From: Microbacterium sp. Nx66 | Lineage (GTDB): Bacteria; Actinomycetota; Actinomycetes; Actinomycetales; Microbacteriaceae | DNA: 64,000 bases | Assembly (NCBI RefSeq): GCF_904066215.1 | Contig: NZ_LR880474.1 | Coordinates: 1,488,001-1,552,000, forward strand | Reading direction: 5' to 3' | Program-made: the position numbers and the translations under genes | Part shown: piece by piece, positions 1 to 64,000 of the stretch | How positions within the stretch are numbered: position 1 is the stretch's first letter | Layout: each line of letters begins with the position of its first letter | The notes under the pieces: model-generated | The model's input: only the letters and a program-made list of their open reading frames with translations | Database searches by the model: none | What the model was told of the DNA's origin: nothing

Positions 1-476
1 ACGAGCGCGCCGATCGCGGCCTGGTATGCCGCCCACCCGGTCGCGGCGAGCGTCACGAGAGCCAGATAGCGGGGCGGGTGGATCCGGGAGGCGCCCGCCA
101 CGAGGTTCACGGCGAGCCGGGCGAACGGGACGAAACGAGCGGTGAACAGCACCGTGGCCGTGCCGCGGTCCAGCCGGTCGCGTGCCCAGCCGAGGGCCTG
201 CCGCATGCGGCGGCCTCTCATCCAGCCCCAGCGCTCGGTGCCGACGACGCACCCGATCAGATAGCAGCAGGCGTCACCGAGCGCTGCCGCCCCCGCCGCG
301 CAGAGCACCACCGCCCAGAGCGCGGGCGTTCCGGTCGTCATCGCGACCGCGCCGAGGGCTGTCACGGCGATCTCCCCGGGGACGACGACGAAGAACGCGT
401 CCCCGAGCACGAGCAGGCTCATCGCGGCCAGGCTCCAGGGACCGGCGAGGACGTCAGCGAGCAGGTCTGTCGACAC
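1..476 (-). CDS. DedA/VTT-domain (SNARE-associated) membrane protein, C-terminus cut by window edge
   Basis: The reverse strand from a GTG at 476 reads through the left edge as a hydrophobic protein with the DedA/VTT look: a first membrane segment, then the segment with LGDAFFVVVPGEIAV, alternating helices, and the conserved stretch FTARFVPFARLAVNLVAGAS (the family's F-x-R-F-x-P-x-x-R signature). DedA proteins are inner-membrane proteins; some are now regarded as lipid (undecaprenyl phosphate or phosphatidylethanolamine) transporters, but the substrate of this one cannot be told. About 158 of a usual 200 or so residues are present. ATG at 422 is an alternative start, 18 codons later. No clear ribosome binding site precedes either start. 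Confidence 0.75.
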   Translation of the reverse strand, partial: MSTDLLADVLAGPWSLAAMSLLVLGDAFFVVVPGEIAVTALGAVAMTTGTPALWAVVLCAAGAAALGDACCYLIGCVVGTERWGWMRGRRMRQALGWARDRLDRGTATVLFTARFVPFARLAVNLVAGASRIHPPRYLALVTLAATGWAAYQAAIGAL

Positions 477-615
477 ACCGCCACCCTGCCCTGGGACGGT
501 GAACGGGAACCAACGCGCGGATAGCCGGTGACCCGTGATCCAGCATCCGGTGAACATCCGGTGCTCGACGCCGGTTTCTCGCAGCGGGGGCGAGGTGCAC
601 CGTCATCCTGAGGGG

Positions 616-2556
616 GTGAGAGTCGCGATCGTCACCGAGTCCTTCCTTCCGCACATGAACGGCGTGACCGGATCCGTGATGCAGATCCTCCGCCATCTGG
701 AGCGGCGAGGGCACGAGGCCTGTGTGCTCGCTCCCGCCGCCACGGGCATCCCGGAGCGGTTGCACGGTGCCCCCGTCACGGCGATCCGCAGCGTGCCGCT
801 CCCCGGATACCGGGATGTCCGCGTCGGCGCGGCGACGACCCGTCGGATCGGAACCGAGCTCGGCCGCTTCCGCCCCGATGTCGTCCACCTGGCGTCGCCG
901 TTCGCCCTCGGGTGGCGCGGGCTGCTCGCCGCAGAACGCGGCGGCATCGGGACGGTCGCGGCCTACCAGACCGATGTGGCCGCATACACGGAGAGGTATC
1001 GCGTCGCCGCGACGACCGGCATGGCCCACGCCCATATCGCACGGCTCCACCGGCGAGCGACCCTCACACTCACGCCGTCCTCCGAATCCGCGCACCAGCT
1101 CGGTCGCCTCGGCGTCGACCGACTCCGATCCTGGGGGAGAGGGGTGGACGCGGAGCGCTTCCACCCCTCCCGGCGCAGCGACGCGCTCCGAGCGGAATGG
1201 GGAGCGGAGATCGTCATCGGCTACGTCGGACGCCTCGCCGCGGAGAAGCAGGTGGAGGATCTCGCCGCGCTGCACGGCATCCCCGGCGCCCGTCTGGTCA
1301 TCGTCGGCGACGGGCCACGGCGGGACCGGCTGCAGGAACAGCTTCCCGACGCTCTGTTCCTCGGGAGGCTCGACGGGGATGCGCTCGCCACCGTGCTGGC
1401 CTCCTTCGACGTGTTCGTGCATCCGGGAGAGAGCGAGACGTTCGGCCAGACGCTGCAGGAGGCCCACGCGAGCGGGGTGCCCGTGGTCGCCACCGGTCGC
1501 GGAGGGCCGCTCGATCTGGTGAGGGCCGGCGTGGACGGCTGGCTCTACCGCCCCGGGGACCTCGCCGACCTCCGGCGACGCGTGACCGCTCTCGCCGGGG
1601 ACGAGCAGACCCGCCGAGCGTTCGGGCAAGCAGGCTGGAGCGCTGTGCAGGGACGAAGCTGGGAGCACCTCGGGGATCAGCTCCTGGGGCACTTCGAGGA
1701 GGCGCGGGCGCTGCACGCCGTGGACAGCCGTCTGCGCGCTCGCCGCCTCGTCCGACCGGAACCGGCCGCGCCCGCCCCGTCGCGACGGTGGCGGCGGGTG
1801 GTCGCGCTCGGCGACTCCTTGACCGAGGGACTGTGCGACCCAGGGCCGGACGGTGCACTCCGCGGGTGGGCGGACCGGCTCGCCCTGCTCCTCGCCGCGC
1901 GGGGCGGCCTCCACTACGCCAACCTCGCGGTCCGCTCGAAGCGCGTGGCCGACGTGTGCGGCCCGCAACTGGAGCGCGCACTGGAGCTCCGACCCGATCT
2001 GGTCACCGTGCTGGTGGGCGCCAACGATCTCGTGAAGCACCGTGCCGCCGTGCCGGCGCTCGCCGCGAGTCTGGAGGCCGCCGTGCGGCGAGTGCGCGCG
2101 ACCGGCGCCGACGTGGTCCTGGTCACCCCGTTCCTCCCGGACCGACGCGCGGCGGCGCTGTACACCCGGCGCTTCTCCGCCTTCGCCACGGCCCTCGCGG
2201 GGATCGCGGCGCGGACCGGTGCGATCCTCATCGACACGGATCTGCATCCGGTGCTGGCGGAGCGGCAGCACTGGGGCGAGGACCTGGTGCACCTCAGCAG
2301 TCGCGGACACCGCTTCCTCGCCTATCGGGTCGCCGAGGTGCTCGGGGTGCCGCACGCGGACGCGCTCGGGCTGCTGGATGCGGCCCTGCACGAGAACGAG
2401 CCGATCGGCCGCGCGGCCTGGTGGCGGCGGCACGCGCTGCCGTGGGTGTGGCGGCGACTCCACGGCCGTGCCGCGGGAGACGGCCGTCGGGCGAAGCACG
2501 ACGACTACGTCTACGTGGGACGCTCCTCCGTCGAGCGTGACGCCAGCGTGGTCTGA
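616..2556 (+). CDS. GT4 glycosyltransferase fused to a C-terminal SGNH/GDSL hydrolase
   Basis: A 646-residue two-domain protein. Residues 1 to about 370 are a GT-B glycosyltransferase of family GT4: the opening RVAIVTESFLPHMNGVTGSV is typical of actinobacterial mannosyl/glucosyltransferases (MgtA/PimB-like), followed by GYVGRLAAEKQVEDL and the C-terminal sugar-nucleotide motif PGESETFGQTLQEAHASG. From about residue 395 a complete SGNH esterase-like domain follows: block I GDSLTEG (nucleophile Ser near 400), VGANDL (block III Asn), and DLVHLSSRGH (catalytic Asp/His near 553). It probably acts on a glycolipid or cell-wall glycan at the cytoplasmic face; whether the hydrolase removes an acyl group from the same product is inference. 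Start: GTG 616 gives the conserved family N-terminus; a CATCCT hexamer lies 6 nt before it. GTG 595 is possible. Confidence 0.85.
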   Translation: MRVAIVTESFLPHMNGVTGSVMQILRHLERRGHEACVLAPAATGIPERLHGAPVTAIRSVPLPGYRDVRVGAATTRRIGTELGRFRPDVVHLASPFALGWRGLLAAERGGIGTVAAYQTDVAAYTERYRVAATTGMAHAHIARLHRRATLTLTPSSESAHQLGRLGVDRLRSWGRGVDAERFHPSRRSDALRAEWGAEIVIGYVGRLAAEKQVEDLAALHGIPGARLVIVGDGPRRDRLQEQLPDALFLGRLDGDALATVLASFDVFVHPGESETFGQTLQEAHASGVPVVATGRGGPLDLVRAGVDGWLYRPGDLADLRRRVTALAGDEQTRRAFGQAGWSAVQGRSWEHLGDQLLGHFEEARALHAVDSRLRARRLVRPEPAAPAPSRRWRRVVALGDSLTEGLCDPGPDGALRGWADRLALLLAARGGLHYANLAVRSKRVADVCGPQLERALELRPDLVTVLVGANDLVKHRAAVPALAASLEAAVRRVRATGADVVLVTPFLPDRRAAALYTRRFSAFATALAGIAARTGAILIDTDLHPVLAERQHWGEDLVHLSSRGHRFLAYRVAEVLGVPHADALGLLDAALHENEPIGRAAWWRRHALPWVWRRLHGRAAGDGRRAKHDDYVYVGRSSVERDASVV

Positions 2557-2569
2557 GGGACGGCAGCCC

Positions 2570-3880
2570 TCAGCGTCGCCCCATACCGCGGTACGTCCAG
2601 CCGGCGGCTCGCCAGGCGGCGGCGTCCAGACAGTTCCGTCCGTCGATCACGATCCGGCCCCGCACGAGCCCGCCGGCGTGCTGCGGACTGAGCTCGCGGC
2701 GGTACTCGTCCCACTCCGTGACGACGACGACAGCGTCCGCGTCCCGCAGGGCCTCATCCCTGGACGACGTGTATCCGAGCTGCGGATGCCGCGCACGGGC
2801 GTTCTCGATCGCCGCCGGGTCCGTCACGACGACATCCGCGCCGAGTCCGCGCAGCCGCACGGCCACCTCCAGCGCGGGAGAATCGCGGACGTCGTCGCTG
2901 AAGGGTTTGAAGGCCGCGCCGAGGACGGCGATCCTCCGTCCGGAGACCAGGCCGTCCAGGGCATCGACGACCAGACGCACGGCGCGATCACGCCGGCGGA
3001 GATTGATGGCGTCCACCTCGTGCAGGAAGGCGACGGCCTCGCCGCGGCCGAGCTCCTCGGCGCGGGCGGCGAACGCGCGGATGTCCTTCGGGAGGCAGCC
3101 GCCTCCGAACCCGATCCCGGAGCCGAGATAGCGGCGGCCGATGCGTGAGTCGTGGCCGAGGGCTTCGGCGAGGAGGGTGACGTCGGCACCGGCGGCTTCG
3201 GCGACCTCGGCCATGGCGTTGATGAAGGAGATCTTCGTCGCGAGGAAGGCGTTGGCGGCGCCCTTGACGAGCTCCGCGGTGGCGAGGTCCGTGACCAGGA
3301 ACGGGGAGCCCGCATCGATCGCCGCGGCGTATACGCGGCGGAGCAGGTCGACGGCGGCGGCGCCCTCCGGGGTGTCATCGGCCCCCACCACCAGGCGGTC
3401 GGGGGTGAGCGTGTCGTGGACGGCCCAGCCTTCCCGGAGGAACTCGGGGTTCCAGGCGAGCGTCGCCCCGGTCTGCTCGATCCGACGGGCGAGGCGCGCG
3501 GCCGTGCCCACGGGGACCGTCGACTTCCCGGCCACCACCGCGCCCGGCCGCAGGTGGGGGAGCAGCCCGTCGATCGCCGCGTCGATGTAGCGGAGGTCGG
3601 CCGCGGGACCGGAGGCGGACTGCGGGGTGCCGACGGCGAGGAAGTGCACATCCGCCCCGGAAGCGGCCGCGGCATCCGAGGCGAAGCGCAACCGCCCGGA
3701 TCGCAGCCCCGCGTCGAGGAGCTCGTCGAGGCCCGGCTCGAAGAAGGGCGCGGCGCCTGCGGCGAGGTCGGCCACCTTGCGCTCGTCCACGTCGATGCCC
3801 ACGACGTCGTGACCGAGCGAGGCCATCGCCGCAGCGTGCACCGCTCCCAGATACCCGCAACCGATCACCGACATCCGCAT
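2570..3880 (-). CDS. UDP-glucose/GDP-mannose 6-dehydrogenase family protein
   Basis: A 436-residue nucleotide-sugar dehydrogenase that would oxidise UDP-glucose (or a related NDP-sugar) to the uronic acid with two NAD+. N-terminal Rossmann fold VIGCGYLGAVHA, then GKSTVPVGT, NPEFLREGWAVHD, the central helix ELVKGAANAFLATKISFINA, the catalytic cysteine in GFGGGCLPKD (near residue 262), and the C-terminal UDP-binding domain beginning VLGAAFKPFSDDVRDSP. Length is right for the family. It converges on the glycosyltransferase/SGNH gene with 13 bp between the stops, so both may serve surface polysaccharide synthesis. ATG 3880 is chosen because it directly precedes the Rossmann motif; the frame stays open further upstream without family similarity. 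Confidence 0.9.
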   Translation of the reverse strand: MRMSVIGCGYLGAVHAAAMASLGHDVVGIDVDERKVADLAAGAAPFFEPGLDELLDAGLRSGRLRFASDAAAASGADVHFLAVGTPQSASGPAADLRYIDAAIDGLLPHLRPGAVVAGKSTVPVGTAARLARRIEQTGATLAWNPEFLREGWAVHDTLTPDRLVVGADDTPEGAAAVDLLRRVYAAAIDAGSPFLVTDLATAELVKGAANAFLATKISFINAMAEVAEAAGADVTLLAEALGHDSRIGRRYLGSGIGFGGGCLPKDIRAFAARAEELGRGEAVAFLHEVDAINLRRRDRAVRLVVDALDGLVSGRRIAVLGAAFKPFSDDVRDSPALEVAVRLRGLGADVVVTDPAAIENARARHPQLGYTSSRDEALRDADAVVVVTEWDEYRRELSPQHAGGLVRGRIVIDGRNCLDAAAWRAAGWTYRGMGRR

Positions 3881-3998
3881 GCGCCCAGCACAGCCGACCC
3901 GTCCCTCGCCCCGGCGGACGGGCGGTGAACGTCGGGTGACGGTGCGGTGTCGTGACCGAACCGCGTGGGGAACCCTCGGGACTGAGGGCGCACGCTGG

Positions 3999-4004
3999 TA
4001 GTGT
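3999..4004 (+). promoter_or_regulatory. candidate -10 element for the pnp transcript
   Basis: TAGTGT lies about 235 nt before the pnp start and just before the structured leader. No convincing -35 hexamer was found at 16-18 nt, so this is tentative. The rest of the gene-free stretch 3881-4239 holds only the leader described separately. Confidence 0.35.
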
Positions 4005-4039
4005 GGTCGAGGGTGACCCCGGTCATCCGACAATTTCAT

Positions 4040-4160
4040 ATCGACTCATGGAGCGATCGGCGGAGAAGCTGGTCCCCTGTGGTGGGTTCCTCGGCACACG
4101 TCGGGTGGCTTTCTACTGGTGGCCAGCGCAGGCGAGATTCGCGGGAGTGCCCGCGCGCCC
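4040..4160 (+). ncRNA. structured 5' leader of pnp, candidate actino-pnp RNA motif
   Basis: The 360-bp gap before pnp holds no credible coding frame but has paired G/C-rich blocks, including the perfect hairpin CGCGGG/CCCGCG (4140-4145 with 4150-4155) and a preceding segment around 4066-4125 with repeated GGTGG and CCTCGG elements. An RNA motif called actino-pnp is known in the 5' UTR of actinobacterial polynucleotide phosphorylase genes and is thought to mediate its autoregulation. Position and gene context match; I could not align it to the consensus, so exact borders are approximate. Confidence 0.5.
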
Positions 4161-4239
4161 GAACCCTTCCGTTCCGCTCCTTTGAACATGCTCGCGCGTC
4201 ACACGGATTCGCGAGTCTAAACAAAGAAGGAGAGACCTC

Positions 4240-6516
4240 TTGGAAGGTCCTGAAATCACCGCCACCGAGGCCGTTCTCGACAACGGCCGCTTCGGCACCC
4301 GCACCATCCGCTTCGAGACCGGCCGCCTCGCGCAGCAGGCTCAGGGCGCCGTCGCCGCCTACCTGGACGGCGAGACCATGCTGCTCTCGGCCACGAGCGC
4401 GGGCAAGCACCCGCGTGAGGGCTTCGACTTCTTCCCGCTGACGGTCGACGTCGAGGAGCGCTCCTACGCCGCCGGCAAGATCCCCGGCTCGTTCTTCCGT
4501 CGTGAGGGTCGCCCCTCGACCGAGGCGATCCTGGTCTGCCGTCTGATCGACCGTCCGCTGCGTCCGTCGTTCGTCGACGGTCTGCGCAACGAGGTCCAGA
4601 TCGTCATCACGGTCCTCTCGATCGCCCCGGGCGAGTTCTACGACGCCCTCGCGATCAACGCCGCCTCCGCATCGACGCAGATCTCGGGTCTGCCGTTCTC
4701 GGGCCCCGTCGCCGGTGTGCGCCTCGCGTTCATCCCCGGTCACGGCCAGCACGAGGACCAGTGGGTCGCGTTCCCGACCGCCGAGCAGGTCTCCGAGGCC
4801 GTGTTCGACCTGATCGTCGCCGGTCGCGTGGTCACCAAGGCCGACGGCTCCGAAGACGTCGCGATCATGATGGTCGAGGCCGAGGCGACCGAGGGCAGCT
4901 GGAACCTGATCAAGGCCGGCGCCACCAAGCCCGACGAGACCATCGTGGCCCAGGGCCTCGAGGCCTCGAAGCCGTTCATCGCCCAGCTCGTCAAGGCGCA
5001 GGCCGAGCTCGCCGCCACCGCGTCGAAGGAGCCGGGCGTCTACCCGGTCTTCCCCGCGTACAGCGACGAGGTCTATGACTTCGTGTCCGAGCGTGCTTTC
5101 GCCGAGCTGAGCGACGTGTACCAGATCGCCGACAAGACCGAGCGTCAGAACGCCGACGACGCGATCAAGGATCGCGTCAAGGCCGAGCTCATCGAGGCCA
5201 CCGAGGCGGGCTCGCTCCCGGCTGCGGCACCGCTGGAGTTCTCCGCGGCGTACAAGTCCGTCACGAAGAAGATCGTCCGCGGTCGCATCCTCACCGAGGG
5301 CACCCGCATCGACGGCCGCGGCCTGGCGGACATCCGTCCGCTCGACGCCGAGGTGCAGGTCATCCCGCGCGTGCACGGCTCCGCGATCTTCCAGCGCGGC
5401 GAGACCCAGATCCTGGGCGTCACCACGCTGAACATGCTCAAGATGGAGCAGCAGATCGACTCGCTGTCGCCCACGACGAGCAAGCGCTACATGCACCACT
5501 ACAACTTCCCGCCCTACTCGACCGGTGAGACCGGCCGCGTGGGTTCGCCGAAGCGTCGCGAGATCGGGCACGGCTTCCTCGCCGAGCGCGCGCTCGTGCC
5601 GGTGCTGCCGAGCCGCGAGGAGTTCCCGTACGCGATCCGTCAGGTGTCCGAGGCGCTCAGCTCCAACGGCTCCACGTCGATGGGTTCGGTGTGCGCCTCG
5701 ACCCTGTCGCTGCTGAACGCGGGTGTGCCGCTGCGCGCTCCCGTCGCCGGCATCGCGATGGGTCTGGTCTCCGACGAGGTGAACGGCGAGACCCGTTACG
5801 CGGCGCTGACCGACATCCTGGGTGCCGAGGACGCGCTGGGTGACATGGACTTCAAGGTCGCCGGTACCAGCGAGTTCGTCACCGCCATCCAGCTCGACAC
5901 GAAGCTCGACGGCATCCCGTCGTCGGTGCTCGCGGGCGCGCTGACCCAGGCCAAGGATGCTCGTCTGACCATCCTCAACGTCCTCAACGCCGCGATCGAC
6001 GCGCCTGACGAGATGGCGCCCACCGCGCCGCGCGTCATCAGCGTCCAGATCCCGGTCGACAAGATCGGTGAGCTGATCGGCCCGAAGGGCAAGACGATCA
6101 ACGCGATCCAGGACGAGACCGGTGCGCAGATCTCCATCGAGGAGGACGGCACCGTCTACATCGGCGCGACCGACGGCCCCTCGGCCGAGGCCGCCCGCGC
6201 CCAGGTCAACGCGATCGCCAACCCGACCAACCCGGAGGTCGGCGAGCAGTTCCTCGGCACCGTCGTGAAGATCGCCACCTTCGGCGCCTTCATCTCGCTG
6301 CTGCCGGGCAAGGACGGCCTGCTGCACGTCACCGAGGTGCGCAAGCTCGCCGGTGGCAAGCGTGTGGAGAACGTCGAGGACGTGCTCTCCGTCGGCCAGA
6401 AGATCCTCGTCAAGATCACGAAGATCGACGACCGCGGCAAGCTGTCGCTCGAGCCCGTGCTCGACGACGCACCCGCCGCGGACGAGGCTCCGGCCGAGGA
6501 CGCCGCCGCCGAGTAG
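4240..6516 (+). CDS. pnp: polyribonucleotide nucleotidyltransferase (PNPase)
   Basis: A 758-residue phosphorolytic 3'-5' exoribonuclease and polymerase. Two RNase PH domains are visible (first with [20 protein letters not shown] near residue 90, second with [20 protein letters not shown] and [16 protein letters not shown]), followed by a KH domain ([16 protein letters not shown], near 605) and an S1 domain ([15 protein letters not shown], near 672) and a short acidic Ala-rich tail. Start is TTG 4240, supported by AAGGAGAG eight to thirteen nt upstream and by the family N-terminus. It has its own long leader and a strong terminator, so it is probably transcribed alone; in many bacteria rpsO precedes pnp, but not here. 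Confidence 0.97.
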
Positions 6517-6529
6517 GACACGGTCGGCA

Positions 6530-6575
6530 CGGAACCCGGGTCCCTCCGTCGGGAGGGGCCCGGGTTCCGTCGTTT
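6530..6575 (+). terminator. intrinsic terminator after pnp
   Basis: An 18-bp stem (6530-6547 with 6552-6569, one G-T pair) with a GTCG loop, followed by a short T-rich tail TCGTTT. It starts 13 nt after the pnp stop codon. Confidence 0.85.
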
Positions 6576-6729
6576 GATCCGTGATCGAAACGTTATGGGA
6601 AGTTTGCGCGCCGTTCCCCGGATTGGCCGGGACGCTCGCGCACGTCGCATACCCTCGAAGTACGCACCGGGGGGTGCCGGAGAAGCAGTGATGTCGATCG
6701 GTCCAGCCGATCGCAGCGGGGGTGAGAGT

Positions 6730-7758
6730 ATGCGGTTGTTCGGCGTAGGCGCAGGTCCCGACGCGGAACGCGTCGCGCTCGAGCACGAGGATCATCCCTC
6801 CGCCCCGATCCCCATCGTCGGCCCCGGTGTGGGGGAGTCCATCCGCACCGCCATCGGCGAGACCGGATACGAGACGTTCCCGTTGATGCTCGGCGCCGCG
6901 GAGTTCGGGTGGAACGTCGATCTCGAGACGAGCCACGGCATCCTCGATCGCTACGTGGAGTTCGGCGGCAACGCCATCCATACGGCGGACGGATTCTCCG
7001 GCGGTCGGAGCGAGCACATCCTCGGGCAGTGGCTGCGGTCGCGCGACCAACGGGAGCGCGTCGTCCTCAGCGTCCGCATCGGAGCGCATGCCGACAACCC
7101 CGGTCTGGGGTCGGTCAACCTCGTCCGCGCCGTCGAGGGGTCGCTCACCCGGCTCGGCGTCGAGCGCATCGACGTGCTGTACCTGGACGCCACGCTGGAT
7201 GCGACCACCAACCTCGAAGACACGCTGGCCACGGTCGAGTGGCTCGTCGAGGCCGGGAAGATCGGCGCGCTCGGCGCGTACGGCTTCACCCCGGAGCGGC
7301 TGGTGGAGGCCCGCATCCTCGCGTCCGCAGGGTACCCGCGGATCACTGTGATCGACACGCCCTACAACCTCGTGCGGCGGCAGCCGTTCGAAGGCGATCT
7401 GCGGCTCGTGGCCGGCGCGCAGAACCTCGCGGTCACGCCGTCCCATGCGCTGGAGCACGGGTTCCTGTCCGGGCGCCACCGCACCAAGGCGCTCGCGTCA
7501 CGAGGCGTCCGCGGAGAGCAGTTGCGAGGGAATCTCAACCGCCGCGGTACGAAGGTGCTGCGCGCGCTGGATCAGGTGGCCGCCGAACTGGCAGTGCCGG
7601 TGGCCGCTGTGTCCATCGCCTGGCTGCTCGCGCAGCGCACGGTCGCCGCGCCGATCGTGAACACATTCGCGACCGACCATGTCGACGAGCTCATGCAGGG
7701 CGCCGGTGTGACGCTGTCCCGGGCGCAGGTGGCCGACCTCACCCGCGCGGGCGCCTGA
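6730..7758 (+). CDS. aldo/keto reductase family protein
   Basis: A 342-residue TIM-barrel oxidoreductase of the aldo/keto reductase superfamily. Visible features: TFPLMLGAAEFGWNVD, the active-site region HGILDRYVEFGGNAIHTADGFSGGRSE in which the usual NfiDTAd..G.sE catalytic Asp/Tyr stretch is altered to NAIHTADGFSGG, GSLTRLGVERIDVLYL, and the C-terminal NADP-binding part AVSIAWLLAQRTVAAPIV. The usual catalytic Tyr of the Y-x-x-G-x-S-E motif appears as Phe, so reductase activity is uncertain. Start ATG 6730 follows GGGGGTGA, close to the ideal anti-16S sequence; ATG 6691, preceded by GGAG, would add 13 residues. Physiological substrate unknown. Confidence 0.8.
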   Translation: MRLFGVGAGPDAERVALEHEDHPSAPIPIVGPGVGESIRTAIGETGYETFPLMLGAAEFGWNVDLETSHGILDRYVEFGGNAIHTADGFSGGRSEHILGQWLRSRDQRERVVLSVRIGAHADNPGLGSVNLVRAVEGSLTRLGVERIDVLYLDATLDATTNLEDTLATVEWLVEAGKIGALGAYGFTPERLVEARILASAGYPRITVIDTPYNLVRRQPFEGDLRLVAGAQNLAVTPSHALEHGFLSGRHRTKALASRGVRGEQLRGNLNRRGTKVLRALDQVAAELAVPVAAVSIAWLLAQRTVAAPIVNTFATDHVDELMQGAGVTLSRAQVADLTRAGA

Positions 7759-7831
7759 GCTTCCGCTGCCCGTGACATAGGGTGGAAGAGGAAGACCGGC
7801 GGATGCTGGCGATGAGGCGAGCGAGCGAGTT

Positions 7832-8434
7832 GTGACGCACTACATATATCTGGTCAGACACGGTGAACATCAGGATGCCGAGCACGGTCTCGCCGACGGA
7901 CCCCTTTCGCCGCGCGGCCAGCGGCAGGCGGAGCTGATCGCGGATCGGCTGTCCGGGCTCCCGCTCGACGCCGTGTGGCATTCGCCGCTGCTCCGCGCGG
8001 CCGAGACGGCGCGATCGATCGCCGGTCGCCTCCCGTCCGTGGACCCCGCGCCGTCCGCTCTGCTGTTCGACTGCGTCCCCACGGGGATGACAGAGGAGAC
8101 CCCGGCGGTGTTCGAACCCTTCTTCGGCTCGGTGACCGAAGCCGAGATCGAGGCCGGTCGCGCCCAGATGTCCGACGCCGTCAACGAGTTCCTCGTGCGG
8201 AAGACCGGAGACGTGCACGAGGTGCTCATCACACACAACTTCGTGATCTCGTGGTTCGTGCGCGAGGTGCTCGCCGCACCCGACTGGCGGTGGATGACGC
8301 TGAACCAGTCGCACTGCGGACTGACGGTGATCGCCCAGAAGCAGGGTCGGCCGTGGACCCTGCTCACGCACAACGACACCGGCCACCTGCCGATGGAGTT
8401 GCGGACGGGGATTCCCGACGCGCTGTTGGTGTGA
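7832..8434 (+). CDS. histidine phosphatase (phosphoglycerate mutase-like) family protein
   Basis: A 200-residue protein with the branch-1 histidine phosphatase signature LVRHGEHQD at the N-terminus (catalytic His near residue 10), the second-arginine region VWHSPLLRAAETA, a Glu in the middle, and the second catalytic His in LITHNFVISWFV. The enzyme forms a phosphohistidine intermediate; the family covers mutases and many phosphatases, so the substrate is open. GTG 7832 gives the conserved start; no strong Shine-Dalgarno is seen. Confidence 0.85.
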   Translation: MTHYIYLVRHGEHQDAEHGLADGPLSPRGQRQAELIADRLSGLPLDAVWHSPLLRAAETARSIAGRLPSVDPAPSALLFDCVPTGMTEETPAVFEPFFGSVTEAEIEAGRAQMSDAVNEFLVRKTGDVHEVLITHNFVISWFVREVLAAPDWRWMTLNQSHCGLTVIAQKQGRPWTLLTHNDTGHLPMELRTGIPDALLV

Positions 8435-8478
8435 TCACCGTATCCGCGCGCCGCGGCCTCCGCTCGACGCCCGGAAAA

Positions 8479-8484
8479 TAGACT
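8479..8484 (+). promoter_or_regulatory. -10 element of dapB, probably leaderless
   Basis: TAGACT followed by GGACGC and the dapB ATG; a start at the usual distance from the hexamer puts the first transcribed base on or next to the A of ATG. Confidence 0.65.
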
Positions 8485-8490
8485 GGACGC

Positions 8491-9231
8491 ATGACCACGA
8501 AGGTAGCCCTCGTCGGCGGGACCGGAAAGCTCGGAACGATCATCGGCGCGGTGATCGGCGAGCTGGAAGGCTTCGAGGTGAGCCGGGTGCTGACCTCGGC
8601 GAGTGACCTTTCGGAGCTCGCGGGAGCGGACCTCGTGATCGACGCGTCCACTCCGCAGATCAGCATCGATGTGGTCCGCACCGCCGTCGAGCACGGCCTC
8701 AACATCCTCGTCGCCACCTCCGGCTGGTCGGCCGAGCGGATCGCGCTCGTGCGGCCGCTGGTCGAGGCCGCTGACACCGGAGCGGTCTTCATCCCCAACT
8801 TCTCCCTCGGCTCCGTGCTCGGTTCGGCCCTCGCCGCGGCCGCCGCGCCGTACTTCGGCTCCGCGGAGATCGTCGAGGCGCATCGGGAGACCAAGGTCGA
8901 CTCCCCGAGCGGTACCGCCGTCCGCACGGCGGAGTTGATCGCCGCCGCGAGGGCGTCCCAGGGCCCCGTCAGCGCCCCGCATGCGGATCAGCGCGCGCGG
9001 GGGCAGCAGGTCGGCAGCGTGCCCATCCACTCCCTCCGGCGGCCCGGGGTGATCGCGAAGCAGGAGGTGATCCTGTCCGGGCCGGGGGAGTCGCTCACGT
9101 TCACGCATGACACCACCGACCCGGCGCTGGCCTACGCGCCGGGGATCCGGCTGGCTGTGCCGTATGCGGCCACCGCGTCCGGAGTCGTGGTCGGTCTGGA
9201 GAACATGCTCGACATCGGCATCCGCTCGTGA
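8491..9231 (+). CDS. dapB: 4-hydroxy-tetrahydrodipicolinate reductase
   Basis: A 246-residue enzyme of the lysine/diaminopimelate pathway, reducing the DapA product with NAD(P)H in the cytoplasm. The N-terminal dinucleotide motif is VALVGGTGKLG, and DLVIDASTPQ follows. The substrate motif reads EAHRETKVDSPSGTA: the first His and the Lys, taken as the catalytic pair of E. coli DapB (H159, K163), are kept, but the neighbouring second His is Arg. C-terminal PYAATASGVVVGLENML closes the fold. Length is typical for actinobacterial DapB. The downstream small membrane protein overlaps its stop codon. Confidence 0.93.
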   Translation: MTTKVALVGGTGKLGTIIGAVIGELEGFEVSRVLTSASDLSELAGADLVIDASTPQISIDVVRTAVEHGLNILVATSGWSAERIALVRPLVEAADTGAVFIPNFSLGSVLGSALAAAAAPYFGSAEIVEAHRETKVDSPSGTAVRTAELIAAARASQGPVSAPHADQRARGQQVGSVPIHSLRRPGVIAKQEVILSGPGESLTFTHDTTDPALAYAPGIRLAVPYAATASGVVVGLENMLDIGIRS

Positions 9232-9665
9232 TGTCGCGGATCGGGGTCGCACTGATGGCGGCGGCCCTCCTGCTGTACCTCGCGGTCGCGGGCTGGCTCG
9301 CGGTCATGTTCCTGGCCGTCGGGACGCCGGTCTCCATCGGGATGGGCGTCACCCTCCTCGTGCTCGCCCCCGTCGGCGGATGGGCCCTGGTTCGCGAGAT
9401 GCTCTTCGGTTTCGGAGCGGATCGTCTGGGGCGTCTGCTCGACGCCGAAGGCGGAATGCCGCCGGTCGAGACCGAGCTCACGCCCAGTGGCCGCATCGCC
9501 AGGAAGGACGCGGACGCGCTCGTCGCGCGCTACACGGCGGAAGCGGAGGCGGCACCCACGGACTGGCGTGCGCGCTACCGGCTCGGCGTCGTGCAGGATG
9601 CCGCGGGGCGCAGGAAGGACGCCAGGGCGAGCATCCGGCAGGCGATCAGCCTGTCCCGCGCCTGA
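9231..9665 (+). CDS. small membrane protein with a TPR-like C-terminal segment
   Basis: A 144-residue protein not assigned to a named family. Residues 1 to about 60 hold two hydrophobic segments (ALMAAALLLYLAVAGWLAVM and VTLLVLAPVGGWALV), and the C-terminal half is soluble, with a helix pair (DWRARYRLGVVQDAAGRRKDARASIRQAI) that resembles one tetratricopeptide repeat. ATG 9231 overlaps the last base of the dapB stop (TGATG); GTG 9228 is in frame one codon earlier. Translational coupling to dapB is likely. Function unknown. Confidence 0.7.
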   Translation: MSRIGVALMAAALLLYLAVAGWLAVMFLAVGTPVSIGMGVTLLVLAPVGGWALVREMLFGFGADRLGRLLDAEGGMPPVETELTPSGRIARKDADALVARYTAEAEAAPTDWRARYRLGVVQDAAGRRKDARASIRQAISLSRA

Positions 9666-9677
9666 CGTCCACGGAGC

Positions 9678-10103
9678 TCAGGCGAGCGTCGCCTCGAGGG
9701 TGATCTCGATGCCTGCGAGAGCCTGGGACACCGGGCACCCGGTCTTGGCGCCCTCGGCGATCTCCTGGAACTTCTCCGGAGTCAGGCCCGGAACCGTGGC
9801 GTTGACGTTGAGGTGGCTGCCGGTGATGCCGACACCTGGCTTGAAAGTGACCGAGGCGCTGGTGTCGACGCGCTCCGGCGGGGTGCCGTACTCGGCCAGG
9901 GCGTGCGAGAGCGCCATGCTGAAGCAGGAGGCGTGGGCCGCGGCGATGAGCTCTTCCGGCGTCGTGGTGGTGTCGCTGCCCTCGCTGCGGGACTTCCAGT
10001 CGATCGGGAACGTCCCCAGATGCGAGGAGGAGAAGGCGACCGTGCCGGAGCCTTCCGTGAGGGATCCGGTCCAGGTGGCGGCGGCTTCACTGGTGACGGG
10101 CAT
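9678..10103 (-). CDS. OsmC family peroxiredoxin
   Basis: A 141-residue OsmC/Ohr-type hydroperoxide reductase. Both reactive cysteines are present in the right context: AAHASCFSMALS (near residue 60) and TGCPVSQALAG (near 124). Full family length. These enzymes reduce organic hydroperoxides using lipoylated or thioredoxin-like partners. A clear GGAGGAAT ribosome binding site precedes ATG 10103. It lies downstream of the DUF4395 and thioredoxin genes on the same strand (84 bp gap), a grouping that suggests a redox role for all three. Confidence 0.92.
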   Translation of the reverse strand: MPVTSEAAATWTGSLTEGSGTVAFSSSHLGTFPIDWKSRSEGSDTTTTPEELIAAAHASCFSMALSHALAEYGTPPERVDTSASVTFKPGVGITGSHLNVNATVPGLTPEKFQEIAEGAKTGCPVSQALAGIEITLEATLA

Positions 10104-10187
10104 GATTCCTCCGGTTCTGACGCCACCGGGGGAGCGGCGTCGCTTGGTCGCCAGCCTACCGAGCGAGACGGCCGCCGGGAACCGGGA

Positions 10188-10769
10188 TCACGCGGTGCGG
10201 CGCGTTCTCCCGGTCAGCCCGACGCGCTGCAGCAGGAGGTAGAGCTGGCAGCCGAGACAGAATGCGAACACGGCGTTGAGGAAAGCGGCGAGGAACGCCG
10301 CGGCTGTGGCGATCGGAAGGGCCCACGGCACGCCGGCGAGGTGGAGCAGGAGGCCGAGCCCCACCACGACGAGGCCCACGCCTTGGGCGAACCGCGGGGG
10401 GCGGGGATCCTCCAGTTCGACGGGCGGCGCCAGGCGCGGACGGACGAGGCGGCGGTAGAGCACGCCCCACGGTGCGGTGGCCGGCGAGACCACTCCCCAG
10501 AGGAACAGCAGCGCGATCAGCGTCGCAAGGAGGAAGCCCGGGTCGAGCACGCGCGCGACGGGCTCTACTGAGGGCAGTGCCCACGCGCCCCCCGGTACGA
10601 AGACGGAGCCGCTCTGCGGCTGGACGGCGAACCAGCCGGCGCGCTCTGCGCCGGCGGGAGTCGTGGAGATGCCGATGAGTGCGAGGAACGTCGCAACGGC
10701 GAGGAGGAATGCGGTGATCGCGGCGGCGAAACGGGGGCCTCGCGGGTCGATCCCAGCGGATGTCGTCAT
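10188..10769 (-). CDS. DUF4395 integral membrane protein
   Basis: A 193-residue protein with four membrane segments (AAITAFLLAVATFLALIG near residue 15, LATLIALLFLWGVVS, GVGLVVVGLGLLLHLAG, and ATAAAFLAAFLNAVFAFCLGCQLYLLL near 155). The C-terminal FCLGCQLYLLL with two cysteines spaced CLGC is the hallmark of DUF4395. Start ATG 10769 has GGAG seven nt upstream. It sits 20 bp after the membrane-anchored thioredoxin gene; DUF4395 proteins often neighbour thioredoxin or sulfurtransferase genes, so a thiol or sulfur relay across the membrane is a fair guess but not shown. Confidence 0.85.
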   Translation of the reverse strand: MTTSAGIDPRGPRFAAAITAFLLAVATFLALIGISTTPAGAERAGWFAVQPQSGSVFVPGGAWALPSVEPVARVLDPGFLLATLIALLFLWGVVSPATAPWGVLYRRLVRPRLAPPVELEDPRPPRFAQGVGLVVVGLGLLLHLAGVPWALPIATAAAFLAAFLNAVFAFCLGCQLYLLLQRVGLTGRTRRTA

Positions 10770-10789
10770 CGGGTTCTCCAGACTGCGCT

Positions 10790-11206
10790 TCAGACGAGGG
10801 TGGCGACGGCTGTGGCCAGGGCATCCCGGGCGGGCACGCCCCCGAATCGGGCTCGGACGACACCCGAGGCGTCGACGAGGAACGTGGTGGGGGTCTGCAA
10901 CACCCGGTACCGGGCGGAGAGGTCGGGTCGGTGCGTGAGGTCGACCTCGATGTGTGCGAGCCCTGTCGTCTCGGCAGCGTACGCGCCGAGCAGCCGGCGC
11001 ACCTGCGGACACCGGGTGCACATCTCGGTGCTGAACTGCACGAGGGTCGCGCTCGCGCCGAAGGCTGCGCCCGCCGCATCCGCCGGCTCGAACCTCAGGT
11101 CGCCGCCGTTGCGTCGACGACCCTCACGCCGACGAAGCGCGAGACCGACGAGGGTGGCGAGTGCGAGAAGCGCGGCCACGGCGGCGAGGGCGAGTGCGGG
11201 GGACAC
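10790..11206 (-). CDS. membrane-anchored thioredoxin-fold protein
   Basis: A 138-residue protein with one N-terminal membrane segment (ALALAAVAALLALATLVGLAL) then a thioredoxin fold. The redox motif is CTRC in QFSTEMCTRCPQVRRLL, and the cis-Pro loop is QTPTTFLVDASG. Start GTG 11206 is set by the hydrophobic N-terminus and by TACGCT ending 6 nt upstream; the frame is open 37 codons further upstream, but that stretch overlaps the thyA promoter region and looks non-coding. Probably first gene of a thioredoxin-DUF4395-OsmC unit transcribed divergently from thyA. Confidence 0.85.
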   Translation of the reverse strand: MSPALALAAVAALLALATLVGLALRRREGRRRNGGDLRFEPADAAGAAFGASATLVQFSTEMCTRCPQVRRLLGAYAAETTGLAHIEVDLTHRPDLSARYRVLQTPTTFLVDASGVVRARFGGVPARDALATAVATLV

Positions 11207-11212
11207 ACGTCG

Positions 11213-11218
11213 AGCGTA
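11213..11218 (-). promoter_or_regulatory. -10 element of the thioredoxin gene
   Basis: TACGCT on the reverse strand, 6 nt (CGACGT) before GTG 11206. Confidence 0.55.
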
Positions 11219-11306
11219 CGGCCGGAGGACCAGGGGTGCCGCGATGTGTCCATCCGTGACGAGAACATCGCGCCGATGACACCGCCTTCGGGGCGACCGA
11301 GGCGGG

Positions 11307-11312
11307 TATCCT
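11307..11312 (+). promoter_or_regulatory. -10 element of thyA
   Basis: TATCCT, 7 nt before the thyA ATG; no Shine-Dalgarno in the spacer GACAACC. Confidence 0.6.
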
Positions 11313-11319
11313 GACAACC

Positions 11320-12129
11320 ATGAGCGCCGCTGTCCCGACTCCGTACGAAGACCTGCTCCGCGACGTGCTCGAGACGGGCACGCACAAGAGCGATCGCACA
11401 GGGACCGGGACCACGAGCGTGTTCGGGCGGCAGATCCGCTTCGATCTCGCGGAGGGCTTCCCGCTCATCACCACGAAGCGCGTCCACTTCAAGTCCATCG
11501 CGTATGAGCTGCTCTGGTTCCTGCGCGGCGATTCCAATGTCCGCTGGCTGCAGGAGAACGGCGTCTCGATCTGGGACGAGTGGGCGGACGAGGACGGCGA
11601 CCTCGGCCCCGTGTACGGCGTCCAGTGGCGATCCTGGCCGACTCCCGACGGCGGCAGCATCGATCAGCTGGCCGAGGTCATCGAGCAGATCCGGACGTCG
11701 CCGGACTCGCGGCGCCTTCTCGTGTCCGCCTGGAACCCCGCGGACATCCCGGACATGGCCCTCGCACCGTGCCACGCGCTGTTCCAGTTCTACGTCGCCG
11801 ACGGCAAGCTCTCCTGTCAGCTCTACCAGCGCAGCGCGGACATGTTCCTCGGCGTGCCCTTCAACATCGCCTCCTACGCGTTGCTGACGATGATGATCGC
11901 GCAGCAGGTGGGGCTGGAGCCGGGCGACTTCGTCTGGACCGGCGGGGACTGCCACGTCTACGACAACCACGTCGAGCAGGTGCGTGAGCAGCTCACGCGA
12001 GAGGCCTACCCGTACCCGACGCTGCGGTTCGCGCGGAAGCCGGACTCGATCTTCGACTACCGGTTCGAGGACTTCGTCGTCGAGGACTACCAGCACCATG
12101 CACCGATCCGGGCGGCGGTGGCGGTATGA
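11320..12129 (+). CDS. thyA: thymidylate synthase
   Basis: A 269-residue enzyme converting dUMP to dTMP with methylene-tetrahydrofolate. Highly conserved motifs: [21 protein letters not shown] at the N-terminus, the nucleophile Cys in [12 protein letters not shown] (near residue 151), [21 protein letters not shown], and GDCHVYDNH. Length near that of E. coli ThyA (264). The stop codon overlaps the folA start (ATGA), so the dihydrofolate made here is recycled by the next gene product. Confidence 0.98.
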
Positions 12130-12602
12130 CCTGGGTGGGACTCATCTGGGCCGAGGCCGCCGGAGGCGTCATCGGTGCTGAGGGCGGTATGCCCTGGTAT
12201 GTGCCGGAGGACCTGGCGCACTTCAAGGAGACCACGCAGGGCGCACCTGTCGTCATGGGACGGAAGACCTGGGATTCGCTGCCGGAACGGTTCCGGCCGC
12301 TCCCCGGGCGCGACAACATCGTCGTGACCCGCCAGCAGGACTGGGCGGCCGACGGCGCCCGCCGTGCGGCCACGGTGTCCGAGGCCGTCCGCGGCCAGGA
12401 GAAGGTGTGGATCATCGGCGGGGCGGAGATCTTCCGTCAGGTGATCGCCGACGCTGACCGGCTCGAGGTCACCGAGCTCGACCTCGAGGTCGCCGGCGAC
12501 ACGTTCGCTCCGCCCAAGACCGGGTGGCGCGTGGTCGACGAGGGGGACTGGCTGACGTCCCGTACCGGCGTCCGGTATCGCTTCGTGAGGTACGAGCGCT
12601 GA
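12126..12602 (+). CDS. folA: dihydrofolate reductase
   Basis: A 158-residue NADPH-dependent enzyme that regenerates tetrahydrofolate. Visible: [20 protein letters not shown], the acidic active-site residue in [12 protein letters not shown] (near 28), [20 protein letters not shown], and [12 protein letters not shown] (NADPH loop). Start ATG 12126 overlaps the thyA stop by four bases, and its own stop overlaps the following SDR start. Operon thyA-folA-SDR. Confidence 0.97.
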
Positions 12603-13363
12603 TGCCCACCGCACTGATCACCGGAGCCAGCGCCGGGCTGGGAGCCGAGTTCGCCCGTCAGCTGGCTCGTCGGCGCGCCGATCTCGTGCTCGTGGCCCGC
12701 TCGGAGGAGTCGCTGTCGGCTCTTGCGACGGAGCTGCGCGGCGAGTGGGGAGTGGCCGTCGAGGTGCTTCCGGCCGACCTGTCCGAGGAGGACGGCGTCG
12801 AACGCGTCGCGGCACGGCTCCGCGACCGGGACGACCCGATCGACCTGCTCGTGAACAACGCCGGCTTCGGGCTGCCGCTGCAGTTCGCCGACAATGACAT
12901 CGAGGACGAGGTGCGGCATCTGCGCCTGCACGTCGAGGCCTCCATGCGCCTCATGCACGCGGCCCTGCAGACCATGCGGGGGCGGGGCGGCCGGATCATC
13001 AACGTCGCCTCGGTCGCAGGTTTCATCTCTCGATCGACGTACTCCGCGTGCAAGGCCTGGCTCATCGACTTCAGCCGCTGGGCGAACACGGCCTACGGTC
13101 CGGACGGCGTGAGCGTCACCGCGCTCTGCCCCGGCTTCACGCACACGTCGTTCCACGAGCGGATGGGTCTCGCGGTCGGCGAGGAGGGCGTGCCGTCGTT
13201 CCTGTGGCTCGATGCCCGAGACGTCGTGCGCGAAGGCCTCCGGGACGCCGCGCGCGGGAAGTCCGTGTCCATCCCCTCGCTGCGTTACAAGGCCGTCGTC
13301 GCCGTGACGAAGGTGCTGCCCCGATCCCTCACCGCGGCGGTCGCGCGTCGGGGTCGGGTCTGA
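12602..13363 (+). CDS. short-chain dehydrogenase/reductase (SDR) family oxidoreductase
   Basis: A 253-residue classical SDR: N-terminal TALITGASAGLGAEFARQLA (TGxxxGxG cofactor motif), NNAGFGLPL, catalytic Ser in VASVAGFISRS and YSACK (Tyr-x3-Lys near residue 146), then the substrate loop CPGFTHTSFHERM. Start ATG 12602 shares one base with the folA stop. Cofactor is probably NADP(H) from the basic residues after the first strand. Substrate unknown; its place in a folate operon may only reflect co-transcription. Confidence 0.88.
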   Translation: MPTALITGASAGLGAEFARQLARRRADLVLVARSEESLSALATELRGEWGVAVEVLPADLSEEDGVERVAARLRDRDDPIDLLVNNAGFGLPLQFADNDIEDEVRHLRLHVEASMRLMHAALQTMRGRGGRIINVASVAGFISRSTYSACKAWLIDFSRWANTAYGPDGVSVTALCPGFTHTSFHERMGLAVGEEGVPSFLWLDARDVVREGLRDAARGKSVSIPSLRYKAVVAVTKVLPRSLTAAVARRGRV

Positions 13364-13403
13364 CGGTTCCCGTCACCGTCCGCGGCAGCGGCATCCGACC
13401 CGA

Positions 13404-13409
13404 TACGCT
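13404..13409 (+). promoter_or_regulatory. -10 element of dapA
   Basis: TACGCT then GGACGC then ATG, the same six-base spacer as at dapB, which hints at matched regulation of the two lysine genes. Confidence 0.6.
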
Positions 13410-13415
13410 GGACGC

Positions 13416-14393
13416 ATGACGCACTCGGGCAACCCTTTCGGACAGGTTCTCGTCGCGCTCGTCACTCCGATGACGGCCGACGGCGAAGTCGACTGGCCCG
13501 CCGTCGAGAAGCACATCGATGACGTGATCACCGCAGGCGCGGACGGCATCGTCGTGACGGGAACGACCGGCGAGACCTCGACCCTGACGGACCCCGAGAA
13601 GCTCAAGCTCGTCGAGGTCGGGAAGTCCGTCTCCGCCGGCCGGGCGAAGATCATCACGGGCGGCGGATCGAACGAGACCGCGCACGCCATCGAGCTGTAC
13701 AAGGCCAGCGAGAAGGCCGGCGCCGACGGCATCATGATCGTCACGCCGTACTACAACAAGCCGACGCAGGCCGGCATCCTCACCCACTTCCGGCTCGTCG
13801 CCGACGCGACCGATCTGCCGGTCATCCTGTACGACATCCCCGGGCGCACCGGTGTGCCGATCAAGTACGAGACGATCCTCCGGCTCGCCAAGCACCCGAA
13901 CATCCTCGCGGTGAAGGACGCCAAGGGCGACTTCTCCGAGGTGAGCCGCGTGCTCAATCAGACCGACCTCATGTACTTCTCCGGTGATGACGCGAATGTG
14001 CTTCCGCACCTGTCGATCGGTGCGACCGGCCTCATCGGCGTGACCGCGAACGTGGCGTCCGCGCCCTACCGCACGATCATCGACGCCGTGAACCGCGGCG
14101 ACCTCGCCACGGCGACTGCGGAGCACAAGCGCCTGGAGCCGCTGGTCCGCGCTGTCATGACGCACGTCCCCGGCACCGTCGCCGCGAAGTACATCCTGCA
14201 CGGGCTGGGTCGCATCTCCAGCCCGCGCGTCCGCCTTCCCCTCGTCGGCCCGGAAGAGTGGGAGGCCGCCCTCATCGAGGACGAGCTCGACCTCGTCAGC
14301 GGCGTGCCGGGGGCGGACTTCTCGAACTTCCGGCCCGACCGCAACGCGGCCGCGGGCGGCGCCCTGCCGAAGGTGCACGGCACGACGCGCTGA
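13416..14393 (+). CDS. dapA: 4-hydroxy-tetrahydrodipicolinate synthase
   Basis: A 325-residue class I aldolase condensing pyruvate with aspartate semialdehyde, first step committed to lysine/diaminopimelate. Motifs: GTTGETSTLTDPEKLKLV (pyruvate-binding loop), YYNKPTQAGI with the catalytic Tyr, DIPGRTGVPI, and the Schiff-base Lys in AVKDAKGDF (near residue 168). Slightly longer than the E. coli enzyme (292) because of a C-terminal tail after FRPDRNAAAGG, common in actinobacteria. Followed after 53 bp by the RNase J gene. Confidence 0.97.
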   Translation: MTHSGNPFGQVLVALVTPMTADGEVDWPAVEKHIDDVITAGADGIVVTGTTGETSTLTDPEKLKLVEVGKSVSAGRAKIITGGGSNETAHAIELYKASEKAGADGIMIVTPYYNKPTQAGILTHFRLVADATDLPVILYDIPGRTGVPIKYETILRLAKHPNILAVKDAKGDFSEVSRVLNQTDLMYFSGDDANVLPHLSIGATGLIGVTANVASAPYRTIIDAVNRGDLATATAEHKRLEPLVRAVMTHVPGTVAAKYILHGLGRISSPRVRLPLVGPEEWEAALIEDELDLVSGVPGADFSNFRPDRNAAAGGALPKVHGTTR

Positions 14394-14446
14394 GCCGCGT
14401 CACCATGAACGAACGGACGCGTGGAGTGTCCGACTGAGGAGACAGC

Positions 14447-16123
14447 ATGTCCATTCCCCTGGCCGAACCGTCCGCTCTCGACGAAGGGACGCTCCGGGTC
14501 ATCCCGATCGGCGGCCTGGGGGAGATCGGTCGCAACATGACCATGTTCGAGTACGACGGGAAGATCCTGATCGTCGACTGCGGCGTGCTCTTCCCGGAGG
14601 AGCACCAGCCGGGGGTCGACCTGATCCTCCCGGACTTCGAGCCGATCCGTGATCGCCTCGATGACATCGTCGGCGTGGTGCTCACACACGGTCACGAGGA
14701 CCACATCGGTGCCGTGCCCTACCTCCTGCGTCTGAAGAGCGACATCCCCCTGATCGGCTCCGGGCTCACGCTCGCGCTGGTCGAGGCGAAGCTCAAGGAG
14801 CACCGCATCAAGGCCTTCACCCTCACCGTGAAGGAGGGTCAGGAGGAGCGGGTCGGTCCGTTCGACCTGGAGTTCGTCGCGGTCAACCACTCCATCCCGG
14901 ACGCCTTGGCGGTGGCCATCCGCAGCCCTGCCGGCATGGTCCTCGCCACCGGCGACTTCAAGATGGACCAGCTGCCGCTGGACGGTCGGATCACCGACCT
15001 GCGCGCGTTCGCCCGCCTCGGGGAAGAGGGCGTCGACCTGTTCCTCGTCGACTCGACCAACGCCGACGTTCCCGGTTTCACCCCGACGGAACGCTCCATC
15101 GGCCCCGTGCTCGACCAGGTCATCGCGAAGGCGCCGCGTCGCGTCATCGTCGCGAGCTTCTCCAGCCACGTCCATCGCGTGCAGCAGGTGATCGATGCCG
15201 CACACGCCAACGGGCGCCGCGTCGCGTTCCTCGGACGCAGCATGGTGCGGAACATGACGATCGCCGAGCAGCTCGGCTATCTGAAGGTGCCGTCGGGCGT
15301 GCTGATCGACTTCAAGAAGGCACGCGACCTCCCGGACGAGCAGATCGTCTACATGTCGACAGGGTCGCAGGGCGAGCCGATGGCCGTGCTGAGCCGGATG
15401 GCGAACATGGACCACGCGATCGAGATCAGCGAGGGCGACACCGTCATCCTCGCCTCCAGCCTCATCCCGGGCAACGAGAACGCGGTCTACCGCGTCATCG
15501 ACGGCTTGACCAAGCTCGGCGCCAACGTCGTGCACAAGGCGAACGCGAAGGTGCATGTCTCCGGACACGCCGCCGCGGGTGAGCTCATCTACTGCTACAA
15601 CATCCTCAAGCCGAAGAACGTCCTGCCGGTCCACGGCGAGTACCGGCACCTCATCGCCAATGCCAAGCTTGCACAGGACACCGGGGTGCCGGAGGACAAC
15701 ACGATCATCGCCTCGAACGGCACCGTGATCGACCTCAAAGGCGGCATCGCGAAGGTCGCGGGCCAGCTCGACCTCGGCTTCGTCTACGTCGACGGCTCGA
15801 CCGTCGGCGAGATCACCGATGCCGACCTCAAGGACCGCCGCATCCTCGGAGAAGAGGGCTTCATCTCGGTCATCGTCGTCGTGGATGCCACGACCGGACG
15901 CATCATCTCGGGTCCCGAGATCCACGCCCGAGGTGTGGCGGAGGACGACGCGGTCTTCGACGACGTCGCGCCGAAGATCGTCGCCGCGCTCAAGGAGGCG
16001 TCGGGCAACGGGGTGCGTGACACGCATGCGCTGTCCCAGGTCGTCCGCCGGACGATCGGTCGTTGGGTGAACCAGAAGCTGCGCCGCCGTCCGATGATCG
16101 TACCTCTCGTCATCGAGGCCTGA
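14447..16123 (+). CDS. rnj: ribonuclease J
   Basis: A 558-residue metallo-beta-lactamase/beta-CASP ribonuclease with 5'-3' exo- and endonuclease activity in mRNA decay and rRNA processing. The zinc motif is LTHGHEDHIGAVPYLL (near residue 82), with further ligands in ATGDFKMD and the beta-CASP motifs VASFSSHVHRVQQVIDAA and VHVSGHAAAGEL; PVHGEYRHL follows. The C-terminal domain is present. GAGGAG (14433-14441 region) gives a normal Shine-Dalgarno before ATG 14447. The dapA-rnj order is common in actinobacteria. Confidence 0.97.
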   Translation: MSIPLAEPSALDEGTLRVIPIGGLGEIGRNMTMFEYDGKILIVDCGVLFPEEHQPGVDLILPDFEPIRDRLDDIVGVVLTHGHEDHIGAVPYLLRLKSDIPLIGSGLTLALVEAKLKEHRIKAFTLTVKEGQEERVGPFDLEFVAVNHSIPDALAVAIRSPAGMVLATGDFKMDQLPLDGRITDLRAFARLGEEGVDLFLVDSTNADVPGFTPTERSIGPVLDQVIAKAPRRVIVASFSSHVHRVQQVIDAAHANGRRVAFLGRSMVRNMTIAEQLGYLKVPSGVLIDFKKARDLPDEQIVYMSTGSQGEPMAVLSRMANMDHAIEISEGDTVILASSLIPGNENAVYRVIDGLTKLGANVVHKANAKVHVSGHAAAGELIYCYNILKPKNVLPVHGEYRHLIANAKLAQDTGVPEDNTIIASNGTVIDLKGGIAKVAGQLDLGFVYVDGSTVGEITDADLKDRRILGEEGFISVIVVVDATTGRIISGPEIHARGVAEDDAVFDDVAPKIVAALKEASGNGVRDTHALSQVVRRTIGRWVNQKLRRRPMIVPLVIEA

Positions 16124-16127
16124 CCCT

Positions 16128-16159
16128 CCGATACGGCGTGCTGTCGCGCGCCGTATCGG
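16128..16159 (+). terminator. hairpin after the RNase J gene, likely terminator
   Basis: A perfect 11-bp stem (16128-16138 with 16149-16159) with a 10-nt loop, five bases after the stop codon. There is no T-tract, so termination is inferred from position and stem strength. Confidence 0.5.
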
Positions 16160-16200
16160 CGAATTCCGCGTGGTGACGCGGAGATGTCGGTCGCGGGTCG

Positions 16201-16206
16201 TACCGT
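16201..16206 (+). promoter_or_regulatory. -10 element of ftsK
   Basis: TACCGT then GGAGGC then the ATG of ftsK. The spacer also contains GGAGG, but only one nt from the start codon, too close for normal ribosome binding. Confidence 0.5.
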
Positions 16207-16212
16207 GGAGGC

Positions 16213-18924
16213 ATGGCCAGGAGCAGCACCAAGACCGAGCGCGCCTCGACGAGCGCGCCGTCGCGCCCCAAGCGGCAGGCGGCTCCCAAGGCGCAGCCCG
16301 CCCCCAAGAAGTACATCGATGAGGCGGACAAGCCGTCTGTCGCCGCGCGCGCCTGGACCGGGCTCGCGCACGGCGTCGGCGGACTCTTCCGCGCATTCGG
16401 ACCGGAGACGCTGCAGAAGGACGACCGGAGGGACGGATTCCCGTTGCTCCTGGTCATCCTGGCGGCCCTCGGTGCCGTCAACGAGTGGTTCTTCATCGGC
16501 AACGAGGTCGCGTCGAACATCAGTGCCTACTCCGTGGGCCTCTTCGTGGGCCGCGTGGCGTTCATCATGCCCGTGCTTCTGCTGCTCTTGGCGGGCTGGC
16601 TGTTCCGGCACCCGTCGTCGGTGCACGACAACGGCCGCATCGGGATCGGCTTCGGCATGTTCGTCCTCGCCCTCGCGGGGATCTTCCACGTCGCCGGTCC
16701 CCGTCCCCACCCCAACCAGGGCATGCCCGCGCTGAGCGAGTCCGGCGGTCTGCTCGGCTGGCTTGTGGGGCAGCCGCTCACGTACCTCACCGACATCCCC
16801 GCCTACATCGTCCTCGGGCTCCTCGCCGCCCTCAGCATCCTGATCCTCACGAAGACACCGCCGAACCGCATCGGTGCGCGGCTCGGAGACCTCTACGCCT
16901 GGATGTTCGACGCCGAGCGCCCGGAGAAGCCGGCGAAGGACGCCTCGGCCACGGTCGACGAGGCCGACAAGGTCGACGACCCCGACGTGCTGCCCTGGTG
17001 GCGGCGCAACAAGACCGGCCGCGAGGAAGATCCTGACGAGGGCACGCTCGCGTCCGACGACATCACGGCGCTCCTGTCCACCACGGAGGCCACCCCGGCG
17101 TACGACCAGGCGGTGACGGTGGCGAACCCGTACGATGCCGCGACCGAGGTGCTGAGCGACGTCCGCTCCGTCACCGACACGCTCGCGGAGCAGCAGACGA
17201 CCGCGCTGCTGGACGATGAGTCCGACACCGGCGAGATGCCGGAGCTCCCCGGGCTCGACGGATTCGGCACTGAGGGACCCGGCGACCGCGGTCCGCAGGC
17301 GCCGGTGGCCCCGTACATCCTCCCGTCGCCGGGAGTGCTGTCCGAGGGTCCGCCATCGGTCGCGCGGTCCGAGGCGAACGACCGCATCGTCGAGCAGATC
17401 ACCAGCGTCCTGGACCAGTTCAAGGTCGATGCCAAGGTCACCGGCTTCTCCCGCGGCCCGACGGTCACGCAGTACGAGGTGGAGGTCGGCCACGGCGTCA
17501 AGGTCGAGAAGATCCTGCAGCTGAGCAACAACTTCGCCTATGCCGTCGCCTCCAACGACGTGCGCATCCTCTCGCCGATCCCCGGCAAGAGTGCGATCGG
17601 CATCGAGATCCCGAACACCGACCGCGAGACGGTCGCCCTCGGCGATGTGCTGCGCTCGGGTGCAGCGCAGAAGAGCACGCACCCGCTCACGATCGGCGTC
17701 GGCAAGGACGTGGGCGGTAACTTCGTCGTCGCCAACCTCGCGAAGATGCCGCACCTCCTGGTGGCGGGCTCGACGGGGTCCGGTAAGTCGAGCTTCGTGA
17801 ACTCGATGATCACGAGCCTCCTCATGCGGGCCCGCCCCTCGGACGTGCGCATGGTCCTCATCGACCCGAAGCGCGTGGAGCTCACCAGCTACGCGGGTGT
17901 CCCGCACCTGATCACCCCCATCATCACGAACCCGAAGAAGGCCGCAGAGGCGCTGCAGTGGGTCGTGAAGGAGATGGACATGCGGTACGACGACCTCGCG
18001 TCGTTCGGCTTCCGCCACATCGACGACTTCAACCGCGCCGTGCGAGCGGGGGAGGTGGAGGTGCCCCCGGGCAGCGAGCGCGTGCTCAAGCCGTACCCGT
18101 ACCTCCTCGTCGTGGTCGACGAGCTCGCGGACCTCATGATGGTCGCGCCGCGGGACGTCGAGGACTCGATCGTCCGCATCACGCAGCTCGCCCGTGCCTC
18201 CGGCATCCACCTGGTGCTCGCCACGCAGCGCCCGAGCGTCGACGTGGTCACCGGCCTCATCAAGGCGAACGTGCCGTCCCGCCTCGCGTTCGCGGTGACG
18301 AGCGTCACGGACAGCCGCGTGATCCTCGACAGCCCCGGCGCCGACAAGCTCATCGGCCAGGGTGATGCCCTGTTCTCGCCCATGGGATCGTCGAAGCCGT
18401 TCCGCCTGCAGGGCGCGTGGGTCGACGAGAAGGAGATCGACGCGGTCGTCAAGCACGTCACGCGTCAGGCGCGTCCCGAGTACCGCGCGGACGTCCAGGA
18501 GGCGATGGAGCCGGCGAAGAAGAAGGAGGTCGACGAGGACATCGGCGACGACCTCGAGCTCCTGCTCGCGGCGGCCGAGCTCATCGTCTCCTCGCAGTTC
18601 GGATCGACGTCCATGCTCCAGCGCAAACTGCGGGTCGGGTTCGCCAAGGCCGGACGCCTGATGGATCTCCTCGAGTCGCGAGAGGTCGTCGGCCCCTCGG
18701 AGGGATCGAAGGCCCGGGATGTGCTCGCGACCCCCGAGCAGCTGCCGCAGGTCATGGCGAAGCTCCGTGGCGAGGACGTGCCGTCGGCTCCCGCGGCACC
18801 GGCTGCGCCCGCCGCCGCGGCGCCACCGGCCGAACGCGATCCGCTGGAGGCGCAGTACGACGGCCTGCCGGTCGTCGAAGCAGAGGGCGACGAAGACGCC
18901 TGGGGCCTGACGGGACGCGACTGA
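16213..18924 (+). CDS. ftsK: FtsK/SpoIIIE DNA translocase
   Basis: A 903-residue septum-located DNA pump for chromosome segregation. Residues 1-60 are basic and low complexity, then four membrane segments lie between about 75 and 220 (for example [20 protein letters not shown]). A long acidic linker follows (230-390). The motor has the alpha domain ([17 protein letters not shown]), Walker [15 protein letters not shown] (near 521), Walker [14 protein letters not shown], and [13 protein letters not shown]. The C-terminal gamma winged helix, which reads KOPS-like sites, is present ([24 protein letters not shown]). The tail is Ala/Pro-rich. Its stop overlaps the pgsA start. Confidence 0.96.
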
Positions 18925-19499
18925 TGGCGATTCCCCGACAGCTCCCCAACGCGATCACCGTGGCGCGCATCCCGCTCGCCGTGGTGTTCTTCGTCCTCCT
19001 GCTCGTCGGCGGGACATACGGTCTCACCGACCTCACCGTGCGCTGGATCGCCGCCGTCCTCTTCATCGTGGCCATCTCCACCGACTGGGTCGACGGCTAT
19101 CTCGCCCGCCGGTACGACATCGTCAGCGACTTCGGGAAGCTGTGGGATCCGATCGCGGACAAGCTCCTCACCGGCGCGGGATTCGTAGGGCTGGCGATCC
19201 TCGGCGAGGTCTCCTGGTGGATCGTCGCGGTCATCCTCGTCCGCGAGTGGGGGATCACCATCCATCGCCTGGTCGTCGCGAGCGAGCACGTGGTGGCGGC
19301 CGCCTGGATGGGCAAGATCAAGACAGCGTTCCAGGGCGTCGCTCTCGGGTGGGCCCTCCTGCCGTTGCATGTGTTCATCGGTCTCGGGCCCTGGACCGTC
19401 GTGACCACCGTTCTGATGTTCATCGTTCTGGTGCTCACCGTGGTCAGCGGCATCGACTACATCGTCGCGCAGGTCCGCGGCGCCCGTCAGAGCCGATGA
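18924..19499 (+). CDS. pgsA: CDP-diacylglycerol-glycerol-3-phosphate 3-phosphatidyltransferase
   Basis: A 191-residue membrane enzyme of phosphatidylglycerol synthesis. It carries the complete CDP-alcohol phosphotransferase signature DWVDGYLARRYDIVSDFGKL followed by WDPIADK (D-x2-DG-x2-AR-x8-G-x3-D-x3-D), near residues 53-76, within about six membrane segments. ATG 18924 shares one base with the ftsK stop and directly precedes NAITVARIPLAV, the conserved N-terminus. Overlaps the next gene by four bases (ATGA). A close paralogue, phosphatidylinositol phosphate synthase, is less likely given the N-terminal sequence and the cinA linkage. Confidence 0.93.
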   Translation: MAIPRQLPNAITVARIPLAVVFFVLLLVGGTYGLTDLTVRWIAAVLFIVAISTDWVDGYLARRYDIVSDFGKLWDPIADKLLTGAGFVGLAILGEVSWWIVAVILVREWGITIHRLVVASEHVVAAAWMGKIKTAFQGVALGWALLPLHVFIGLGPWTVVTTVLMFIVLVLTVVSGIDYIVAQVRGARQSR

Positions 19500-19984
19500 G
19501 CGGGACGACGCCGACCGAGGCGCTGACCGCTCTGCGGGGGCGGGGCTGGACGCTCGGCGTCGCGGAGTCCCTCACCGGCGGTGCGGTGTCTGCGGCGCTC
19601 GTCGCGGTCCCCGGCGCCTCGGCGGTGCTTCTCGGCGGCGTCGTCGCCTACGCGACCCCGGTCAAGCACACCCTGCTCGCGGTCGATGCCGAGCTTCTGG
19701 AACGATACGGGCCGGTGCACGCGGAGGTCGCGCGGCAGATGGCCGCCGGTGTGCGAGAGGCCGTCGCGGTCGACGGGCGCCCTGCCGACGTCGGAGTGTC
19801 CACCACCGGGATCGCGGGGCCGGAGTCCCCGGACGGCCAACCTGTGGGTACCGTCCACATCGGAGTGGTGACGCCGACCATGAGCCGCACCGAGCAGTTC
19901 CGCTTCGGAGGCGACCGCGACGCGGTGCGGGCGCAGACGGTCGCGGCCGTCCTCGACGTGATGGCCGCCGCACTGCGGGAATAG
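19496..19984 (+). CDS. CinA C-terminal domain protein, nicotinamide-nucleotide amidase
   Basis: A 162-residue stand-alone CinA C-terminal (PncC-type) domain, which deamidates NMN to NaMN in pyridine nucleotide recycling. Signature: GVAESLTGGAVSAALVAVPGAS (active Ser region near residue 24), GGVVAYATPVKHTLLAV, STTGIAGPESPDGQPVGTVHIG. The N-terminal MocF/CinA domain found in longer homologues is absent, as is usual in this gene cluster in actinobacteria. ATG 19496 overlaps the pgsA stop by four bases. Confidence 0.93.
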   Translation: MSGTTPTEALTALRGRGWTLGVAESLTGGAVSAALVAVPGASAVLLGGVVAYATPVKHTLLAVDAELLERYGPVHAEVARQMAAGVREAVAVDGRPADVGVSTTGIAGPESPDGQPVGTVHIGVVTPTMSRTEQFRFGGDRDAVRAQTVAAVLDVMAAALRE

Positions 19985-20068
19985 GGACGTGCAGCGTCAT
20001 GTTGATACGGATGTGCTCACATTCAAACCACAGAGTGCAAGGGTAGATTCTGTGCAAGCCAGGAGGAC

Positions 20069-20074
20069 TAGACT
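20069..20074 (+). promoter_or_regulatory. candidate -10 element for clgR
   Basis: TAGACT about 50 nt before the clgR start; unlike most promoters in this window the gene keeps a leader and a full AGGAGG site. No good -35 was found. Confidence 0.35.
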
Positions 20075-20125
20075 GGCCGTCTCTTCGGGGGAGACCCCGA
20101 TCCATGAACTGCGGAGGAGGTTCCG

Positions 20126-20434
20126 ATGATTCTTGTACGACAGGAGATCGGCGACGTGCTGAGGGACTTCCGTCTGCAGAAGGGGCGGACGCTCCGCCAG
20201 GTCGCGAGCAAGGCTTCGGTCGCTCTCGGTTACCTCAGTGAGGTCGAGCGCGGTCAGAAGGAGGCCTCGAGCGAGATCCTCGCCTCGGTGGCGGAGGCGC
20301 TCGACGTCCCCATCTCCACGATCATGCGCGAGGTCGGGGACCGCATCTCGGTCCTCGAGGGTATCCAGGTCTTCCCGGACGTCGTTCCGGACGACCTGGT
20401 CGCGTCCGTGGAACCCGAGCTCTCGCTCCGCTGA
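20126..20434 (+). CDS. clgR: ClgR-like XRE family transcriptional activator
   Basis: A 102-residue single-domain helix-turn-helix protein. Residues 8-65 form the HTH: LRDFRLQKGRTLRQVASKASVALGYLSEVERGQKEASSEILASVAEAL, matching ClgR of Corynebacterium, Mycobacterium and Streptomyces, which activates clp protease and stress genes and is itself degraded by Clp. Location between cinA and recA is the conserved place for clgR. Start ATG 20126 is preceded by GAGGAGG with ideal spacing. Confidence 0.9.
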   Translation: MILVRQEIGDVLRDFRLQKGRTLRQVASKASVALGYLSEVERGQKEASSEILASVAEALDVPISTIMREVGDRISVLEGIQVFPDVVPDDLVASVEPELSLR

Positions 20435-20452
20435 GTCCCGGAGATCCCCTCT

Positions 20453-20677
20453 ATGCGACGCAGTGAGTTCCTGCGCGCCGTCGACGCCGAGTTCCACGCC
20501 CGAGCATCGTCTCTGGTGAACGACCTCGTGCTGTCCGGGATGGACGGGCGCACCGCGCTCGAAGCGCTCGACGCCGGGGTGCCGCCGCGGGACATCTGGT
20601 TGGCGCTCTGCGCGGACATGGACGTCCCGGAGTCGCGCCGTCACGGCGTCGGGCGCCTGGAGCCGCGAGGGCGATGA
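20453..20677 (+). CDS. DUF3046 family protein
   Basis: A 74-residue protein beginning [14 protein letters not shown], with [41 protein letters not shown]: this is DUF3046, a short actinobacterial family of unknown function found just upstream of recA. GGAG lies nine nt before ATG. The clgR stop is 18 bp upstream, so the two may be co-transcribed. Confidence 0.9.
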
Positions 20678-20727
20678 CGGTCACGTCCCGGTGTGCGGAT
20701 GTCCGACACGCCGGTCCCGGCGTGGTG

Positions 20728-20743
20728 TCGAAAATCTGTTCGA
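20728..20743 (+). promoter_or_regulatory. LexA (SOS) box upstream of recA
   Basis: TCGAAAATCTGTTCGA matches the Gram-positive LexA operator TCGAAC-N4-GTTCGA with one mismatch (A for C at position 6). It lies about 200 nt before the recA start. The rest of the 262-bp gap 20678-20939 has no coding frame with family similarity. Confidence 0.85.
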
Positions 20744-20939
20744 AGCGGGCGTAGTCTTCTGCACAAGTGGTCAGACGGATCTGATCCCCACGATCCCCGG
20801 CTCCTGCGACCGAATGTCGGAGGCCCGCCGTACCGTGAGGGCCAGGCTGAAAAGCCATACGCCTTGTCGGAGAGTTCCTTCCAGCCGGAAGAGCCGCGAC
20901 AGCCTACAGGCGGCAGCACACGCGCAGAAGGAGCACACC

Positions 20940-21986
20940 ATGCCATCACCCGCCGACCGCGAGAAGTCCCTCGAGACAGCCCTCGCTCAGATCGACCGCC
21001 AGTTCGGAAAGGGCTCGGTCATGCGGCTGGGCAGCGATGAGCGCGCCCCTGTGGCCGTCATCCCCACCGGCTCCATCGCCCTCGACGTCGCTCTCGGCGT
21101 GGGAGGTCTGCCGCGTGGACGCATCGTCGAGATCTACGGCCCGGAGTCCTCGGGTAAGACGACGCTGACGCTGCACGCCATCGCGAACGCCCAGCGGGCC
21201 GGCGGCATCGCGGCGTTCATCGACGCCGAGCACGCCCTCGACCCCGACTACGCCGCGAAGCTCGGCGTCGACATCGACGCCCTTCTCGTCTCGCAGCCCG
21301 ACACGGGTGAGCAGGCGCTGGAGATCGCCGACATGCTGGTGCGCTCCGGAGCCATCGACCTCATCGTCATCGACTCGGTGGCAGCGCTCGTGCCCCGTGC
21401 CGAGATCGAGGGCGAGATGGGTGACTCGCACGTGGGTCTGCAGGCGCGACTCATGTCGCAGGCCCTTCGTAAGCTCACCGGTGGGCTGAACCAGACCAAC
21501 ACCACCATGATCTTCATCAACCAGCTGCGCGAGAAGATCGGCGTCTTCTTCGGTTCTCCCGAGACCACCGCCGGTGGTAAGGCGCTGAAGTTCTACGCGT
21601 CGGTCCGCATGGACATCCGTCGTATCGAGACGCTGAAGGACGGAACCGACGCCGTCGGAAACCGCACCAGGGTCAAGGTCGTGAAGAACAAGATGGCCCC
21701 GCCCTTCAAGCAGGCGGAGTTCGACATCCTCTACGGCGTCGGCATCTCCCGCGAGGGCAGTCTGATCGACTTCGGCGTCGAGCACGGCATCGTCAAGAAG
21801 TCCGGGTCGTGGTACACCTACGACGGCGATCAGCTGGGCCAGGGCAAGGAGAACGCGCGGACGTTCCTGCTCAACAACGCGGACATCGCGTTGGCGATCG
21901 AGAGCCAGATCAAGCAGAAGCTCGGTATCGGCGGCCCGGCCGCGGCTCCGGGTGCTGATGAGCTGGCCGAGCGTCGCCCGGCCTGA
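20940..21986 (+). CDS. recA: recombinase RecA
   Basis: A 348-residue strand-exchange ATPase, also co-protease for LexA in the SOS response. Walker A is [13 protein letters not shown] (near residue 66), then [58 protein letters not shown] and the L2 loop [21 protein letters not shown]. Start ATG 20940 follows GAAGGAG and gives the conserved N-terminus; the frame is open for 83 codons upstream through the LexA box, which is not coding. Its stop overlaps the recX start (TGATG). Confidence 0.98.
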
Positions 21987-22834
21987 TGAGTGATCAGCGT
22001 GGGGGCGATTCCGAGCGGATCGCCCCCATCATCCCTCTCTTCGGCGGCCCCGCGCGTGCCGAGCGCCCGGCGGATGGCGGTGCGAGCGGCGCGTCGCCCG
22101 GTCGGCACGGCCGGTCGGCGCCGTCTACGGACGCTGCGGGACTCTGGCGGTCGACCTGGGACGATCCCGCGACAGCCGGGAAGCGGACTGCTGACGACGA
22201 CGGTTCTCCCAGCGCACGTCATCCCGCACGCGGGACCGCGGGTGCGAAGAAGACCAGGCTGCGTGCAGTGGGTGACACGTCCCGGTCGGACGGTGGGGGA
22301 GAGGCCGGCGAGAGCGCGCCCTCCGCGGAGGAGGTCCGCACCACGGCGGAGGAGTCGTTGGTGCGGAAGCTCCGTACGCGATCGCTGTCCGTCTCCGAAG
22401 CGCGGCTGGTGCTGAAGGGCCATGGGCTCGCCGCAGACGCGATCGAAGACGTCATCGACGACTTCATGCGGCGAGGCTATCTCGACGATGCGGTACTCGC
22501 CGAGCTCCTCGTCACGGCCGGGGTCGAGCGCAAGGGCCAGGGCCGGGTCGCGCTGTCCCGGGCGCTGGCACAGCGGGGCATTCCTCGTGAGGTCATCGAT
22601 GCCGCTCTCGACGAGCTCCCGGACGATGACGCGGAGCGGGCGCTGGAGTTCGCACGGACCAAAGCGCGCTCGATGAGCCGCCTCGATCCCGACGCGGCAC
22701 TACGGCGATTGGTCGGGCAGCTGTCGCGCCGCGGGTACGCCGGTTCCGTCGCCATGAACGCCGCGAAGACGGCGCTGCGGGAGGCGTCTTTCGGTAGCGG
22801 CGTCTCCGGCGTCCGGTTCGTGGATTCCGACTGA
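21986..22834 (+). CDS. recX: RecX, regulator of RecA
   Basis: A 282-residue RecX-family protein that binds RecA filaments and blocks their activity. The conserved helical repeats occupy residues 110 to 280 (VRKLRTRSLSVSEARLVLKGHG, FMRRGYLDDAVLAELLV, RALAQRGIPREVIDAALDEL, LVGQLSRRGYAGSVAMNAAKTALRE). The first 105 residues or so are an Arg/Gly/Asp-rich, probably disordered extension not found in short RecX proteins. ATG shares a base with the recA stop, so the two are translationally coupled. Confidence 0.92.
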   Translation: MSDQRGGDSERIAPIIPLFGGPARAERPADGGASGASPGRHGRSAPSTDAAGLWRSTWDDPATAGKRTADDDGSPSARHPARGTAGAKKTRLRAVGDTSRSDGGGEAGESAPSAEEVRTTAEESLVRKLRTRSLSVSEARLVLKGHGLAADAIEDVIDDFMRRGYLDDAVLAELLVTAGVERKGQGRVALSRALAQRGIPREVIDAALDELPDDDAERALEFARTKARSMSRLDPDAALRRLVGQLSRRGYAGSVAMNAAKTALREASFGSGVSGVRFVDSD

Positions 22835-22867
22835 CAGCCGCACGCGGTCGCCTCTCGGTGACGCTCG

Positions 22868-22873
22868 TACAAT
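22868..22873 (+). promoter_or_regulatory. -10 element of miaB
   Basis: TACAAT, 9 nt before the miaB ATG, giving an expected leader of only about two bases. Confidence 0.5.
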
Positions 22874-22882
22874 GGGAACATC

Positions 22883-24427
22883 ATGACTATCCCCCGCAGC
22901 GAACCGACGATCATCAGCGCGTCGTCAGCGGCCGTCGACGATGACGGGCGCCAGCGATCGTACGAAGTGCGCACGTTCGGTTGTCAGATGAACGTGCACG
23001 ACTCCGAGCGCCTGTCAGGGTCTCTGGAGAGTGCCGGCTACATCCGTGCCGACGCCGGGACCGAGGCCGATGTGGTGATCATCAACACCTGCGCCGTGCG
23101 GGACAACGCTGCCGGCAAACTCTACGGAACGCTCGGCCATCTAGCTGCCGTGAAGCGGCGCAAGGCCGGTATGCAGATCGCGGTCGGCGGCTGCCTCGCG
23201 CAGATGGACAAGCAGGCCGTGCTCGACAAGGCGCCCTGGGTCGACGTGGTCTTCGGTACCCACAACATGGGCTCCTTGCCCGGTCTGCTCGAGCGCGCCC
23301 GTCACAACGGCGACGCGGAGCTCGAGATCCTCGAATCCCTCGAGGTGTTCCCCTCGACGCTCCCCACCAAGCGCGACTCCGCGCACAGCGGCTGGGTGTC
23401 GATCTCCGTCGGCTGCAACAACACCTGCACGTTCTGCATCGTCCCCAGTCTCCGCGGCAAGGAGAAGGACCGTCGACCGGGCGACATCCTCAACGAGATC
23501 CGTCTTCTCGTCGAGGACGGCGCCATCGAGGTCACACTCCTCGGGCAGAACGTCAACTCCTACGGGGTGGAGTTCGGGGACCGTCAGGCGTTCGGCAAGC
23601 TTCTCCGTGCGGCCGGTGAGATCGAGGGCCTCGAGCGCATCCGCTTCACGAGCCCGCACCCCGCTGCCTTCACCGACGACGTGATCGACGCGATGGCGGA
23701 GACCCCCGCGGTCATGCCGCAGCTCCACATGCCGCTGCAGTCCGGAAGCGATCGGATCCTCAAGGCGATGCGGCGCTCGTACCGCAGCGAGCGCTTCCTC
23801 GGCATCCTGGACCGCGTTCGGGAACGCATCCCGCACGCGGCCATCACGACCGACATCATCGTGGGCTTCCCCGGCGAGACCGAGGAGGACTTCGAGGACA
23901 CGATGCGCGTCGTCGAGCAGTCCCGATTCTCCGGAGCCTTCACCTTCCAGTACTCGATCCGCGAAGGGACCCCCGCGGCCACCATGCCGGATCAGGTGCC
24001 CAAGGAGGTCGTGCAGGCCCGCTACGACCGGCTGATCGCGCTCCAGGAGCGCATCTCGTTGGAGGAGAACCGGAAGCAGGTCGGCCGGGAGGTCGAGGTG
24101 CTCGTCTCCACGGGTGAAGGCAAGAAGGACACGGAGACCCGTCGACTGACCGGACGAGCTCAGGACAACCGGCTCGTGCACTTCGAGGTGACCCCGGGTT
24201 CGGAGCTGCCGCGTCCGGGTGACGTCGTCACCGTGAGGGTGACCCACGCCGCACCGTTCCACCTCCTCGCCGACGATCCGACCGGCGCGCCGCTGCGCAT
24301 CCGCCGTACGCGCGGTGGAGATGCCTGGGATCGGGGACAGGCGGAGTCGTGCGCCGTGCCGGCTCCGAGCGACGGGGCATCGCGCGCCGTCTCCCTCGGC
24401 CTGCCGACCCTCCGCGTCGGAGTGTGA
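22883..24427 (+). CDS. miaB: tRNA-2-methylthio-N6-dimethylallyladenosine synthase
   Basis: A 514-residue radical-SAM methylthiotransferase modifying A37 of tRNAs reading UNN codons. N-terminal UPF0004 domain with cysteines in [24 protein letters not shown] and GGCLAQMD (second cluster ligands), the radical-SAM triad CNNTCTFC (near residue 178), GQNVNSYG, and the TRAM domain near 380-450. The last 50 residues (after [11 protein letters not shown]) extend past the usual TRAM end. Its stop overlaps miaA, whose product makes the i6A substrate for this enzyme, so the pair acts in sequence. Confidence 0.96.
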
Positions 24428-25335
24428 CCACACCTCGGCTCTGGGCCGTCGTCGGCGCGACAGGTACCGGGAAGAGCGATCTGGCGCTCGATCTCGCGGA
24501 GGAGCTCCGGCGTCGCGGCAACCCGGCGGAGATCGTCAACGCGGATGCGATGCAGCTCTACCGCGGCATGGACATCGGAACGGCCAAGCTGCCCGTCTCC
24601 GAACGACGCGGCATTCCGCACCATCTCTTCGACGTGCGAGAGGTGACGCAGGATGCCGCTGTGGCCTGGTATCAGCCGCTCGCACGCGAGGCCGTGCAGA
24701 GGATTCACGCGGGGGGCGGCGACGCCATCCTCGTCGGCGGATCCGGACTCTACGTGTCCGGTGTCGTCTACGAGTTCCACTTCCCGCCTCGAGACCCCGT
24801 GATCCGCGAACGTCTCGAGCAGGAGCTGGATCGGGACGGCGTCGAGTCTCTCCTGCAGCGGCTGCGTGTGCGCGATCCGGAAGCCGCAGCCAGGGTGGAC
24901 CCGCGCAACGGCAGACGAGTGATCCGTGCTCTCGAAGTCGTCGAACAGGGGAGCGCGACGCACGGCGCGACACTGCCCGTGAAGCCGACGCTCTGGCATC
25001 CGCGCACCCGGCTGATCGGTCTGCACGTGGATCGCTCCGATCTCGTCGCCCGGCTGGATGCTCGTGTCCGGCGGATGTGGGAGCACGGCCTCGTGGCCGA
25101 GGTCGCGCGGCTGCGCGACGAGGGTCTGGAGCGCGGGACGACGGCTCCCCGGGCCATCGGGTACGCGCAGGCGCTCGCACAGCTGGAGGGACGCTCCACC
25201 GCCGAGGAGGCGATCGCGGAGACGCAGGCACTCACCCGGCGCTACGCGCGTCGTCAGGTGTCGTGGTTCAAGCGCTATCCGGAGCTCGAATGGATGGCGC
25301 CGCCGGTGGCCGTCGCCGACCTGCTGGCGCCCTGA
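24424..25335 (+). CDS. miaA: tRNA dimethylallyltransferase
   Basis: A 303-residue enzyme transferring the dimethylallyl group to A37 of tRNA. P-loop [19 protein letters not shown] at the N-terminus, [46 protein letters not shown], and RAIGYAQ plus [12 protein letters not shown] near the C-terminus. GTG 24424 is chosen because it overlaps the miaB stop (GTGA) and directly precedes the P-loop; upstream codons in this frame lie in miaB. Confidence 0.96.
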
Positions 25336-25368
25336 CCTGATGTCGGTGGCCCGTGCGACGATGCGCGC

Positions 25369-25917
25369 ATGGCCACTCATTACTTCACCGCGTCCAGCCT
25401 TGACGGGTACATCGCCACGACGGAGCATTCGTTGGATTGGCTTCTGACGCAGGACATCGACATGGAAGGTCCCATGGCCTATCCGGCGTTCGAGAAGAGT
25501 ATCGGGGCGCTCGTGATGGGGTCATCGACGTACGAATGGGTCATGCGCCACGAGGAGGGCCGGTGGGCGTATGAGCAGCCCACGTGGGTGCTCTCGCATC
25601 GTGAGCTCGCCGTGCCGACCGGGGCGGACGTCCGTGTGACGAGCGCGGCGATCCCCGACGTCCATGCCGCGATGCACGAGGCGGCGGAAGGAAAGGACCT
25701 CTGGGTCGTCGGCGGGGGAGACGTGGCAGCACAGTTCGCAGACGCGGGCCTCCTGGACGAGGTCTGGGTCCAATACGCCCCGGTGACCCTCGGGGGCGGT
25801 GCCCCACTGTTGCCCCGGCGTCTCGACCTGGATCTGATCGAGGTGGCCCGCAACCGCAGCTTCCTCTGCGGGCGTTACCGCGTCGCGGGGCGGAGCGCCG
25901 GCTCGACGGCTCCCTAG
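25369..25917 (+). CDS. dihydrofolate reductase-fold (RibD C-terminal) family protein
   Basis: A 182-residue protein of the RibD_C/DHFR-like superfamily: TASSLDGYIATTEHSLDWL, GALVMGSSTYEWVM, LWVVGGGDVAAQFADAGLLDEVWV, LGGGAPLLP. These proteins bind NADPH, but members in this subfamily have no fixed substrate and most are annotated only as a dihydrofolate reductase family protein. It is not the folate enzyme, which is encoded by folA at 12.1 kb. The TAG stop codon is also the first half of the -10 hexamer of dapF. Confidence 0.85.
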   Translation: MATHYFTASSLDGYIATTEHSLDWLLTQDIDMEGPMAYPAFEKSIGALVMGSSTYEWVMRHEEGRWAYEQPTWVLSHRELAVPTGADVRVTSAAIPDVHAAMHEAAEGKDLWVVGGGDVAAQFADAGLLDEVWVQYAPVTLGGGAPLLPRRLDLDLIEVARNRSFLCGRYRVAGRSAGSTAP

Positions 25918-25920
25918 ACT
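25915..25920 (+). promoter_or_regulatory. -10 element of dapF overlapping the upstream stop codon
   Basis: TAGACT, whose TAG is the stop codon of the preceding gene; GGTCCC then separates it from the dapF ATG. Confidence 0.6.
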
Positions 25921-25926
25921 GGTCCC

Positions 25927-26799
25927 ATGGTCGCATTCACCAAGGGGCACGGTACCGGCAACGACTTCATCATCATCGCCGATCCCGACGGCCAGCTGGA
26001 GCTGACCGCGGAGCAGGTCGCGGTGCTCTGCGATCGCCATTTCGGCATCGGGGCCGACGGCGTTCTCCGAGTCGTGCGTTCGTCCGCGATCGCGGAGGGG
26101 GCAGCGGCCCTGGCGGAGGAGCCGGATGCCGAGTGGTTCATGGACTACCGCAACGCGGACGGCTCGGTCGCCGAGATGTGCGGCAACGGGATCCGAGTCT
26201 TCGCACACTACCTCGTGCGCTCCGGTCTCGCCGACATCGAGGCCGGCAGTACTCTCCCCATCGGCACCAGGGCTGGCGTCCGTGACGTCACGCGCGGCGT
26301 GAGCGGTTACCAGGTCGACCTGGGCGCGTGGCGCCTGTCGGGCGTCGACCCGCTGGTGCGCGCGGACGGGCTGACCGTGACCCGGCCCGGACTGGGCATC
26401 GACGTCGGGAACCCGCACGTCGTGGTGGCGCTCGCCTCCGACGCCGAGCTCGGCCTGCTGGAACTCACGCGCGCGCCCGAGTTGGAACCGGCTCCGCCCG
26501 CCGGGGCGAACGTCGAGTTCGTGGTGCCCGGCGAGCCCCTCGTGCGCGACGGCGTCGGCCACGTGCGGATGCGTGTGTTCGAACGCGGCGTCGGCGAGAC
26601 CCTGAGCTGCGGCACGGGCGTGGCCGCCACCGCACTCGCCGTGCGCTACTGGGCCGGTGCCCAGGCGCCTGACAACTGGAAGGTCGAGGTTCCGGGTGGC
26701 ACGCTCGGAGTCCGGATGTTCCCCGCCGAGGACGGGGAGCACGTCGCGCTGTCCGGACCTGCTCAGCTCGTCTACCAGGGCGAAGTCGATCTGGTCTGA
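25927..26799 (+). CDS. dapF: diaminopimelate epimerase
   Basis: A 290-residue cofactor-independent epimerase making meso-diaminopimelate from the LL form for lysine and peptidoglycan. [14 protein letters not shown] at the N-terminus, the first catalytic Cys in [14 protein letters not shown] (near residue 80), and the second in [14 protein letters not shown] (near 228). Full length. Converges on the RsmC-like gene with both stop codons inside a shared hairpin. Confidence 0.96.
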
Positions 26800-26819
26800 G
26801 GGGTGAGGGGGGCTCAGAC
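26794..26819. terminator. short hairpin between convergent dapF and methyltransferase genes
   Basis: GTCTGAG (26794-26800) and CTCAGAC (26813-26819) form a 7-bp stem around a G-rich loop. The stop codon of each gene is inside one arm. Weak as an intrinsic terminator since no T-tract follows. Confidence 0.35.
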
Positions 26820-27455
26820 GACGTCGATCGGTTCCGTCGGCGGCGTCCCGTGCTTCCTCACCTTGAGGATGCGGTAGCCCTTGCCCGTCGCCGTGCGGAA
26901 GACGCTGAAACCGGGGTGGAAGGTCGCAGCGATCCAGCGCTGCAGAGAGTCGGCGCCGAGATTGCGCTGGACGACGAGCCACGCGTCGCTGCGTTCGTCG
27001 AGCCGCGGGATCCACTTCTCCAGCAGCCCGTGCAGTTCGTTCTTCCCGACGCGGATCGGCGGATTGGACCGGATCGTGCGGAAGGTCACGTCGTCGGGAA
27101 CATCTTCGGGCAGGGAGGTGTTGATATTGGTGAGGCCAAGGGCAGCCGCGTTGCGACGTACGAGATCCAAGGCCCGCTCGTTCACGTCCACCGCCCAGAC
27201 GGTCGCGTGCGGCGAGGCCAGTGCCATCGACAGGGAGATCGGCCCCCAACCGCTCCCGAGGTCGAGAAGATGACCTCCGGGAGGAACGGGAGGCATGTTG
27301 GCGAGGAGCACTGCGGTGCCGGCGTCGAGTCGATCCGGGCTGAAGACACCACCCGCGGTGGTCACTTCGAGCTCACGGCCTGCAAGGGATACGCGGATCT
27401 TGCGCAGGTTCTCGGGGCTAGCCGGGGCCGCAGTGAAATAGTGGTCGGACCCCAT
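26814..27455 (-). CDS. class I SAM methyltransferase, RsmC C-terminal (MTS) type
   Basis: A 213-residue methyltransferase starting with HYFTAAPASPEN as in 16S rRNA G1207 methyltransferase-like proteins. The SAM motif is LLDLGSGWGPISLSMAL (near residue 60), followed by VWAVDVNERALDLVRRNA and the N6/N2-type NPPI motif in IRSNPPIRVGKNEL (near 128). Only the catalytic half of RsmC is present, as normal for actinobacterial members. Target (rRNA guanine) is inferred from the family. TACGCT ends 6 nt before ATG 27455. Confidence 0.87.
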   Translation of the reverse strand: MGSDHYFTAAPASPENLRKIRVSLAGRELEVTTAGGVFSPDRLDAGTAVLLANMPPVPPGGHLLDLGSGWGPISLSMALASPHATVWAVDVNERALDLVRRNAAALGLTNINTSLPEDVPDDVTFRTIRSNPPIRVGKNELHGLLEKWIPRLDERSDAWLVVQRNLGADSLQRWIAATFHPGFSVFRTATGKGYRILKVRKHGTPPTEPIDVV

Positions 27456-27461
27456 ACGGTG

Positions 27462-27467
27462 AGCGTA
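27462..27467 (-). promoter_or_regulatory. -10 element of the RsmC-like gene
   Basis: TACGCT on the reverse strand, spacer CACCGT, then ATG. Confidence 0.55.
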
Positions 27468-27521
27468 CCGGACAGCGCGGGCTAAGGTTAAGGCTCGCGA
27501 GGAAACCAGAGACAGGAACGG

Positions 27522-29033
27522 ATGACGGAGACGAAGACACCCTCCACCGACGACCAGACGGTCGACCGCGTGCTGGCGAACGCAGAGAAGCGCTCCGAGG
27601 TGCGCACGTTCGGCGCCGCGCAGGCACTCCAGGACGAAGCGACGGCCGCGCATTCGACGGCCGACGGCGAACAGTGGGACCTCGAAGATCGGCACGCGCT
27701 GCGGCGCGTGGGTGGTCTGTCCACCGAACTCGAGGACGTCACCGAGGTCGAGTACCGCCAGCTCCGGCTGGAGAACGTCGTGCTCGTCGGGGTGTACCCG
27801 CAGGGTGCCCAGGAGGACGCGGAGAATTCGCTGCGCGAACTCGCGGCGCTCGCGGAGACAGCGGGCGCGGTCGTGCTCGACGGCGTGCTGCAGCGCCGCC
27901 CGCACCCGGATGCCGCCACCTACCTCGGGCGAGGCAAGGCCCAGGAGCTGAAGGACATCGTCGCGGCGGTCGGCGCCGACACGGTCATCGCCGACACCGA
28001 GCTGGCGCCCAGCCAGCGACGAGCGCTCGAGGACGTCGTGAAGGTCAAGGTGATCGACCGGACCACTGTGATCCTCGACATCTTCAGCCAGCATGCCAAA
28101 AGCCGGGAGGGCAAGGCCCAGGTCGAGCTCGCACAGCTCGAGTACCTGCTGCCGCGCCTGCGTGGTTGGGGTGAATCGATGAGCCGTCAGGCCGGTGGAC
28201 AGGTCGGCGCCGGCGGCGCCGGTATGGGTTCGCGCGGTCCTGGTGAGACGAAGATCGAGCTCGACCGTCGACGCATCCGGACGAAGATGGCGCTGCTGCG
28301 CAAGCAGATCCGCGACTTCGCCCCGGCACGTGAGGCGAAGCGCGCCGAGCGCAAGCGGAACACGATCCCGTCTGTCGCCATCGCCGGATACACGAACGCC
28401 GGAAAGTCCAGTCTGCTCAATGCGCTGACGAGCGCGGGCGTCCTCGTGGAGAACGCGCTGTTCGCCACCCTCGACGCGACCGTGCGGCGCTCGGAGACCG
28501 AGGACGGCCGCGTGTACACGCTGACCGACACCGTCGGCTTCGTGCGCAACCTGCCGCACCAGCTCGTCGAAGCCTTCCGTTCGACGCTGGAGGAGGTCGG
28601 GGACGCAGACGTCGTCCTCCACGTGGTCGACGGCTCGCACCCCGATCCGGCCGGACAGCTGCAGACCGTGCGTGACGTGATGGGCGACGTCGGTGTGCGT
28701 GACATGCCGGAGCTCGTCGTCTTCAACAAGGCCGATCTGATCCCCGAAGACGAGCGGCTGGTTCTCCGCGGCCTGGAGCCGCGGGCGCACTTCGTGTCGT
28801 CGCGGTCGGGTGAGGGCATCGCCGAACTCCGTGCAGCGATCGAGGAGGCCCTGCCGAAGCCCGCGGTCGAGCTCCACGCCGTGATCCCTTACGACCGTGG
28901 AGACCTTGTCGCCGCGATCCACGAGACCGGGATGCTGCTGTCGGTCGAGCACGAGGAGGCGGGTACCGCCGTCCACGCGCACGTGTCGGAGCGCCTCGCC
29001 GCCGACCTCGCCCCCTTCGTCGTCGCCGACTGA
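27522..29033 (+). CDS. hflX: ribosome-associated GTPase HflX
   Basis: A 503-residue GTPase that binds the 50S subunit and rescues or splits stalled ribosomes. The N-terminal HflX domain contains LVGVYPQGAQEDAENSLREL, YLGRGKAQEL and DNELAPSQRR-like sequence (DTELAPSQRRALED); a glycine-rich linker (MGSRGPGETKIELDRRRI) leads to the G domain with G1 AGYTNAGKSSLLNAL (near 290), G3 DTVGFVRNLP and G4 FNKADL. About 80 extra N-terminal residues precede the core, common in actinobacteria. AGGAAC before ATG is a modest Shine-Dalgarno. tRNA modification by miaA and HflX are often genetically linked, as here. Confidence 0.95.
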   Translation: MTETKTPSTDDQTVDRVLANAEKRSEVRTFGAAQALQDEATAAHSTADGEQWDLEDRHALRRVGGLSTELEDVTEVEYRQLRLENVVLVGVYPQGAQEDAENSLRELAALAETAGAVVLDGVLQRRPHPDAATYLGRGKAQELKDIVAAVGADTVIADTELAPSQRRALEDVVKVKVIDRTTVILDIFSQHAKSREGKAQVELAQLEYLLPRLRGWGESMSRQAGGQVGAGGAGMGSRGPGETKIELDRRRIRTKMALLRKQIRDFAPAREAKRAERKRNTIPSVAIAGYTNAGKSSLLNALTSAGVLVENALFATLDATVRRSETEDGRVYTLTDTVGFVRNLPHQLVEAFRSTLEEVGDADVVLHVVDGSHPDPAGQLQTVRDVMGDVGVRDMPELVVFNKADLIPEDERLVLRGLEPRAHFVSSRSGEGIAELRAAIEEALPKPAVELHAVIPYDRGDLVAAIHETGMLLSVEHEEAGTAVHAHVSERLAADLAPFVVAD

Positions 29034-29042
29034 GGGCGCGGG

Positions 29043-29708
29043 TCAGCGAGCGAGGAACCGCGCCTCGACGGTTGCCGTGAGCACGATATCCTGCGGCTCG
29101 TACTCCATGGCGGGGGCGGCATCGGCCGCGAAGGCGACGGCGCCGCGTGCCTTCCCGAGCGGAGCGCCCGGCGCCGGCGTCGTGGAGGAGAGCAGGCCGG
29201 TGTCAGCGATCTCCACGGGAGTCACCTGGGCGAGACCGAGAGCAGCGGCGTAGGCCTCGGCCCTCGTCACGGCCACGCCGACGGCCTGTGCGGCGACCTC
29301 TCGTTCCACGCGGACGCGGGTCTCCGGGGTGAGATGCCAGTCGACCCAACCGATCTCGACACCGTCCCACGCGGAGATGTCGGAGATCCAGAGGGAAAGC
29401 TCCGAGGCCTCCGCGAAGGTCGCGGTCACGTCGATGCTCGCGTAGTACACCGGGGCGAGACGCTTCCCCTCGGCGTTCCACGGGCGCTCGGCACGCACCG
29501 AGAGTCGCGTGCTGCTCCAGTCGAGGGCGGTGCCGGCATCCACACGTCCCACGATGCTGCTGCGGACGGGTTCGGTCAGACGCAGAACGTGGTCGACGAC
29601 GGTCGCGCGCTCCGGACCCTCTGCGCGCACCGTGACGCGGATGGTCGCCCGTTCCGGCGACAGACGCGCCTCGTGTTCGCCGCGGACGGTGACTGTCACA
29701 TCGCTCAT
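29043..29708 (-). CDS. SIMPL domain (DUF541) protein
   Basis: A 221-residue protein beginning MSDVTVTVRGEHEARLSPERATI, the start of SIMPL/DUF541 proteins, with the repeated VEREVAAQAVGVAVTRAEAYAAALGL helix and the C-terminal strand DIVLTATVEARFLA. No signal peptide or membrane segment is visible, although many relatives are exported. Function in the family is unclear. Converges on hflX with 9 bp between the stops; TAGAGT ends 6 nt before ATG. Confidence 0.85.
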   Translation of the reverse strand: MSDVTVTVRGEHEARLSPERATIRVTVRAEGPERATVVDHVLRLTEPVRSSIVGRVDAGTALDWSSTRLSVRAERPWNAEGKRLAPVYYASIDVTATFAEASELSLWISDISAWDGVEIGWVDWHLTPETRVRVEREVAAQAVGVAVTRAEAYAAALGLAQVTPVEIADTGLLSSTTPAPGAPLGKARGAVAFAADAAPAMEYEPQDIVLTATVEARFLAR

Positions 29709-29714
29709 GGGCCG

Positions 29715-29720
29715 ACTCTA
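29715..29720 (-). promoter_or_regulatory. -10 element of the SIMPL gene
   Basis: TAGAGT on the reverse strand, spacer CGGCCC, then ATG 29708. Confidence 0.55.
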
Positions 29721-29849
29721 CGCGACGGGTATCGGCGGCGGGGAATGGCGGCCGAGGCGCGAACGTTGTAGTCTGAGATGCTCGGGTGCTCGTCGCCCGG
29801 GAGTGACAATTCCACAGTGTGACAGCGGCTCCTTCGAGAGAAGGACCAC

Positions 29850-30219
29850 GGGGCTGATCGGTTTCGACAGCGCCTGTGAATCCACGAGAAGCGGGCCGAG
29901 GATGCAGAGTTATCTCGTAAACGCTCTCTGCAAAACAATAGTTGCCGAAACCAAGCGCAACGACTTCGCCCTCGCTGCCTAAGCGAGCCCGATAGTCCGT
30001 CAGACCGTATGTGATTCCGATACGGATCCTGGCGTCATCTAGGAATCTTGCTGCGTGACGGCGTCTGGACGTCACGTGGGACTCTTCCCAGGCTGGGCTC
30101 GTCGACTTAGGTGTCTGTGACAAAGGTCGGAGCCGAGCAGAACGCTTCCACAGACTGCGCCCGGAGAAGGCGTGGAGACTCAGCGTTGGACGGGGGTTCG
30201 ATTCCCCCCAGCTCCACCA
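29850..30219 (+). ncRNA. ssrA: transfer-messenger RNA (tmRNA)
   Basis: A one-piece tmRNA of about 370 nt for rescue of ribosomes on broken mRNAs. The 5' end GGGGCTGATCGGTTTCGACAG pairs through GGGGCT with AGCTCC at the 3' end, followed by the encoded ACCA. The T arm GGGGGTTCGATTCCCCCC is at 30191-30209. The tag frame and stop lie inside. The 3' part has the expected pseudoknot-rich region. A TAGTCT hexamer at 29769 could be its promoter, which would give a 5' extension removed by processing. Confidence 0.96.
29944..29982 (+). other. ssrA: tmRNA tag-peptide reading frame
   Basis: The tag reads AETKRNDFALAA then TAA, assuming GCC 29944 is the resume codon. The ALAA end is the actinobacterial degradation signal recognised by Clp proteases. 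Confidence 0.85.
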
Positions 30220-30239
30220 GGTCGCTGTCACCAGAAAGG

Positions 30240-30279
30240 AGCCCCGGTGGCTCGGACTCTCGTCCGGGACACCGGGGCT
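30240..30279. terminator. terminator between ssrA and the convergent small gene
   Basis: A 10-bp G/C stem (30240-30249 with 30270-30279) with an inner GGAC/GTCC pairing in the loop. It follows the tmRNA by 20 nt and precedes the reverse gene's stop by 4 nt, so it can serve both strands. Confidence 0.7.
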
Positions 30280-30283
30280 TCTC

Positions 30284-30628
30284 CTATGAGGCCACCCAGC
30301 GGACGCCGTCGGCGTCCGGAGGGAAGCGGTGCGCGGCGTCCGTCTCCAGCTCCTCCATGAGGGGGACGATGACGCTCCACAGCGCCCAGTGCTCTGATGT
30401 CCCCTCTCCGCCCTGGACACGACCCTCCCACCGCGCGGCATTCGGAAGCGCCACGCGCATGCCGAATCGCGAGCCGGCGGGGTCGGCCACCTGAGCAGTC
30501 AACGATCCGGCATCGACCGTCACCTCCGTCAGCTGGAATCCCGAGGGCATGAGGATCGTTCCCCGCGCCCTGGCCCACGCCTCGCGGACTGCTGCCACCA
30601 GCGGCTCCGCAACGACATCGATCGTCAT
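30284..30628 (-). CDS. hypothetical protein
   Basis: A 114-residue soluble protein I do not recognise. It opens MTIDVVAEPLVAAVREAWARARG (a helix), then beta-rich sequence with GFQLTEVTVDAGSLTAQVADP, and ends RFPPDADGVRWVAS. No membrane segment, cysteine pair or known motif. Good AAGGA ribosome binding site seven nt before ATG 30628 and G/C-ending codons support it as real. A short hairpin (30756-30773) lies in the otherwise empty 262 bp upstream (30629-30890). Confidence 0.65.
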   Translation of the reverse strand: MTIDVVAEPLVAAVREAWARARGTILMPSGFQLTEVTVDAGSLTAQVADPAGSRFGMRVALPNAARWEGRVQGGEGTSEHWALWSVIVPLMEELETDAAHRFPPDADGVRWVAS

Positions 30629-30878
30629 GAGAAGTCCTTCCGATCATGAGCGCCGGGCGATGATCGGCGTGACCGGCCATCGACGCTCGCACCTCTCGCA
30701 TCTCGCACGAGTCCCCTGATCCGGCCAGAGTATCGACGTATGCCAGGAGCCGTCTGTCCCCTCTTCGGGGGACGTCACTCAGCGGTGGGCGCTCATACAG
30801 ACATGCTCGCGCTCAGATCCCGGCGGCCATGAACTCCAGAGGACCTGACTGCCTCTGGTGACGGATGGAACGCGGGCC

Positions 30879-30884
30879 TACGAT
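30879..30884 (+). promoter_or_regulatory. -10 element of the first DUF7882-type gene
   Basis: TACGAT, spacer TCGCAC, then ATG 30891. Confidence 0.6.
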
Positions 30885-30890
30885 TCGCAC

Positions 30891-31232
30891 ATGGGGTTCA
30901 TCATGTACGACGGCACGAGCCAGCTCCACATCGAAGACCGAGCGCTCGCGCACCTCAAGGTCGTGATCGCGACGAAGCTCCGACGCAACGAGAGCTTCAC
31001 GGTGTCCTGGACCCACCCCGAGGGAGAGGCCTACGGTCGCTCTACGATCTGGCTGCATCCGGCGATCCCGCTGCGCTTCACGTTCGAAGGTCGGGAGCCG
31101 CCGAAACTGAATCCGCAGTGGATCGAGGATCTGATGCAGTCGGCCAACTCGACTGGGGGGATCCACCTCGTCGACGAGATCGTCCAGGGGTCGACGCCCG
31201 GACGAGACGACAGGAGCCCCGCCTCGTCATGA
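30891..31232 (+). CDS. small Microbacteriaceae-type protein (DUF7882-like), copy 1
   Basis: A 113-residue protein with MGFIMYDGTSQLHIEDRALAHLKVVIATKLRRNESF, then SWTHPEGEAYGRSTIWLHPAIPLRFTF and LNPQWIEDLMQSANSTGGIHLV. It is a clear paralogue of the protein at 33987-34328 (shared IEDRALxHLxxVxxxKLRRxExF and WIExLxxxANxxxGxxLV). I believe the family is catalogued as DUF7882; some members have been annotated as DNA ligase, which nothing here supports. Function unknown. The start is fixed by the family N-terminus and the TACGAT hexamer. The terminator stem begins inside its last codons. Confidence 0.8.
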   Translation: MGFIMYDGTSQLHIEDRALAHLKVVIATKLRRNESFTVSWTHPEGEAYGRSTIWLHPAIPLRFTFEGREPPKLNPQWIEDLMQSANSTGGIHLVDEIVQGSTPGRDDRSPASS

Positions 31233-31245
31233 GGCGGGGCTCCTG
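31211..31245. terminator. terminator overlapping the end of the preceding gene
   Basis: A perfect 15-bp stem (31211-31225 with 31231-31245) and a 5-nt loop. The left arm encodes the last residues of copy 1, and the stop codon straddles the loop and right arm. The reverse gene ends 13 nt beyond, so it may work in both directions. Confidence 0.8.
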
Positions 31246-31257
31246 TGTTCGACAGGC

Positions 31258-31434
31258 TCAGTGCGAGCGGTCCGGATCCTCCGCGAGGACGTCGTCCCCG
31301 TCATCGTCGGACCCATCCGTGGGCGGAACCGTTCGCGGCTCGCCCTTGTTGTCCTCGGCGCCGAGGTTGTCGTTCTCCTCCGGGCCGGGGGAGGGCTCGG
31401 TGCTGATGTCGTTGCGGTCGCTGTCGTTAGCCAT
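31258..31434 (-). CDS. small acidic, probably disordered protein
   Basis: A 58-residue protein rich in Asp, Glu, Pro and Gly (MANDSDRNDISTEPSPGPEEND ... DGSDDDGDDVLAEDPDRSH) with no hydrophobic core. Not recognised. AGGAAAGGAA seven nt before ATG 31434 is a strong ribosome binding site and gives it credibility despite its size. Likely an intrinsically disordered or highly charged stress-type protein, but that is only composition-based. Confidence 0.6.
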   Translation of the reverse strand: MANDSDRNDISTEPSPGPEENDNLGAEDNKGEPRTVPPTDGSDDDGDDVLAEDPDRSH

Positions 31435-31526
31435 GCGCGTTCCTTTCCTCGACGAATACCTCCAGCATGCTCTCTCCGCGGAGAGGAGCCCAGACGCTTG
31501 ACAACGTCGTCGGGATGATGCGCTGC

Positions 31527-32075
31527 TCAGTCCCGGCCTTCGACCAGAAGCAGCCCCTGTTTGGTGTCGGCGACCTTCACCCAGCCGTCGCCGAAGAGGT
31601 ACGTCATGCCGTAGCCGTCCTCGTCGGTGCTCATCGCGTACTGAGGATCCTCCGTGACGTAGACGCCCTGGGCGCTCTCCTCGCTCCGCCAGCCCTCGTC
31701 CTCGAGGCCCTCCCGCGCCCGTTCGGCGTCGGCGGGGGAGAGCGCAGACCAGCCGTACATCTGACCGTGATCGGACGGGACGGTGAAGTCCGCCCAGAAG
31801 CACAGGAGTCCCTCCGAGAGCTCGACGCCGCCGACGCGGAATTCCCGCGGCTCGGCGGTCCACCCGGCTTCGGTGAGGGCGGCGACCGTGCCCTCCGAGA
31901 TCATCGACTCGCACGTCAGCTCATCCGTGGCCGCCGGCGTCGCCGCGGCGTCACCCGCGGCGGATGTGGGCTCCGGCGAGGGCGACGGGTCGGGTGTGCC
32001 GCCGTCAGTACACGCCGTGAGGAGCGCCCCGATCAGTACGAGGCCGGTCAGAGCCGCGAGTCGTCGGGAGTTCAT
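31527..32075 (-). CDS. putative lipoprotein
   Basis: A 182-residue protein with a lipoprotein signal peptide: basic MNSRRLAAL, hydrophobic TGLVLIGALLTAC with lipobox LTAC (Cys22). A Pro/Ser/Ala-rich linker leads to an extracellular domain with two more cysteines (LTCESMI, GLLCFWADF), and DGWVKVADTKQGLLLVEGRD at the end. No named family recognised. It lies 15 bp downstream of the hisN-like gene on the same strand and has GAGG before its ATG, so the two are probably co-transcribed. Confidence 0.82.
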   Translation of the reverse strand: MNSRRLAALTGLVLIGALLTACTDGGTPDPSPSPEPTSAAGDAAATPAATDELTCESMISEGTVAALTEAGWTAEPREFRVGGVELSEGLLCFWADFTVPSDHGQMYGWSALSPADAERAREGLEDEGWRSEESAQGVYVTEDPQYAMSTDEDGYGMTYLFGDGWVKVADTKQGLLLVEGRD

Positions 32076-32090
32076 GGTGCCTCGGAGGTA

Positions 32091-32888
32091 TCAGTCGTGT
32101 AGAAGACGGAGGAAGTCGTCGTGAAGGATGCCGTTGGTGGCGAGCGTCGAGCGCGCCGAGATCGTCTCGGAACCGTCGAAAGCCGTCATGCGCCCACCCG
32201 CCTCGTTGACGATGGCCACGGCGGCGGCGATGTCGTATTCCTTCACATCGAACTCGGCGACGGCTTCCAATCGTCCCTCCGCCAGGAGCATGTACGCATA
32301 GACATCGCCGTACGCCCGATCGCGCCAGACGTGCTCGCTCAGACGCAGCAGGGCGTCCAGCTGCCCGGCGTCGCGCCACTGGGCGATGCTCTGGAAACTC
32401 ACGCTGGCCTCATCCAGCGCCGAGACGGAGGAGGTGGCGAGGCGTCGCTCCGTGCGGTCATCGACGGTCCAGGCGCCGTGTCCCGTCGCCGCCCACCACC
32501 GTCGACCGAGCGCCGGCATGCTGACCACGCCGACCCGTGGCACACCGTCGATCGCGAGAGCGATCATCGTGCCCCACAGCGGGACGCCCCGGAGGAAGTT
32601 CGCCGTGCCGTCGATCGGATCGATGATCCACTGCCGCGCGGTGCTGCCCTGGGCGCCGAACTCCTCGCCGAAGATGCCGTCGTCGGGACGTTCCTCCTCG
32701 AGGAGTCGGCGGATCGCGCGCTCCGTGGCGAGGTCGGCGTCGGTCACGTGGGAGTGATCCGCCTTCGTGGAGATCACCAGATCGGCAGCGTCGAACCGGG
32801 GGAGCGACTGCGCGTCCGCGGCGTCGGCGAGGCGAAGGGCGAGCTGGAGATCGGCGCGCAGGTCAGCGGCGTCGGAAGTGGCGGTCAC
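32091..32888 (-). CDS. hisN: inositol monophosphatase-family protein, likely histidinol-phosphatase
   Basis: A 265-residue Mg-dependent phosphatase of the inositol monophosphatase superfamily. Metal ligands are visible in IFGEEFGAQG (Glu near residue 68) and IDPIDGTANFLRGVP (Asp-Pro-Ile-Asp-Gly-Thr, near 84), and the C-terminal ligand in EYDIAAAVAIVNEAGGRMTAFDG. The sequence (VTDADLATERAIRRLL, VWRDRAYGDVYAYMLLAEGRLEA) fits actinobacterial HisN, which completes histidine synthesis. Start GTG 32888 is supported by TATTCT ending 6 nt upstream and by the family length of about 260. Confidence 0.85.
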   Translation of the reverse strand: MTATSDAADLRADLQLALRLADAADAQSLPRFDAADLVISTKADHSHVTDADLATERAIRRLLEEERPDDGIFGEEFGAQGSTARQWIIDPIDGTANFLRGVPLWGTMIALAIDGVPRVGVVSMPALGRRWWAATGHGAWTVDDRTERRLATSSVSALDEASVSFQSIAQWRDAGQLDALLRLSEHVWRDRAYGDVYAYMLLAEGRLEAVAEFDVKEYDIAAAVAIVNEAGGRMTAFDGSETISARSTLATNGILHDDFLRLLHD

Positions 32889-32894
32889 GCTCTC

Positions 32895-32900
32895 AGAATA
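32895..32900 (-). promoter_or_regulatory. -10 element of the hisN-like gene
   Basis: TATTCT on the reverse strand, spacer GAGAGC, then GTG 32888. It selects the GTG over an ATG 26 codons upstream. Confidence 0.6.
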
Positions 32901-33043
32901 GTCGCCGTCATCGACGCAGCCGCAGAGACCATCGGCCAGGATCGGCGGGCGAAACGCCCGAGCCACGCCCGGGTCGCCGTGGATTTCGTCTCGGCGCCAA
33001 CCGCTGGTAATGTAATTCCTCGGTCGGGGTTATCCCGAGCCAC

Positions 33044-33116
33044 GCACCTCTAGCTCAATCGGCAGAGCAACTGACTCTTAATCAGTGGGTTCAGGGTTCA
33101 AGTCCCTGGGGGTGCA
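33044..33116 (+). tRNA. tRNA-Lys (anticodon CTT)
   Basis: A complete 73-nt cloverleaf: acceptor GCACCTC/GGGGTGC, D arm AGCTCAATCGGCAGAGC, anticodon stem ACTGA/TCAGT with loop CTCTTAA (anticodon CTT at 34-36), T arm CAGGGTTCAAGTCCCTG, discriminator A. CCA is not encoded. Confidence 0.97.
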
Positions 33117-33122
33117 CGGAAC

Positions 33123-33162
33123 AAGCCTCAGAGATCTCGCCATCTCCGAGGCTTTTTCTTTT
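33123..33162 (+). terminator. intrinsic terminator after tRNA-Lys
   Basis: A 13-bp stem with one mismatch (33123-33135 with 33142-33154), six-base loop, followed by TTTTTCTTTT; the best T-tract terminator in the window. Confidence 0.92.
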
Positions 33163-33348
33163 GTCTGTACGAACGAGACGCTCGCTGCATCCACGGTCGC
33201 GTCCATGCCGGCCGCCAGGGTGCTCTTAGCGGGATCGAAACCGCACCTCTGCAGGCTAGGGCAGGAGCCTTTTCGAGCCCGCACGGTGCGTGCGGGTCGA
33301 CCTGCGCGAGAGGGTGGGAAACGTGCGCTCGGGTGGGCGGGTCGCGCG

Positions 33349-33624
33349 TCAGGCGCGACGGACCGACAGCAACTGCCAGCCCTCGGGCACTTTGGCCTCG
33401 ATGCCTGCCATGTCGTCGGCCTCGATCTGCTCGACGCCGTCGATGCGATGGAACGTTCCCGTCGCCTCCATCTTCGCCTCGCCCTTGAGCATGCGCACCG
33501 GGGCGGACGTGAGCGCGTAGCCCGGCTCGCGATGAGCATCGAGCTGCGTGTGGACGTCTTCGAGGGATGTCCCGGTGACGTCGATGGTCATGGATCCTCG
33601 GGGGCGGATGAGAGCGACGAGCAT
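33349..33624 (-). CDS. hypothetical protein
   Basis: A 91-residue soluble protein, not recognised. Sequence: GTSLEDVHTQLDAHREPGYAL, then APVRMLKGEAKMEATGTFHRIDGVEQIEADDMAG and a final KVPEGWQLLSVRRA. It looks like a small beta-rich fold. Start ATG 33624 has TAGACT six nt upstream; an internal ATG at 33591, preceded by GAGGA, is the alternative and would remove 11 residues. No operon partner is clear. Confidence 0.65.
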   Translation of the reverse strand: MLVALIRPRGSMTIDVTGTSLEDVHTQLDAHREPGYALTSAPVRMLKGEAKMEATGTFHRIDGVEQIEADDMAGIEAKVPEGWQLLSVRRA

Positions 33625-33630
33625 CGGTCC

Positions 33631-33636
33631 AGTCTA
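33631..33636 (-). promoter_or_regulatory. -10 element of the 91-residue gene
   Basis: TAGACT on the reverse strand, spacer GGACCG, then ATG 33624. Confidence 0.55.
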
Positions 33637-33653
33637 CGAGCGGGCCGTGCTCC

Positions 33654-33923
33654 TCAGAGATCCCAGTCGAGCGTCGAACGGGCGTCGATGGGGGCATCCT
33701 GCCCCGTGTCCTCGCGGATGAGGTAGACGACCACCCGGGATTGGGCGGTGATGAGCACGCTCGTCAGCGCATCGCCCGTCGCCAAGTCGACGAAGGTCGG
33801 TTGCGAGCGGGCGGCCGCTTCGATCCGAGACATGAGGTCCGCGACGTCCGTGCTGCGAGGCAGGAGGAAGTCGTGCCCATCGATCTCGATGTGCGTCGTC
33901 GTCATTCCCGTATGGTTCCCCAT
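33654..33923 (-). CDS. hypothetical protein
   Basis: An 89-residue protein, family unknown: MTTTHIEIDGHDFLLPRSTDVADLMSRIEAAARSQPTFVDLATGD, then VLITAQSRVVVYLIRED and STLDWDL. The pattern of a short beta strand, helix, and two strands is similar to small Microbacterium proteins that begin with IEIDG-type strands. ATG 33923 is supported by TACCGT six nt upstream; ATG 33905 would drop six residues. It lies 17 bp beyond the next reverse gene's promoter. Confidence 0.65.
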   Translation of the reverse strand: MGNHTGMTTTHIEIDGHDFLLPRSTDVADLMSRIEAAARSQPTFVDLATGDALTSVLITAQSRVVVYLIREDTGQDAPIDARSTLDWDL

Positions 33924-33929
33924 GGCTCC

Positions 33930-33935
33930 ACGGTA
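33930..33935 (-). promoter_or_regulatory. -10 element of the 89-residue gene
   Basis: TACCGT on the reverse strand, spacer GGAGCC, then ATG 33923. Confidence 0.55.
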
Positions 33936-33986
33936 CGAAGGGACAGGACCGATACGAAGGGGGGTTGAACCCGCTCCGTCGGCGTG

Positions 33987-34328
33987 TTAGGAGCGCGTGA
34001 GAGCGCTCTCGCGCTCATCCGGCTGCTGCTGCTCCGCGGGCTCGGGGACGAGATACAGCCCGCTCGGGGCGTTCGCCGTGAATGCGAGAGCCTCGATCCA
34101 GGCGCGGTTCACGCTGGGCTGACGGCTGCCGTGGTACTTGTACACGAGCGAGCTGCCGGCATGGATCCAGACCGTCGTCCGGCCGCCGCCCATGCTGACG
34201 TCGTCCTTCCACGTGAAGCCGAAGGGCTCGCCACGGCGGAGCTTCGCGGTCATGACCAGCTGGATGTGAGTGAGAGCGCGGTCTTCGATATCGACCTTGA
34301 CGCTGTTCTCGTAGATGAACTTGCCCAT
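33987..34328 (-). CDS. small Microbacteriaceae-type protein (DUF7882-like), copy 2
   Basis: A 113-residue paralogue of the protein at 30891-31232: MGKFIYENSVKVDIEDRALTHIQLVMTAKLRRGEPF, TWKDDVSMGGGRTTVWIHAGSSLVYKYHG, NRAWIEALAFTANAPSGLYLVPEP. This copy carries the GGGRTTVWIHxGSSLV stretch that I take as the family norm, whereas copy 1 is more diverged. The C-terminal tail EQQQPDERESALTRS is charged. AAGGGA precedes ATG 34328, so unlike copy 1 it has a normal leader. Function unknown. Confidence 0.82.
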   Translation of the reverse strand: MGKFIYENSVKVDIEDRALTHIQLVMTAKLRRGEPFGFTWKDDVSMGGGRTTVWIHAGSSLVYKYHGSRQPSVNRAWIEALAFTANAPSGLYLVPEPAEQQQPDERESALTRS

Positions 34329-34473
34329 TGCAAGATTCCCTTCTCGCCACGGGAACCTGTGCCAAGAGGCGCGGACGCGATGACCGCTGGTGTGGGGTGT
34401 GCTCAGCGTTTCACACTTCTGCCCGTTCTCCTACCCGACCGGGGTGTCGTGCGTCGTCGCGTGTCTCCCCGTT

Positions 34474-35166
34474 TCAGGCCACCGGATCGAGAAGCGTGGG
34501 ATCGGACGGGTCGACGGTGCGGGTGTTGCTCACCTTGCGGTCCACGACGTGGCCGCGGAGCGTCGCCGCGACGTCGGCGGAGGTGTGATCGAGCATTGCC
34601 AGCGTGTCCAACTTGGTCTGCCCGGTGAGCTTCTCCGGTGTGAGCCAGGCGTCCCACGTGTCGGGGGTCAGGAAGGCGGGCATCCGGTCGTGCACCTCGC
34701 CGCCGGCGTCGCGCGCCTCCCTGGTGACGACGACGAAGCAGCGCACCTTCTCGCCCTCGTGATCCATCGACCAGGTGAGGCCGGCGGCGGCGAGCAGGCC
34801 GTCCCCGTGGAGGAAATGCGGCGTCTTGTGCCCCTTCTCACCTGTCCACTCGAAGTACCCGCGCATCGGGACGAGGCAGCGGGCCGCAGAAAACGCCGGC
34901 GCCCAGAATCCGGCGGCGAGCTTCTCCATCCGTGCATTGATCAGCGGGGCGCGCTGGGGACGGTTGGGGGGACTCTGCCAGTCCCACCGCACGAGTTCGA
35001 GGATGCGGCCCTCACCCCGGTCCCGGACGATGGGGGCGCTCTCGGTGGGCGCGATCGAGTAGGCGCCGTGCCAGGACTTCCACCAGTCCTCCGGTCGGCC
35101 GCCCTCGGCGACGAACTCCCGGATCAGCTCGTCCGTCGTCGCGTCGTTCGCGAATCGTCCGCACAT
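34474..35166 (-). CDS. SRAP family protein (SOS response-associated peptidase, YedK/HMCES)
   Basis: A 230-residue protein that protects abasic sites in single-stranded DNA by forming a DNA-protein crosslink. The reactive Cys2 in MCGRFAN is present, with YSIAPTESAPIVR (Asn/Thr variation of the usual YNIAPTQ), NARMEKL, RCLVPMRGYFEWT with the catalytic Glu, and a His in the EVHDRMPAFL motif. All residues needed for crosslinking are seen. GGGAGG precedes ATG. Neighbours (YbaK-like, MFS) show no link; no LexA box was found in front. Confidence 0.93.
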   Translation of the reverse strand: MCGRFANDATTDELIREFVAEGGRPEDWWKSWHGAYSIAPTESAPIVRDRGEGRILELVRWDWQSPPNRPQRAPLINARMEKLAAGFWAPAFSAARCLVPMRGYFEWTGEKGHKTPHFLHGDGLLAAAGLTWSMDHEGEKVRCFVVVTREARDAGGEVHDRMPAFLTPDTWDAWLTPEKLTGQTKLDTLAMLDHTSADVAATLRGHVVDRKVSNTRTVDPSDPTLLDPVA

Positions 35167-35243
35167 GTCGTCGCCTCCCTGTCGTCGGTCACCCGACCGC
35201 GGCCGGTATCGCCTCCATCATGGGGCATGGCGCGGACATCCGG

Positions 35244-35726
35244 TCAGACGACCTCGATCACCGTGCCGGCGGTGAGGCTCGACAGCTGGGCGAAGGTCAG
35301 CGGCATGACGGTGTGCGGATGGCCCGCCGCGGCCCAGATCGCGTCGTGCTGCTGCAGGGCGCGGTCGATGAAGGTGGGGAGGGGTGCGGGATGGCCGACG
35401 GGCGCCACTCCGCCGATCGCCTGTCCTGTGGCCTCACGGACGACGGCGGGTGGCGCCATGGCCACCGCACGCGCCCCGATGCTCCGCGCGAGAACGGCGA
35501 GATCCGCCCGGTGCCCGCCGCTGGTCATGACGAGGACGGGGCGGCCGTCGGCGAGGAAGACGAGACTGTTGGCGATCGCGGCGACGTCGCAGTCGATGGC
35601 GGCGGCCGCCTCCGCAGCGGTGCGTGCCGAGTCCGGCAGGACCCGGATCTCGGTCTCGACACCGGCCGCAAGGAGGTGCTCCTGCACCCGTCGGCTGCGC
35701 TCGGGGAGGGAAGAGGGGTCGCTCAT
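35244..35726 (-). CDS. YbaK/EbsC-type aminoacyl-tRNA deacylase
   Basis: A 160-residue protein of the YbaK/ProX superfamily, which hydrolyses mischarged aminoacyl-tRNAs such as Cys- or Ala-tRNA(Pro). Visible: AAAIDCDVAAIANSLVFLADGRPVLVMTSGGHRADL (with the conserved substrate-pocket Lys replaced by other residues), AIGGVAPVGH (GGV-P-H, equivalent to the GGISPxG motif), and a C-terminal VMPLTFAQLSSLTAG. TACCGT precedes ATG 35726 by 6 nt. Start further upstream is open but lacks similarity. Confidence 0.87.
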   Translation of the reverse strand: MSDPSSLPERSRRVQEHLLAAGVETEIRVLPDSARTAAEAAAAIDCDVAAIANSLVFLADGRPVLVMTSGGHRADLAVLARSIGARAVAMAPPAVVREATGQAIGGVAPVGHPAPLPTFIDRALQQHDAIWAAAGHPHTVMPLTFAQLSSLTAGTVIEVV

Positions 35727-35732
35727 GCCCCC

Positions 35733-35738
35733 ACGGTA
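35733..35738 (-). promoter_or_regulatory. -10 element of the YbaK-like gene
   Basis: TACCGT on the reverse strand, spacer GGGGGC, then ATG 35726. Confidence 0.55.
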
Positions 35739-35748
35739 GTCGAGCGTG

Positions 35749-36987
35749 TCAGCCGGCGTCACCGACGAGGATCGCCGCCGCGTCCTCCGCGGTCGCGTCG
35801 GCAGGTTCGTCGTCGATGTGCGCGAGGACCTTCCGGCCGAGGAGGATCGTCAGTGCTGCCAGAAGGACGGCGGCGGCGGCGAAGAGGTACGGCACGGTCG
35901 CGCTGAACAGGTGCCACAGGAGCGCCGCGATCGGCGGGGCCATCGCGCCGCCGAGGAAGCGGACCGCGGAGTAGGCCGAGGAGGCGACGGAGCGGGGGAG
36001 GTCGGTCGCCTCCATCACGGCTTCGGTCAGCACGGTGTTCATGACGCCGAGCAGCAGGCCGCCCACGATGATGCACACGACGAGAGCGGCAGGTTCGGCG
36101 ACCACCAGCCCCGCGACGACGAGGTCGACGGCGAGCAGCGGCAGCACGGCGAGGATGACGTGGGTCCTCGGCATCCGGCGCATCAGCACGGGCGCGACCC
36201 ACACGCTGGTGACCGCGAGGGCGACGCCCCAGCCGAAGAACGTCAGGCCGATGCCCATGGCCCCGAAGCCCAGGGGGAACGGCGAGAACGCCAGCAGCAC
36301 GAAGAAGCCGATGTTGTAGAACAGGGCGGCCACGGCGAGGATCGCGAGAGCGGGACGGCGCAGAGCGGTGAAGGGGGCGGAGAACTTCACGGGGGTGCGC
36401 TTCTCGCCCGGCCCTCGCAGCAGCACCAGGACGGCGATGAACGCGATGGCCATCAGGGCGACGACGCCAAAGAACGGTCCGCGCCAGCTCTGCTCGCCGA
36501 GGATGCCGCCGAGCAGCGGGCCCACGGCGATGCCGAGGCCGAGAGCAGCCTCATACAGCACGATCGCCGCGCTGCTGCCGCCGGATGCCGCGCCGACGAT
36601 GGTGGCCAGCGCGGTCGAGATGAACAGCGCGTTGCCCAGACCCCAGCCGGCCCGGAATCCGATGACGGCGTCGACGCTGCCGCTGATCGCGCAGAGGAAG
36701 GCGAACACCACGATCAGTCCGAGTCCGACCAGCAGCGTGGCCTTGGCGCCGATCCGGCTGGAGATCCAGCTCGTGACGAGCATCGCGAGGCCGGTGACCA
36801 GGAGGTAGCTGGTGAAGAGGAGCTCCGTCTCGACCGGCGTCGCTTCGAGGGACTCCGCGATCGCCGGGAGGATCGGATCGACGAGGCCGATGCCCATGAA
36901 GGCGACGACGCACGCGAAGGCGACGGCCCACACCTGGGCGGGCTGCTTCCAGACCGACGGGGTGCGGGATGCGGGGGCGGTGTTCAA
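35749..36987 (-). CDS. MFS transporter, multidrug-efflux type
   Basis: A 412-residue permease with 12 expected membrane segments. It opens VAFACVVAFMGIGLVDPILPAI (TM1 with the DHA-type GxxxxDPxLPxI pattern), followed by the loop-2 motif SRIGAKATLLVG, GLGLGIAVGPLLGGILG and a cytoplasmic middle loop (RGPGEKRTPVKF). A drug or metabolite exporter is likely because it overlaps a MarR repressor. The start is TTG 36987: GGAGAG sits five nt before it and the TTGA overlap with the marR stop makes translational coupling likely. Confidence 0.9.
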   Translation of the reverse strand: MNTAPASRTPSVWKQPAQVWAVAFACVVAFMGIGLVDPILPAIAESLEATPVETELLFTSYLLVTGLAMLVTSWISSRIGAKATLLVGLGLIVVFAFLCAISGSVDAVIGFRAGWGLGNALFISTALATIVGAASGGSSAAIVLYEAALGLGIAVGPLLGGILGEQSWRGPFFGVVALMAIAFIAVLVLLRGPGEKRTPVKFSAPFTALRRPALAILAVAALFYNIGFFVLLAFSPFPLGFGAMGIGLTFFGWGVALAVTSVWVAPVLMRRMPRTHVILAVLPLLAVDLVVAGLVVAEPAALVVCIIVGGLLLGVMNTVLTEAVMEATDLPRSVASSAYSAVRFLGGAMAPPIAALLWHLFSATVPYLFAAAAVLLAALTILLGRKVLAHIDDEPADATAEDAAAILVGDAG

Positions 36988-37421
36988 CGGATCTCTCCTG
37001 TCCGGTCTGCGGAGGTGCGGGCGGCGAGGATCTCTGCCGCACGGGTGAGGGCGTGCCAGTCATCGTCGTCGAGGCCGGTGAACCGCGGCGCGATCGTCTC
37101 CCGGAACTCGGAGCGCCAGGCAGTCAGGGCCGCCGTCCCGTCCGGGGTCACGGCGACGACGGTGGCACGGGAGTCGTCGGCATCGGGGGAGCGATGCACG
37201 AGACCCTCGCGTTCGAGCGTGCCGAGCAGCCGGGTCATCCCGGGCTGCGTGGTGCGAGCTGCTGCGGCGAGCTCGCCGACACGGCGGGGACCGGACTGAT
37301 CGAGCAGGCTGAGCACCCGCCACTGCGCCGCGGGGGCGTCGTTCCCCGCGTCCTGGGCGGCGATGCGACCCAGCGCGTACCCCGACAGGACGAGCGACGG
37401 GATGACCTCCGAGCGATTCAT
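36984..37421 (-). CDS. MarR family transcriptional regulator
   Basis: A 145-residue winged-helix repressor: WRVLSLLDQSGPRRVGELAAAARTTQPGMTRLLGTLEREGLVHRSPDADDSRATVVAVTPDG is the MarR DNA-binding core (helices 3-4 and wing with DxRxxxV). It is the first gene of a two-gene unit with the MFS exporter, so it likely represses the unit until a substrate of the pump binds. ATG 37421 directly follows a TATACT hexamer plus 7 nt, with no Shine-Dalgarno, so the repressor mRNA is probably leaderless while the exporter has a normal ribosome binding site. Confidence 0.92.
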   Translation of the reverse strand: MNRSEVIPSLVLSGYALGRIAAQDAGNDAPAAQWRVLSLLDQSGPRRVGELAAAARTTQPGMTRLLGTLEREGLVHRSPDADDSRATVVAVTPDGTAALTAWRSEFRETIAPRFTGLDDDDWHALTRAAEILAARTSADRTGEIR

Positions 37422-37428
37422 ACCAGAA

Positions 37429-37434
37429 AGTATA
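37429..37434 (-). promoter_or_regulatory. -10 element of marR
   Basis: TATACT on the reverse strand, spacer TTCTGGT, then ATG. The A/T-rich stretch 37429-37450 (GTATATAC and ATACATATC) may be an operator but is not a clean palindrome. Confidence 0.6.
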
Positions 37435-37456
37435 TACCTACTGATATGTATCGAGG

Positions 37457-38245
37457 TCACCGCCGAGCGTGGGCGATCCTCGCCGAGAGCTGATGGGCGT
37501 GGGCGAGGAGGATCCGGCCCAGCTCGGCCTGACGCTCCGGGCTGAAGCGGAAGGCGACGCCGGTGAGGCTGAGCGCCCATTCCGGGCGCCCTGCACGGTC
37601 GAACACCGCCGCGCCGAGGCCCCAGCTCCCCTCGACGATCAGGCCGGGGTTGACGGCGAATCCGCGTTCCTTCGTCTCGGCGAGGCGCTTCCGCAGCGGG
37701 CGCTCGCCATGAGCACGCCCCCAGCTCTCGACGAGCTCAGGATGGCGCTCCAGATAGGCATCCACATCATGGTCGGGGAGGAACGCGAGGATCGCGAGGC
37801 CGGCGCTCGCCACTCCGAGCGGGAAGCGCACCCCCTCGCTCAGCACGAAGGAGCGGATGGGGAACGAGCCCTCCTCGCGCAGCAGGCAGACCGTCTCGTC
37901 CGCGCGCCGGACGGAGAAGAAGGCGCTCTCCTCGGTCTTCACGGCGAGCGACCGCACGATGTCCCGGGCCAGGGCCGTCACGTCGTATCGAGCGGCGGCC
38001 ACGGATCCCATGAGGAAGAGCTCGGGTCCCGGCATCCAGCGGCTGCTGTCGCCGTCCCGGTCCACGAGCCCCTCCACGCGCAGGGCGCTGAGCAGGCGAT
38101 GCGTCGTGGGGCGGGAGAGACCGGCGCTGCCGGCGAGTTCCTGCAGGGTGGCGCCGTCGGTGCCGGCGGCCGTCACCAGTCGCAGGAGCCGCGCCGCCCG
38201 CGCGACAGCCTGAGTGCCGGGGACGGGGTTCGTCGCAGTGTCCAC
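37457..38245 (-). CDS. IclR family transcriptional regulator
   Basis: A 262-residue regulator. The HTH is AVARAARLLRLVTAAGTDGATLQELAGSAGLSRPTTHRLLSALRVEGLV (residues 12-60), followed by the IclR effector domain with GVRFPLGVASAGLAILAFLP and RGFAVNPGLIVEGSWGLGAAVFD. Start GTG 38245 lies 7 nt after TAGCGT and overlaps a palindrome described separately, which suggests autoregulation. It is divergent from the CoA-transferase/thiolase genes and most likely controls them. Confidence 0.92.
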   Translation of the reverse strand: MDTATNPVPGTQAVARAARLLRLVTAAGTDGATLQELAGSAGLSRPTTHRLLSALRVEGLVDRDGDSSRWMPGPELFLMGSVAAARYDVTALARDIVRSLAVKTEESAFFSVRRADETVCLLREEGSFPIRSFVLSEGVRFPLGVASAGLAILAFLPDHDVDAYLERHPELVESWGRAHGERPLRKRLAETKERGFAVNPGLIVEGSWGLGAAVFDRAGRPEWALSLTGVAFRFSPERQAELGRILLAHAHQLSARIAHARR

Positions 38246-38275
38246 ATCGTGGACGCTAGTGGCGCGGGCGTCCAC
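38240..38275. promoter_or_regulatory. IclR operator region with overlapping -10 of iclR
   Basis: The perfect 15-bp palindrome GTCCAC-ATC-GTGGAC (38240-38254) covers the iclR start codon and the edge of its -10 (TAGCGT on the reverse strand, 38253-38258). A third GTCCAC half-site lies at 38270-38275. The CoA-transferase start is 75 nt away on the other strand. Confidence 0.6.
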
Positions 38276-38348
38276 ATCGCAAGAGGGTGCTGGCCGTGAC
38301 TCCGCCGGGGCGGGAGGCTGGTGGGGACACGGAACCGAAGGAGCAGAC

Positions 38349-39122
38349 GTGATCGACAAGCAGTGGGAATCCGCGGAGGCCGCCGTCGCCGACATCCCGG
38401 ACGGCGCTTCGCTCGCCGTCGGAGGCTTCGGACTCTCCGGGAACCCGATCGCGCTCATCGAAGCGCTCCTCGCGCAGGGCACGACCGACCTGAGCGTAGT
38501 GAGCAACAACTGCGGGGTGGACGGCTGGGGGCTCGGCGTGCTGCTCGCCGCGCAGCGCATCCGCAAGATGACCTCGTCGTACGTGGGGGAGAACAAGGAG
38601 TTCGAGCGGCAGTTCCTGTCCGGGGAGCTCGAGCTGGAGCTGACGCCGCAGGGCACGCTCGCCGAGAAGCTGCGAGCGGGAGGATCCGGGATCGCCGCGT
38701 TCTACACCCAGACGGGCGTGGGCACCCAGGTGGCCGACGGGGGCCTGCCCCGCCGGTATCACCCCGACGGATCGATCGCGGTGGGCTCACCGCCCAAGGA
38801 CGTGCGCACGTTCGCGGTGCACGGCGAGCCCCGCGAGTTCGTGCTGGAGGAGGCCATCACCACCGACTTCGCCCTGGTGCATGCGGCGCGCGGCGACCGG
38901 CACGGCAACCTCGTGTTCCGGAAGGCAGCCCGGAACTTCAACCCGCTCGCCGCGATGGCCGGACGCGTGTGCATCGCGCAGGTGGAGCGGCTCGTGGAAC
39001 CGGGGGAGCTGGATCCGGACACGATCCACCTGCCCGGGGTCTTCGTGCACCGGATCGTCGAGGTCGGCGAGGACATCCCCAAGCGCATCGAGCGGCGGAC
39101 CGTCGCCGCGGAAGGAGCCTGA
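38349..39122 (+). CDS. 3-oxoacid CoA-transferase subunit A
   Basis: A 257-residue family I CoA-transferase alpha subunit: [30 protein letters not shown] (GGFGxxGxP motif), [53 protein letters not shown]. It activates acetoacetate or 3-oxoadipate with succinyl-CoA, working as a heteromer with the next gene product. AAGGAG at 38338 precedes GTG 38349 by the right distance. With the thiolase it forms a three-gene unit. Confidence 0.92.
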
Positions 39123-39123
39123 C

Positions 39124-39786
39124 ATGGCGCTCACCAGAGATCAGATGGCCGCGCGCGCTGCGGTCGAGCTCCCGGACGGCGCGTACGTGAACCTCGGCAT
39201 CGGCCTGCCCACGCTCGTCCCGAACCACGTCCCGTCCGACGTGACCGTGGTGCTGCAGTCGGAGAACGGCATCCTCGGGGTCGGGCCCTACCCGCGGGAG
39301 GACGAGGTCGACCCGGATCTCATCAACGCGGGGAAGGAGACGGTGACCACGCTCCCCGGAGCGGCGTTCTTCGACTCCGCCCTCAGCTTCGGCATGATCC
39401 GCGGCGGGAAGATCGATGCCGCCATCCTCGGGGCGATGCAGGTCTCCGCCTCCGGCGACCTCGCGAACTGGATGATCCCGGGCAAGATGGTCAAGGGCCC
39501 CGGGGGCGCCATGGACCTCGTGCACGGCGCCGGACGGGTGATCGTGCTGATGGAGCACGTCGCCAAGGACGGCTCGGCGAAGATCGTCGACGCCTGTACG
39601 CTGCCGCTGACCGGTCGCGGCGTCGTGGACCGGATCATCACGGACCTCGCGGTGATCGACGTGACGCGGGAGGGCCTCGTGCTGGTCGAGGTCGCGCCCG
39701 ATGTCACGGTGCAGCAGGTACGGGAGGCCACGGAGCCGCCCCTCCGCCTCGCCCCGGAACTGGAGAATGGAAGGACCGAGCAATGA
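39124..39786 (+). CDS. 3-oxoacid CoA-transferase subunit B
   Basis: A 220-residue beta subunit with [15 protein letters not shown] and the catalytic Glu in [15 protein letters not shown] (SENG motif near residue 48), plus [40 protein letters not shown]. It starts one base after the subunit A stop. Succinyl-CoA:acetoacetate transferase is favoured over the 3-oxoadipate enzyme because the neighbouring thiolase looks like an acetoacetyl-CoA thiolase, but both fit the family. Confidence 0.93.
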
Positions 39787-40967
39787 GTGAGAACGATGTC
39801 GTCATCGTCGCCGCGGCGCGCACCCCGCAGGGCCGGCTGAAAGGACAGCTCGCCGCCTTCACCGCGCCGCAGCTCGGATCGTTCGCGATCCGCGGCGCCC
39901 TGGAGCAGGGGGGAGTGGATCCGGCAGACGTCGACGCGGTGATCGTGGGACAGGTGCTCGCCGCCGGATCCGGGCAGAACGCCGCCCGTCAGGCGGCGAT
40001 CGGCGCAGGGATCGGCTGGGACGTGCCCGCGCACTCCGTGAACAAGGTGTGCCTGTCCGGGCTCACCGCGGTGATCGATGCGGCGCGCATGATCCGGACC
40101 GGGGACGCCGAGGTGGTCGTCGCCGCCGGCATGGAGTCCATGACCCGCGCGCCGCACCTGCTCATGGGATCGCGCGACGGCTGGACCTACGGCACCGTCG
40201 AGGTCCTCGACCACATGGCCTACGACGGGCTGACGGACGCCTACGACCGGGAGAGCATGGGCGCGTCGACGGAACGGCACAACGCGCGATACGAGCTCAC
40301 CAGAGAGATGCAGGACCAGGTGGCGGCGCTCTCGCATCAGCGGGCCGCCGCCGCCCAGGAGAGCGGGGTGCTGGACGCGGAGATCGTCGCCGTCGAGGTG
40401 CCGCAGCGCCGGGGCGAGCCCGTGCGGGTGACCCGAGACGAGGGGGTGCGCCCCGAGACCACCGTGGAGACCCTCGCGGGACTGCGTGCCGCCTTCGCCG
40501 AGGGTGGGTCGATCACCGCAGGCAACTCGTCCCAGATCTCGGACGGCGCCTCCGCCGTCGTCGTCACGACGCGCGGGACGGCCGAGGCCAAAGGCTGGCC
40601 GGTGCTCGTGACCGTCGGGGCGAGCGGCCAGACCGCCGGCCCGGACAACTCGCTCCAGGCGCAGCCGGCGCGGGCGATCGAGCAGGCGTGCCGGAAACAG
40701 GGCATCACGCCGCAGGATCTGGATCTCGTGGAGATCAACGAGGCGTTCGGGGCCGTAGTCGCGCGCTCGCAGACCGAGCTCGGGCTGCACGGCGACATCG
40801 TCAACGTGCACGGCGGCGGCATCGCGATCGGTCATCCGATCGGCGCCTCCGGCAACCGTCTCGTGGTGCACGTCGCGCACGAGCTGGCCCGCCGGGGTGG
40901 CGGAACCGCGGCGGTCGGCCTGTGCGGCGGCGGCGGTCAGGGCGAGGCGCTGATCCTCACCCGTTGA
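39783..40967 (+). CDS. acetyl-CoA C-acetyltransferase (thiolase)
   Basis: A 394-residue thiolase. Catalytic residues are all visible: nucleophile Cys in [18 protein letters not shown] (near residue 90), His in [17 protein letters not shown] (near 350), and Cys in [13 protein letters not shown] (near 380). The N-terminus [19 protein letters not shown] is of the acetoacetyl-CoA type. Its ATG overlaps the CoA-transferase B stop (ATGA). The unit would convert acetoacetate to two acetyl-CoA. Confidence 0.93.
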
Positions 40968-40988
40968 CGCGGGAGGCGCGGGGGTGCG

Positions 40989-41288
40989 TCAGGACCGCTT
41001 GTCCTGGGCGTGCCCCTGCGCATCGGCGAGGGCCTTCTGCGAACGGAACTGCAGACGCTGCGCCTTCTTGGACTTCTTCACCGACTGCGGGGAGTCGGCG
41101 TCCACCGGCACGCCGTGGCGTTCGCGGCGCATGTCGACGACCGCGCCGACCGCGAGCGCCATCGTGATGCCCCAGCTCACCCACGACAGGAGCGAGCGCC
41201 AGGTGATGGGTTCATTGCGGGTGCCGCGCAGCAGCGAGATCCCAGCCGAGATCGCGGCGACGAGTCCGGTGCTGAAGAGGTAGCGCAT
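40989..41288 (-). CDS. small membrane protein
   Basis: A 99-residue protein with two membrane segments (LFSTGLVAAISAGISLL and LLSWVSWGITMALAVGAVV) and a basic C-terminal tail (VKKSKKAQRLQFRSQKALAD). Not recognised. ATG 41288 is preceded by TACCGT and the spacer AGGGGC, which may also act as a weak ribosome site. The frame is open further upstream without similarity. Convergent with the thiolase gene, 21 bp apart. Confidence 0.7.
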   Translation of the reverse strand: MRYLFSTGLVAAISAGISLLRGTRNEPITWRSLLSWVSWGITMALAVGAVVDMRRERHGVPVDADSPQSVKKSKKAQRLQFRSQKALADAQGHAQDKRS

Positions 41289-41294
41289 GCCCCT

Positions 41295-41300
41295 ACGGTA
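41295..41300 (-). promoter_or_regulatory. -10 element of the small membrane protein gene
   Basis: TACCGT on the reverse strand, spacer AGGGGC, then ATG 41288. Confidence 0.5.
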
Positions 41301-41494
41301 CCCGCAGCCGGGGCGCGGGGGCCGGAGCCTTGACAAGCCGGGGGAGAGGCTGGCAGGGCGTCCGTCCAGGGCCACCGGATATCATGGGAGGGTCGCGGTT
41401 CACCCGCGGCCGCAGAAACCGTGTATCTACCGGCCGTCGGCGTCTCCGGCGGACAGCGGCGGCACCCGACACGCGTCATCGACGCGCGAGAGCC

Positions 41495-42751
41495 ATGACA
41501 CACACCAGCACCACGCCTGACACCGCCGAGCCGAGCCTCTTCCGCCTCGCCGGCCTGCCGTACTTCCTCATCGCGTTCATCGCGCGACTGCCGTTCGCCA
41601 TGATGGTGGTCGGCGTCCTCACCGTCGTCGTGTCGGCGCGGGGGTCGCTCTCCCTCGGCGGACTCACTTCGGCTGCGGTCGGTCTCGGTACCGCCTGCTT
41701 CGGACCGCTCCTGGGCGCCGCCGCCGACCGCTTCGGTCAGCGCACGGTCCTCCTCGCGCTCGCCGTGGGCAACGCGGCGATGCTCCTGCTCTTCACGGCG
41801 GTCGTCTACGGCCCGGCCGCTGATGGGTTCGTGCTCCTCGCCGCGATCGGCATCGGCGCGACCGCGCCCCAGGTGGCGCCGCTCTCGCGCTCCCGGCTGG
41901 TGACGATCATCGGCGAGCGGATGCCCGCGGAGCGCCGCGCGCGCACCGTCTCCGGCACGATGGCGTACGAGTCGGCCGCGGACGAGACCGTCTTCGTCTT
42001 CGGGCCCTTCCTCGTGGGTGTGCTCGCCTCGGCGCTCGCGCCGTGGGCCCCGCTGGTCGGGGCCGCCGCGCTGACCCTGGTGTTCGTCGGAGCCTTCGCC
42101 CTGCACCCGAGCGGGCGGCACGTCTCCCAGGACCGCACTGACGACGGTCGGGCACCGTCCGCCGTGTCCGAGCTGTTCCGTCCGCAGCTCCTCATCGTCG
42201 TCCTCGGCATCCTCGGCGTCGGGATCTTCTTCGGCACCATGCTCACCTCGCTCACCTCGTTCATGGCCGACCTCGGAGCCCCGGAGCAGGCGGGGCTGCT
42301 GTACGGCGTGATGGGCGTCGGCTCCGCGCTGTTGGCCCTCGGCGTCGCCTGGCTCCCCGTCCGGTTCTCCCTGCGCGCGCGCTGGCTCGTGTTCTCGGGG
42401 ATCCTGCTCGCCGGATCGCTGCTCCTCGGCATCGTCGACTCCCCGGGGGGCATGATGCTGGCCCTGGCCATCATGGGCATCGGCATCGGTCCGACCCTCG
42501 TCACCCAGTACAGCTTCGGAGCCGCTCGAAGCCCCCGTGGCCGGTCGGCGACGGTGATGACGATGCTCGGCTCCGGCGTGATCGTCGGTCAGTCGATCGG
42601 CGCCGCGGTGGCGGGGGAGATCGCGGAGAGCCTCGGCACCTCCGCTGCGCTCGTCCTCCCGATGATCGCGGCCGGCATCGCGTTCGCGGCGGGCCTCGGG
42701 AACTGGGCTCTCAGCGGTGTGCACCGCGCGGCGTCCGCTGTCAAGGCCTGA
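41495..42751 (+). CDS. MFS transporter
   Basis: A 418-residue permease of about 12 membrane segments: FRLAGLPYFLIAFIARLPFAMMVVGVLTVV at the start, loop GAAADRFGQRTVLLALAVG (motif A), LLIVVLGILGVGIFFGTMLTSL opening the second half, and a final AAGIAFAAGLGNWAL. The substrate is not evident from neighbours. ATG 41495 is the first Met before TM1; upstream codons of the same frame lack hydrophobic or family sequence. The 206-bp divergent gap contains a TATCAT at 41380 but no clear promoter. Confidence 0.87.
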   Translation: MTHTSTTPDTAEPSLFRLAGLPYFLIAFIARLPFAMMVVGVLTVVVSARGSLSLGGLTSAAVGLGTACFGPLLGAAADRFGQRTVLLALAVGNAAMLLLFTAVVYGPAADGFVLLAAIGIGATAPQVAPLSRSRLVTIIGERMPAERRARTVSGTMAYESAADETVFVFGPFLVGVLASALAPWAPLVGAAALTLVFVGAFALHPSGRHVSQDRTDDGRAPSAVSELFRPQLLIVVLGILGVGIFFGTMLTSLTSFMADLGAPEQAGLLYGVMGVGSALLALGVAWLPVRFSLRARWLVFSGILLAGSLLLGIVDSPGGMMLALAIMGIGIGPTLVTQYSFGAARSPRGRSATVMTMLGSGVIVGQSIGAAVAGEIAESLGTSAALVLPMIAAGIAFAAGLGNWALSGVHRAASAVKA

Positions 42752-42782
42752 GGGAGGACCGGCGGTCGGCGCGCATCCTCGA

Positions 42783-42788
42783 TAGGTT
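42783..42788 (+). promoter_or_regulatory. candidate -10 element of otsA
   Basis: TAGGTT about 28 nt before the otsA start, leaving room for the GAGGAG ribosome binding site at 42804-42809. Confidence 0.4.
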
Positions 42789-42816
42789 GGAAGCTACTGG
42801 ACCGAGGAGTGCCCCT

Positions 42817-44223
<1,407 letters not shown>

Positions 44224-44266
44224 CCGCACTCCCTGCACACCCTTCTTCTTCTCGATCGGAGACACC

Positions 44267-45064
44267 GTGACGCGCCCCTGGATCCCCGGAACCGCCGACG
44301 CCGACCTCACCGCCCTCGCGACGACGCCGCGCCTGGTCGTGGCCCTCGACTTCGACGGCACCGCGTCCCCGCTCGTCGCGGACCCGATGGCCGCGCGGGC
44401 GCTGCCGGAGGTCGCCGTGCAGATGGCCCGTCTCGCGGCGATGCCCGACACGATCGTCGCCTACGTCTCCGGTCGCAGCATGCACGACCTCAGAGAGATC
44501 ACCGAGCACACCGACGACTCCGTGGTCGTCCTCGCCGGCTCCCACGGCGCGCAGTACTGGTTCCCCGGTGAGGGTGCCGCCGACGCCCCGGGGGACACGA
44601 CCGAGCTCGGGGCGCGCGAGGAGCTGTGGGCCGCCGCGCAGCCGATCATCGACCGCTACGAGGGCGCGGAGCTGGAGCCGAAGACCTTCGGCATGGGCGT
44701 GCACACCCGTCGCGCGGATCGGGAGACGGAGGAGAGGGTCTTCGCCGAGATCGACGCCCTCGTCGCCGAGCGCTTCCCGCAGTGGCGCCGGCGCGCCGGC
44801 CATCGGGTGCTGGAGTTCTCGTCGCGGAACGAGGGCAAGGACGCCGCGATGATCGCCCTTCGGGAGCGCTTCGACGCGACGGGCATCCTCTTCGCCGGTG
44901 ACGACGTGACCGACGAGGATGCGATGCGTGTGCTGCAGGAGGGCGACCTCGGTGTGCGCGTCGGACCGGGGGAGAGCGCCGCGACCCTCCGTGTGGACTC
45001 TCCACAACAGATCGCCGCGCTTCTGGAGACGCTCGCGAACGAGAGGGCCGTCGCGCAGGAATAG
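44267..45064 (+). CDS. otsB: trehalose-phosphatase
   Basis: A 265-residue HAD-superfamily phosphatase that releases trehalose. Motif I is VALDFDGTASPLV (nucleophile Asp near residue 28), motif II YVSGRSMHDL, motif III region VLEFSSRNEGKDAAM, and motif IV FAGDDVTDEDAM with the metal-binding acidic pair. GTG 44267 has GGAG seven nt upstream. Its TAG stop also forms the -10 of ilvD. Confidence 0.94.
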   Translation: MTRPWIPGTADADLTALATTPRLVVALDFDGTASPLVADPMAARALPEVAVQMARLAAMPDTIVAYVSGRSMHDLREITEHTDDSVVVLAGSHGAQYWFPGEGAADAPGDTTELGAREELWAAAQPIIDRYEGAELEPKTFGMGVHTRRADRETEERVFAEIDALVAERFPQWRRRAGHRVLEFSSRNEGKDAAMIALRERFDATGILFAGDDVTDEDAMRVLQEGDLGVRVGPGESAATLRVDSPQQIAALLETLANERAVAQE

Positions 45065-45067
45065 ACT
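45062..45067 (+). promoter_or_regulatory. -10 element of ilvD overlapping the otsB stop codon
   Basis: TAGACT, whose TAG ends otsB; CTCGTC and then the ilvD ATG follow. Confidence 0.65.
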
Positions 45068-45073
45068 CTCGTC

Positions 45074-46792
45074 ATGTCCTCGCATGATCCCTCCACCAGC
45101 GCGCCCATCGACATCAAGCCCCGCAGTCGCGTCGTCACCGACGGCATCGAGGCCACGACCTCCCGCGGCATGCTCCGCGCGGTCGGGATGGGGGACGCCG
45201 ACTGGGACAAGCCGCAGATCGGCATCGCGTCCAGCTGGAACGAGATCACACCCTGCAACCTGAGCCTCGACCGGTTGGCGCAGGGGGCGAAGGAGGGCGT
45301 GCACTCCGGCGGTGGCTACCCGCTGCAGTTCGGCACCATCTCCGTCTCGGACGGCATCTCGATGGGCCATGAGGGGATGCACTTCTCGCTCGTGTCGCGC
45401 GAGGTCATCGCCGACTCGGTCGAGACTGTGATGATGGCCGAGCGCCTCGACGGCTCCGTCCTGCTCGCGGGCTGCGACAAGTCGATCCCCGGCATGCTCA
45501 TGGCCAGCGCGCGCCTCGACCTGTCGAGCGTCTTCCTCTACGCCGGGTCGATCGCGCCGGGCTGGGTCAAGCTCTCCGACGGCACCGAGAAGGACGTCAC
45601 GATCATCGACTCGTTCGAGGCGGTCGGCGCCTGCCGTGCCGGCCTCATGAGCGAGGAGGACCTCAAGCGCATCGAGTGCGCCATCGCTCCCGGTGAGGGC
45701 GCGTGCGGCGGCATGTACACCGCCAACACCATGGCCTCCGTCGCCGAGGCGCTCGGGCTCAGCCTGCCGGGCTCCGCCGCGCCGCCCGCTGCCGACCGCC
45801 GCCGCGACTATTTCGCGCACCGGTCGGGCGAGGCCGTCGTCAACCTGCTCCGTCAGGGCATCACGACGCGCGACATCCTCACCAAGGAGGCGTTCGAGAA
45901 CGCGATCGCTCTCGCGATGGCCCTCGGCGGCTCGACCAACGTCGTGCTCCACCTCCTCGCGATCGCCCGGGAGGCCGAGGTCGAGCTGAGCTTGCACGAC
46001 TTCAACCGCATCGGCGACAAGGTCCCGCACGTGGCCGACATGAAGCCGTTCGGCAAGTACGTCATGAACGACGTCGACCGGCACGGCGGCATCCCCGTCA
46101 TCATGAAGGCGATGCTCGACGAGGGCCTCCTGCACGGCGACGCGCTCACCGTCACGGGCAAGACGCTCGCCGAGAACCTCGCCGAGCTCGACCCGCAGCC
46201 GATCGACGGCGAGGTCATCCACACCTTCGACAACCCCATCCACGCCACCGGCGGCCTGACGATCCTGCACGGGTCGCTCGCTCCGGAGGGTGCCGTGGTC
46301 AAGACCGCCGGCTTCGACGCGGCCGTCTTCGAGGGTCCCGCGCGGGTCTTCGAGCGCGAGCGCGCCGCCATGGACGCGGTCGCCGAGGGGACCATCGAGC
46401 CGGGGACGGTCATCGTCATCCGGTACGAGGGCCCCAAGGGCGGACCGGGTATGCGCGAGATGCTCGCCATCACCGCGGCCATCAAGGGCGCGGGGCTCGG
46501 AAAAGATGTACTACTCTTGACGGACGGACGATTCTCAGGCGGCACAACCGGCCTGTGCATCGGACATATAGCACCCGAAGCGGTGGACGCAGGTCCTATC
46601 GCCTTCGTGCGCGATGGTGATCTGATACGGGTCGATATCGCAGCTCGCTCTCTCGACCTACTCGTCGACGAGGCGGAGCTCGCCTCCCGCCGCTCTGGCT
46701 GGGAGCCGCTTCCCCCGCGCTACACCCGAGGCGTTCTTGCCAAGTACTCGCGCCTCGTGCGGTCCGCCGCCGAGGGAGCGACGACCGGCTGA
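45074..46792 (+). CDS. ilvD: dihydroxy-acid dehydratase
   Basis: A 572-residue Fe-S dehydratase for valine, leucine and isoleucine synthesis. Cluster cysteines are seen in ITPCNLSL (near residue 61), [11 protein letters not shown] (near 135) and [11 protein letters not shown] (near 212). The Mg/substrate stretch [19 protein letters not shown] holds the catalytic Ser near 488. Length is typical. The segment encoding residues 476-529 uses codons unlike the rest of the gene (noted separately). Leads towards ilvBNC 70 bp downstream. Confidence 0.95.
46499..46660 (+). other. segment of atypical codon use inside ilvD
   Basis: From the GGA at 46499 to CTA 46658-46660 the reading frame is intact but contains AAA, GTA, CTA, TTG, TCA, ACA, ATA twice, GCA three times, CCT and CGA, codons nearly absent in the flanks. 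Hand count gives about 57% G+C over 46501-46660, against clearly higher values on both sides. It covers the catalytic [10 protein letters not shown] region; the protein sequence stays canonical. Confidence 0.75.
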
Positions 46793-46862
46793 TCCATCGA
46801 CCGGCTCAGGAACCGCTCGATCGGAGCGCCGGTGTCCCGCACAGTTCATCAGAAGGAAAGTC

Positions 46863-50263
<3,401 letters not shown>

Positions 50264-50276
50264 TTCGACTCGCGAA

Positions 50277-50308
50277 CGAACGGGCGTCCCTCCGGGGGCG
50301 CCCGTTCG
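50277..50308 (+). terminator. terminator after ilvC
   Basis: CGAACGGGCG (50277-50286) and CGCCCGTTCG (50299-50308) form the base of a long G/C stem closing over a CTCC loop region, 14 nt after the ilvC stop; only a short T-rich tail follows. Confidence 0.75.
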
Positions 50309-50333
50309 GCGTTCCGTACGGCATTCCGCGGCG

Positions 50334-50350
50334 CAGACATCCGATGTCTG
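50334..50350. promoter_or_regulatory. palindromic operator before the first GH29 gene
   Basis: CAGACATC-C-GATGTCTG is a perfect 8+8 palindrome with one central base, 15 nt before ATG 50366. Its core ACATCSGATGT is repeated at 52887-52897. Confidence 0.7.
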
Positions 50351-50365
50351 TGCCAGGATGGACGC

Positions 50366-51631
50366 ATGCGACAGGAATGGTTTGATGACGCCCGCTTCGG
50401 CATGTTCGTCCACTTCGGCCTCTACAGCGGGGCCGCGCGGCACGAGTGGGTGCAGAACTACGAACGCCTCACCGACGAGGAGTACCGCCCGTACTTCGAC
50501 AACTTCGATCCCGACCTCTTCGATGCCGCGGCCCTGGCGAAGACCGCCAAGGAGACGGGGATGGGCTACGTCGTGCTCACGACGAAGCACCACGACGGCT
50601 TCTGCCTCTGGGACTCGAAGCTGACCGACTTCACCTCCGTCGCGGCGGTCGGGCGCGACCTGGTGCGCGAGTACGTCGACGCCCTCCGTGCCGAGGGGAT
50701 CCGGGTCGGCCTCTACCACTCGGTCATCGACTGGCATCACCCCGACTTCACGGTGGACTGGAACCACCCGCGACGCGACGACGAGAACGCGCACGCCCTG
50801 AACGAGGGGCGCGACATGGCCCGCTACCGCGAGTACCTGCACGGTCAGGTCCGCGAGCTGCTCACCGGGTACGGCGACATCGACTACCTGTTCTTCGACT
50901 TCACCTACCCGGAGTCCAAGGACGGCTGGGAGGGGAAGGGGCCGCAGGACTGGGACGCCGAGGCGCTGCTCGCGCTGTGTCGGGAGCTGCAGCCGGAGAT
51001 GCTCGTCAACGACCGGCTCGGCATCCCCGCGGACTTCGTGACGCCCGAGCAGTATCAGCCGACGGCTCCCATCGTCCGCGACGGCGTGCCCCTCGTGTGG
51101 GAGGCATGCCAGACGCTCAACGGCTCCTGGGGGTACCACCGGGACAACACCGACCAGAAGTCGCCGGTGCTGCTCGCGCAGATGCTCGTCGACTCGGTGT
51201 CGATGGGCGGCAACATGCTCCTGAACATCGGCCCGGACGGGCGTGGGGCGATCGCGCCCCGGGATGCGGAGACCCTCGCCGAGATCGGGGAGTGGATGCG
51301 CCTGCACGACCGCGCCGTGATCGGGGCCGGTCACGCGCCGTTCACGCCGCCCCGTGAGGGCGTGTACACGCTCCGCGGCGACCGGCTCTACCTGAGCCTG
51401 TTCAGCTGGCCGCTGGGCTTCGTGCATCTGCCCGGTCTTGCGGGCAAGGTCTCGTATGCGCGGCTGCTGAACGACGGCTCCTGGCTGCGTACGAGCGTCA
51501 GCGACCCGGACCAGCAGGCCGACCTGATGACGCCGGCGGGCGAGGCCGAGGGGACGCTCACGGTGCATCTTCCGGTACGGCGTCCCGACGTGCTGATGCC
51601 GGTCATCGAACTGCGCCTCACGGGGGAGTGA
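50366..51631 (+). CDS. alpha-L-fucosidase, GH29 (copy 1)
   Basis: A 421-residue glycoside hydrolase starting directly with the GH29 barrel: WFDDARFGMFVHFGLYSG, VVLTTKHHDGFCLWDSKLTDF (conserved H-H-D-G-F), GLYHSVIDWHHPDF, and the nucleophile strand DIDYLFFDFTYPE (Asp near residue 177). NMLLNIGPDGRGAI is the C-terminal barrel marker. No signal peptide, so it works in the cytoplasm on imported oligosaccharides. AGGA lies about eight nt before ATG. Its operator and nearness to the ABC operon suggest one regulon. Relatives vary in specificity, so the exact linkage is open. Confidence 0.9.
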   Translation: MRQEWFDDARFGMFVHFGLYSGAARHEWVQNYERLTDEEYRPYFDNFDPDLFDAAALAKTAKETGMGYVVLTTKHHDGFCLWDSKLTDFTSVAAVGRDLVREYVDALRAEGIRVGLYHSVIDWHHPDFTVDWNHPRRDDENAHALNEGRDMARYREYLHGQVRELLTGYGDIDYLFFDFTYPESKDGWEGKGPQDWDAEALLALCRELQPEMLVNDRLGIPADFVTPEQYQPTAPIVRDGVPLVWEACQTLNGSWGYHRDNTDQKSPVLLAQMLVDSVSMGGNMLLNIGPDGRGAIAPRDAETLAEIGEWMRLHDRAVIGAGHAPFTPPREGVYTLRGDRLYLSLFSWPLGFVHLPGLAGKVSYARLLNDGSWLRTSVSDPDQQADLMTPAGEAEGTLTVHLPVRRPDVLMPVIELRLTGE

Positions 51632-51650
51632 GGCTGACGGTGGCGGCGGC

Positions 51651-52802
51651 TCAGGCCGTCGCCACCGGGATGTCCATGCCCTCGAGCGCGAGGCGGGCGG
51701 CGCCGTGCAGGATCGCGTCCGCGCCGGTGGCCGCGGCCTCGATCCGCAGGCGCTGGGTCGCGAGCGGGTGGCAGGCCTCGTAGACCCGGCTGCGCACCGC
51801 GGCGATGAACGGCTCGGAGGCGCTCATGCTCCCGGTGAGGAACAGGGCGTGCGGGTTGAAGAAGTTCACGACGCCGGACAGTGCCTGACCCAGGTGGGTC
51901 CCCGCGGTGCGGACGAGGGTCGTGGCGAGGGGGTCCGCGTCCCGCGCCAGCGTGAGGACGTCGGCCGTGGTGCGGACCTCGGTGTTGCCGCGCTCGCGCA
52001 TCTGGCGGACGAGGCTCGCGCCGCTGGCCACGGTCTCCAGGCAGCCGGTGTTGCCGCAGGAGCAGGGGATGTCGCCGCTGCCGTCGATCCGCGTATGCGT
52101 GATGTCGCCGGCTGCGGCGGTCGCTCCCCGATGGATGTGCCCGTCCACGATGATCCCGCTGCCGATCGCGGTGCCCGCCTTGACGGTGATGCTGTGCTGG
52201 GTGTGCCCGAGCTGGCGACGGTGCTCGCCGAGCGCGGCGAGGTTGGCGTCGTTGTCGACGACGACGGGGACGCCGTGGCGCTCCGCGAGGTGCTCGCCGA
52301 CGCGGAATCCGGGCCACCCCGGCATCCGCGAGGGCTGATCCACGGAGCCGGTCGCGACGTCGACGGGGCCGGGCAGGCTCACGCCGATCGCGTGGACCCG
52401 TGTCTCGGCGAGCAGGCGCTCGAAGACCTCCGACACTCTCTCCAGCGTCGCTTCCGGGCCGTCCGCGACGTCGATCGCGATGGTCTCCGAGTGGAGCAGG
52501 CCGCCGCTGAGGTCGTGCCGTCCGATGCGGGCATGGCGTCCGCCGAGATCGGCGGACAGCACGATGCCGTCGCCGGCGATCCGCAGCACGCGCGGCCGTC
52601 GTCCGCCGCGGGAGGTGCCGGCCCCCGCCTCCTCCAGCACGCCGGCATCGAGGAGCGCCTGTACGCGCAGGCCGACGGTCGACGCGGCCACGCCGAGGGC
52701 GGAGGCGAGTTCGGAGCGGGAGCGCGCCTGTCCGCGGGCGACGAAGTCGAGGATGCGCCGCGTGTGCGGGTCGTCGACGGTGGTGTCGGCGGGGTTCGTC
52801 AT
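51651..52802 (-). CDS. ROK family transcriptional regulator
   Basis: A 383-residue NagC/XylR-like regulator. The N-terminal winged HTH is FVARGQARSRSELASALGVAASTVGLRVQALLDAGVLEEAG (residues 18-60), and the ROK fold follows with GTAIGSGIIVDGHIHRGATAAAGDITH and the intact zinc motif CSCGNTGCLE. It converges on GH29 copy 1 and is divergent from the ABC operon. A TACGCT hexamer at 52830-52835 (reverse strand) would start its transcript about 20 nt before the ATG. Expected to repress both flanking units until a sugar binds. Confidence 0.92.
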   Translation of the reverse strand: MTNPADTTVDDPHTRRILDFVARGQARSRSELASALGVAASTVGLRVQALLDAGVLEEAGAGTSRGGRRPRVLRIAGDGIVLSADLGGRHARIGRHDLSGGLLHSETIAIDVADGPEATLERVSEVFERLLAETRVHAIGVSLPGPVDVATGSVDQPSRMPGWPGFRVGEHLAERHGVPVVVDNDANLAALGEHRRQLGHTQHSITVKAGTAIGSGIIVDGHIHRGATAAAGDITHTRIDGSGDIPCSCGNTGCLETVASGASLVRQMRERGNTEVRTTADVLTLARDADPLATTLVRTAGTHLGQALSGVVNFFNPHALFLTGSMSASEPFIAAVRSRVYEACHPLATQRLRIEAAATGADAILHGAARLALEGMDIPVATA

Positions 52803-52885
52803 GAAGGCCCTTCGTCTCGAGGCATCGTCAGCGTAGCGGGGGTGCCGCGTGTTTCAGGCGAGTGACGAAGTATCACCACCCTATA

Positions 52886-52898
52886 AACATCGGATGTT
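52886..52898. promoter_or_regulatory. palindromic operator before the ABC transporter operon
   Basis: AACATC-G-GATGTT, overlapping a TATAAA hexamer at 52882. It shares the 11-base core ACATCSGATGT with the operator at 50334-50350. A second imperfect inverted repeat (TTCGA-GCG-TCGAA, 52960-52972) stands nearer the start of the binding protein. Confidence 0.7.
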
Positions 52899-53001
52899 CA
52901 GCTTGCGGCACCTTGCGAACTATGACAGCGTAACTTCATACGAAATCCTAATTGGTTAGTTCGAGCGTCGAAATAACCTATCCCTTCTCAGGAGGCATTC
53001 A

Positions 53002-54261
53002 ATGAAGAAGTTGCGTGTGGGGGCTGTCGCCGCTGTCGCGGGCGTGGCCGTGGCGATGACCGGCTGTGCGAGCAGCGGGGGATCCGGGGGCTCGGCCGAC
53101 GGCGACACCATCGTGGTGGACATGTGGGCCGGCAGCGAGTCGGACGTCGATGCGCTGGAGGCGCAGATCGAGTTCGCGCAGAAGCAGAACCCGGACATCA
53201 AGATCAAGCTGCAGACGTCGCCGTGGAGTGACTTCTTCACCAAGCTCACGACCAACATGGCCAGCGGCAACATGGCGTGCATCACCGGCATGAGCGGCGC
53301 GCAGCTCGGCGGCTACACGGCCGGCTTCCGCGAGCTCAGCGACGAGGATCTCAAGACCGCGGGCATCGACTGGTCGGAGTTCAACCCGAGCGCCGACGGC
53401 ATCCTCAGCTTCGAGGGCAAGGTCTACGGCGTGCCGTTCGACGTCGCCACGATGCTCGTCTACTACAACCAGGACATGCTCAGCGCCGCCGGTGCCGCCA
53501 CGCCGGAGATCGGCTGGACGTTCGACGACTTCGACACGATCGCCGCCGACGCCACGAAGGACGGCAAGTACGGCTTCGGCATGGGCATGGGCGGCTACCA
53601 GTGGATGTCGATGCCGATCGCGTACTCCGCCACGCAGCCCGCCTCCGAGGACGGCACGCTGCACATCGACGACGAGGACTTCGTCGACGCCGCGTCCTGG
53701 TACGCCGGCCTGGTCACGGAGAAGAAGGTCGCGGCTCCGGTCGCCTCCGCCTCCGACACCGGCTGGGGCGAGAACCAGTACACGGGTGGCAACGCGGCCA
53801 TGGCCGTCGACGGCACCTGGAACGCCGTCAGCTACCTCAACAACGAGTCCGGCTTCGCCGCCGGCATGGTGCCGCTGCCCGCGGGCGTGGACGGCAACCC
53901 CGGTCCCATCCTCGGTTCCGGCTACGGCATCGCCGAGAACTGCAAGAACCCGGAGGCCGCGCTGAAGGTGCTCGGCTCCCTCGTCGGCGAGGACGCGCAG
54001 GACTACATCGCGTCGTCCGGCCGCTCCTACCCGGCCCGCATCTCGTCGCAGCCGCTGTACTTCGAGTCGATCGACGAGCAGTACCGCGACCAGGTCCAGT
54101 CGGTGTTCGAGGCCGCGTTCGGCGACACGGTGCCGCTGTACATGACCAAGAACTGGCAGAAGCTCGACAGCTACATCCAGCCCAACCTCGTCAGCGTCTA
54201 CAACGGCCAGATGACGATGGAGGAGCTGCTGTCGAACGCCCAGGCGCAGTTCGGCGAGTGA
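53002..54261 (+). CDS. sugar ABC transporter substrate-binding lipoprotein
   Basis: A 419-residue family 1 extracellular binding protein. The signal peptide [22 protein letters not shown] ends in a lipobox with Cys22, followed by a Gly/Ser linker. The mature part has [52 protein letters not shown] (typical of oligosaccharide binders) and [23 protein letters not shown] precedes ATG 53002. It delivers the sugar to the two permeases encoded next. No ATPase gene is present, so a shared MsiK-like ATPase elsewhere is expected. Confidence 0.94.
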
Positions 54262-54304
54262 GCCGGATCCGGCCCGCACAGCAGTAACAGAGAAAGACAA
54301 CGAG

Positions 54305-55210
54305 ATGACGATCACGACGAGACGTCGAGGATCGCTCGCCAAGGTCGAGGGCCGCCAGGCGCTGGGTTTCGCAAGCCCAGCCCTGGTGGGCCTCGCCCTG
54401 TTCACGATCGTGCCCGTGGGGCTCTCGATCGTGATGAGCGTCTTCGACTGGCCGACCTTCGGCGAACGCACCTTCAACGGGGTGGACAACTACGTCAAGC
54501 TGTTCACCAGCAGCCCGGACTTCTGGCCCGCGCTGCGCAACTCGGCGGTGTACACGCTGCTGTACGTGCCGTTGAGCGTCGCTCTCTCGCTCGTGCTCGC
54601 CCTCGGCCTCGGCCCCCGCATCCGCGGCCGCGGTGCCCTGCGCGTCCTCTTCTTCATCCCCGTCGTGACCCCGATGGTCGCGAACGTCCTGGTGTGGAAG
54701 ATGATGCTGCAGCCCCAGGGGCTCTTCAACGGCCTCTCGGTCACCTGGTTCGGCATCGAGCTGCCGAACTTCCTCGCCGACCCCAACTGGGCGATGATCA
54801 TGGTCGTCGTGATGAGCGTCTGGCAGGGACTCGGCTACAACATGCTGATCTTCTCCGCCGCCCTCGAGCAGCTCCCGGAGAGCGTCCTGGAAGCGGCCAG
54901 TATCGATGGCGCACAGGGCATCCGGCGTGTGTGGAGCATCATCATCCCGATGATCTCCCCGTCGATCTTCTTCGCGACGATCATGACGATGATCACCTCG
55001 CTCCAGGTCTTCGTCCAGCCGCAGATGCTCACCGGAGGCGGCCCCGGCAACGCCACCAAGCCCCTCGTGATGTACATCTGGGAGCAGGGCTTCACCTTCG
55101 GCGATCTCGGACTCGCCGCCGCCGCCGCGTGGATCCTGTTCGCGATCATCATCGCGATCACGGGCATCCAGTTCGCCGCACAGAAGAAGTGGGTGCACTA
55201 TGAGCACTGA
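54305..55210 (+). CDS. sugar ABC transporter permease (MalF type)
   Basis: A 301-residue membrane protein with six segments (GFASPALVGLALFTIVPVGLSIVMSVFD as TM1). The EAA loop that docks the ATPase is EAASIDGAQGIRRVWSIIIPMISP (near residue 195). MalF-like order with the following MalG-like gene, which overlaps it by 11 bases. Confidence 0.95.
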   Translation: MTITTRRRGSLAKVEGRQALGFASPALVGLALFTIVPVGLSIVMSVFDWPTFGERTFNGVDNYVKLFTSSPDFWPALRNSAVYTLLYVPLSVALSLVLALGLGPRIRGRGALRVLFFIPVVTPMVANVLVWKMMLQPQGLFNGLSVTWFGIELPNFLADPNWAMIMVVVMSVWQGLGYNMLIFSAALEQLPESVLEAASIDGAQGIRRVWSIIIPMISPSIFFATIMTMITSLQVFVQPQMLTGGGPGNATKPLVMYIWEQGFTFGDLGLAAAAAWILFAIIIAITGIQFAAQKKWVHYEH

Positions 55211-56114
55211 GACCCTCGTCCGGCCCACCGGCACCGCCCCGCGGCGTCAGCGCGAGCGGGAGAAGGCGCGTGGTGCGGCGACCACGCCGGGCGCGCGCGC
55301 CCGGCTGATCCTCGCGCACGTCACCATCTACGTCGCGGCGCTCATCTTCATCGCGCCGCTCGTCTACGCGTTCTTCTCGGCCCTCAAGCCGAACTCCGAG
55401 ATGTTCTCGATGCCGCCGACGCTCGTGGGCTCCGAGCTCCGCTGGAGCAACTTCGTCGACGTCTTCGCCTACGGACCGTTCCTCACGTACATCATGAACT
55501 CGTTCATCGTGGCGATCGGCGGCACCCTGGTCGTGCTCGTGGTGTCCACGACCGCCGGATACGCGTTCGGGCGCCTGCGCTGGAAGGGCCGCGACGCGGT
55601 CTTCGTCCTCTTCCTGGCCACGCTGATGGTGCCCGCCGAGGTGCTCGTCATCCCCATGTTCCAGGTCATGCAGTGGTTCAACTGGGTCGACACCTATCAA
55701 GCGCTCATCCTGCCCTTCGCGTTCGGCGCCTTCGGCACGTTCCTGATGCGGCAGTTCTTCCGCGGCATCCCCTACGAGCTGGAGGAGGCGGCCCGTGTCG
55801 ACGGCGCCGGCCCTGTCCGGTCCTTCCTGCAGATCATCCTGCCGCTGTCGAAGTCCGCGGTCGCGGTACTCGCGGTCTTCACGTTCCTGTCCTTCTGGAA
55901 CAGCTACCTCTGGCCCCTCATCGTCACGGTCGACTACAACGCGCACGGCACGCTGCCGGTCGGTCTGGCGAGCTTCGCCGGTCTCACCGGCACCCGGTGG
56001 GACCTGCAGATGGCCGCCGCCATCATCTCGATGATTCCGACCACCCTGCTCGTGATCGTGCTGCAGAAGCACCTGGTCAAGGGCATCGCGATGGCCGGAC
56101 TGGGCGGACGATGA
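55200..56114 (+). CDS. sugar ABC transporter permease (MalG type)
   Basis: A 304-residue permease with a basic N-terminus, six membrane segments and the EAA motif EEAARVDGAGPVRSFLQIILPLSK (near residue 198). It starts inside the end of the previous gene (ATG 55200) and its stop overlaps the ROK kinase start, so the whole import unit is translationally coupled. C-terminus QKHLVKGIAMAGLGGR is typical of the family. Confidence 0.95.
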   Translation: MSTETLVRPTGTAPRRQREREKARGAATTPGARARLILAHVTIYVAALIFIAPLVYAFFSALKPNSEMFSMPPTLVGSELRWSNFVDVFAYGPFLTYIMNSFIVAIGGTLVVLVVSTTAGYAFGRLRWKGRDAVFVLFLATLMVPAEVLVIPMFQVMQWFNWVDTYQALILPFAFGAFGTFLMRQFFRGIPYELEEAARVDGAGPVRSFLQIILPLSKSAVAVLAVFTFLSFWNSYLWPLIVTVDYNAHGTLPVGLASFAGLTGTRWDLQMAAAIISMIPTTLLVIVLQKHLVKGIAMAGLGGR

Positions 56115-57085
56115 ACGCGGTCGGGCAGCAGACGGACGACCCTCGACGAACGACCACGGGCCCCGGGTCCGACTTCGCTCTGGCGGGGGTGGACATCGGG
56201 GGCACGAAGATCGCGGCCCTCGTCGTGGACGCCTTCGGAGACGTCCTCGCACGCGGAAGCGTCCCGGCGCCCGCGAGCGTCGGCGGCTCGGCGATGGCGG
56301 ACGCCGCGGCCGGCCTCGTCGCGCGGCTGGCGGCCGAGGCCGGTGTCGCCGTCGCTGCGGTGGGGGTGGGTGCCGCAGGCGTCATCGACCATGAGAGCGG
56401 CACCATCCGTGCCGCATCCGCCCTGTTCGCAGACTGGGCGGGCTTTCCGCTCGGCCCGGAGCTGGCGCAGCGCGTCGGCGTCCCGGTGCGGGTGGAGAAC
56501 GACGTGAACGCCTTCCTCCTCGGAGAAGCCGCCGCGGCGGGTCCGAGCGTTCCCGATGTGCTCGGTGTGATGCTCGGCACGGGCGTCGGCGGCGCGCTGG
56601 TCATCGGCGGGGAGCTGCACCACGGCCCCCACGGCGCGGCCGGCGAGATCGGGCACACGCCCGGTTACAGCGACCTCGTCTGCACCTGCGGGCAGACCGG
56701 TCACCTGGAGACCCTGGCGTCCGGGACGTCGATCGCCCGGCGGTTCGAGGAGCGCACCGGTCGTCCGGTGAACGATGCCAGGGAGGTCGCGGAGGCCGCA
56801 CGGGCCGGCGACGCCGACGCCCGCGCCGTGTTCGACGCCGCCGGACGGGCGCTCGCTCTCGCCTGCGCCAGTGCCGCGACGCTCCTCGACCTGCCGATCG
56901 CCATCGTCGGCGGCGGGGTCACGGCCGCCTGGGACCTCCTGGAGCCGTCGATCGAGCGGACGCTCGGTACCGATGCCCCGGTGTCGGGCATCGCGCTGCG
57001 CGTCGTCCCCGCCGTCCTCGGAGCCGACGCCGTCGCGCTCGGCGCCATCGAGAGCGCACGACGCGCCCTCGCCCCCGTTTCCTGA
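56111..57085 (+). CDS. ROK family sugar kinase
   Basis: A 324-residue kinase of the ROK family, without the DNA-binding domain of ROK regulators. ATP motif LAGVDIGGTKIAALVVD (near residue 26), catalytic Asp in VENDVNAFLLGEAAAAG (near 132), GTGVGGALVIGGELHHGPHGAAGEIGHTP, and the zinc motif CTCGQTGHLET, where the third Cys of C-x-C-G-x2-G-C is His. It would phosphorylate a released sugar such as glucose, mannose or N-acetylglucosamine rather than fucose. ATG overlaps the permease stop. Confidence 0.9.
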   Translation: MNAVGQQTDDPRRTTTGPGSDFALAGVDIGGTKIAALVVDAFGDVLARGSVPAPASVGGSAMADAAAGLVARLAAEAGVAVAAVGVGAAGVIDHESGTIRAASALFADWAGFPLGPELAQRVGVPVRVENDVNAFLLGEAAAAGPSVPDVLGVMLGTGVGGALVIGGELHHGPHGAAGEIGHTPGYSDLVCTCGQTGHLETLASGTSIARRFEERTGRPVNDAREVAEAARAGDADARAVFDAAGRALALACASAATLLDLPIAIVGGGVTAAWDLLEPSIERTLGTDAPVSGIALRVVPAVLGADAVALGAIESARRALAPVS

Positions 57086-57117
57086 CCACGACTGCGACCG
57101 CAGAGGAGAACACCACC

Positions 57118-58698
57118 GTGACCGCACGCCCGGAAGCCCACGAGATCTGGATGGGTCCGCTGCCGCCGCTCGCCGAGGGCGGGCTCGCGCGGCCCCGGAT
57201 CGGCATCGGCGGCATCTCCATCGAGTCGAGCACCTTCTCCCCGCATATCTCCGGGGACGAGGCCTTCACGATCCGCACCGGCGATGCACTGCGGGCGTAC
57301 TACCCGTTCCTCGACGCCGGACGCGAGCTCGCCGAGGCCGCGGAGTGGGTCCCGCTCACGCACGGCCGTTCGCTGCCCGGCGGTGCCGTGGACCCGGACA
57401 CCTACCGCCGGATGAAGGACGCGATCGTCGAGGGGATCCGCACGCAGGGGCCGTTCGACGGATTCTTCTTCGACATCCACGGCGCGATGAGCGTCGTCGG
57501 GATGGACGATGCCGAGGGCGACCTCGCTCTCGCGGTGCGGGACGCCCTGGGCCCGGACACCCTCGTCTCCACATCGATGGACCTGCACGGCAACGTCTCG
57601 GAGACTCTGCGCGACGCGGTGGATCTGCTCACCTGCTACCGGATGGCGCCGCATGAGGACTGGCTGAACACGAAGGAGCGGGCGGTGTGGAACCTGCTCG
57701 ACCGTCTCCGTGGACCGCACGGCGGCGACGTGCAGGCGCGGCGGCCCTTCACCGCCTGGGTGCCCGTACCCGTGCTGCTGCCGGGGGAGAAGACCAGCAC
57801 GCGGTTGGAACCCGCGCGGAGCATCTATGCCGAGCTCCCCGAGATCGAGGCGCTGCCGGGCGTCGTGGACGCGTCGGTGTGGATCGGCTACGCATGGGCC
57901 GACGAGCCGCGCTGCCAGGCGTACGTCGTGGTCACCGGGGACGACAGGGAGGTCATCGCCCGTGAGGCGGAGCGCGTGGCCCGGATGTTCTGGGAGGCAC
58001 GGGAGGACTTCGTCTTCGTCGCGAAGACGGGAAGCCTCGACGACGCGCTGGAGGAGGCGCTGGCCCTCGGTGCCCCGCGTCCGTACGTGATCTCCGACTC
58101 CGGGGACAACCCGACGGCCGGGGGAGCGGGCGATGTGACCTGGTCCCTCGCCCACCTGCTGCAGCGACCCGAGCTCACCGACGGCACGCACACGACGCTG
58201 GTCGCCTCGATCTTCGATCCGCGGGCCGTCGCCGAAGCCGTGGAGGCGGGCGTCGGTGCGACGGTCACGCTGTCAGCCGGAGCCGCGGTCGATTCCGGGC
58301 CCCACGGACCGGTCGAGATCACCGGAACGGTGTTCTCCGTCACCGACGGCGACCCGGACGCCGGCACCCAGGTGGTGCTCGCGGTCGGCGGGCTGCACGC
58401 CATCGTGACCGAGCGCCGCAAGCCCTTCCACCACCTCTCCGACTTCCGGATGCTGGGGCTCGAGCCGACGACGGCCGACATCGTGGTCGTGAAGATCGGC
58501 TACCTGGAGCCGGAGCTGTACGAGCTGGCAGCGGGATGGACGCTGGCGCTCACCCCGGGCGGGGTGGACCAGGACCTGCTCCGCCTCGGACACCATCGCC
58601 TGCGCCCCGGGGTGTTCCCGTTCGACACGACAGGCGACCCCGATCTGACCGCGGTGGTCGTGCGCCGCGGGGCCGACGAGGAGGACACGGCATCATGA
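57118..58698 (+). CDS. M81 family metallopeptidase-like protein (MlrC/DUF1485 type)
   Basis: A 526-residue protein of the MlrC (microcystinase C) family. Visible: GIGGISIESSTFSPHISGDEAF (N-terminal motif with conserved Glu-Ser-Ser-Thr-Phe), FFFDIHGAMSVVGMDDAEGDL (near residue 119, metal-binding Asp/His), STSMDLHGNVSETL (near 156), and ISDSGDNPTAGGAGDVTW. The family includes a zinc-dependent peptidase of linearised microcystin, while most members have no known substrate and are found beside transporters. No signal peptide, so cytoplasmic. GTG 57118 follows AGAGGAG. Stop overlaps the GH29 start by four bases. Its presence in a sugar operon is unexplained. Confidence 0.85.
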   Translation: MTARPEAHEIWMGPLPPLAEGGLARPRIGIGGISIESSTFSPHISGDEAFTIRTGDALRAYYPFLDAGRELAEAAEWVPLTHGRSLPGGAVDPDTYRRMKDAIVEGIRTQGPFDGFFFDIHGAMSVVGMDDAEGDLALAVRDALGPDTLVSTSMDLHGNVSETLRDAVDLLTCYRMAPHEDWLNTKERAVWNLLDRLRGPHGGDVQARRPFTAWVPVPVLLPGEKTSTRLEPARSIYAELPEIEALPGVVDASVWIGYAWADEPRCQAYVVVTGDDREVIAREAERVARMFWEAREDFVFVAKTGSLDDALEEALALGAPRPYVISDSGDNPTAGGAGDVTWSLAHLLQRPELTDGTHTTLVASIFDPRAVAEAVEAGVGATVTLSAGAAVDSGPHGPVEITGTVFSVTDGDPDAGTQVVLAVGGLHAIVTERRKPFHHLSDFRMLGLEPTTADIVVVKIGYLEPELYELAAGWTLALTPGGVDQDLLRLGHHRLRPGVFPFDTTGDPDLTAVVVRRGADEEDTAS

Positions 58699-60044
58699 TG
58701 AACTTCGAGAAGCGCACCGGCCCCGACTTCGGTGCGGCGTCCCCGGTCTACCCCGCGAACGGCGTGCCGGACTGGTACCGCGACGCCAAGCTCGGCTTCT
58801 TCGTGCACTGGGGGCTGTACTCCGTGCCGGCGTGGGCCGTGCAGCACGGGGAGGGCGTGAACATCCCCACCGAGGATGCCTATGCGTGGCACCAGTACGC
58901 GGAGTGGTACGGCAACACGGTGCGCATCCCGGGCAGCCCGACGTGGGAGCGCCACCAGCGCACCTACGGTCCTGGGACCTCGTACGAGGACCTCGCCGAC
59001 CAGTGGGACGCCGACGCCTTCGATGCCGAGGCCTTCGTCGGTGAACTCGTCGCGGCCGGAGCGCGCTATGTCGTGCCCACGACCAAGCACCACGAGGGGT
59101 TCTGTCTGTGGGACACCGCCACGACCGGATTCAACGCCGTCGCGCGCGGCCCTCGCCGTGACCTCATCTCCGAGTTCCACGACGCCACGCGGCGGGCGGG
59201 AGCCAAGTTCGGCGTGTACTACTCCGGAGCGCTCGACTGGCACGTCAGCGACTTCCCGCCGATCGAGTCGGACACCGACCTGTTCCGGTTCCGTCGCAAC
59301 GACGCCCACTTCTCCCGCTACGCCGCCGCGCAGCTCGAGGAGCTCGTGGAGCGGTTCGCGCCCGACGTGCTCTGGAACGACATCGAGTGGCCGGACGGCG
59401 GCAAGGGCACGGAGGAGTACGCCGTGGCCGCACTCCTGCAGCGGTACTTCGACGCCGTCCCGGACGGTGTGGTCAACGACCGCTGGGGTGTGCCGTACCA
59501 CGGGTTCCTCACCCGCGAATACACGGACATCCCGGACATCATCCCCGAGCCGTGGGAGTCGACCCGCGGGCTCGGCTACTCGTTCGGGTTCAACCAGGCG
59601 GAGGACGAGCGCCACTCGCTGTCCGGGGCGGCCCTGATCCGGCTCCTCGTCGACGTCGTCGCGAAGAACGGCAACCTGCTCATCAACGTCGGCCCCGCGG
59701 CGGACGGATCCATTCCGGCGCTGCAGCGGAAGGCGATGCAGGAGCTCGGCAGCTGGCTGGCCGTGAACGGTGCGGCGATCTACGGCACGCGGCCCTGGAC
59801 GCGGATGGGGGAGCGCACGGGGGCTCCTCGCCGCTACACCACGTCCACCGACGCGGTGCACGTGCATGCGCTCGACCCGGCGGACGGCGAGTTCGAGCTG
59901 CCGTCCGAGCTCACGGCCGCTGCGCTGTCGTGGGCCGACGGGACCCCGGCGGAGGTGTCCGCAGACGGCGGTTCGACCCGCATCGTGATCCCGGCCGGTC
60001 TCCGCGAGGCTCCGGTCGCCGTGCTCACCGCGCACGGCGCCTGA
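58695..60044 (+). CDS. alpha-L-fucosidase, GH29 (copy 2)
   Basis: A 449-residue hydrolase: WYRDAKLGFFVHWGLYSVPAWA, EDAYAWHQYAEWYGNTVR, VVPTTKHHEGFCLWDTATTGFNAV, GVYYSGALDWHVSDFPP and nucleophile motif PDVLWNDIEWPDGG (Asp near residue 225), matching classical GH29 (family A-like) enzymes; copy 1 has a different nucleophile motif. NGNLLINVGPAADGSI ends the barrel. No signal peptide. ATG 58695 overlaps the M81 stop (ATGA); a second ATG lies one codon later. Last gene of the operon, before a strong terminator. Confidence 0.93.
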   Translation: MMNFEKRTGPDFGAASPVYPANGVPDWYRDAKLGFFVHWGLYSVPAWAVQHGEGVNIPTEDAYAWHQYAEWYGNTVRIPGSPTWERHQRTYGPGTSYEDLADQWDADAFDAEAFVGELVAAGARYVVPTTKHHEGFCLWDTATTGFNAVARGPRRDLISEFHDATRRAGAKFGVYYSGALDWHVSDFPPIESDTDLFRFRRNDAHFSRYAAAQLEELVERFAPDVLWNDIEWPDGGKGTEEYAVAALLQRYFDAVPDGVVNDRWGVPYHGFLTREYTDIPDIIPEPWESTRGLGYSFGFNQAEDERHSLSGAALIRLLVDVVAKNGNLLINVGPAADGSIPALQRKAMQELGSWLAVNGAAIYGTRPWTRMGERTGAPRRYTTSTDAVHVHALDPADGEFELPSELTAAALSWADGTPAEVSADGGSTRIVIPAGLREAPVAVLTAHGA

Positions 60045-60057
60045 CACAGGCTCCGCA

Positions 60058-60091
60058 GAAGGGCCCCCGTCGGATCCGACGGGGGCCCTTC
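60058..60091. terminator. bidirectional terminator of the fucosidase operon
   Basis: A perfect 34-bp palindrome (two 17-base arms), starting 13 nt after the GH29 stop. The converging dehydrogenase gene ends 10 nt beyond, so it can stop both transcripts. Confidence 0.85.
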
Positions 60092-60100
60092 GTCGCTGAG

Positions 60101-62935
60101 CTAGGGGCGCGTGCGCTCCTCGAGAACCTCGATCACGTGGCGGTACGGGCGGCCGGTGGCGCGGGTCATGCCGATCTCGCACGTGCGGTTGGCCGACACG
60201 AAGGCGTCGAAGCCGCCGCGGGCCGTATCGGCCGCGGAGACTTCGGCCGATTCCTGGGCTGTCGCGCTCGCGGTGAGCTCGGGGTGCAGCATGCCGCGGT
60301 CACCGGCGAACGCGCAGCAGCCCCAGCCGTCGGGCACGAAGACCTCGTCAGCGACGGCGGCGGCGATCGCTGTCAGCGCCCCGGTCGCGCCGAGCGCGGT
60401 CGTCGAACAGGTCGGGTGCACGGCGATCGAGGGGAGCTTCGCATCGACGGAGAGGCGCGGCAGCACCTCCCGCGCGACGAACGTGGTGGCGTCCTCGATG
60501 CGCAGACCGGCGTACTCCGGATGGGCGGCGACGGCCTGGGTGAGCATGACGTCGAGGCCCTCGGTGCAGGAGGCCGCGTCGCAGACGACCGGGAGCTCCC
60601 CGTGGCGGCTGGCGTCCCAGAGCGAGGCCAGCACCCGGTCGGACATGAGGCGATAGCCGTCGAGGTGCCCCTTGGACTTCCACGGTGTCCCGCAGCAGAG
60701 CCCGCCGTTCTCCTCCGGGACCACGACGGGGATCCCGGCGCGGTCGAGCAGGGCGCGCAGGGCGTCGCGGGAGCCGGGACCCTCGTCCTCCGGACCGAAC
60801 ATCGTGCCGATGCAGGCGCCGAAGAAGACGGCCTGGGCGTCGGGAGGCGAGACCGGTCGAGGCGGCGCGGTGCCGCCGCGGGGGAGACCCCCGTCGTAGA
60901 GGGGGACGGTATCGGCGCCGAGCACCGCCCGTCCGACCCGCGTCGCGCCGCGCACGAGCGGGACGGGGAGAGCATCGGCGACCGTGAGGGCGACGCCGCC
61001 GGCGCGAGTGACGGTGCTCCAGTGCTTCGCCGCCGTCCCCCAGGCCGCACCCTCCACCGCGTTCTCCTGCTCGGCCCGGAGGCGGCGGACGAGGTCGCCG
61101 GTGTTGATGTCCACCGGACACGCGACGCCGCACATGCCGTCGACCGCGCAGGTCTGCACGCCGTCGTAGTCGTAGTCCGCGCGCAGGTCCCGCAGCAGCG
61201 CCGTGTCGCCCTGCTCCTCGGCCCAGGCCATGTCCCGGCGCAGCACGATGCGCTGCCGCGGGGTGAGCGTGATGCTCTTGCTCGGGCAGGTCGGCTCGCA
61301 GTAGCCGCACTCCACGCAGCGGTCCACCTCGCGCTCCACCGTGGGCACGCGCTTGAGATCCCGGAGGTACGAGTCCGGGTCGTCGGACAGCACGACGCCG
61401 GGGTTGAGGATCCCGTCCGGATCGAACAGCCGCTTGATCTCCCACATCATGTCGGTGAGCTCGTCGCCGTACTGACGCCGCACGAACGGCGCCATGATGC
61501 GTCCGGTACCGTGCTCGGCCTTGAGGGATCCCTCCTGTGCGAGGACGAGCTCGACGAGGTCGTCCGTGAAGCGGCGGTACCGCGCCACGCTCTCGGGGTC
61601 GTCGAAGCGCTCGTTCAGCAGGAAGTGGACGTTGCCGTCCTTCGCGTGCCCGAAGATCACGGAGCCCTCGTAGCCGTGCTCCGCGAACAGCTCGATCAGT
61701 CGCTCGCAGGTGGCCAGCAGCCGGGGGACGGGGACGACGATGTCTTCGAGGAGCGCGGTCGTCCCGGACGGCCGCGCCCCGGCGACAGCGGTGTAGAGGC
61801 CCTTGCGGACGTGCCACAGTGCGGCGCGCTCGGCGGCATCGGTCGTCAGGCGTGGGGCGACGGCGAGGGGGAGGGCATCGAAGTGCGCCTGCGCTGATGC
61901 GCTCGCGACGGCGAGGGCGTCGTCATCCACGGCGTGCACCTCGACCAGGAGGGCGGCGTGGCCCTGGACGTCGATCTCGGAGATCGCGGCGGGGACGTCG
62001 CTCAGGCCCTGGGCGACGCGCAGTGAGGCGGCGTCCAGGAGCTCGATCGTCGCGAGTCCGAGCTCCGTGAGAGCGGGGAGCGCGGTCATCGCCGCCGACA
62101 GCGTCTCGAAGACGAGCAGACCGGTGGCGATCGCGGGGCGCACCTCGATGGTGCGGAAACGGGCCTCCGCGACGAAGCCGAGGGTCCCTTCCGATCCGAT
62201 GAGGAGGTGCTCCAGGATCCGCACCGGGTCGTCGAAGTCGAGCAGGGCGTTCAGGCCGTAGCCCATCGTGTTCTTCATCGAGAACTGCTGCCGCAGGAAG
62301 GCGACGTTCCCGGGCGAGGCGAGCAGACGCTCCCGGAGCGACGACAGTCCGGCGAACAGGGCGGGTTCCGCGGCGCGGAGCACGTCCGCGGCGTCCGCGC
62401 GTCCGGTGTCCAGGACGGTGCCGCTGGGCAGTACGACGACCATCGACGTGATCGTCTGGTACGAGTTCTCCGTGATGCCGCAGGCCATGCCGCTGGAGTT
62501 GTTCGCGACGACGCCGCCGATCGTGCAGGCGATCTCGCTGGCCGGATCCGGCCCGAGCTTGCGGCGATACCGGGCCAGCCGCGTGTTCACCTGCCGGACG
62601 GTGGCCCCGGGGCCGACCCTGACCGCGGCGCCGTCGTCCTCGATGTGGATGTCGCGGAAGTGGCTGCGCGTGTCGACGAGGATATCGCCGCTGATGCCCT
62701 GTCCGGAGAGGCTGGTGCCGCCGGAGCGGAACGTGAGCGTGCGTCCGGCCGCCCGGACCGCCGAGAACGCGCGGGCGACGCCCTCGGCGTCCGCGGGGGA
62801 CAGCACCGCGTCCGGGACGAGCAGGTAATGCGAGGCGTCGTGGGCGCGGGCGAAGCGGTCGATGGATCGGGCGTGGACCTGCGTCTCGGGCCCCAGCAGT
62901 GCGGGATCGAGGGGGTGGTCGAGGGTGGTGGGCAC
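60101..62935 (-). CDS. FAD/Fe-S D-2-hydroxyacid dehydrogenase (D-lactate or D-2-hydroxyglutarate type)
   Basis: A 944-residue fusion of three parts. Residues 1-480 are a GlcD/Dld-like FAD domain (TFRSGGTSLSGQGISGDILVDT, GGVVANNSSGMACG, IGSEGTLGFVAEA, and the VIFGHAKDGNVHF motif). About 530-600 hold two iron-sulfur motifs, CVECGYCEPTCP and CAVDGMCGVACP, where the second has Asp in place of one Cys, as in related enzymes. The C-terminal part has CCG domains (GGLCCGTPW and GWGCCAFAGDRG). This is the layout of D-lactate dehydrogenases and YdiJ. GTG 62935 with AGAGGAG upstream is preferred; a TTG at 62971 inside the operator is unlikely. Confidence 0.9.
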   Translation of the reverse strand: MPTTLDHPLDPALLGPETQVHARSIDRFARAHDASHYLLVPDAVLSPADAEGVARAFSAVRAAGRTLTFRSGGTSLSGQGISGDILVDTRSHFRDIHIEDDGAAVRVGPGATVRQVNTRLARYRRKLGPDPASEIACTIGGVVANNSSGMACGITENSYQTITSMVVVLPSGTVLDTGRADAADVLRAAEPALFAGLSSLRERLLASPGNVAFLRQQFSMKNTMGYGLNALLDFDDPVRILEHLLIGSEGTLGFVAEARFRTIEVRPAIATGLLVFETLSAAMTALPALTELGLATIELLDAASLRVAQGLSDVPAAISEIDVQGHAALLVEVHAVDDDALAVASASAQAHFDALPLAVAPRLTTDAAERAALWHVRKGLYTAVAGARPSGTTALLEDIVVPVPRLLATCERLIELFAEHGYEGSVIFGHAKDGNVHFLLNERFDDPESVARYRRFTDDLVELVLAQEGSLKAEHGTGRIMAPFVRRQYGDELTDMMWEIKRLFDPDGILNPGVVLSDDPDSYLRDLKRVPTVEREVDRCVECGYCEPTCPSKSITLTPRQRIVLRRDMAWAEEQGDTALLRDLRADYDYDGVQTCAVDGMCGVACPVDINTGDLVRRLRAEQENAVEGAAWGTAAKHWSTVTRAGGVALTVADALPVPLVRGATRVGRAVLGADTVPLYDGGLPRGGTAPPRPVSPPDAQAVFFGACIGTMFGPEDEGPGSRDALRALLDRAGIPVVVPEENGGLCCGTPWKSKGHLDGYRLMSDRVLASLWDASRHGELPVVCDAASCTEGLDVMLTQAVAAHPEYAGLRIEDATTFVAREVLPRLSVDAKLPSIAVHPTCSTTALGATGALTAIAAAVADEVFVPDGWGCCAFAGDRGMLHPELTASATAQESAEVSAADTARGGFDAFVSANRTCEIGMTRATGRPYRHVIEVLEERTRP

Positions 62936-62960
62936 GGTGCTCCTCTGCTCCGCTCGAAGA

Positions 62961-62971
62961 TTGTCAGACAA
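62961..62971. promoter_or_regulatory. GntR-type operator between dehydrogenase and regulator genes
   Basis: TTGTC-A-GACAA, a perfect 11-base palindrome of the T-x-GT-x3-AC-x-A class bound by FadR/FCD-type GntR proteins. It lies 26 nt before the dehydrogenase start and 26 nt before the gntR -10. Confidence 0.7.
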
Positions 62972-62996
62972 GTGTACTGAACGACGGACGCCTCAC

Positions 62997-63002
62997 TAGA
63001 CT
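62997..63002 (+). promoter_or_regulatory. -10 element of the gntR gene
   Basis: TAGACT, spacer GTTCCGC, then ATG 63010; no Shine-Dalgarno. Confidence 0.6.
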
Positions 63003-63009
63003 GTTCCGC

Positions 63010-63672
63010 ATGACCTCGATCGCGGAGCGCCCCCTCGGCGTGGTCGGCGTGGTCGACGCCGTGACCGGACAGCTGCGCAGCCGGATCCTCTCCGGCGAGA
63101 TCCGCTCGGGGGAGCCTCTGACCGAGGCGGCCGTCTCCCAGACCTACGGCGTCGCCCGTCCCAGCGCCAAAGCGGCCATCGAGCAGCTCGTGGCCAGCGG
63201 GCTGCTCGTGCGGACGGCGCATCGCACGGCGCGCGTGGTCGGCATCGAGGCGGAGACCGTCCGCGACGTCTACCGCACGCGGATCCGGCTGGAGAGCGCG
63301 GCACTACGCGAGCTGGCGGAGAGCGCCGCCGTGCCGGCGGCCGCCGTGGCGGCGAACGCCGAGCTGCAGGCGATGGCACCTGGCCCCGATCCCGCGACGG
63401 TCGATCCCGACCTCCGTTTCCACATGGCGCTCATCGACGCCCTGGGCAGCGAGCGGACCAGCCGCATGTACCGGAGCGTGCTGGACGAGGTGCGGCTGTG
63501 CATGGCGCAGGTGCAGGGTCGGCGTCTCCTGGATGCCGACCTCATCGCCGCCCAGCACGCCGAGATGCTCGAGGCCGTCGCCGCCGGCGACGCGGAGCGC
63601 GCGGCCGCGGTGCTGCATGCCCACCTCGCCTCGGCGGAGGACCGTCTCGTCGAGGCCCTGAGCGCCTCCTGA
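63010..63672 (+). CDS. GntR family transcriptional regulator with FCD domain
   Basis: A 220-residue FadR-subfamily regulator. The winged HTH is residues 15-75 (VTGQLRSRILSGEIRSGEPLTEAAVSQTYGVARPSAKAAIEQLVASGLLV), and the helical FCD domain follows with metal-ligand residues in DPDLRFHMALIDALG (Asp/His near 137) and AAQHAEMLEAVAAGD (His near 181), a pattern of ligand domains for small carboxylic acids. Divergent to the 2-hydroxyacid dehydrogenase, which it probably controls in response to its substrate. Confidence 0.92.
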   Translation: MTSIAERPLGVVGVVDAVTGQLRSRILSGEIRSGEPLTEAAVSQTYGVARPSAKAAIEQLVASGLLVRTAHRTARVVGIEAETVRDVYRTRIRLESAALRELAESAAVPAAAVAANAELQAMAPGPDPATVDPDLRFHMALIDALGSERTSRMYRSVLDEVRLCMAQVQGRRLLDADLIAAQHAEMLEAVAAGDAERAAAVLHAHLASAEDRLVEALSAS

Positions 63673-63674
63673 CG

Positions 63675-64000
63675 TCAGCCTTCGTCGGCCGGGGCGTCCT
63701 CGATCTGGGTCGGGGCATCCGTCGGGTCGGCCCAGACAGGAGCGGGGAGAGGCGTGTCGACCTGGCCGGCCTGGATCGCGCGGAGGGCCTCGGTGATCTC
63801 GTCGGCGTTCTCGGGTACCGCCAGGCCGCAGGTGCGCAGCTCGGACGCGAACTGCAGGGTGAGCCGGATCTTCCCCGCCTCGATGGCCTCGGAGGTGGTG
63901 CCGGTGCGGATCTCGCTGCCGGTCTGGATCGCGGGCACCTCGTCGCAGACGTGATAGACCTTGCCGCCGTCGACCCACACGACCTCATCGGCCCCGAGGA
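63675..64000 (-). CDS. hypothetical protein, N-terminus outside the window
   Basis: The reverse frame is open from the right edge through 63675 (about 108 codons). It reads VVWVDGGKVYHVCDEVPAIQTGSEIRTGTTSEAIEAGKIRLTLQFASELRTCGLAVPENADEITEAL and ends in an acidic Pro-rich tail PTQIEDAPADEG. Two cysteines are visible (YHVCDEV and LRTCGL). Not recognised. Its stop is 2 bp from the gntR stop, convergent. The upstream part is needed to assign it. Confidence 0.65.
   Translation of the reverse strand, partial: LGADEVVWVDGGKVYHVCDEVPAIQTGSEIRTGTTSEAIEAGKIRLTLQFASELRTCGLAVPENADEITEALRAIQAGQVDTPLPAPVWADPTDAPTQIEDAPADEG

What the first reader, a model, noticed from the sequence alone, without database searches (positions are those of the whole stretch)
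50334..60091. Candidate fucoside-utilisation system with two GH29 enzymes, ABC importer, ROK kinase and an M81 protein
Gene content indicates import of a fucosylated oligosaccharide and its intracellular cleavage: two GH29 fucosidases of different subgroups, both without signal peptides, a binding lipoprotein and two permeases, a ROK kinase for the other sugar, and a dedicated ROK repressor. Neither fucose isomerase, fucose dehydrogenase nor the ABC ATPase is present. The combination with an M81 protein has no described pathway that I know of.
Basis: partly seen in the sequence, partly recalled or inferred. Interest (0 to 1): 0.7.

Follow-up and report, generated by a model that had tools for sequence, protein, structure and literature searches.

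The report
Fucosidase operon with unexplained M81 hydrolase
A bacterium, probably a Microbacterium, carries a conserved gene set that probably imports small fucose-tagged sugar–amino-acid fragments of glycoproteins and takes them apart inside the cell, with an M81 metallo-hydrolase of unknown function sitting where other bacteria use a known sugar–asparagine-cutting enzyme.

Summary
At 50366-60044 lie two GH29 fucosidases, a ROK repressor, a carbohydrate ABC importer without ATPase, a ROK kinase and an M81 protein. The set is conserved: 38 of 198 genus genomes carry the GH29-2 orthologue, 37 of them with M81 within 36 bases. A palindrome, RACATCSGATGTY, occurs exactly five times in this genome: at both promoters here and three times at a distant locus encoding an L-fucose dehydrogenase-type pathway.

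M81 is the open point. Its relatives often keep company with a ROK kinase, a CutC-family protein and changing importers (sugar, oligopeptide, amino acid), or with GH20 hexosaminidase (9 of 10 rhizobial loci read). In Bacteroidia, CutC instead often neighbours glycosylasparaginase, sometimes inside N-glycan loci. The genus almost lacks that enzyme family (3 of 198). I infer that M81 hydrolyses the sugar–amino-acid amide of (fucosyl-)GlcNAc-Asn or short glycopeptides, like AsnA2 in L. casei. This step rests on gene company only; no activity is shown.

The parts
50336..50348 (.). Palindromic operator GACATCCGATGTC in the GH29-1 promoter (fucose-regulon site)
   Evidence: Exact RACATCSGATGTY, 5 exact sites in the 3.46 Mb genome; exact site upstream of the GH29-1 orthologue in 21 of 26 genus loci that could be read
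50366..51631 (+). GH29-1 alpha-L-fucosidase, 421 aa, cytoplasmic by N-terminus
   Evidence: PF01120 280 bits; nearest solved 6gn6, 376 bits
51651..52802 (-). ROK-family transcriptional repressor, 383 aa with N-terminal HTH
   Evidence: PF00480 and HTH_20
52886..52898 (.). Palindromic operator AACATCGGATGTT in the transporter promoter
   Evidence: exact upstream of SBP in 22 of 27 genus loci that could be read
52954..52978 (.). Candidate ROK-repressor operator GGTTAGTTCG-N5-CGAAATAACC
   Evidence: Exact match once in the genome; exact in 14 and within 3 mismatches in 23 of 27 SBP upstreams, exact in 0 of 26 GH29-1 upstreams
53002..54261 (+). Sugar-binding lipoprotein of a CUT1-type ABC importer
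   Evidence: PF01547 102 bits; lipobox-like N-terminus by eye
54305..55210 (+). ABC permease A
   Evidence: PF00528
55200..56114 (+). ABC permease B
   Evidence: PF00528
56111..57085 (+). ROK-family sugar kinase, 324 aa
   Evidence: PF00480 194 bits, scanned on a longer frame; nearest solved are glucokinases (3vgk 127 bits), then a GlcNAc kinase 97 and a ManNAc kinase 95 bits
57118..58698 (+). M81 (MlrC-type) metallo-hydrolase, 526 aa; proposed glycosyl-amino-acid amidase
   Evidence: PF07364 + PF07171; 7ylq/3iuu by sequence and fold; metal ligands E36, D155, H157, H179 invariant in 14 sequences
58695..60044 (+). GH29-2 alpha-L-fucosidase, 449 aa; start codon overlaps the M81 stop
   Evidence: PF01120 293 bits; 376 bits to T. 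maritima fucosidase 1hl8, aligned D229 and E275

Best explanation
The cluster imports and breaks down core-fucosylated sugar–amino-acid fragments of N-glycoproteins, most likely fucosyl-GlcNAc-asparagine or short glycopeptides. Steps: (1) the lipoprotein and two permeases import the fragment [family assignment shown, substrate inferred]; (2) the two GH29 enzymes remove L-fucose in the cytoplasm [family shown, linkage unknown]; (3) M81, a zinc-type amide hydrolase, splits the sugar from the amino acid, doing the job that glycosylasparaginase does elsewhere [inferred from gene company only]; (4) the ROK kinase phosphorylates the released sugar, probably GlcNAc, which enters the amino-sugar route [inferred]; (5) L-fucose is oxidised by the dehydrogenase/fuconate pathway at 3.09 Mb, tied to this cluster by a shared operator, presumably read by the GntR/FadR regulator encoded there [operator sharing shown, binding protein inferred]. 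The local ROK repressor adds substrate-specific control at the transporter promoter [palindrome shown, binding inferred].
For: Shared operator, five exact sites genome-wide, reversed-pattern control 0; distal locus gene content; in L056, L064 and L071 the fucose genes lie beside the cluster. Conservation: 37 of 38 GH29-2 carriers have M81 next to it, largest gap 36 bases. M81 + ROK kinase stay while the importer changes to amino-acid type (SBP_bac_3, L084) or oligopeptide type (SBP_bac_5). CutC within 8 kb in 24 of 38 clade-1 and 17 of 26 clade-2 M81 loci of the genus, rough chance 0.003 per locus. CutC within 3 kb of a PF01112 (glycosylasparaginase-type) gene in at least 17 of 48 Bacteroidia genomes with CutC over cut-off; 5 of 8 such loci read hold N-glycan-type enzymes, L211 being PNGaseF–PF01112–CutC–GH92–GH29–GH29. 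GH20 directly before M81 in 9 of 10 Rhizobiaceae loci read, CutC in two. PF01112 over cut-off in 3 of 198 genus genomes, no match in this one. Precedent with the same logic: L. casei alf-2 (PMC6960285, Results section read).
Against: No activity, growth or expression evidence. The kinase is closest to glucokinases. This genome's own CutC is not in the cluster, and 14 of 38 clade-1 loci lack it nearby. The NagA search is weak support: at E 0.001 it rings in all 14 control genomes, only 128 of 198 genus genomes pass the cut-off, and this genome's best hit (7.2e-64) is weaker than hits marked under it. G001 has the cluster and also a PF01112 gene. M81's fold matches only M81 structures, and MlrC's general base E70 aligns with R59. 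25 of 80 named M81 relatives show none of the partners sought; five Bacteroidota copies viewed look exported. 31 of 48 Bacteroidia CutC genomes show no listed PF01112 neighbour (truncated list). Three loci (L062, L121, L125) carry a sulfatase, which GlcNAc-Asn would not need. Endoglycosidases in this genome were not searched.
Confidence: 0.48

Rival explanations
1. Plain fucosyl-oligosaccharide utilisation: the cluster takes up a fucosylated di- or trisaccharide (milk-, mucin- or plant-type), GH29s release fucose, the kinase handles the neutral sugar, and M81 is a general peptidase or a rider with another role.
For: Two GH29 and a CUT1-type sugar importer; kinase nearest to glucokinases; more distant GH29-2 homologues (45-47% identity) sit with sugar ABC genes and no M81 in L072, L075, L076, L077 and L079; G043 has GH29-2 and the importer without M81 (L063).
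Against: M81 is kept next to GH29-2 in 37 of 38 carriers and persists without GH29 genes when importers change (L084, L124 and Dpp-type loci). No further glycosidase for a longer oligosaccharide is in the cluster.
Confidence: 0.28
2. M81 is a muropeptide amidase or peptidase; the module salvages cell-wall or other N-acetyl-sugar peptides, and the GH29 genes are a later addition.
For: MlrC cleaves an amide next to a D-glutamyl residue (recalled); oligopeptide-type importers in the sister loci; MurR/RpiR regulator and GH20 in rhizobia; in Maribacter (L150, L151) M81 lies near genes that look like a D-Ala-D-Ala carboxypeptidase and a dipeptide epimerase (by eye).
Against: No MurNAc etherase was noticed in the clusters read, though none was searched for by profile; the fucose operator and GH29 pair have no place in peptidoglycan salvage; the Flavobacteriaceae neighbours look like one syntenic block in related genomes.
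Confidence: 0.1
3. M81 removes the N-acyl group of a GlcNAc-type sugar (a deacetylase or deacylase), for example in chitin-oligomer or fucosylated lipochitooligosaccharide breakdown.
For: Metal amidohydrolase chemistry; GH20 beside M81 in rhizobia; fucosylated reducing-end GlcNAc occurs in some Nod factors (recalled).
Against: The partner shared with Bacteroidia is CutC beside PF01112 genes; a NagA-type deacetylase over cut-off is already present in 128 of 198 genus genomes, though not shown over cut-off in this one.
Confidence: 0.09

Closest known systems
Lactobacillus casei alf-2 pathway for fucosyl-alpha-1,6-GlcNAc-Asn (AlfH, AlfC, AsnA2, SugK, PepV, AsdA, AlfR2; PMC6960285, Results section read)
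   Same: Importer + intracellular GH29 + ROK kinase + an amide-splitting step; local repressor; a peptidase-type gene in the cluster
   Different: Here an ABC importer instead of MFS, two GH29s, M81 in place of the PF01112 glycosylasparaginase, a ROK instead of a GntR local repressor, and a co-regulated distal fucose pathway where L. casei excretes fucose
MlrC, microcystinase C, M81 family (7ylq; PMC9982164, passages read)
   Same: Domain pair PF07364 + PF07171, same fold (TM 0.76 and 0.80 to 7ylq_A and 3iuu, by query length), four metal ligands aligned
   Different: About 26% identity over the structural alignment; MlrC general base E70 aligns with R59; clustered with sugar genes
Bacteroidia loci with a glycosylasparaginase-type PF01112 gene + CutC (for example L211, L208)
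   Same: CutC partner; in some, GH29 and N-glycan enzymes
   Different: PF01112 enzyme instead of M81, no fold relation seen between the two
Non-phosphorylating L-fucose pathway (fuconate dehydratase, lactonase, diketo-hydrolase; recalled for Xanthomonas and others; one search was a listing only)
   Same: The enzyme families are present at 3.09 Mb
   Different: Joined to this cluster by the palindrome RACATCSGATGTY, for which I know no published description (not searched for in print)

Membership tests
GH29 alpha-L-fucosidases | PF01120 catalytic domain above curated cut-off | tested here: met
   280 and 293 bits against cut-off 25.2
GH29 alpha-L-fucosidases | Catalytic Asp nucleophile and Glu acid/base (roles recalled for T. 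maritima D224, E266) | tested here: met
   GH29-2 D229 and E275 align with those positions of 1hl8; for GH29-1 an aligned Asp and Glu are present against 6gn6, roles not verified
M81 / MlrC family | PF07364 and PF07171 domains, M81 fold | tested here: met
M81 / MlrC family | Four zinc ligands (E39, D167, H169, H191 in MlrC; the paper prints the last as H196 in one place) | tested here: met
   E36, D155, H157, H179, invariant in 14 sequences
Microcystinase MlrC proper | General base E70 and NCBIfam cut-off 999 bits | tested here: not met
   126 bits; aligned residue is R59
L. casei alf-2 type Fuc-GlcNAc-Asn pathway | PF01112 glycosylasparaginase | tested here: not met
   No PF01112 match in this genome
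L. casei alf-2 type Fuc-GlcNAc-Asn pathway | GH29 + importer + ROK kinase in one cluster | tested here: met
L. casei alf-2 type Fuc-GlcNAc-Asn pathway | Growth on and induction by Fuc-GlcNAc-Asn | not testable with these tools
   needs bench work
Non-phosphorylating L-fucose pathway | L-fuconate dehydratase | tested here: met
   634 bits to 1yey, 81 bits to rhamnonate dehydratase
Non-phosphorylating L-fucose pathway | Fucose dehydrogenase, lactonase, keto-deoxy-fuconate dehydrogenase and diketo hydrolase | tested here: inconclusive
   AKR, Amidohydro_2, SDR and FAA_hydrolase families present; substrate specificity not shown

The most novel reading that the evidence does not exclude
A branch of the M81 family is an unrecognised metal-dependent glycosyl-amino-acid amidase that replaces glycosylasparaginase in Actinomycetota and Rhizobiaceae, and the 'copper homeostasis' protein CutC is in truth an enzyme of the same pathway, acting after the amide is cut (for example on the unstable glycosylamine).
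Probability: 0.35. Interest if true: 0.82.

Novelty: new variant of a known kind. Interest (0 to 1): 0.64.

Why it matters
In the papers listed, M81 has one characterised activity (linearised microcystin); CutC's bacterial role is, as I recall, unsettled. If the reading is right, one substrate (GlcNAc-Asn) would give both families a function, explain how many actinobacteria could use glycoprotein remnants without glycosylasparaginase, and give a new enzyme for cutting N-glycan cores. It is directly testable with purified protein and GlcNAc-Asn. The fucose operator gives a ready regulon marker for the genus.

Tried and rejected
Rejected: microcystin degradation (26% identity, general base not conserved, sugar context). 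Rejected: that the fucose pathway is absent. Considered and left: that the ROK repressor reads RACATCSGATGTY; a separate ROK-type palindrome exists and the fucose site also lies at the distant locus beside a GntR gene, so GntR is the likelier reader, but binding is untested. Tried without gain: papers on M81, CutC and ROK kinases gave, in the listings, no function beyond MlrC; the ROK kinase's nearest structures did not decide the sugar; the PF01112 genes of G089, G042 and G001 lie in peptide-transport surroundings by eye, not glycan loci; a scan for AT-rich inverted repeats found no common one in 29 Dpp-type promoter regions. NCBIfam naming of the distal locus failed on coordinates and was not repeated; Pfam and PDB were used instead. 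The five one-mismatch fucose-operator sites (L008-L012) were not read.

Rows dropped before counts: in the clade-1/clade-2 CutC count I left out G030 (contig end), G113, G044, G067 and one of two G093 pieces, and clade 2 keeps partial matches (G007, G093, G057:C12). G216 and G339 (CutC below cut-off) and a second G351 piece were left out of the Bacteroidia count; the PF01112 table was truncated, so 17 of 48 is a lower bound; G203, the centre of that draw, carries M81. Of the 17 I fetched 8. Of 140 plasmid records with M81, 30 were listed and 13 fetched, 10 of them Rhizobiaceae (two are one species, S. fredii). In the M81 tree rows with alignments under 380 letters were dropped. The operator count mixed two sources with near-duplicates, so I report.
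Full report
What is there. The window (G000:C1:1488001-1552000 of a 3.46 Mb genome) holds, after ilvD-B-N-C, GH29-1 (50366-51631), a divergent ROK repressor (51651-52802) and an operon of binding protein, two permeases, ROK kinase, M81 and GH29-2 (53002-60044). The genome's name is not given; ilv genes and M81 are closest to named Microbacterium records, so the genus is probably Microbacterium. The two GH29 genes are the only ones found in the genome.

Link to fucose catabolism. I noticed the palindrome GACATCCGATGTC before GH29-1 and AACATCGGATGTT before the binding protein. The 13-mer RACATCSGATGTY has five exact places in the whole genome and five more with one mismatch, which I did not read; the reversed-pattern control has none. 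Three of the exact places lie at 3.096-3.099 Mb. That locus encodes a fuconate dehydratase (634 bits to 1yey against 81 for rhamnonate dehydratase), an aldo/keto reductase, an SDR, an amidohydrolase, an FAA hydrolase and a GntR/FadR regulator; one of the three sites lies inside the start of the FAA-hydrolase gene. In three relatives the fucose genes lie beside the cluster (L056, L064, L071). Among 28 loci of the genus, the site is exact before GH29-1 in 21 of 26 and before the binding protein in 22 of 27 that could be read. A second palindrome, GGTTNNTTCGN5CGAANNAACC, lies at the transporter promoter; this genome has one exact copy, and its three 3-mismatch places are no more than the three of the control. 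It is exact in 14 and within 3 mismatches in 23 of 27 transporter promoters, and exact in none of 26 GH29-1 promoters. It fits a local ROK operator.

Conservation. GH29-2 at 70% identity or more is found in 38 of 198 genus genomes, M81 at 70% or more in 39, one of them cut by a contig end. 37 of the 38 GH29-2 carriers have M81 within 36 bases; G043 is the exception, and G192 has M81 without GH29-2. In the M81 tree the window sits in a supported set of 23 rows, 22 of GH29 type and one of amino-acid-importer type; the GH29 label needs 6 changes against 26.9 in shuffles, though near-copies inflate such clustering.

What M81 goes with. The pair M81 + ROK kinase mostly persists while the importer changes: sugar type with GH29; amino-acid type with SBP_bac_3 and no GH29 in G192 (L084, M81 70% identical and intact); oligopeptide type with SBP_bac_5 in the sister branch. 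L124 has sugar importer, kinase and M81 without GH29. This suggests that the M81 substrate carries an amino acid and a sugar.

CutC as a bridge. CutC lies within 8 kb of M81 in 24 of 38 clade-1 and 17 of 26 clade-2 loci of the genus, against a rough chance of 0.003 per locus; this genome's CutC lies elsewhere, at 3.02 Mb. In 149 Bacteroidia genomes, 48 have CutC over cut-off, and at least 17 have a PF01112 gene within 3 kb, 14 of these 39-173 bases away. PF01112 also covers other asparaginases; the glycosylasparaginase reading of these genes rests on motif and context. In 11 Bacteroidota genomes reached through M81, nine have such a neighbour by motif (L193 unresolved, L190 not). Of 8 of these 17 loci read, 5 hold N-glycan-type enzymes: L211 PNGaseF-PF01112-CutC-GH92-GH29-GH29, L208 GH92-GH2-CutC-PF01112-GH20, and L207, L209, L212 with a GH2 of mannosidase type; in L205, L206 and L210 I recognised none by eye. 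In rhizobia, 9 of 10 loci read have GH20 directly before M81, two of them also CutC; Spirosoma oryzicola has a GH92 gene near its M81. PF01112 is over cut-off in 3 of 198 genus genomes, one of which (G001) also has the cluster, and gives no match in this genome. So M81 takes the place next to CutC that a glycosylasparaginase-type gene takes elsewhere. This is gene-company evidence and not proof; the five Bacteroidota M81 copies viewed have export-type N-termini and lack these partners.

Chemistry. The AlphaFold model (mean pLDDT 88.7) matches, at E 0.001, only M81 structures, 3iuu and 7ylq. The MlrC metal ligands named in PMC9982164 (passages read) align with E36, D155, H157 and H179, all invariant in 14 sequences; MlrC's general base E70 aligns with R59. 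So it is a metal amide hydrolase by family, with a different active-site base and probably a different substrate.

Precedent. In L. casei, AlfH, AlfC (GH29), AsnA2 (glycosylasparaginase) and SugK (ROK GlcNAc kinase) degrade fucosyl-alpha-1,6-GlcNAc-Asn; mutants of each of these four failed to grow on it, while the pepV mutant grew normally (PMC6960285, Results). The present cluster has the same logic with different parts. My searches of the held library (listings) showed no paper that joins M81 to fucosides or glyco-amino acids.

Limits. The kinase's nearest structures are glucokinases. The NagA search does not help much: its loose threshold rings in all 14 control genomes, 128 of 198 genus genomes pass the cut-off, and this genome's best hit appears to fall short of it. 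A sulfatase occurs in L062, L121 and L125; for L062, the one tested, the nearest structures are S1_15 enzymes. It is not explained by the simple substrate. No ENGase, PNGase or ABC ATPase search of this genome was made.

Noticed in passing
L062 (G098) 8872-10404; L121; L125 8463-9980: A sulfatase gene sits in three M81/GH29-2 loci; the L062 copy is nearest to S1_15 structures. The substrate there may be sulfated.
   Followed up: partly
L097, L098 (G113) and L099 (G044): Clustered M81 paralogues at about 34-44% identity (five within about 26 kb in G113, three in a row in G044), beside oxidoreductase-like, acyl-CoA-type and MFS-like genes (by eye).
   Followed up: no
L189, L191, L192, L194-L198, L200, L205-L212: CutC is often the direct neighbour of a glycosylasparaginase-type PF01112 gene in Bacteroidia, which argues against a copper-only role.
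   Followed up: yes
L214-L216, L218-L222, L225 (Rhizobiaceae megaplasmids): Conserved block of second M81 / RidA-RpiR-SDR-GH20-M81 (mostly with MFS, CutC in two); RidA hydrolyses imines (recalled) and might handle a glycosylamine.
   Followed up: partly
L150, L151, L152, L157, L171 (Bacteroidota): M81 homologues with signal-peptide or lipoprotein-like N-termini, outside any sugar cluster recognised.
   Followed up: no
window 60101-62971 (-) and 62899-63672 (+): FAD/4Fe-4S oxidase of the GlcD / 2-hydroxyglutarate dehydrogenase type with a divergent GntR/FCD regulator; beside the cluster only in some relatives, probably separate.
   Followed up: partly
L008-L012 (G000): Five one-mismatch copies of the fucose operator elsewhere in the genome, neighbours not read.
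   Followed up: no
window 29850-30219 and 33044-33117: tmRNA gene (tag AETKRNDFALAA) and tRNA-Lys(ctt).
   Followed up: no
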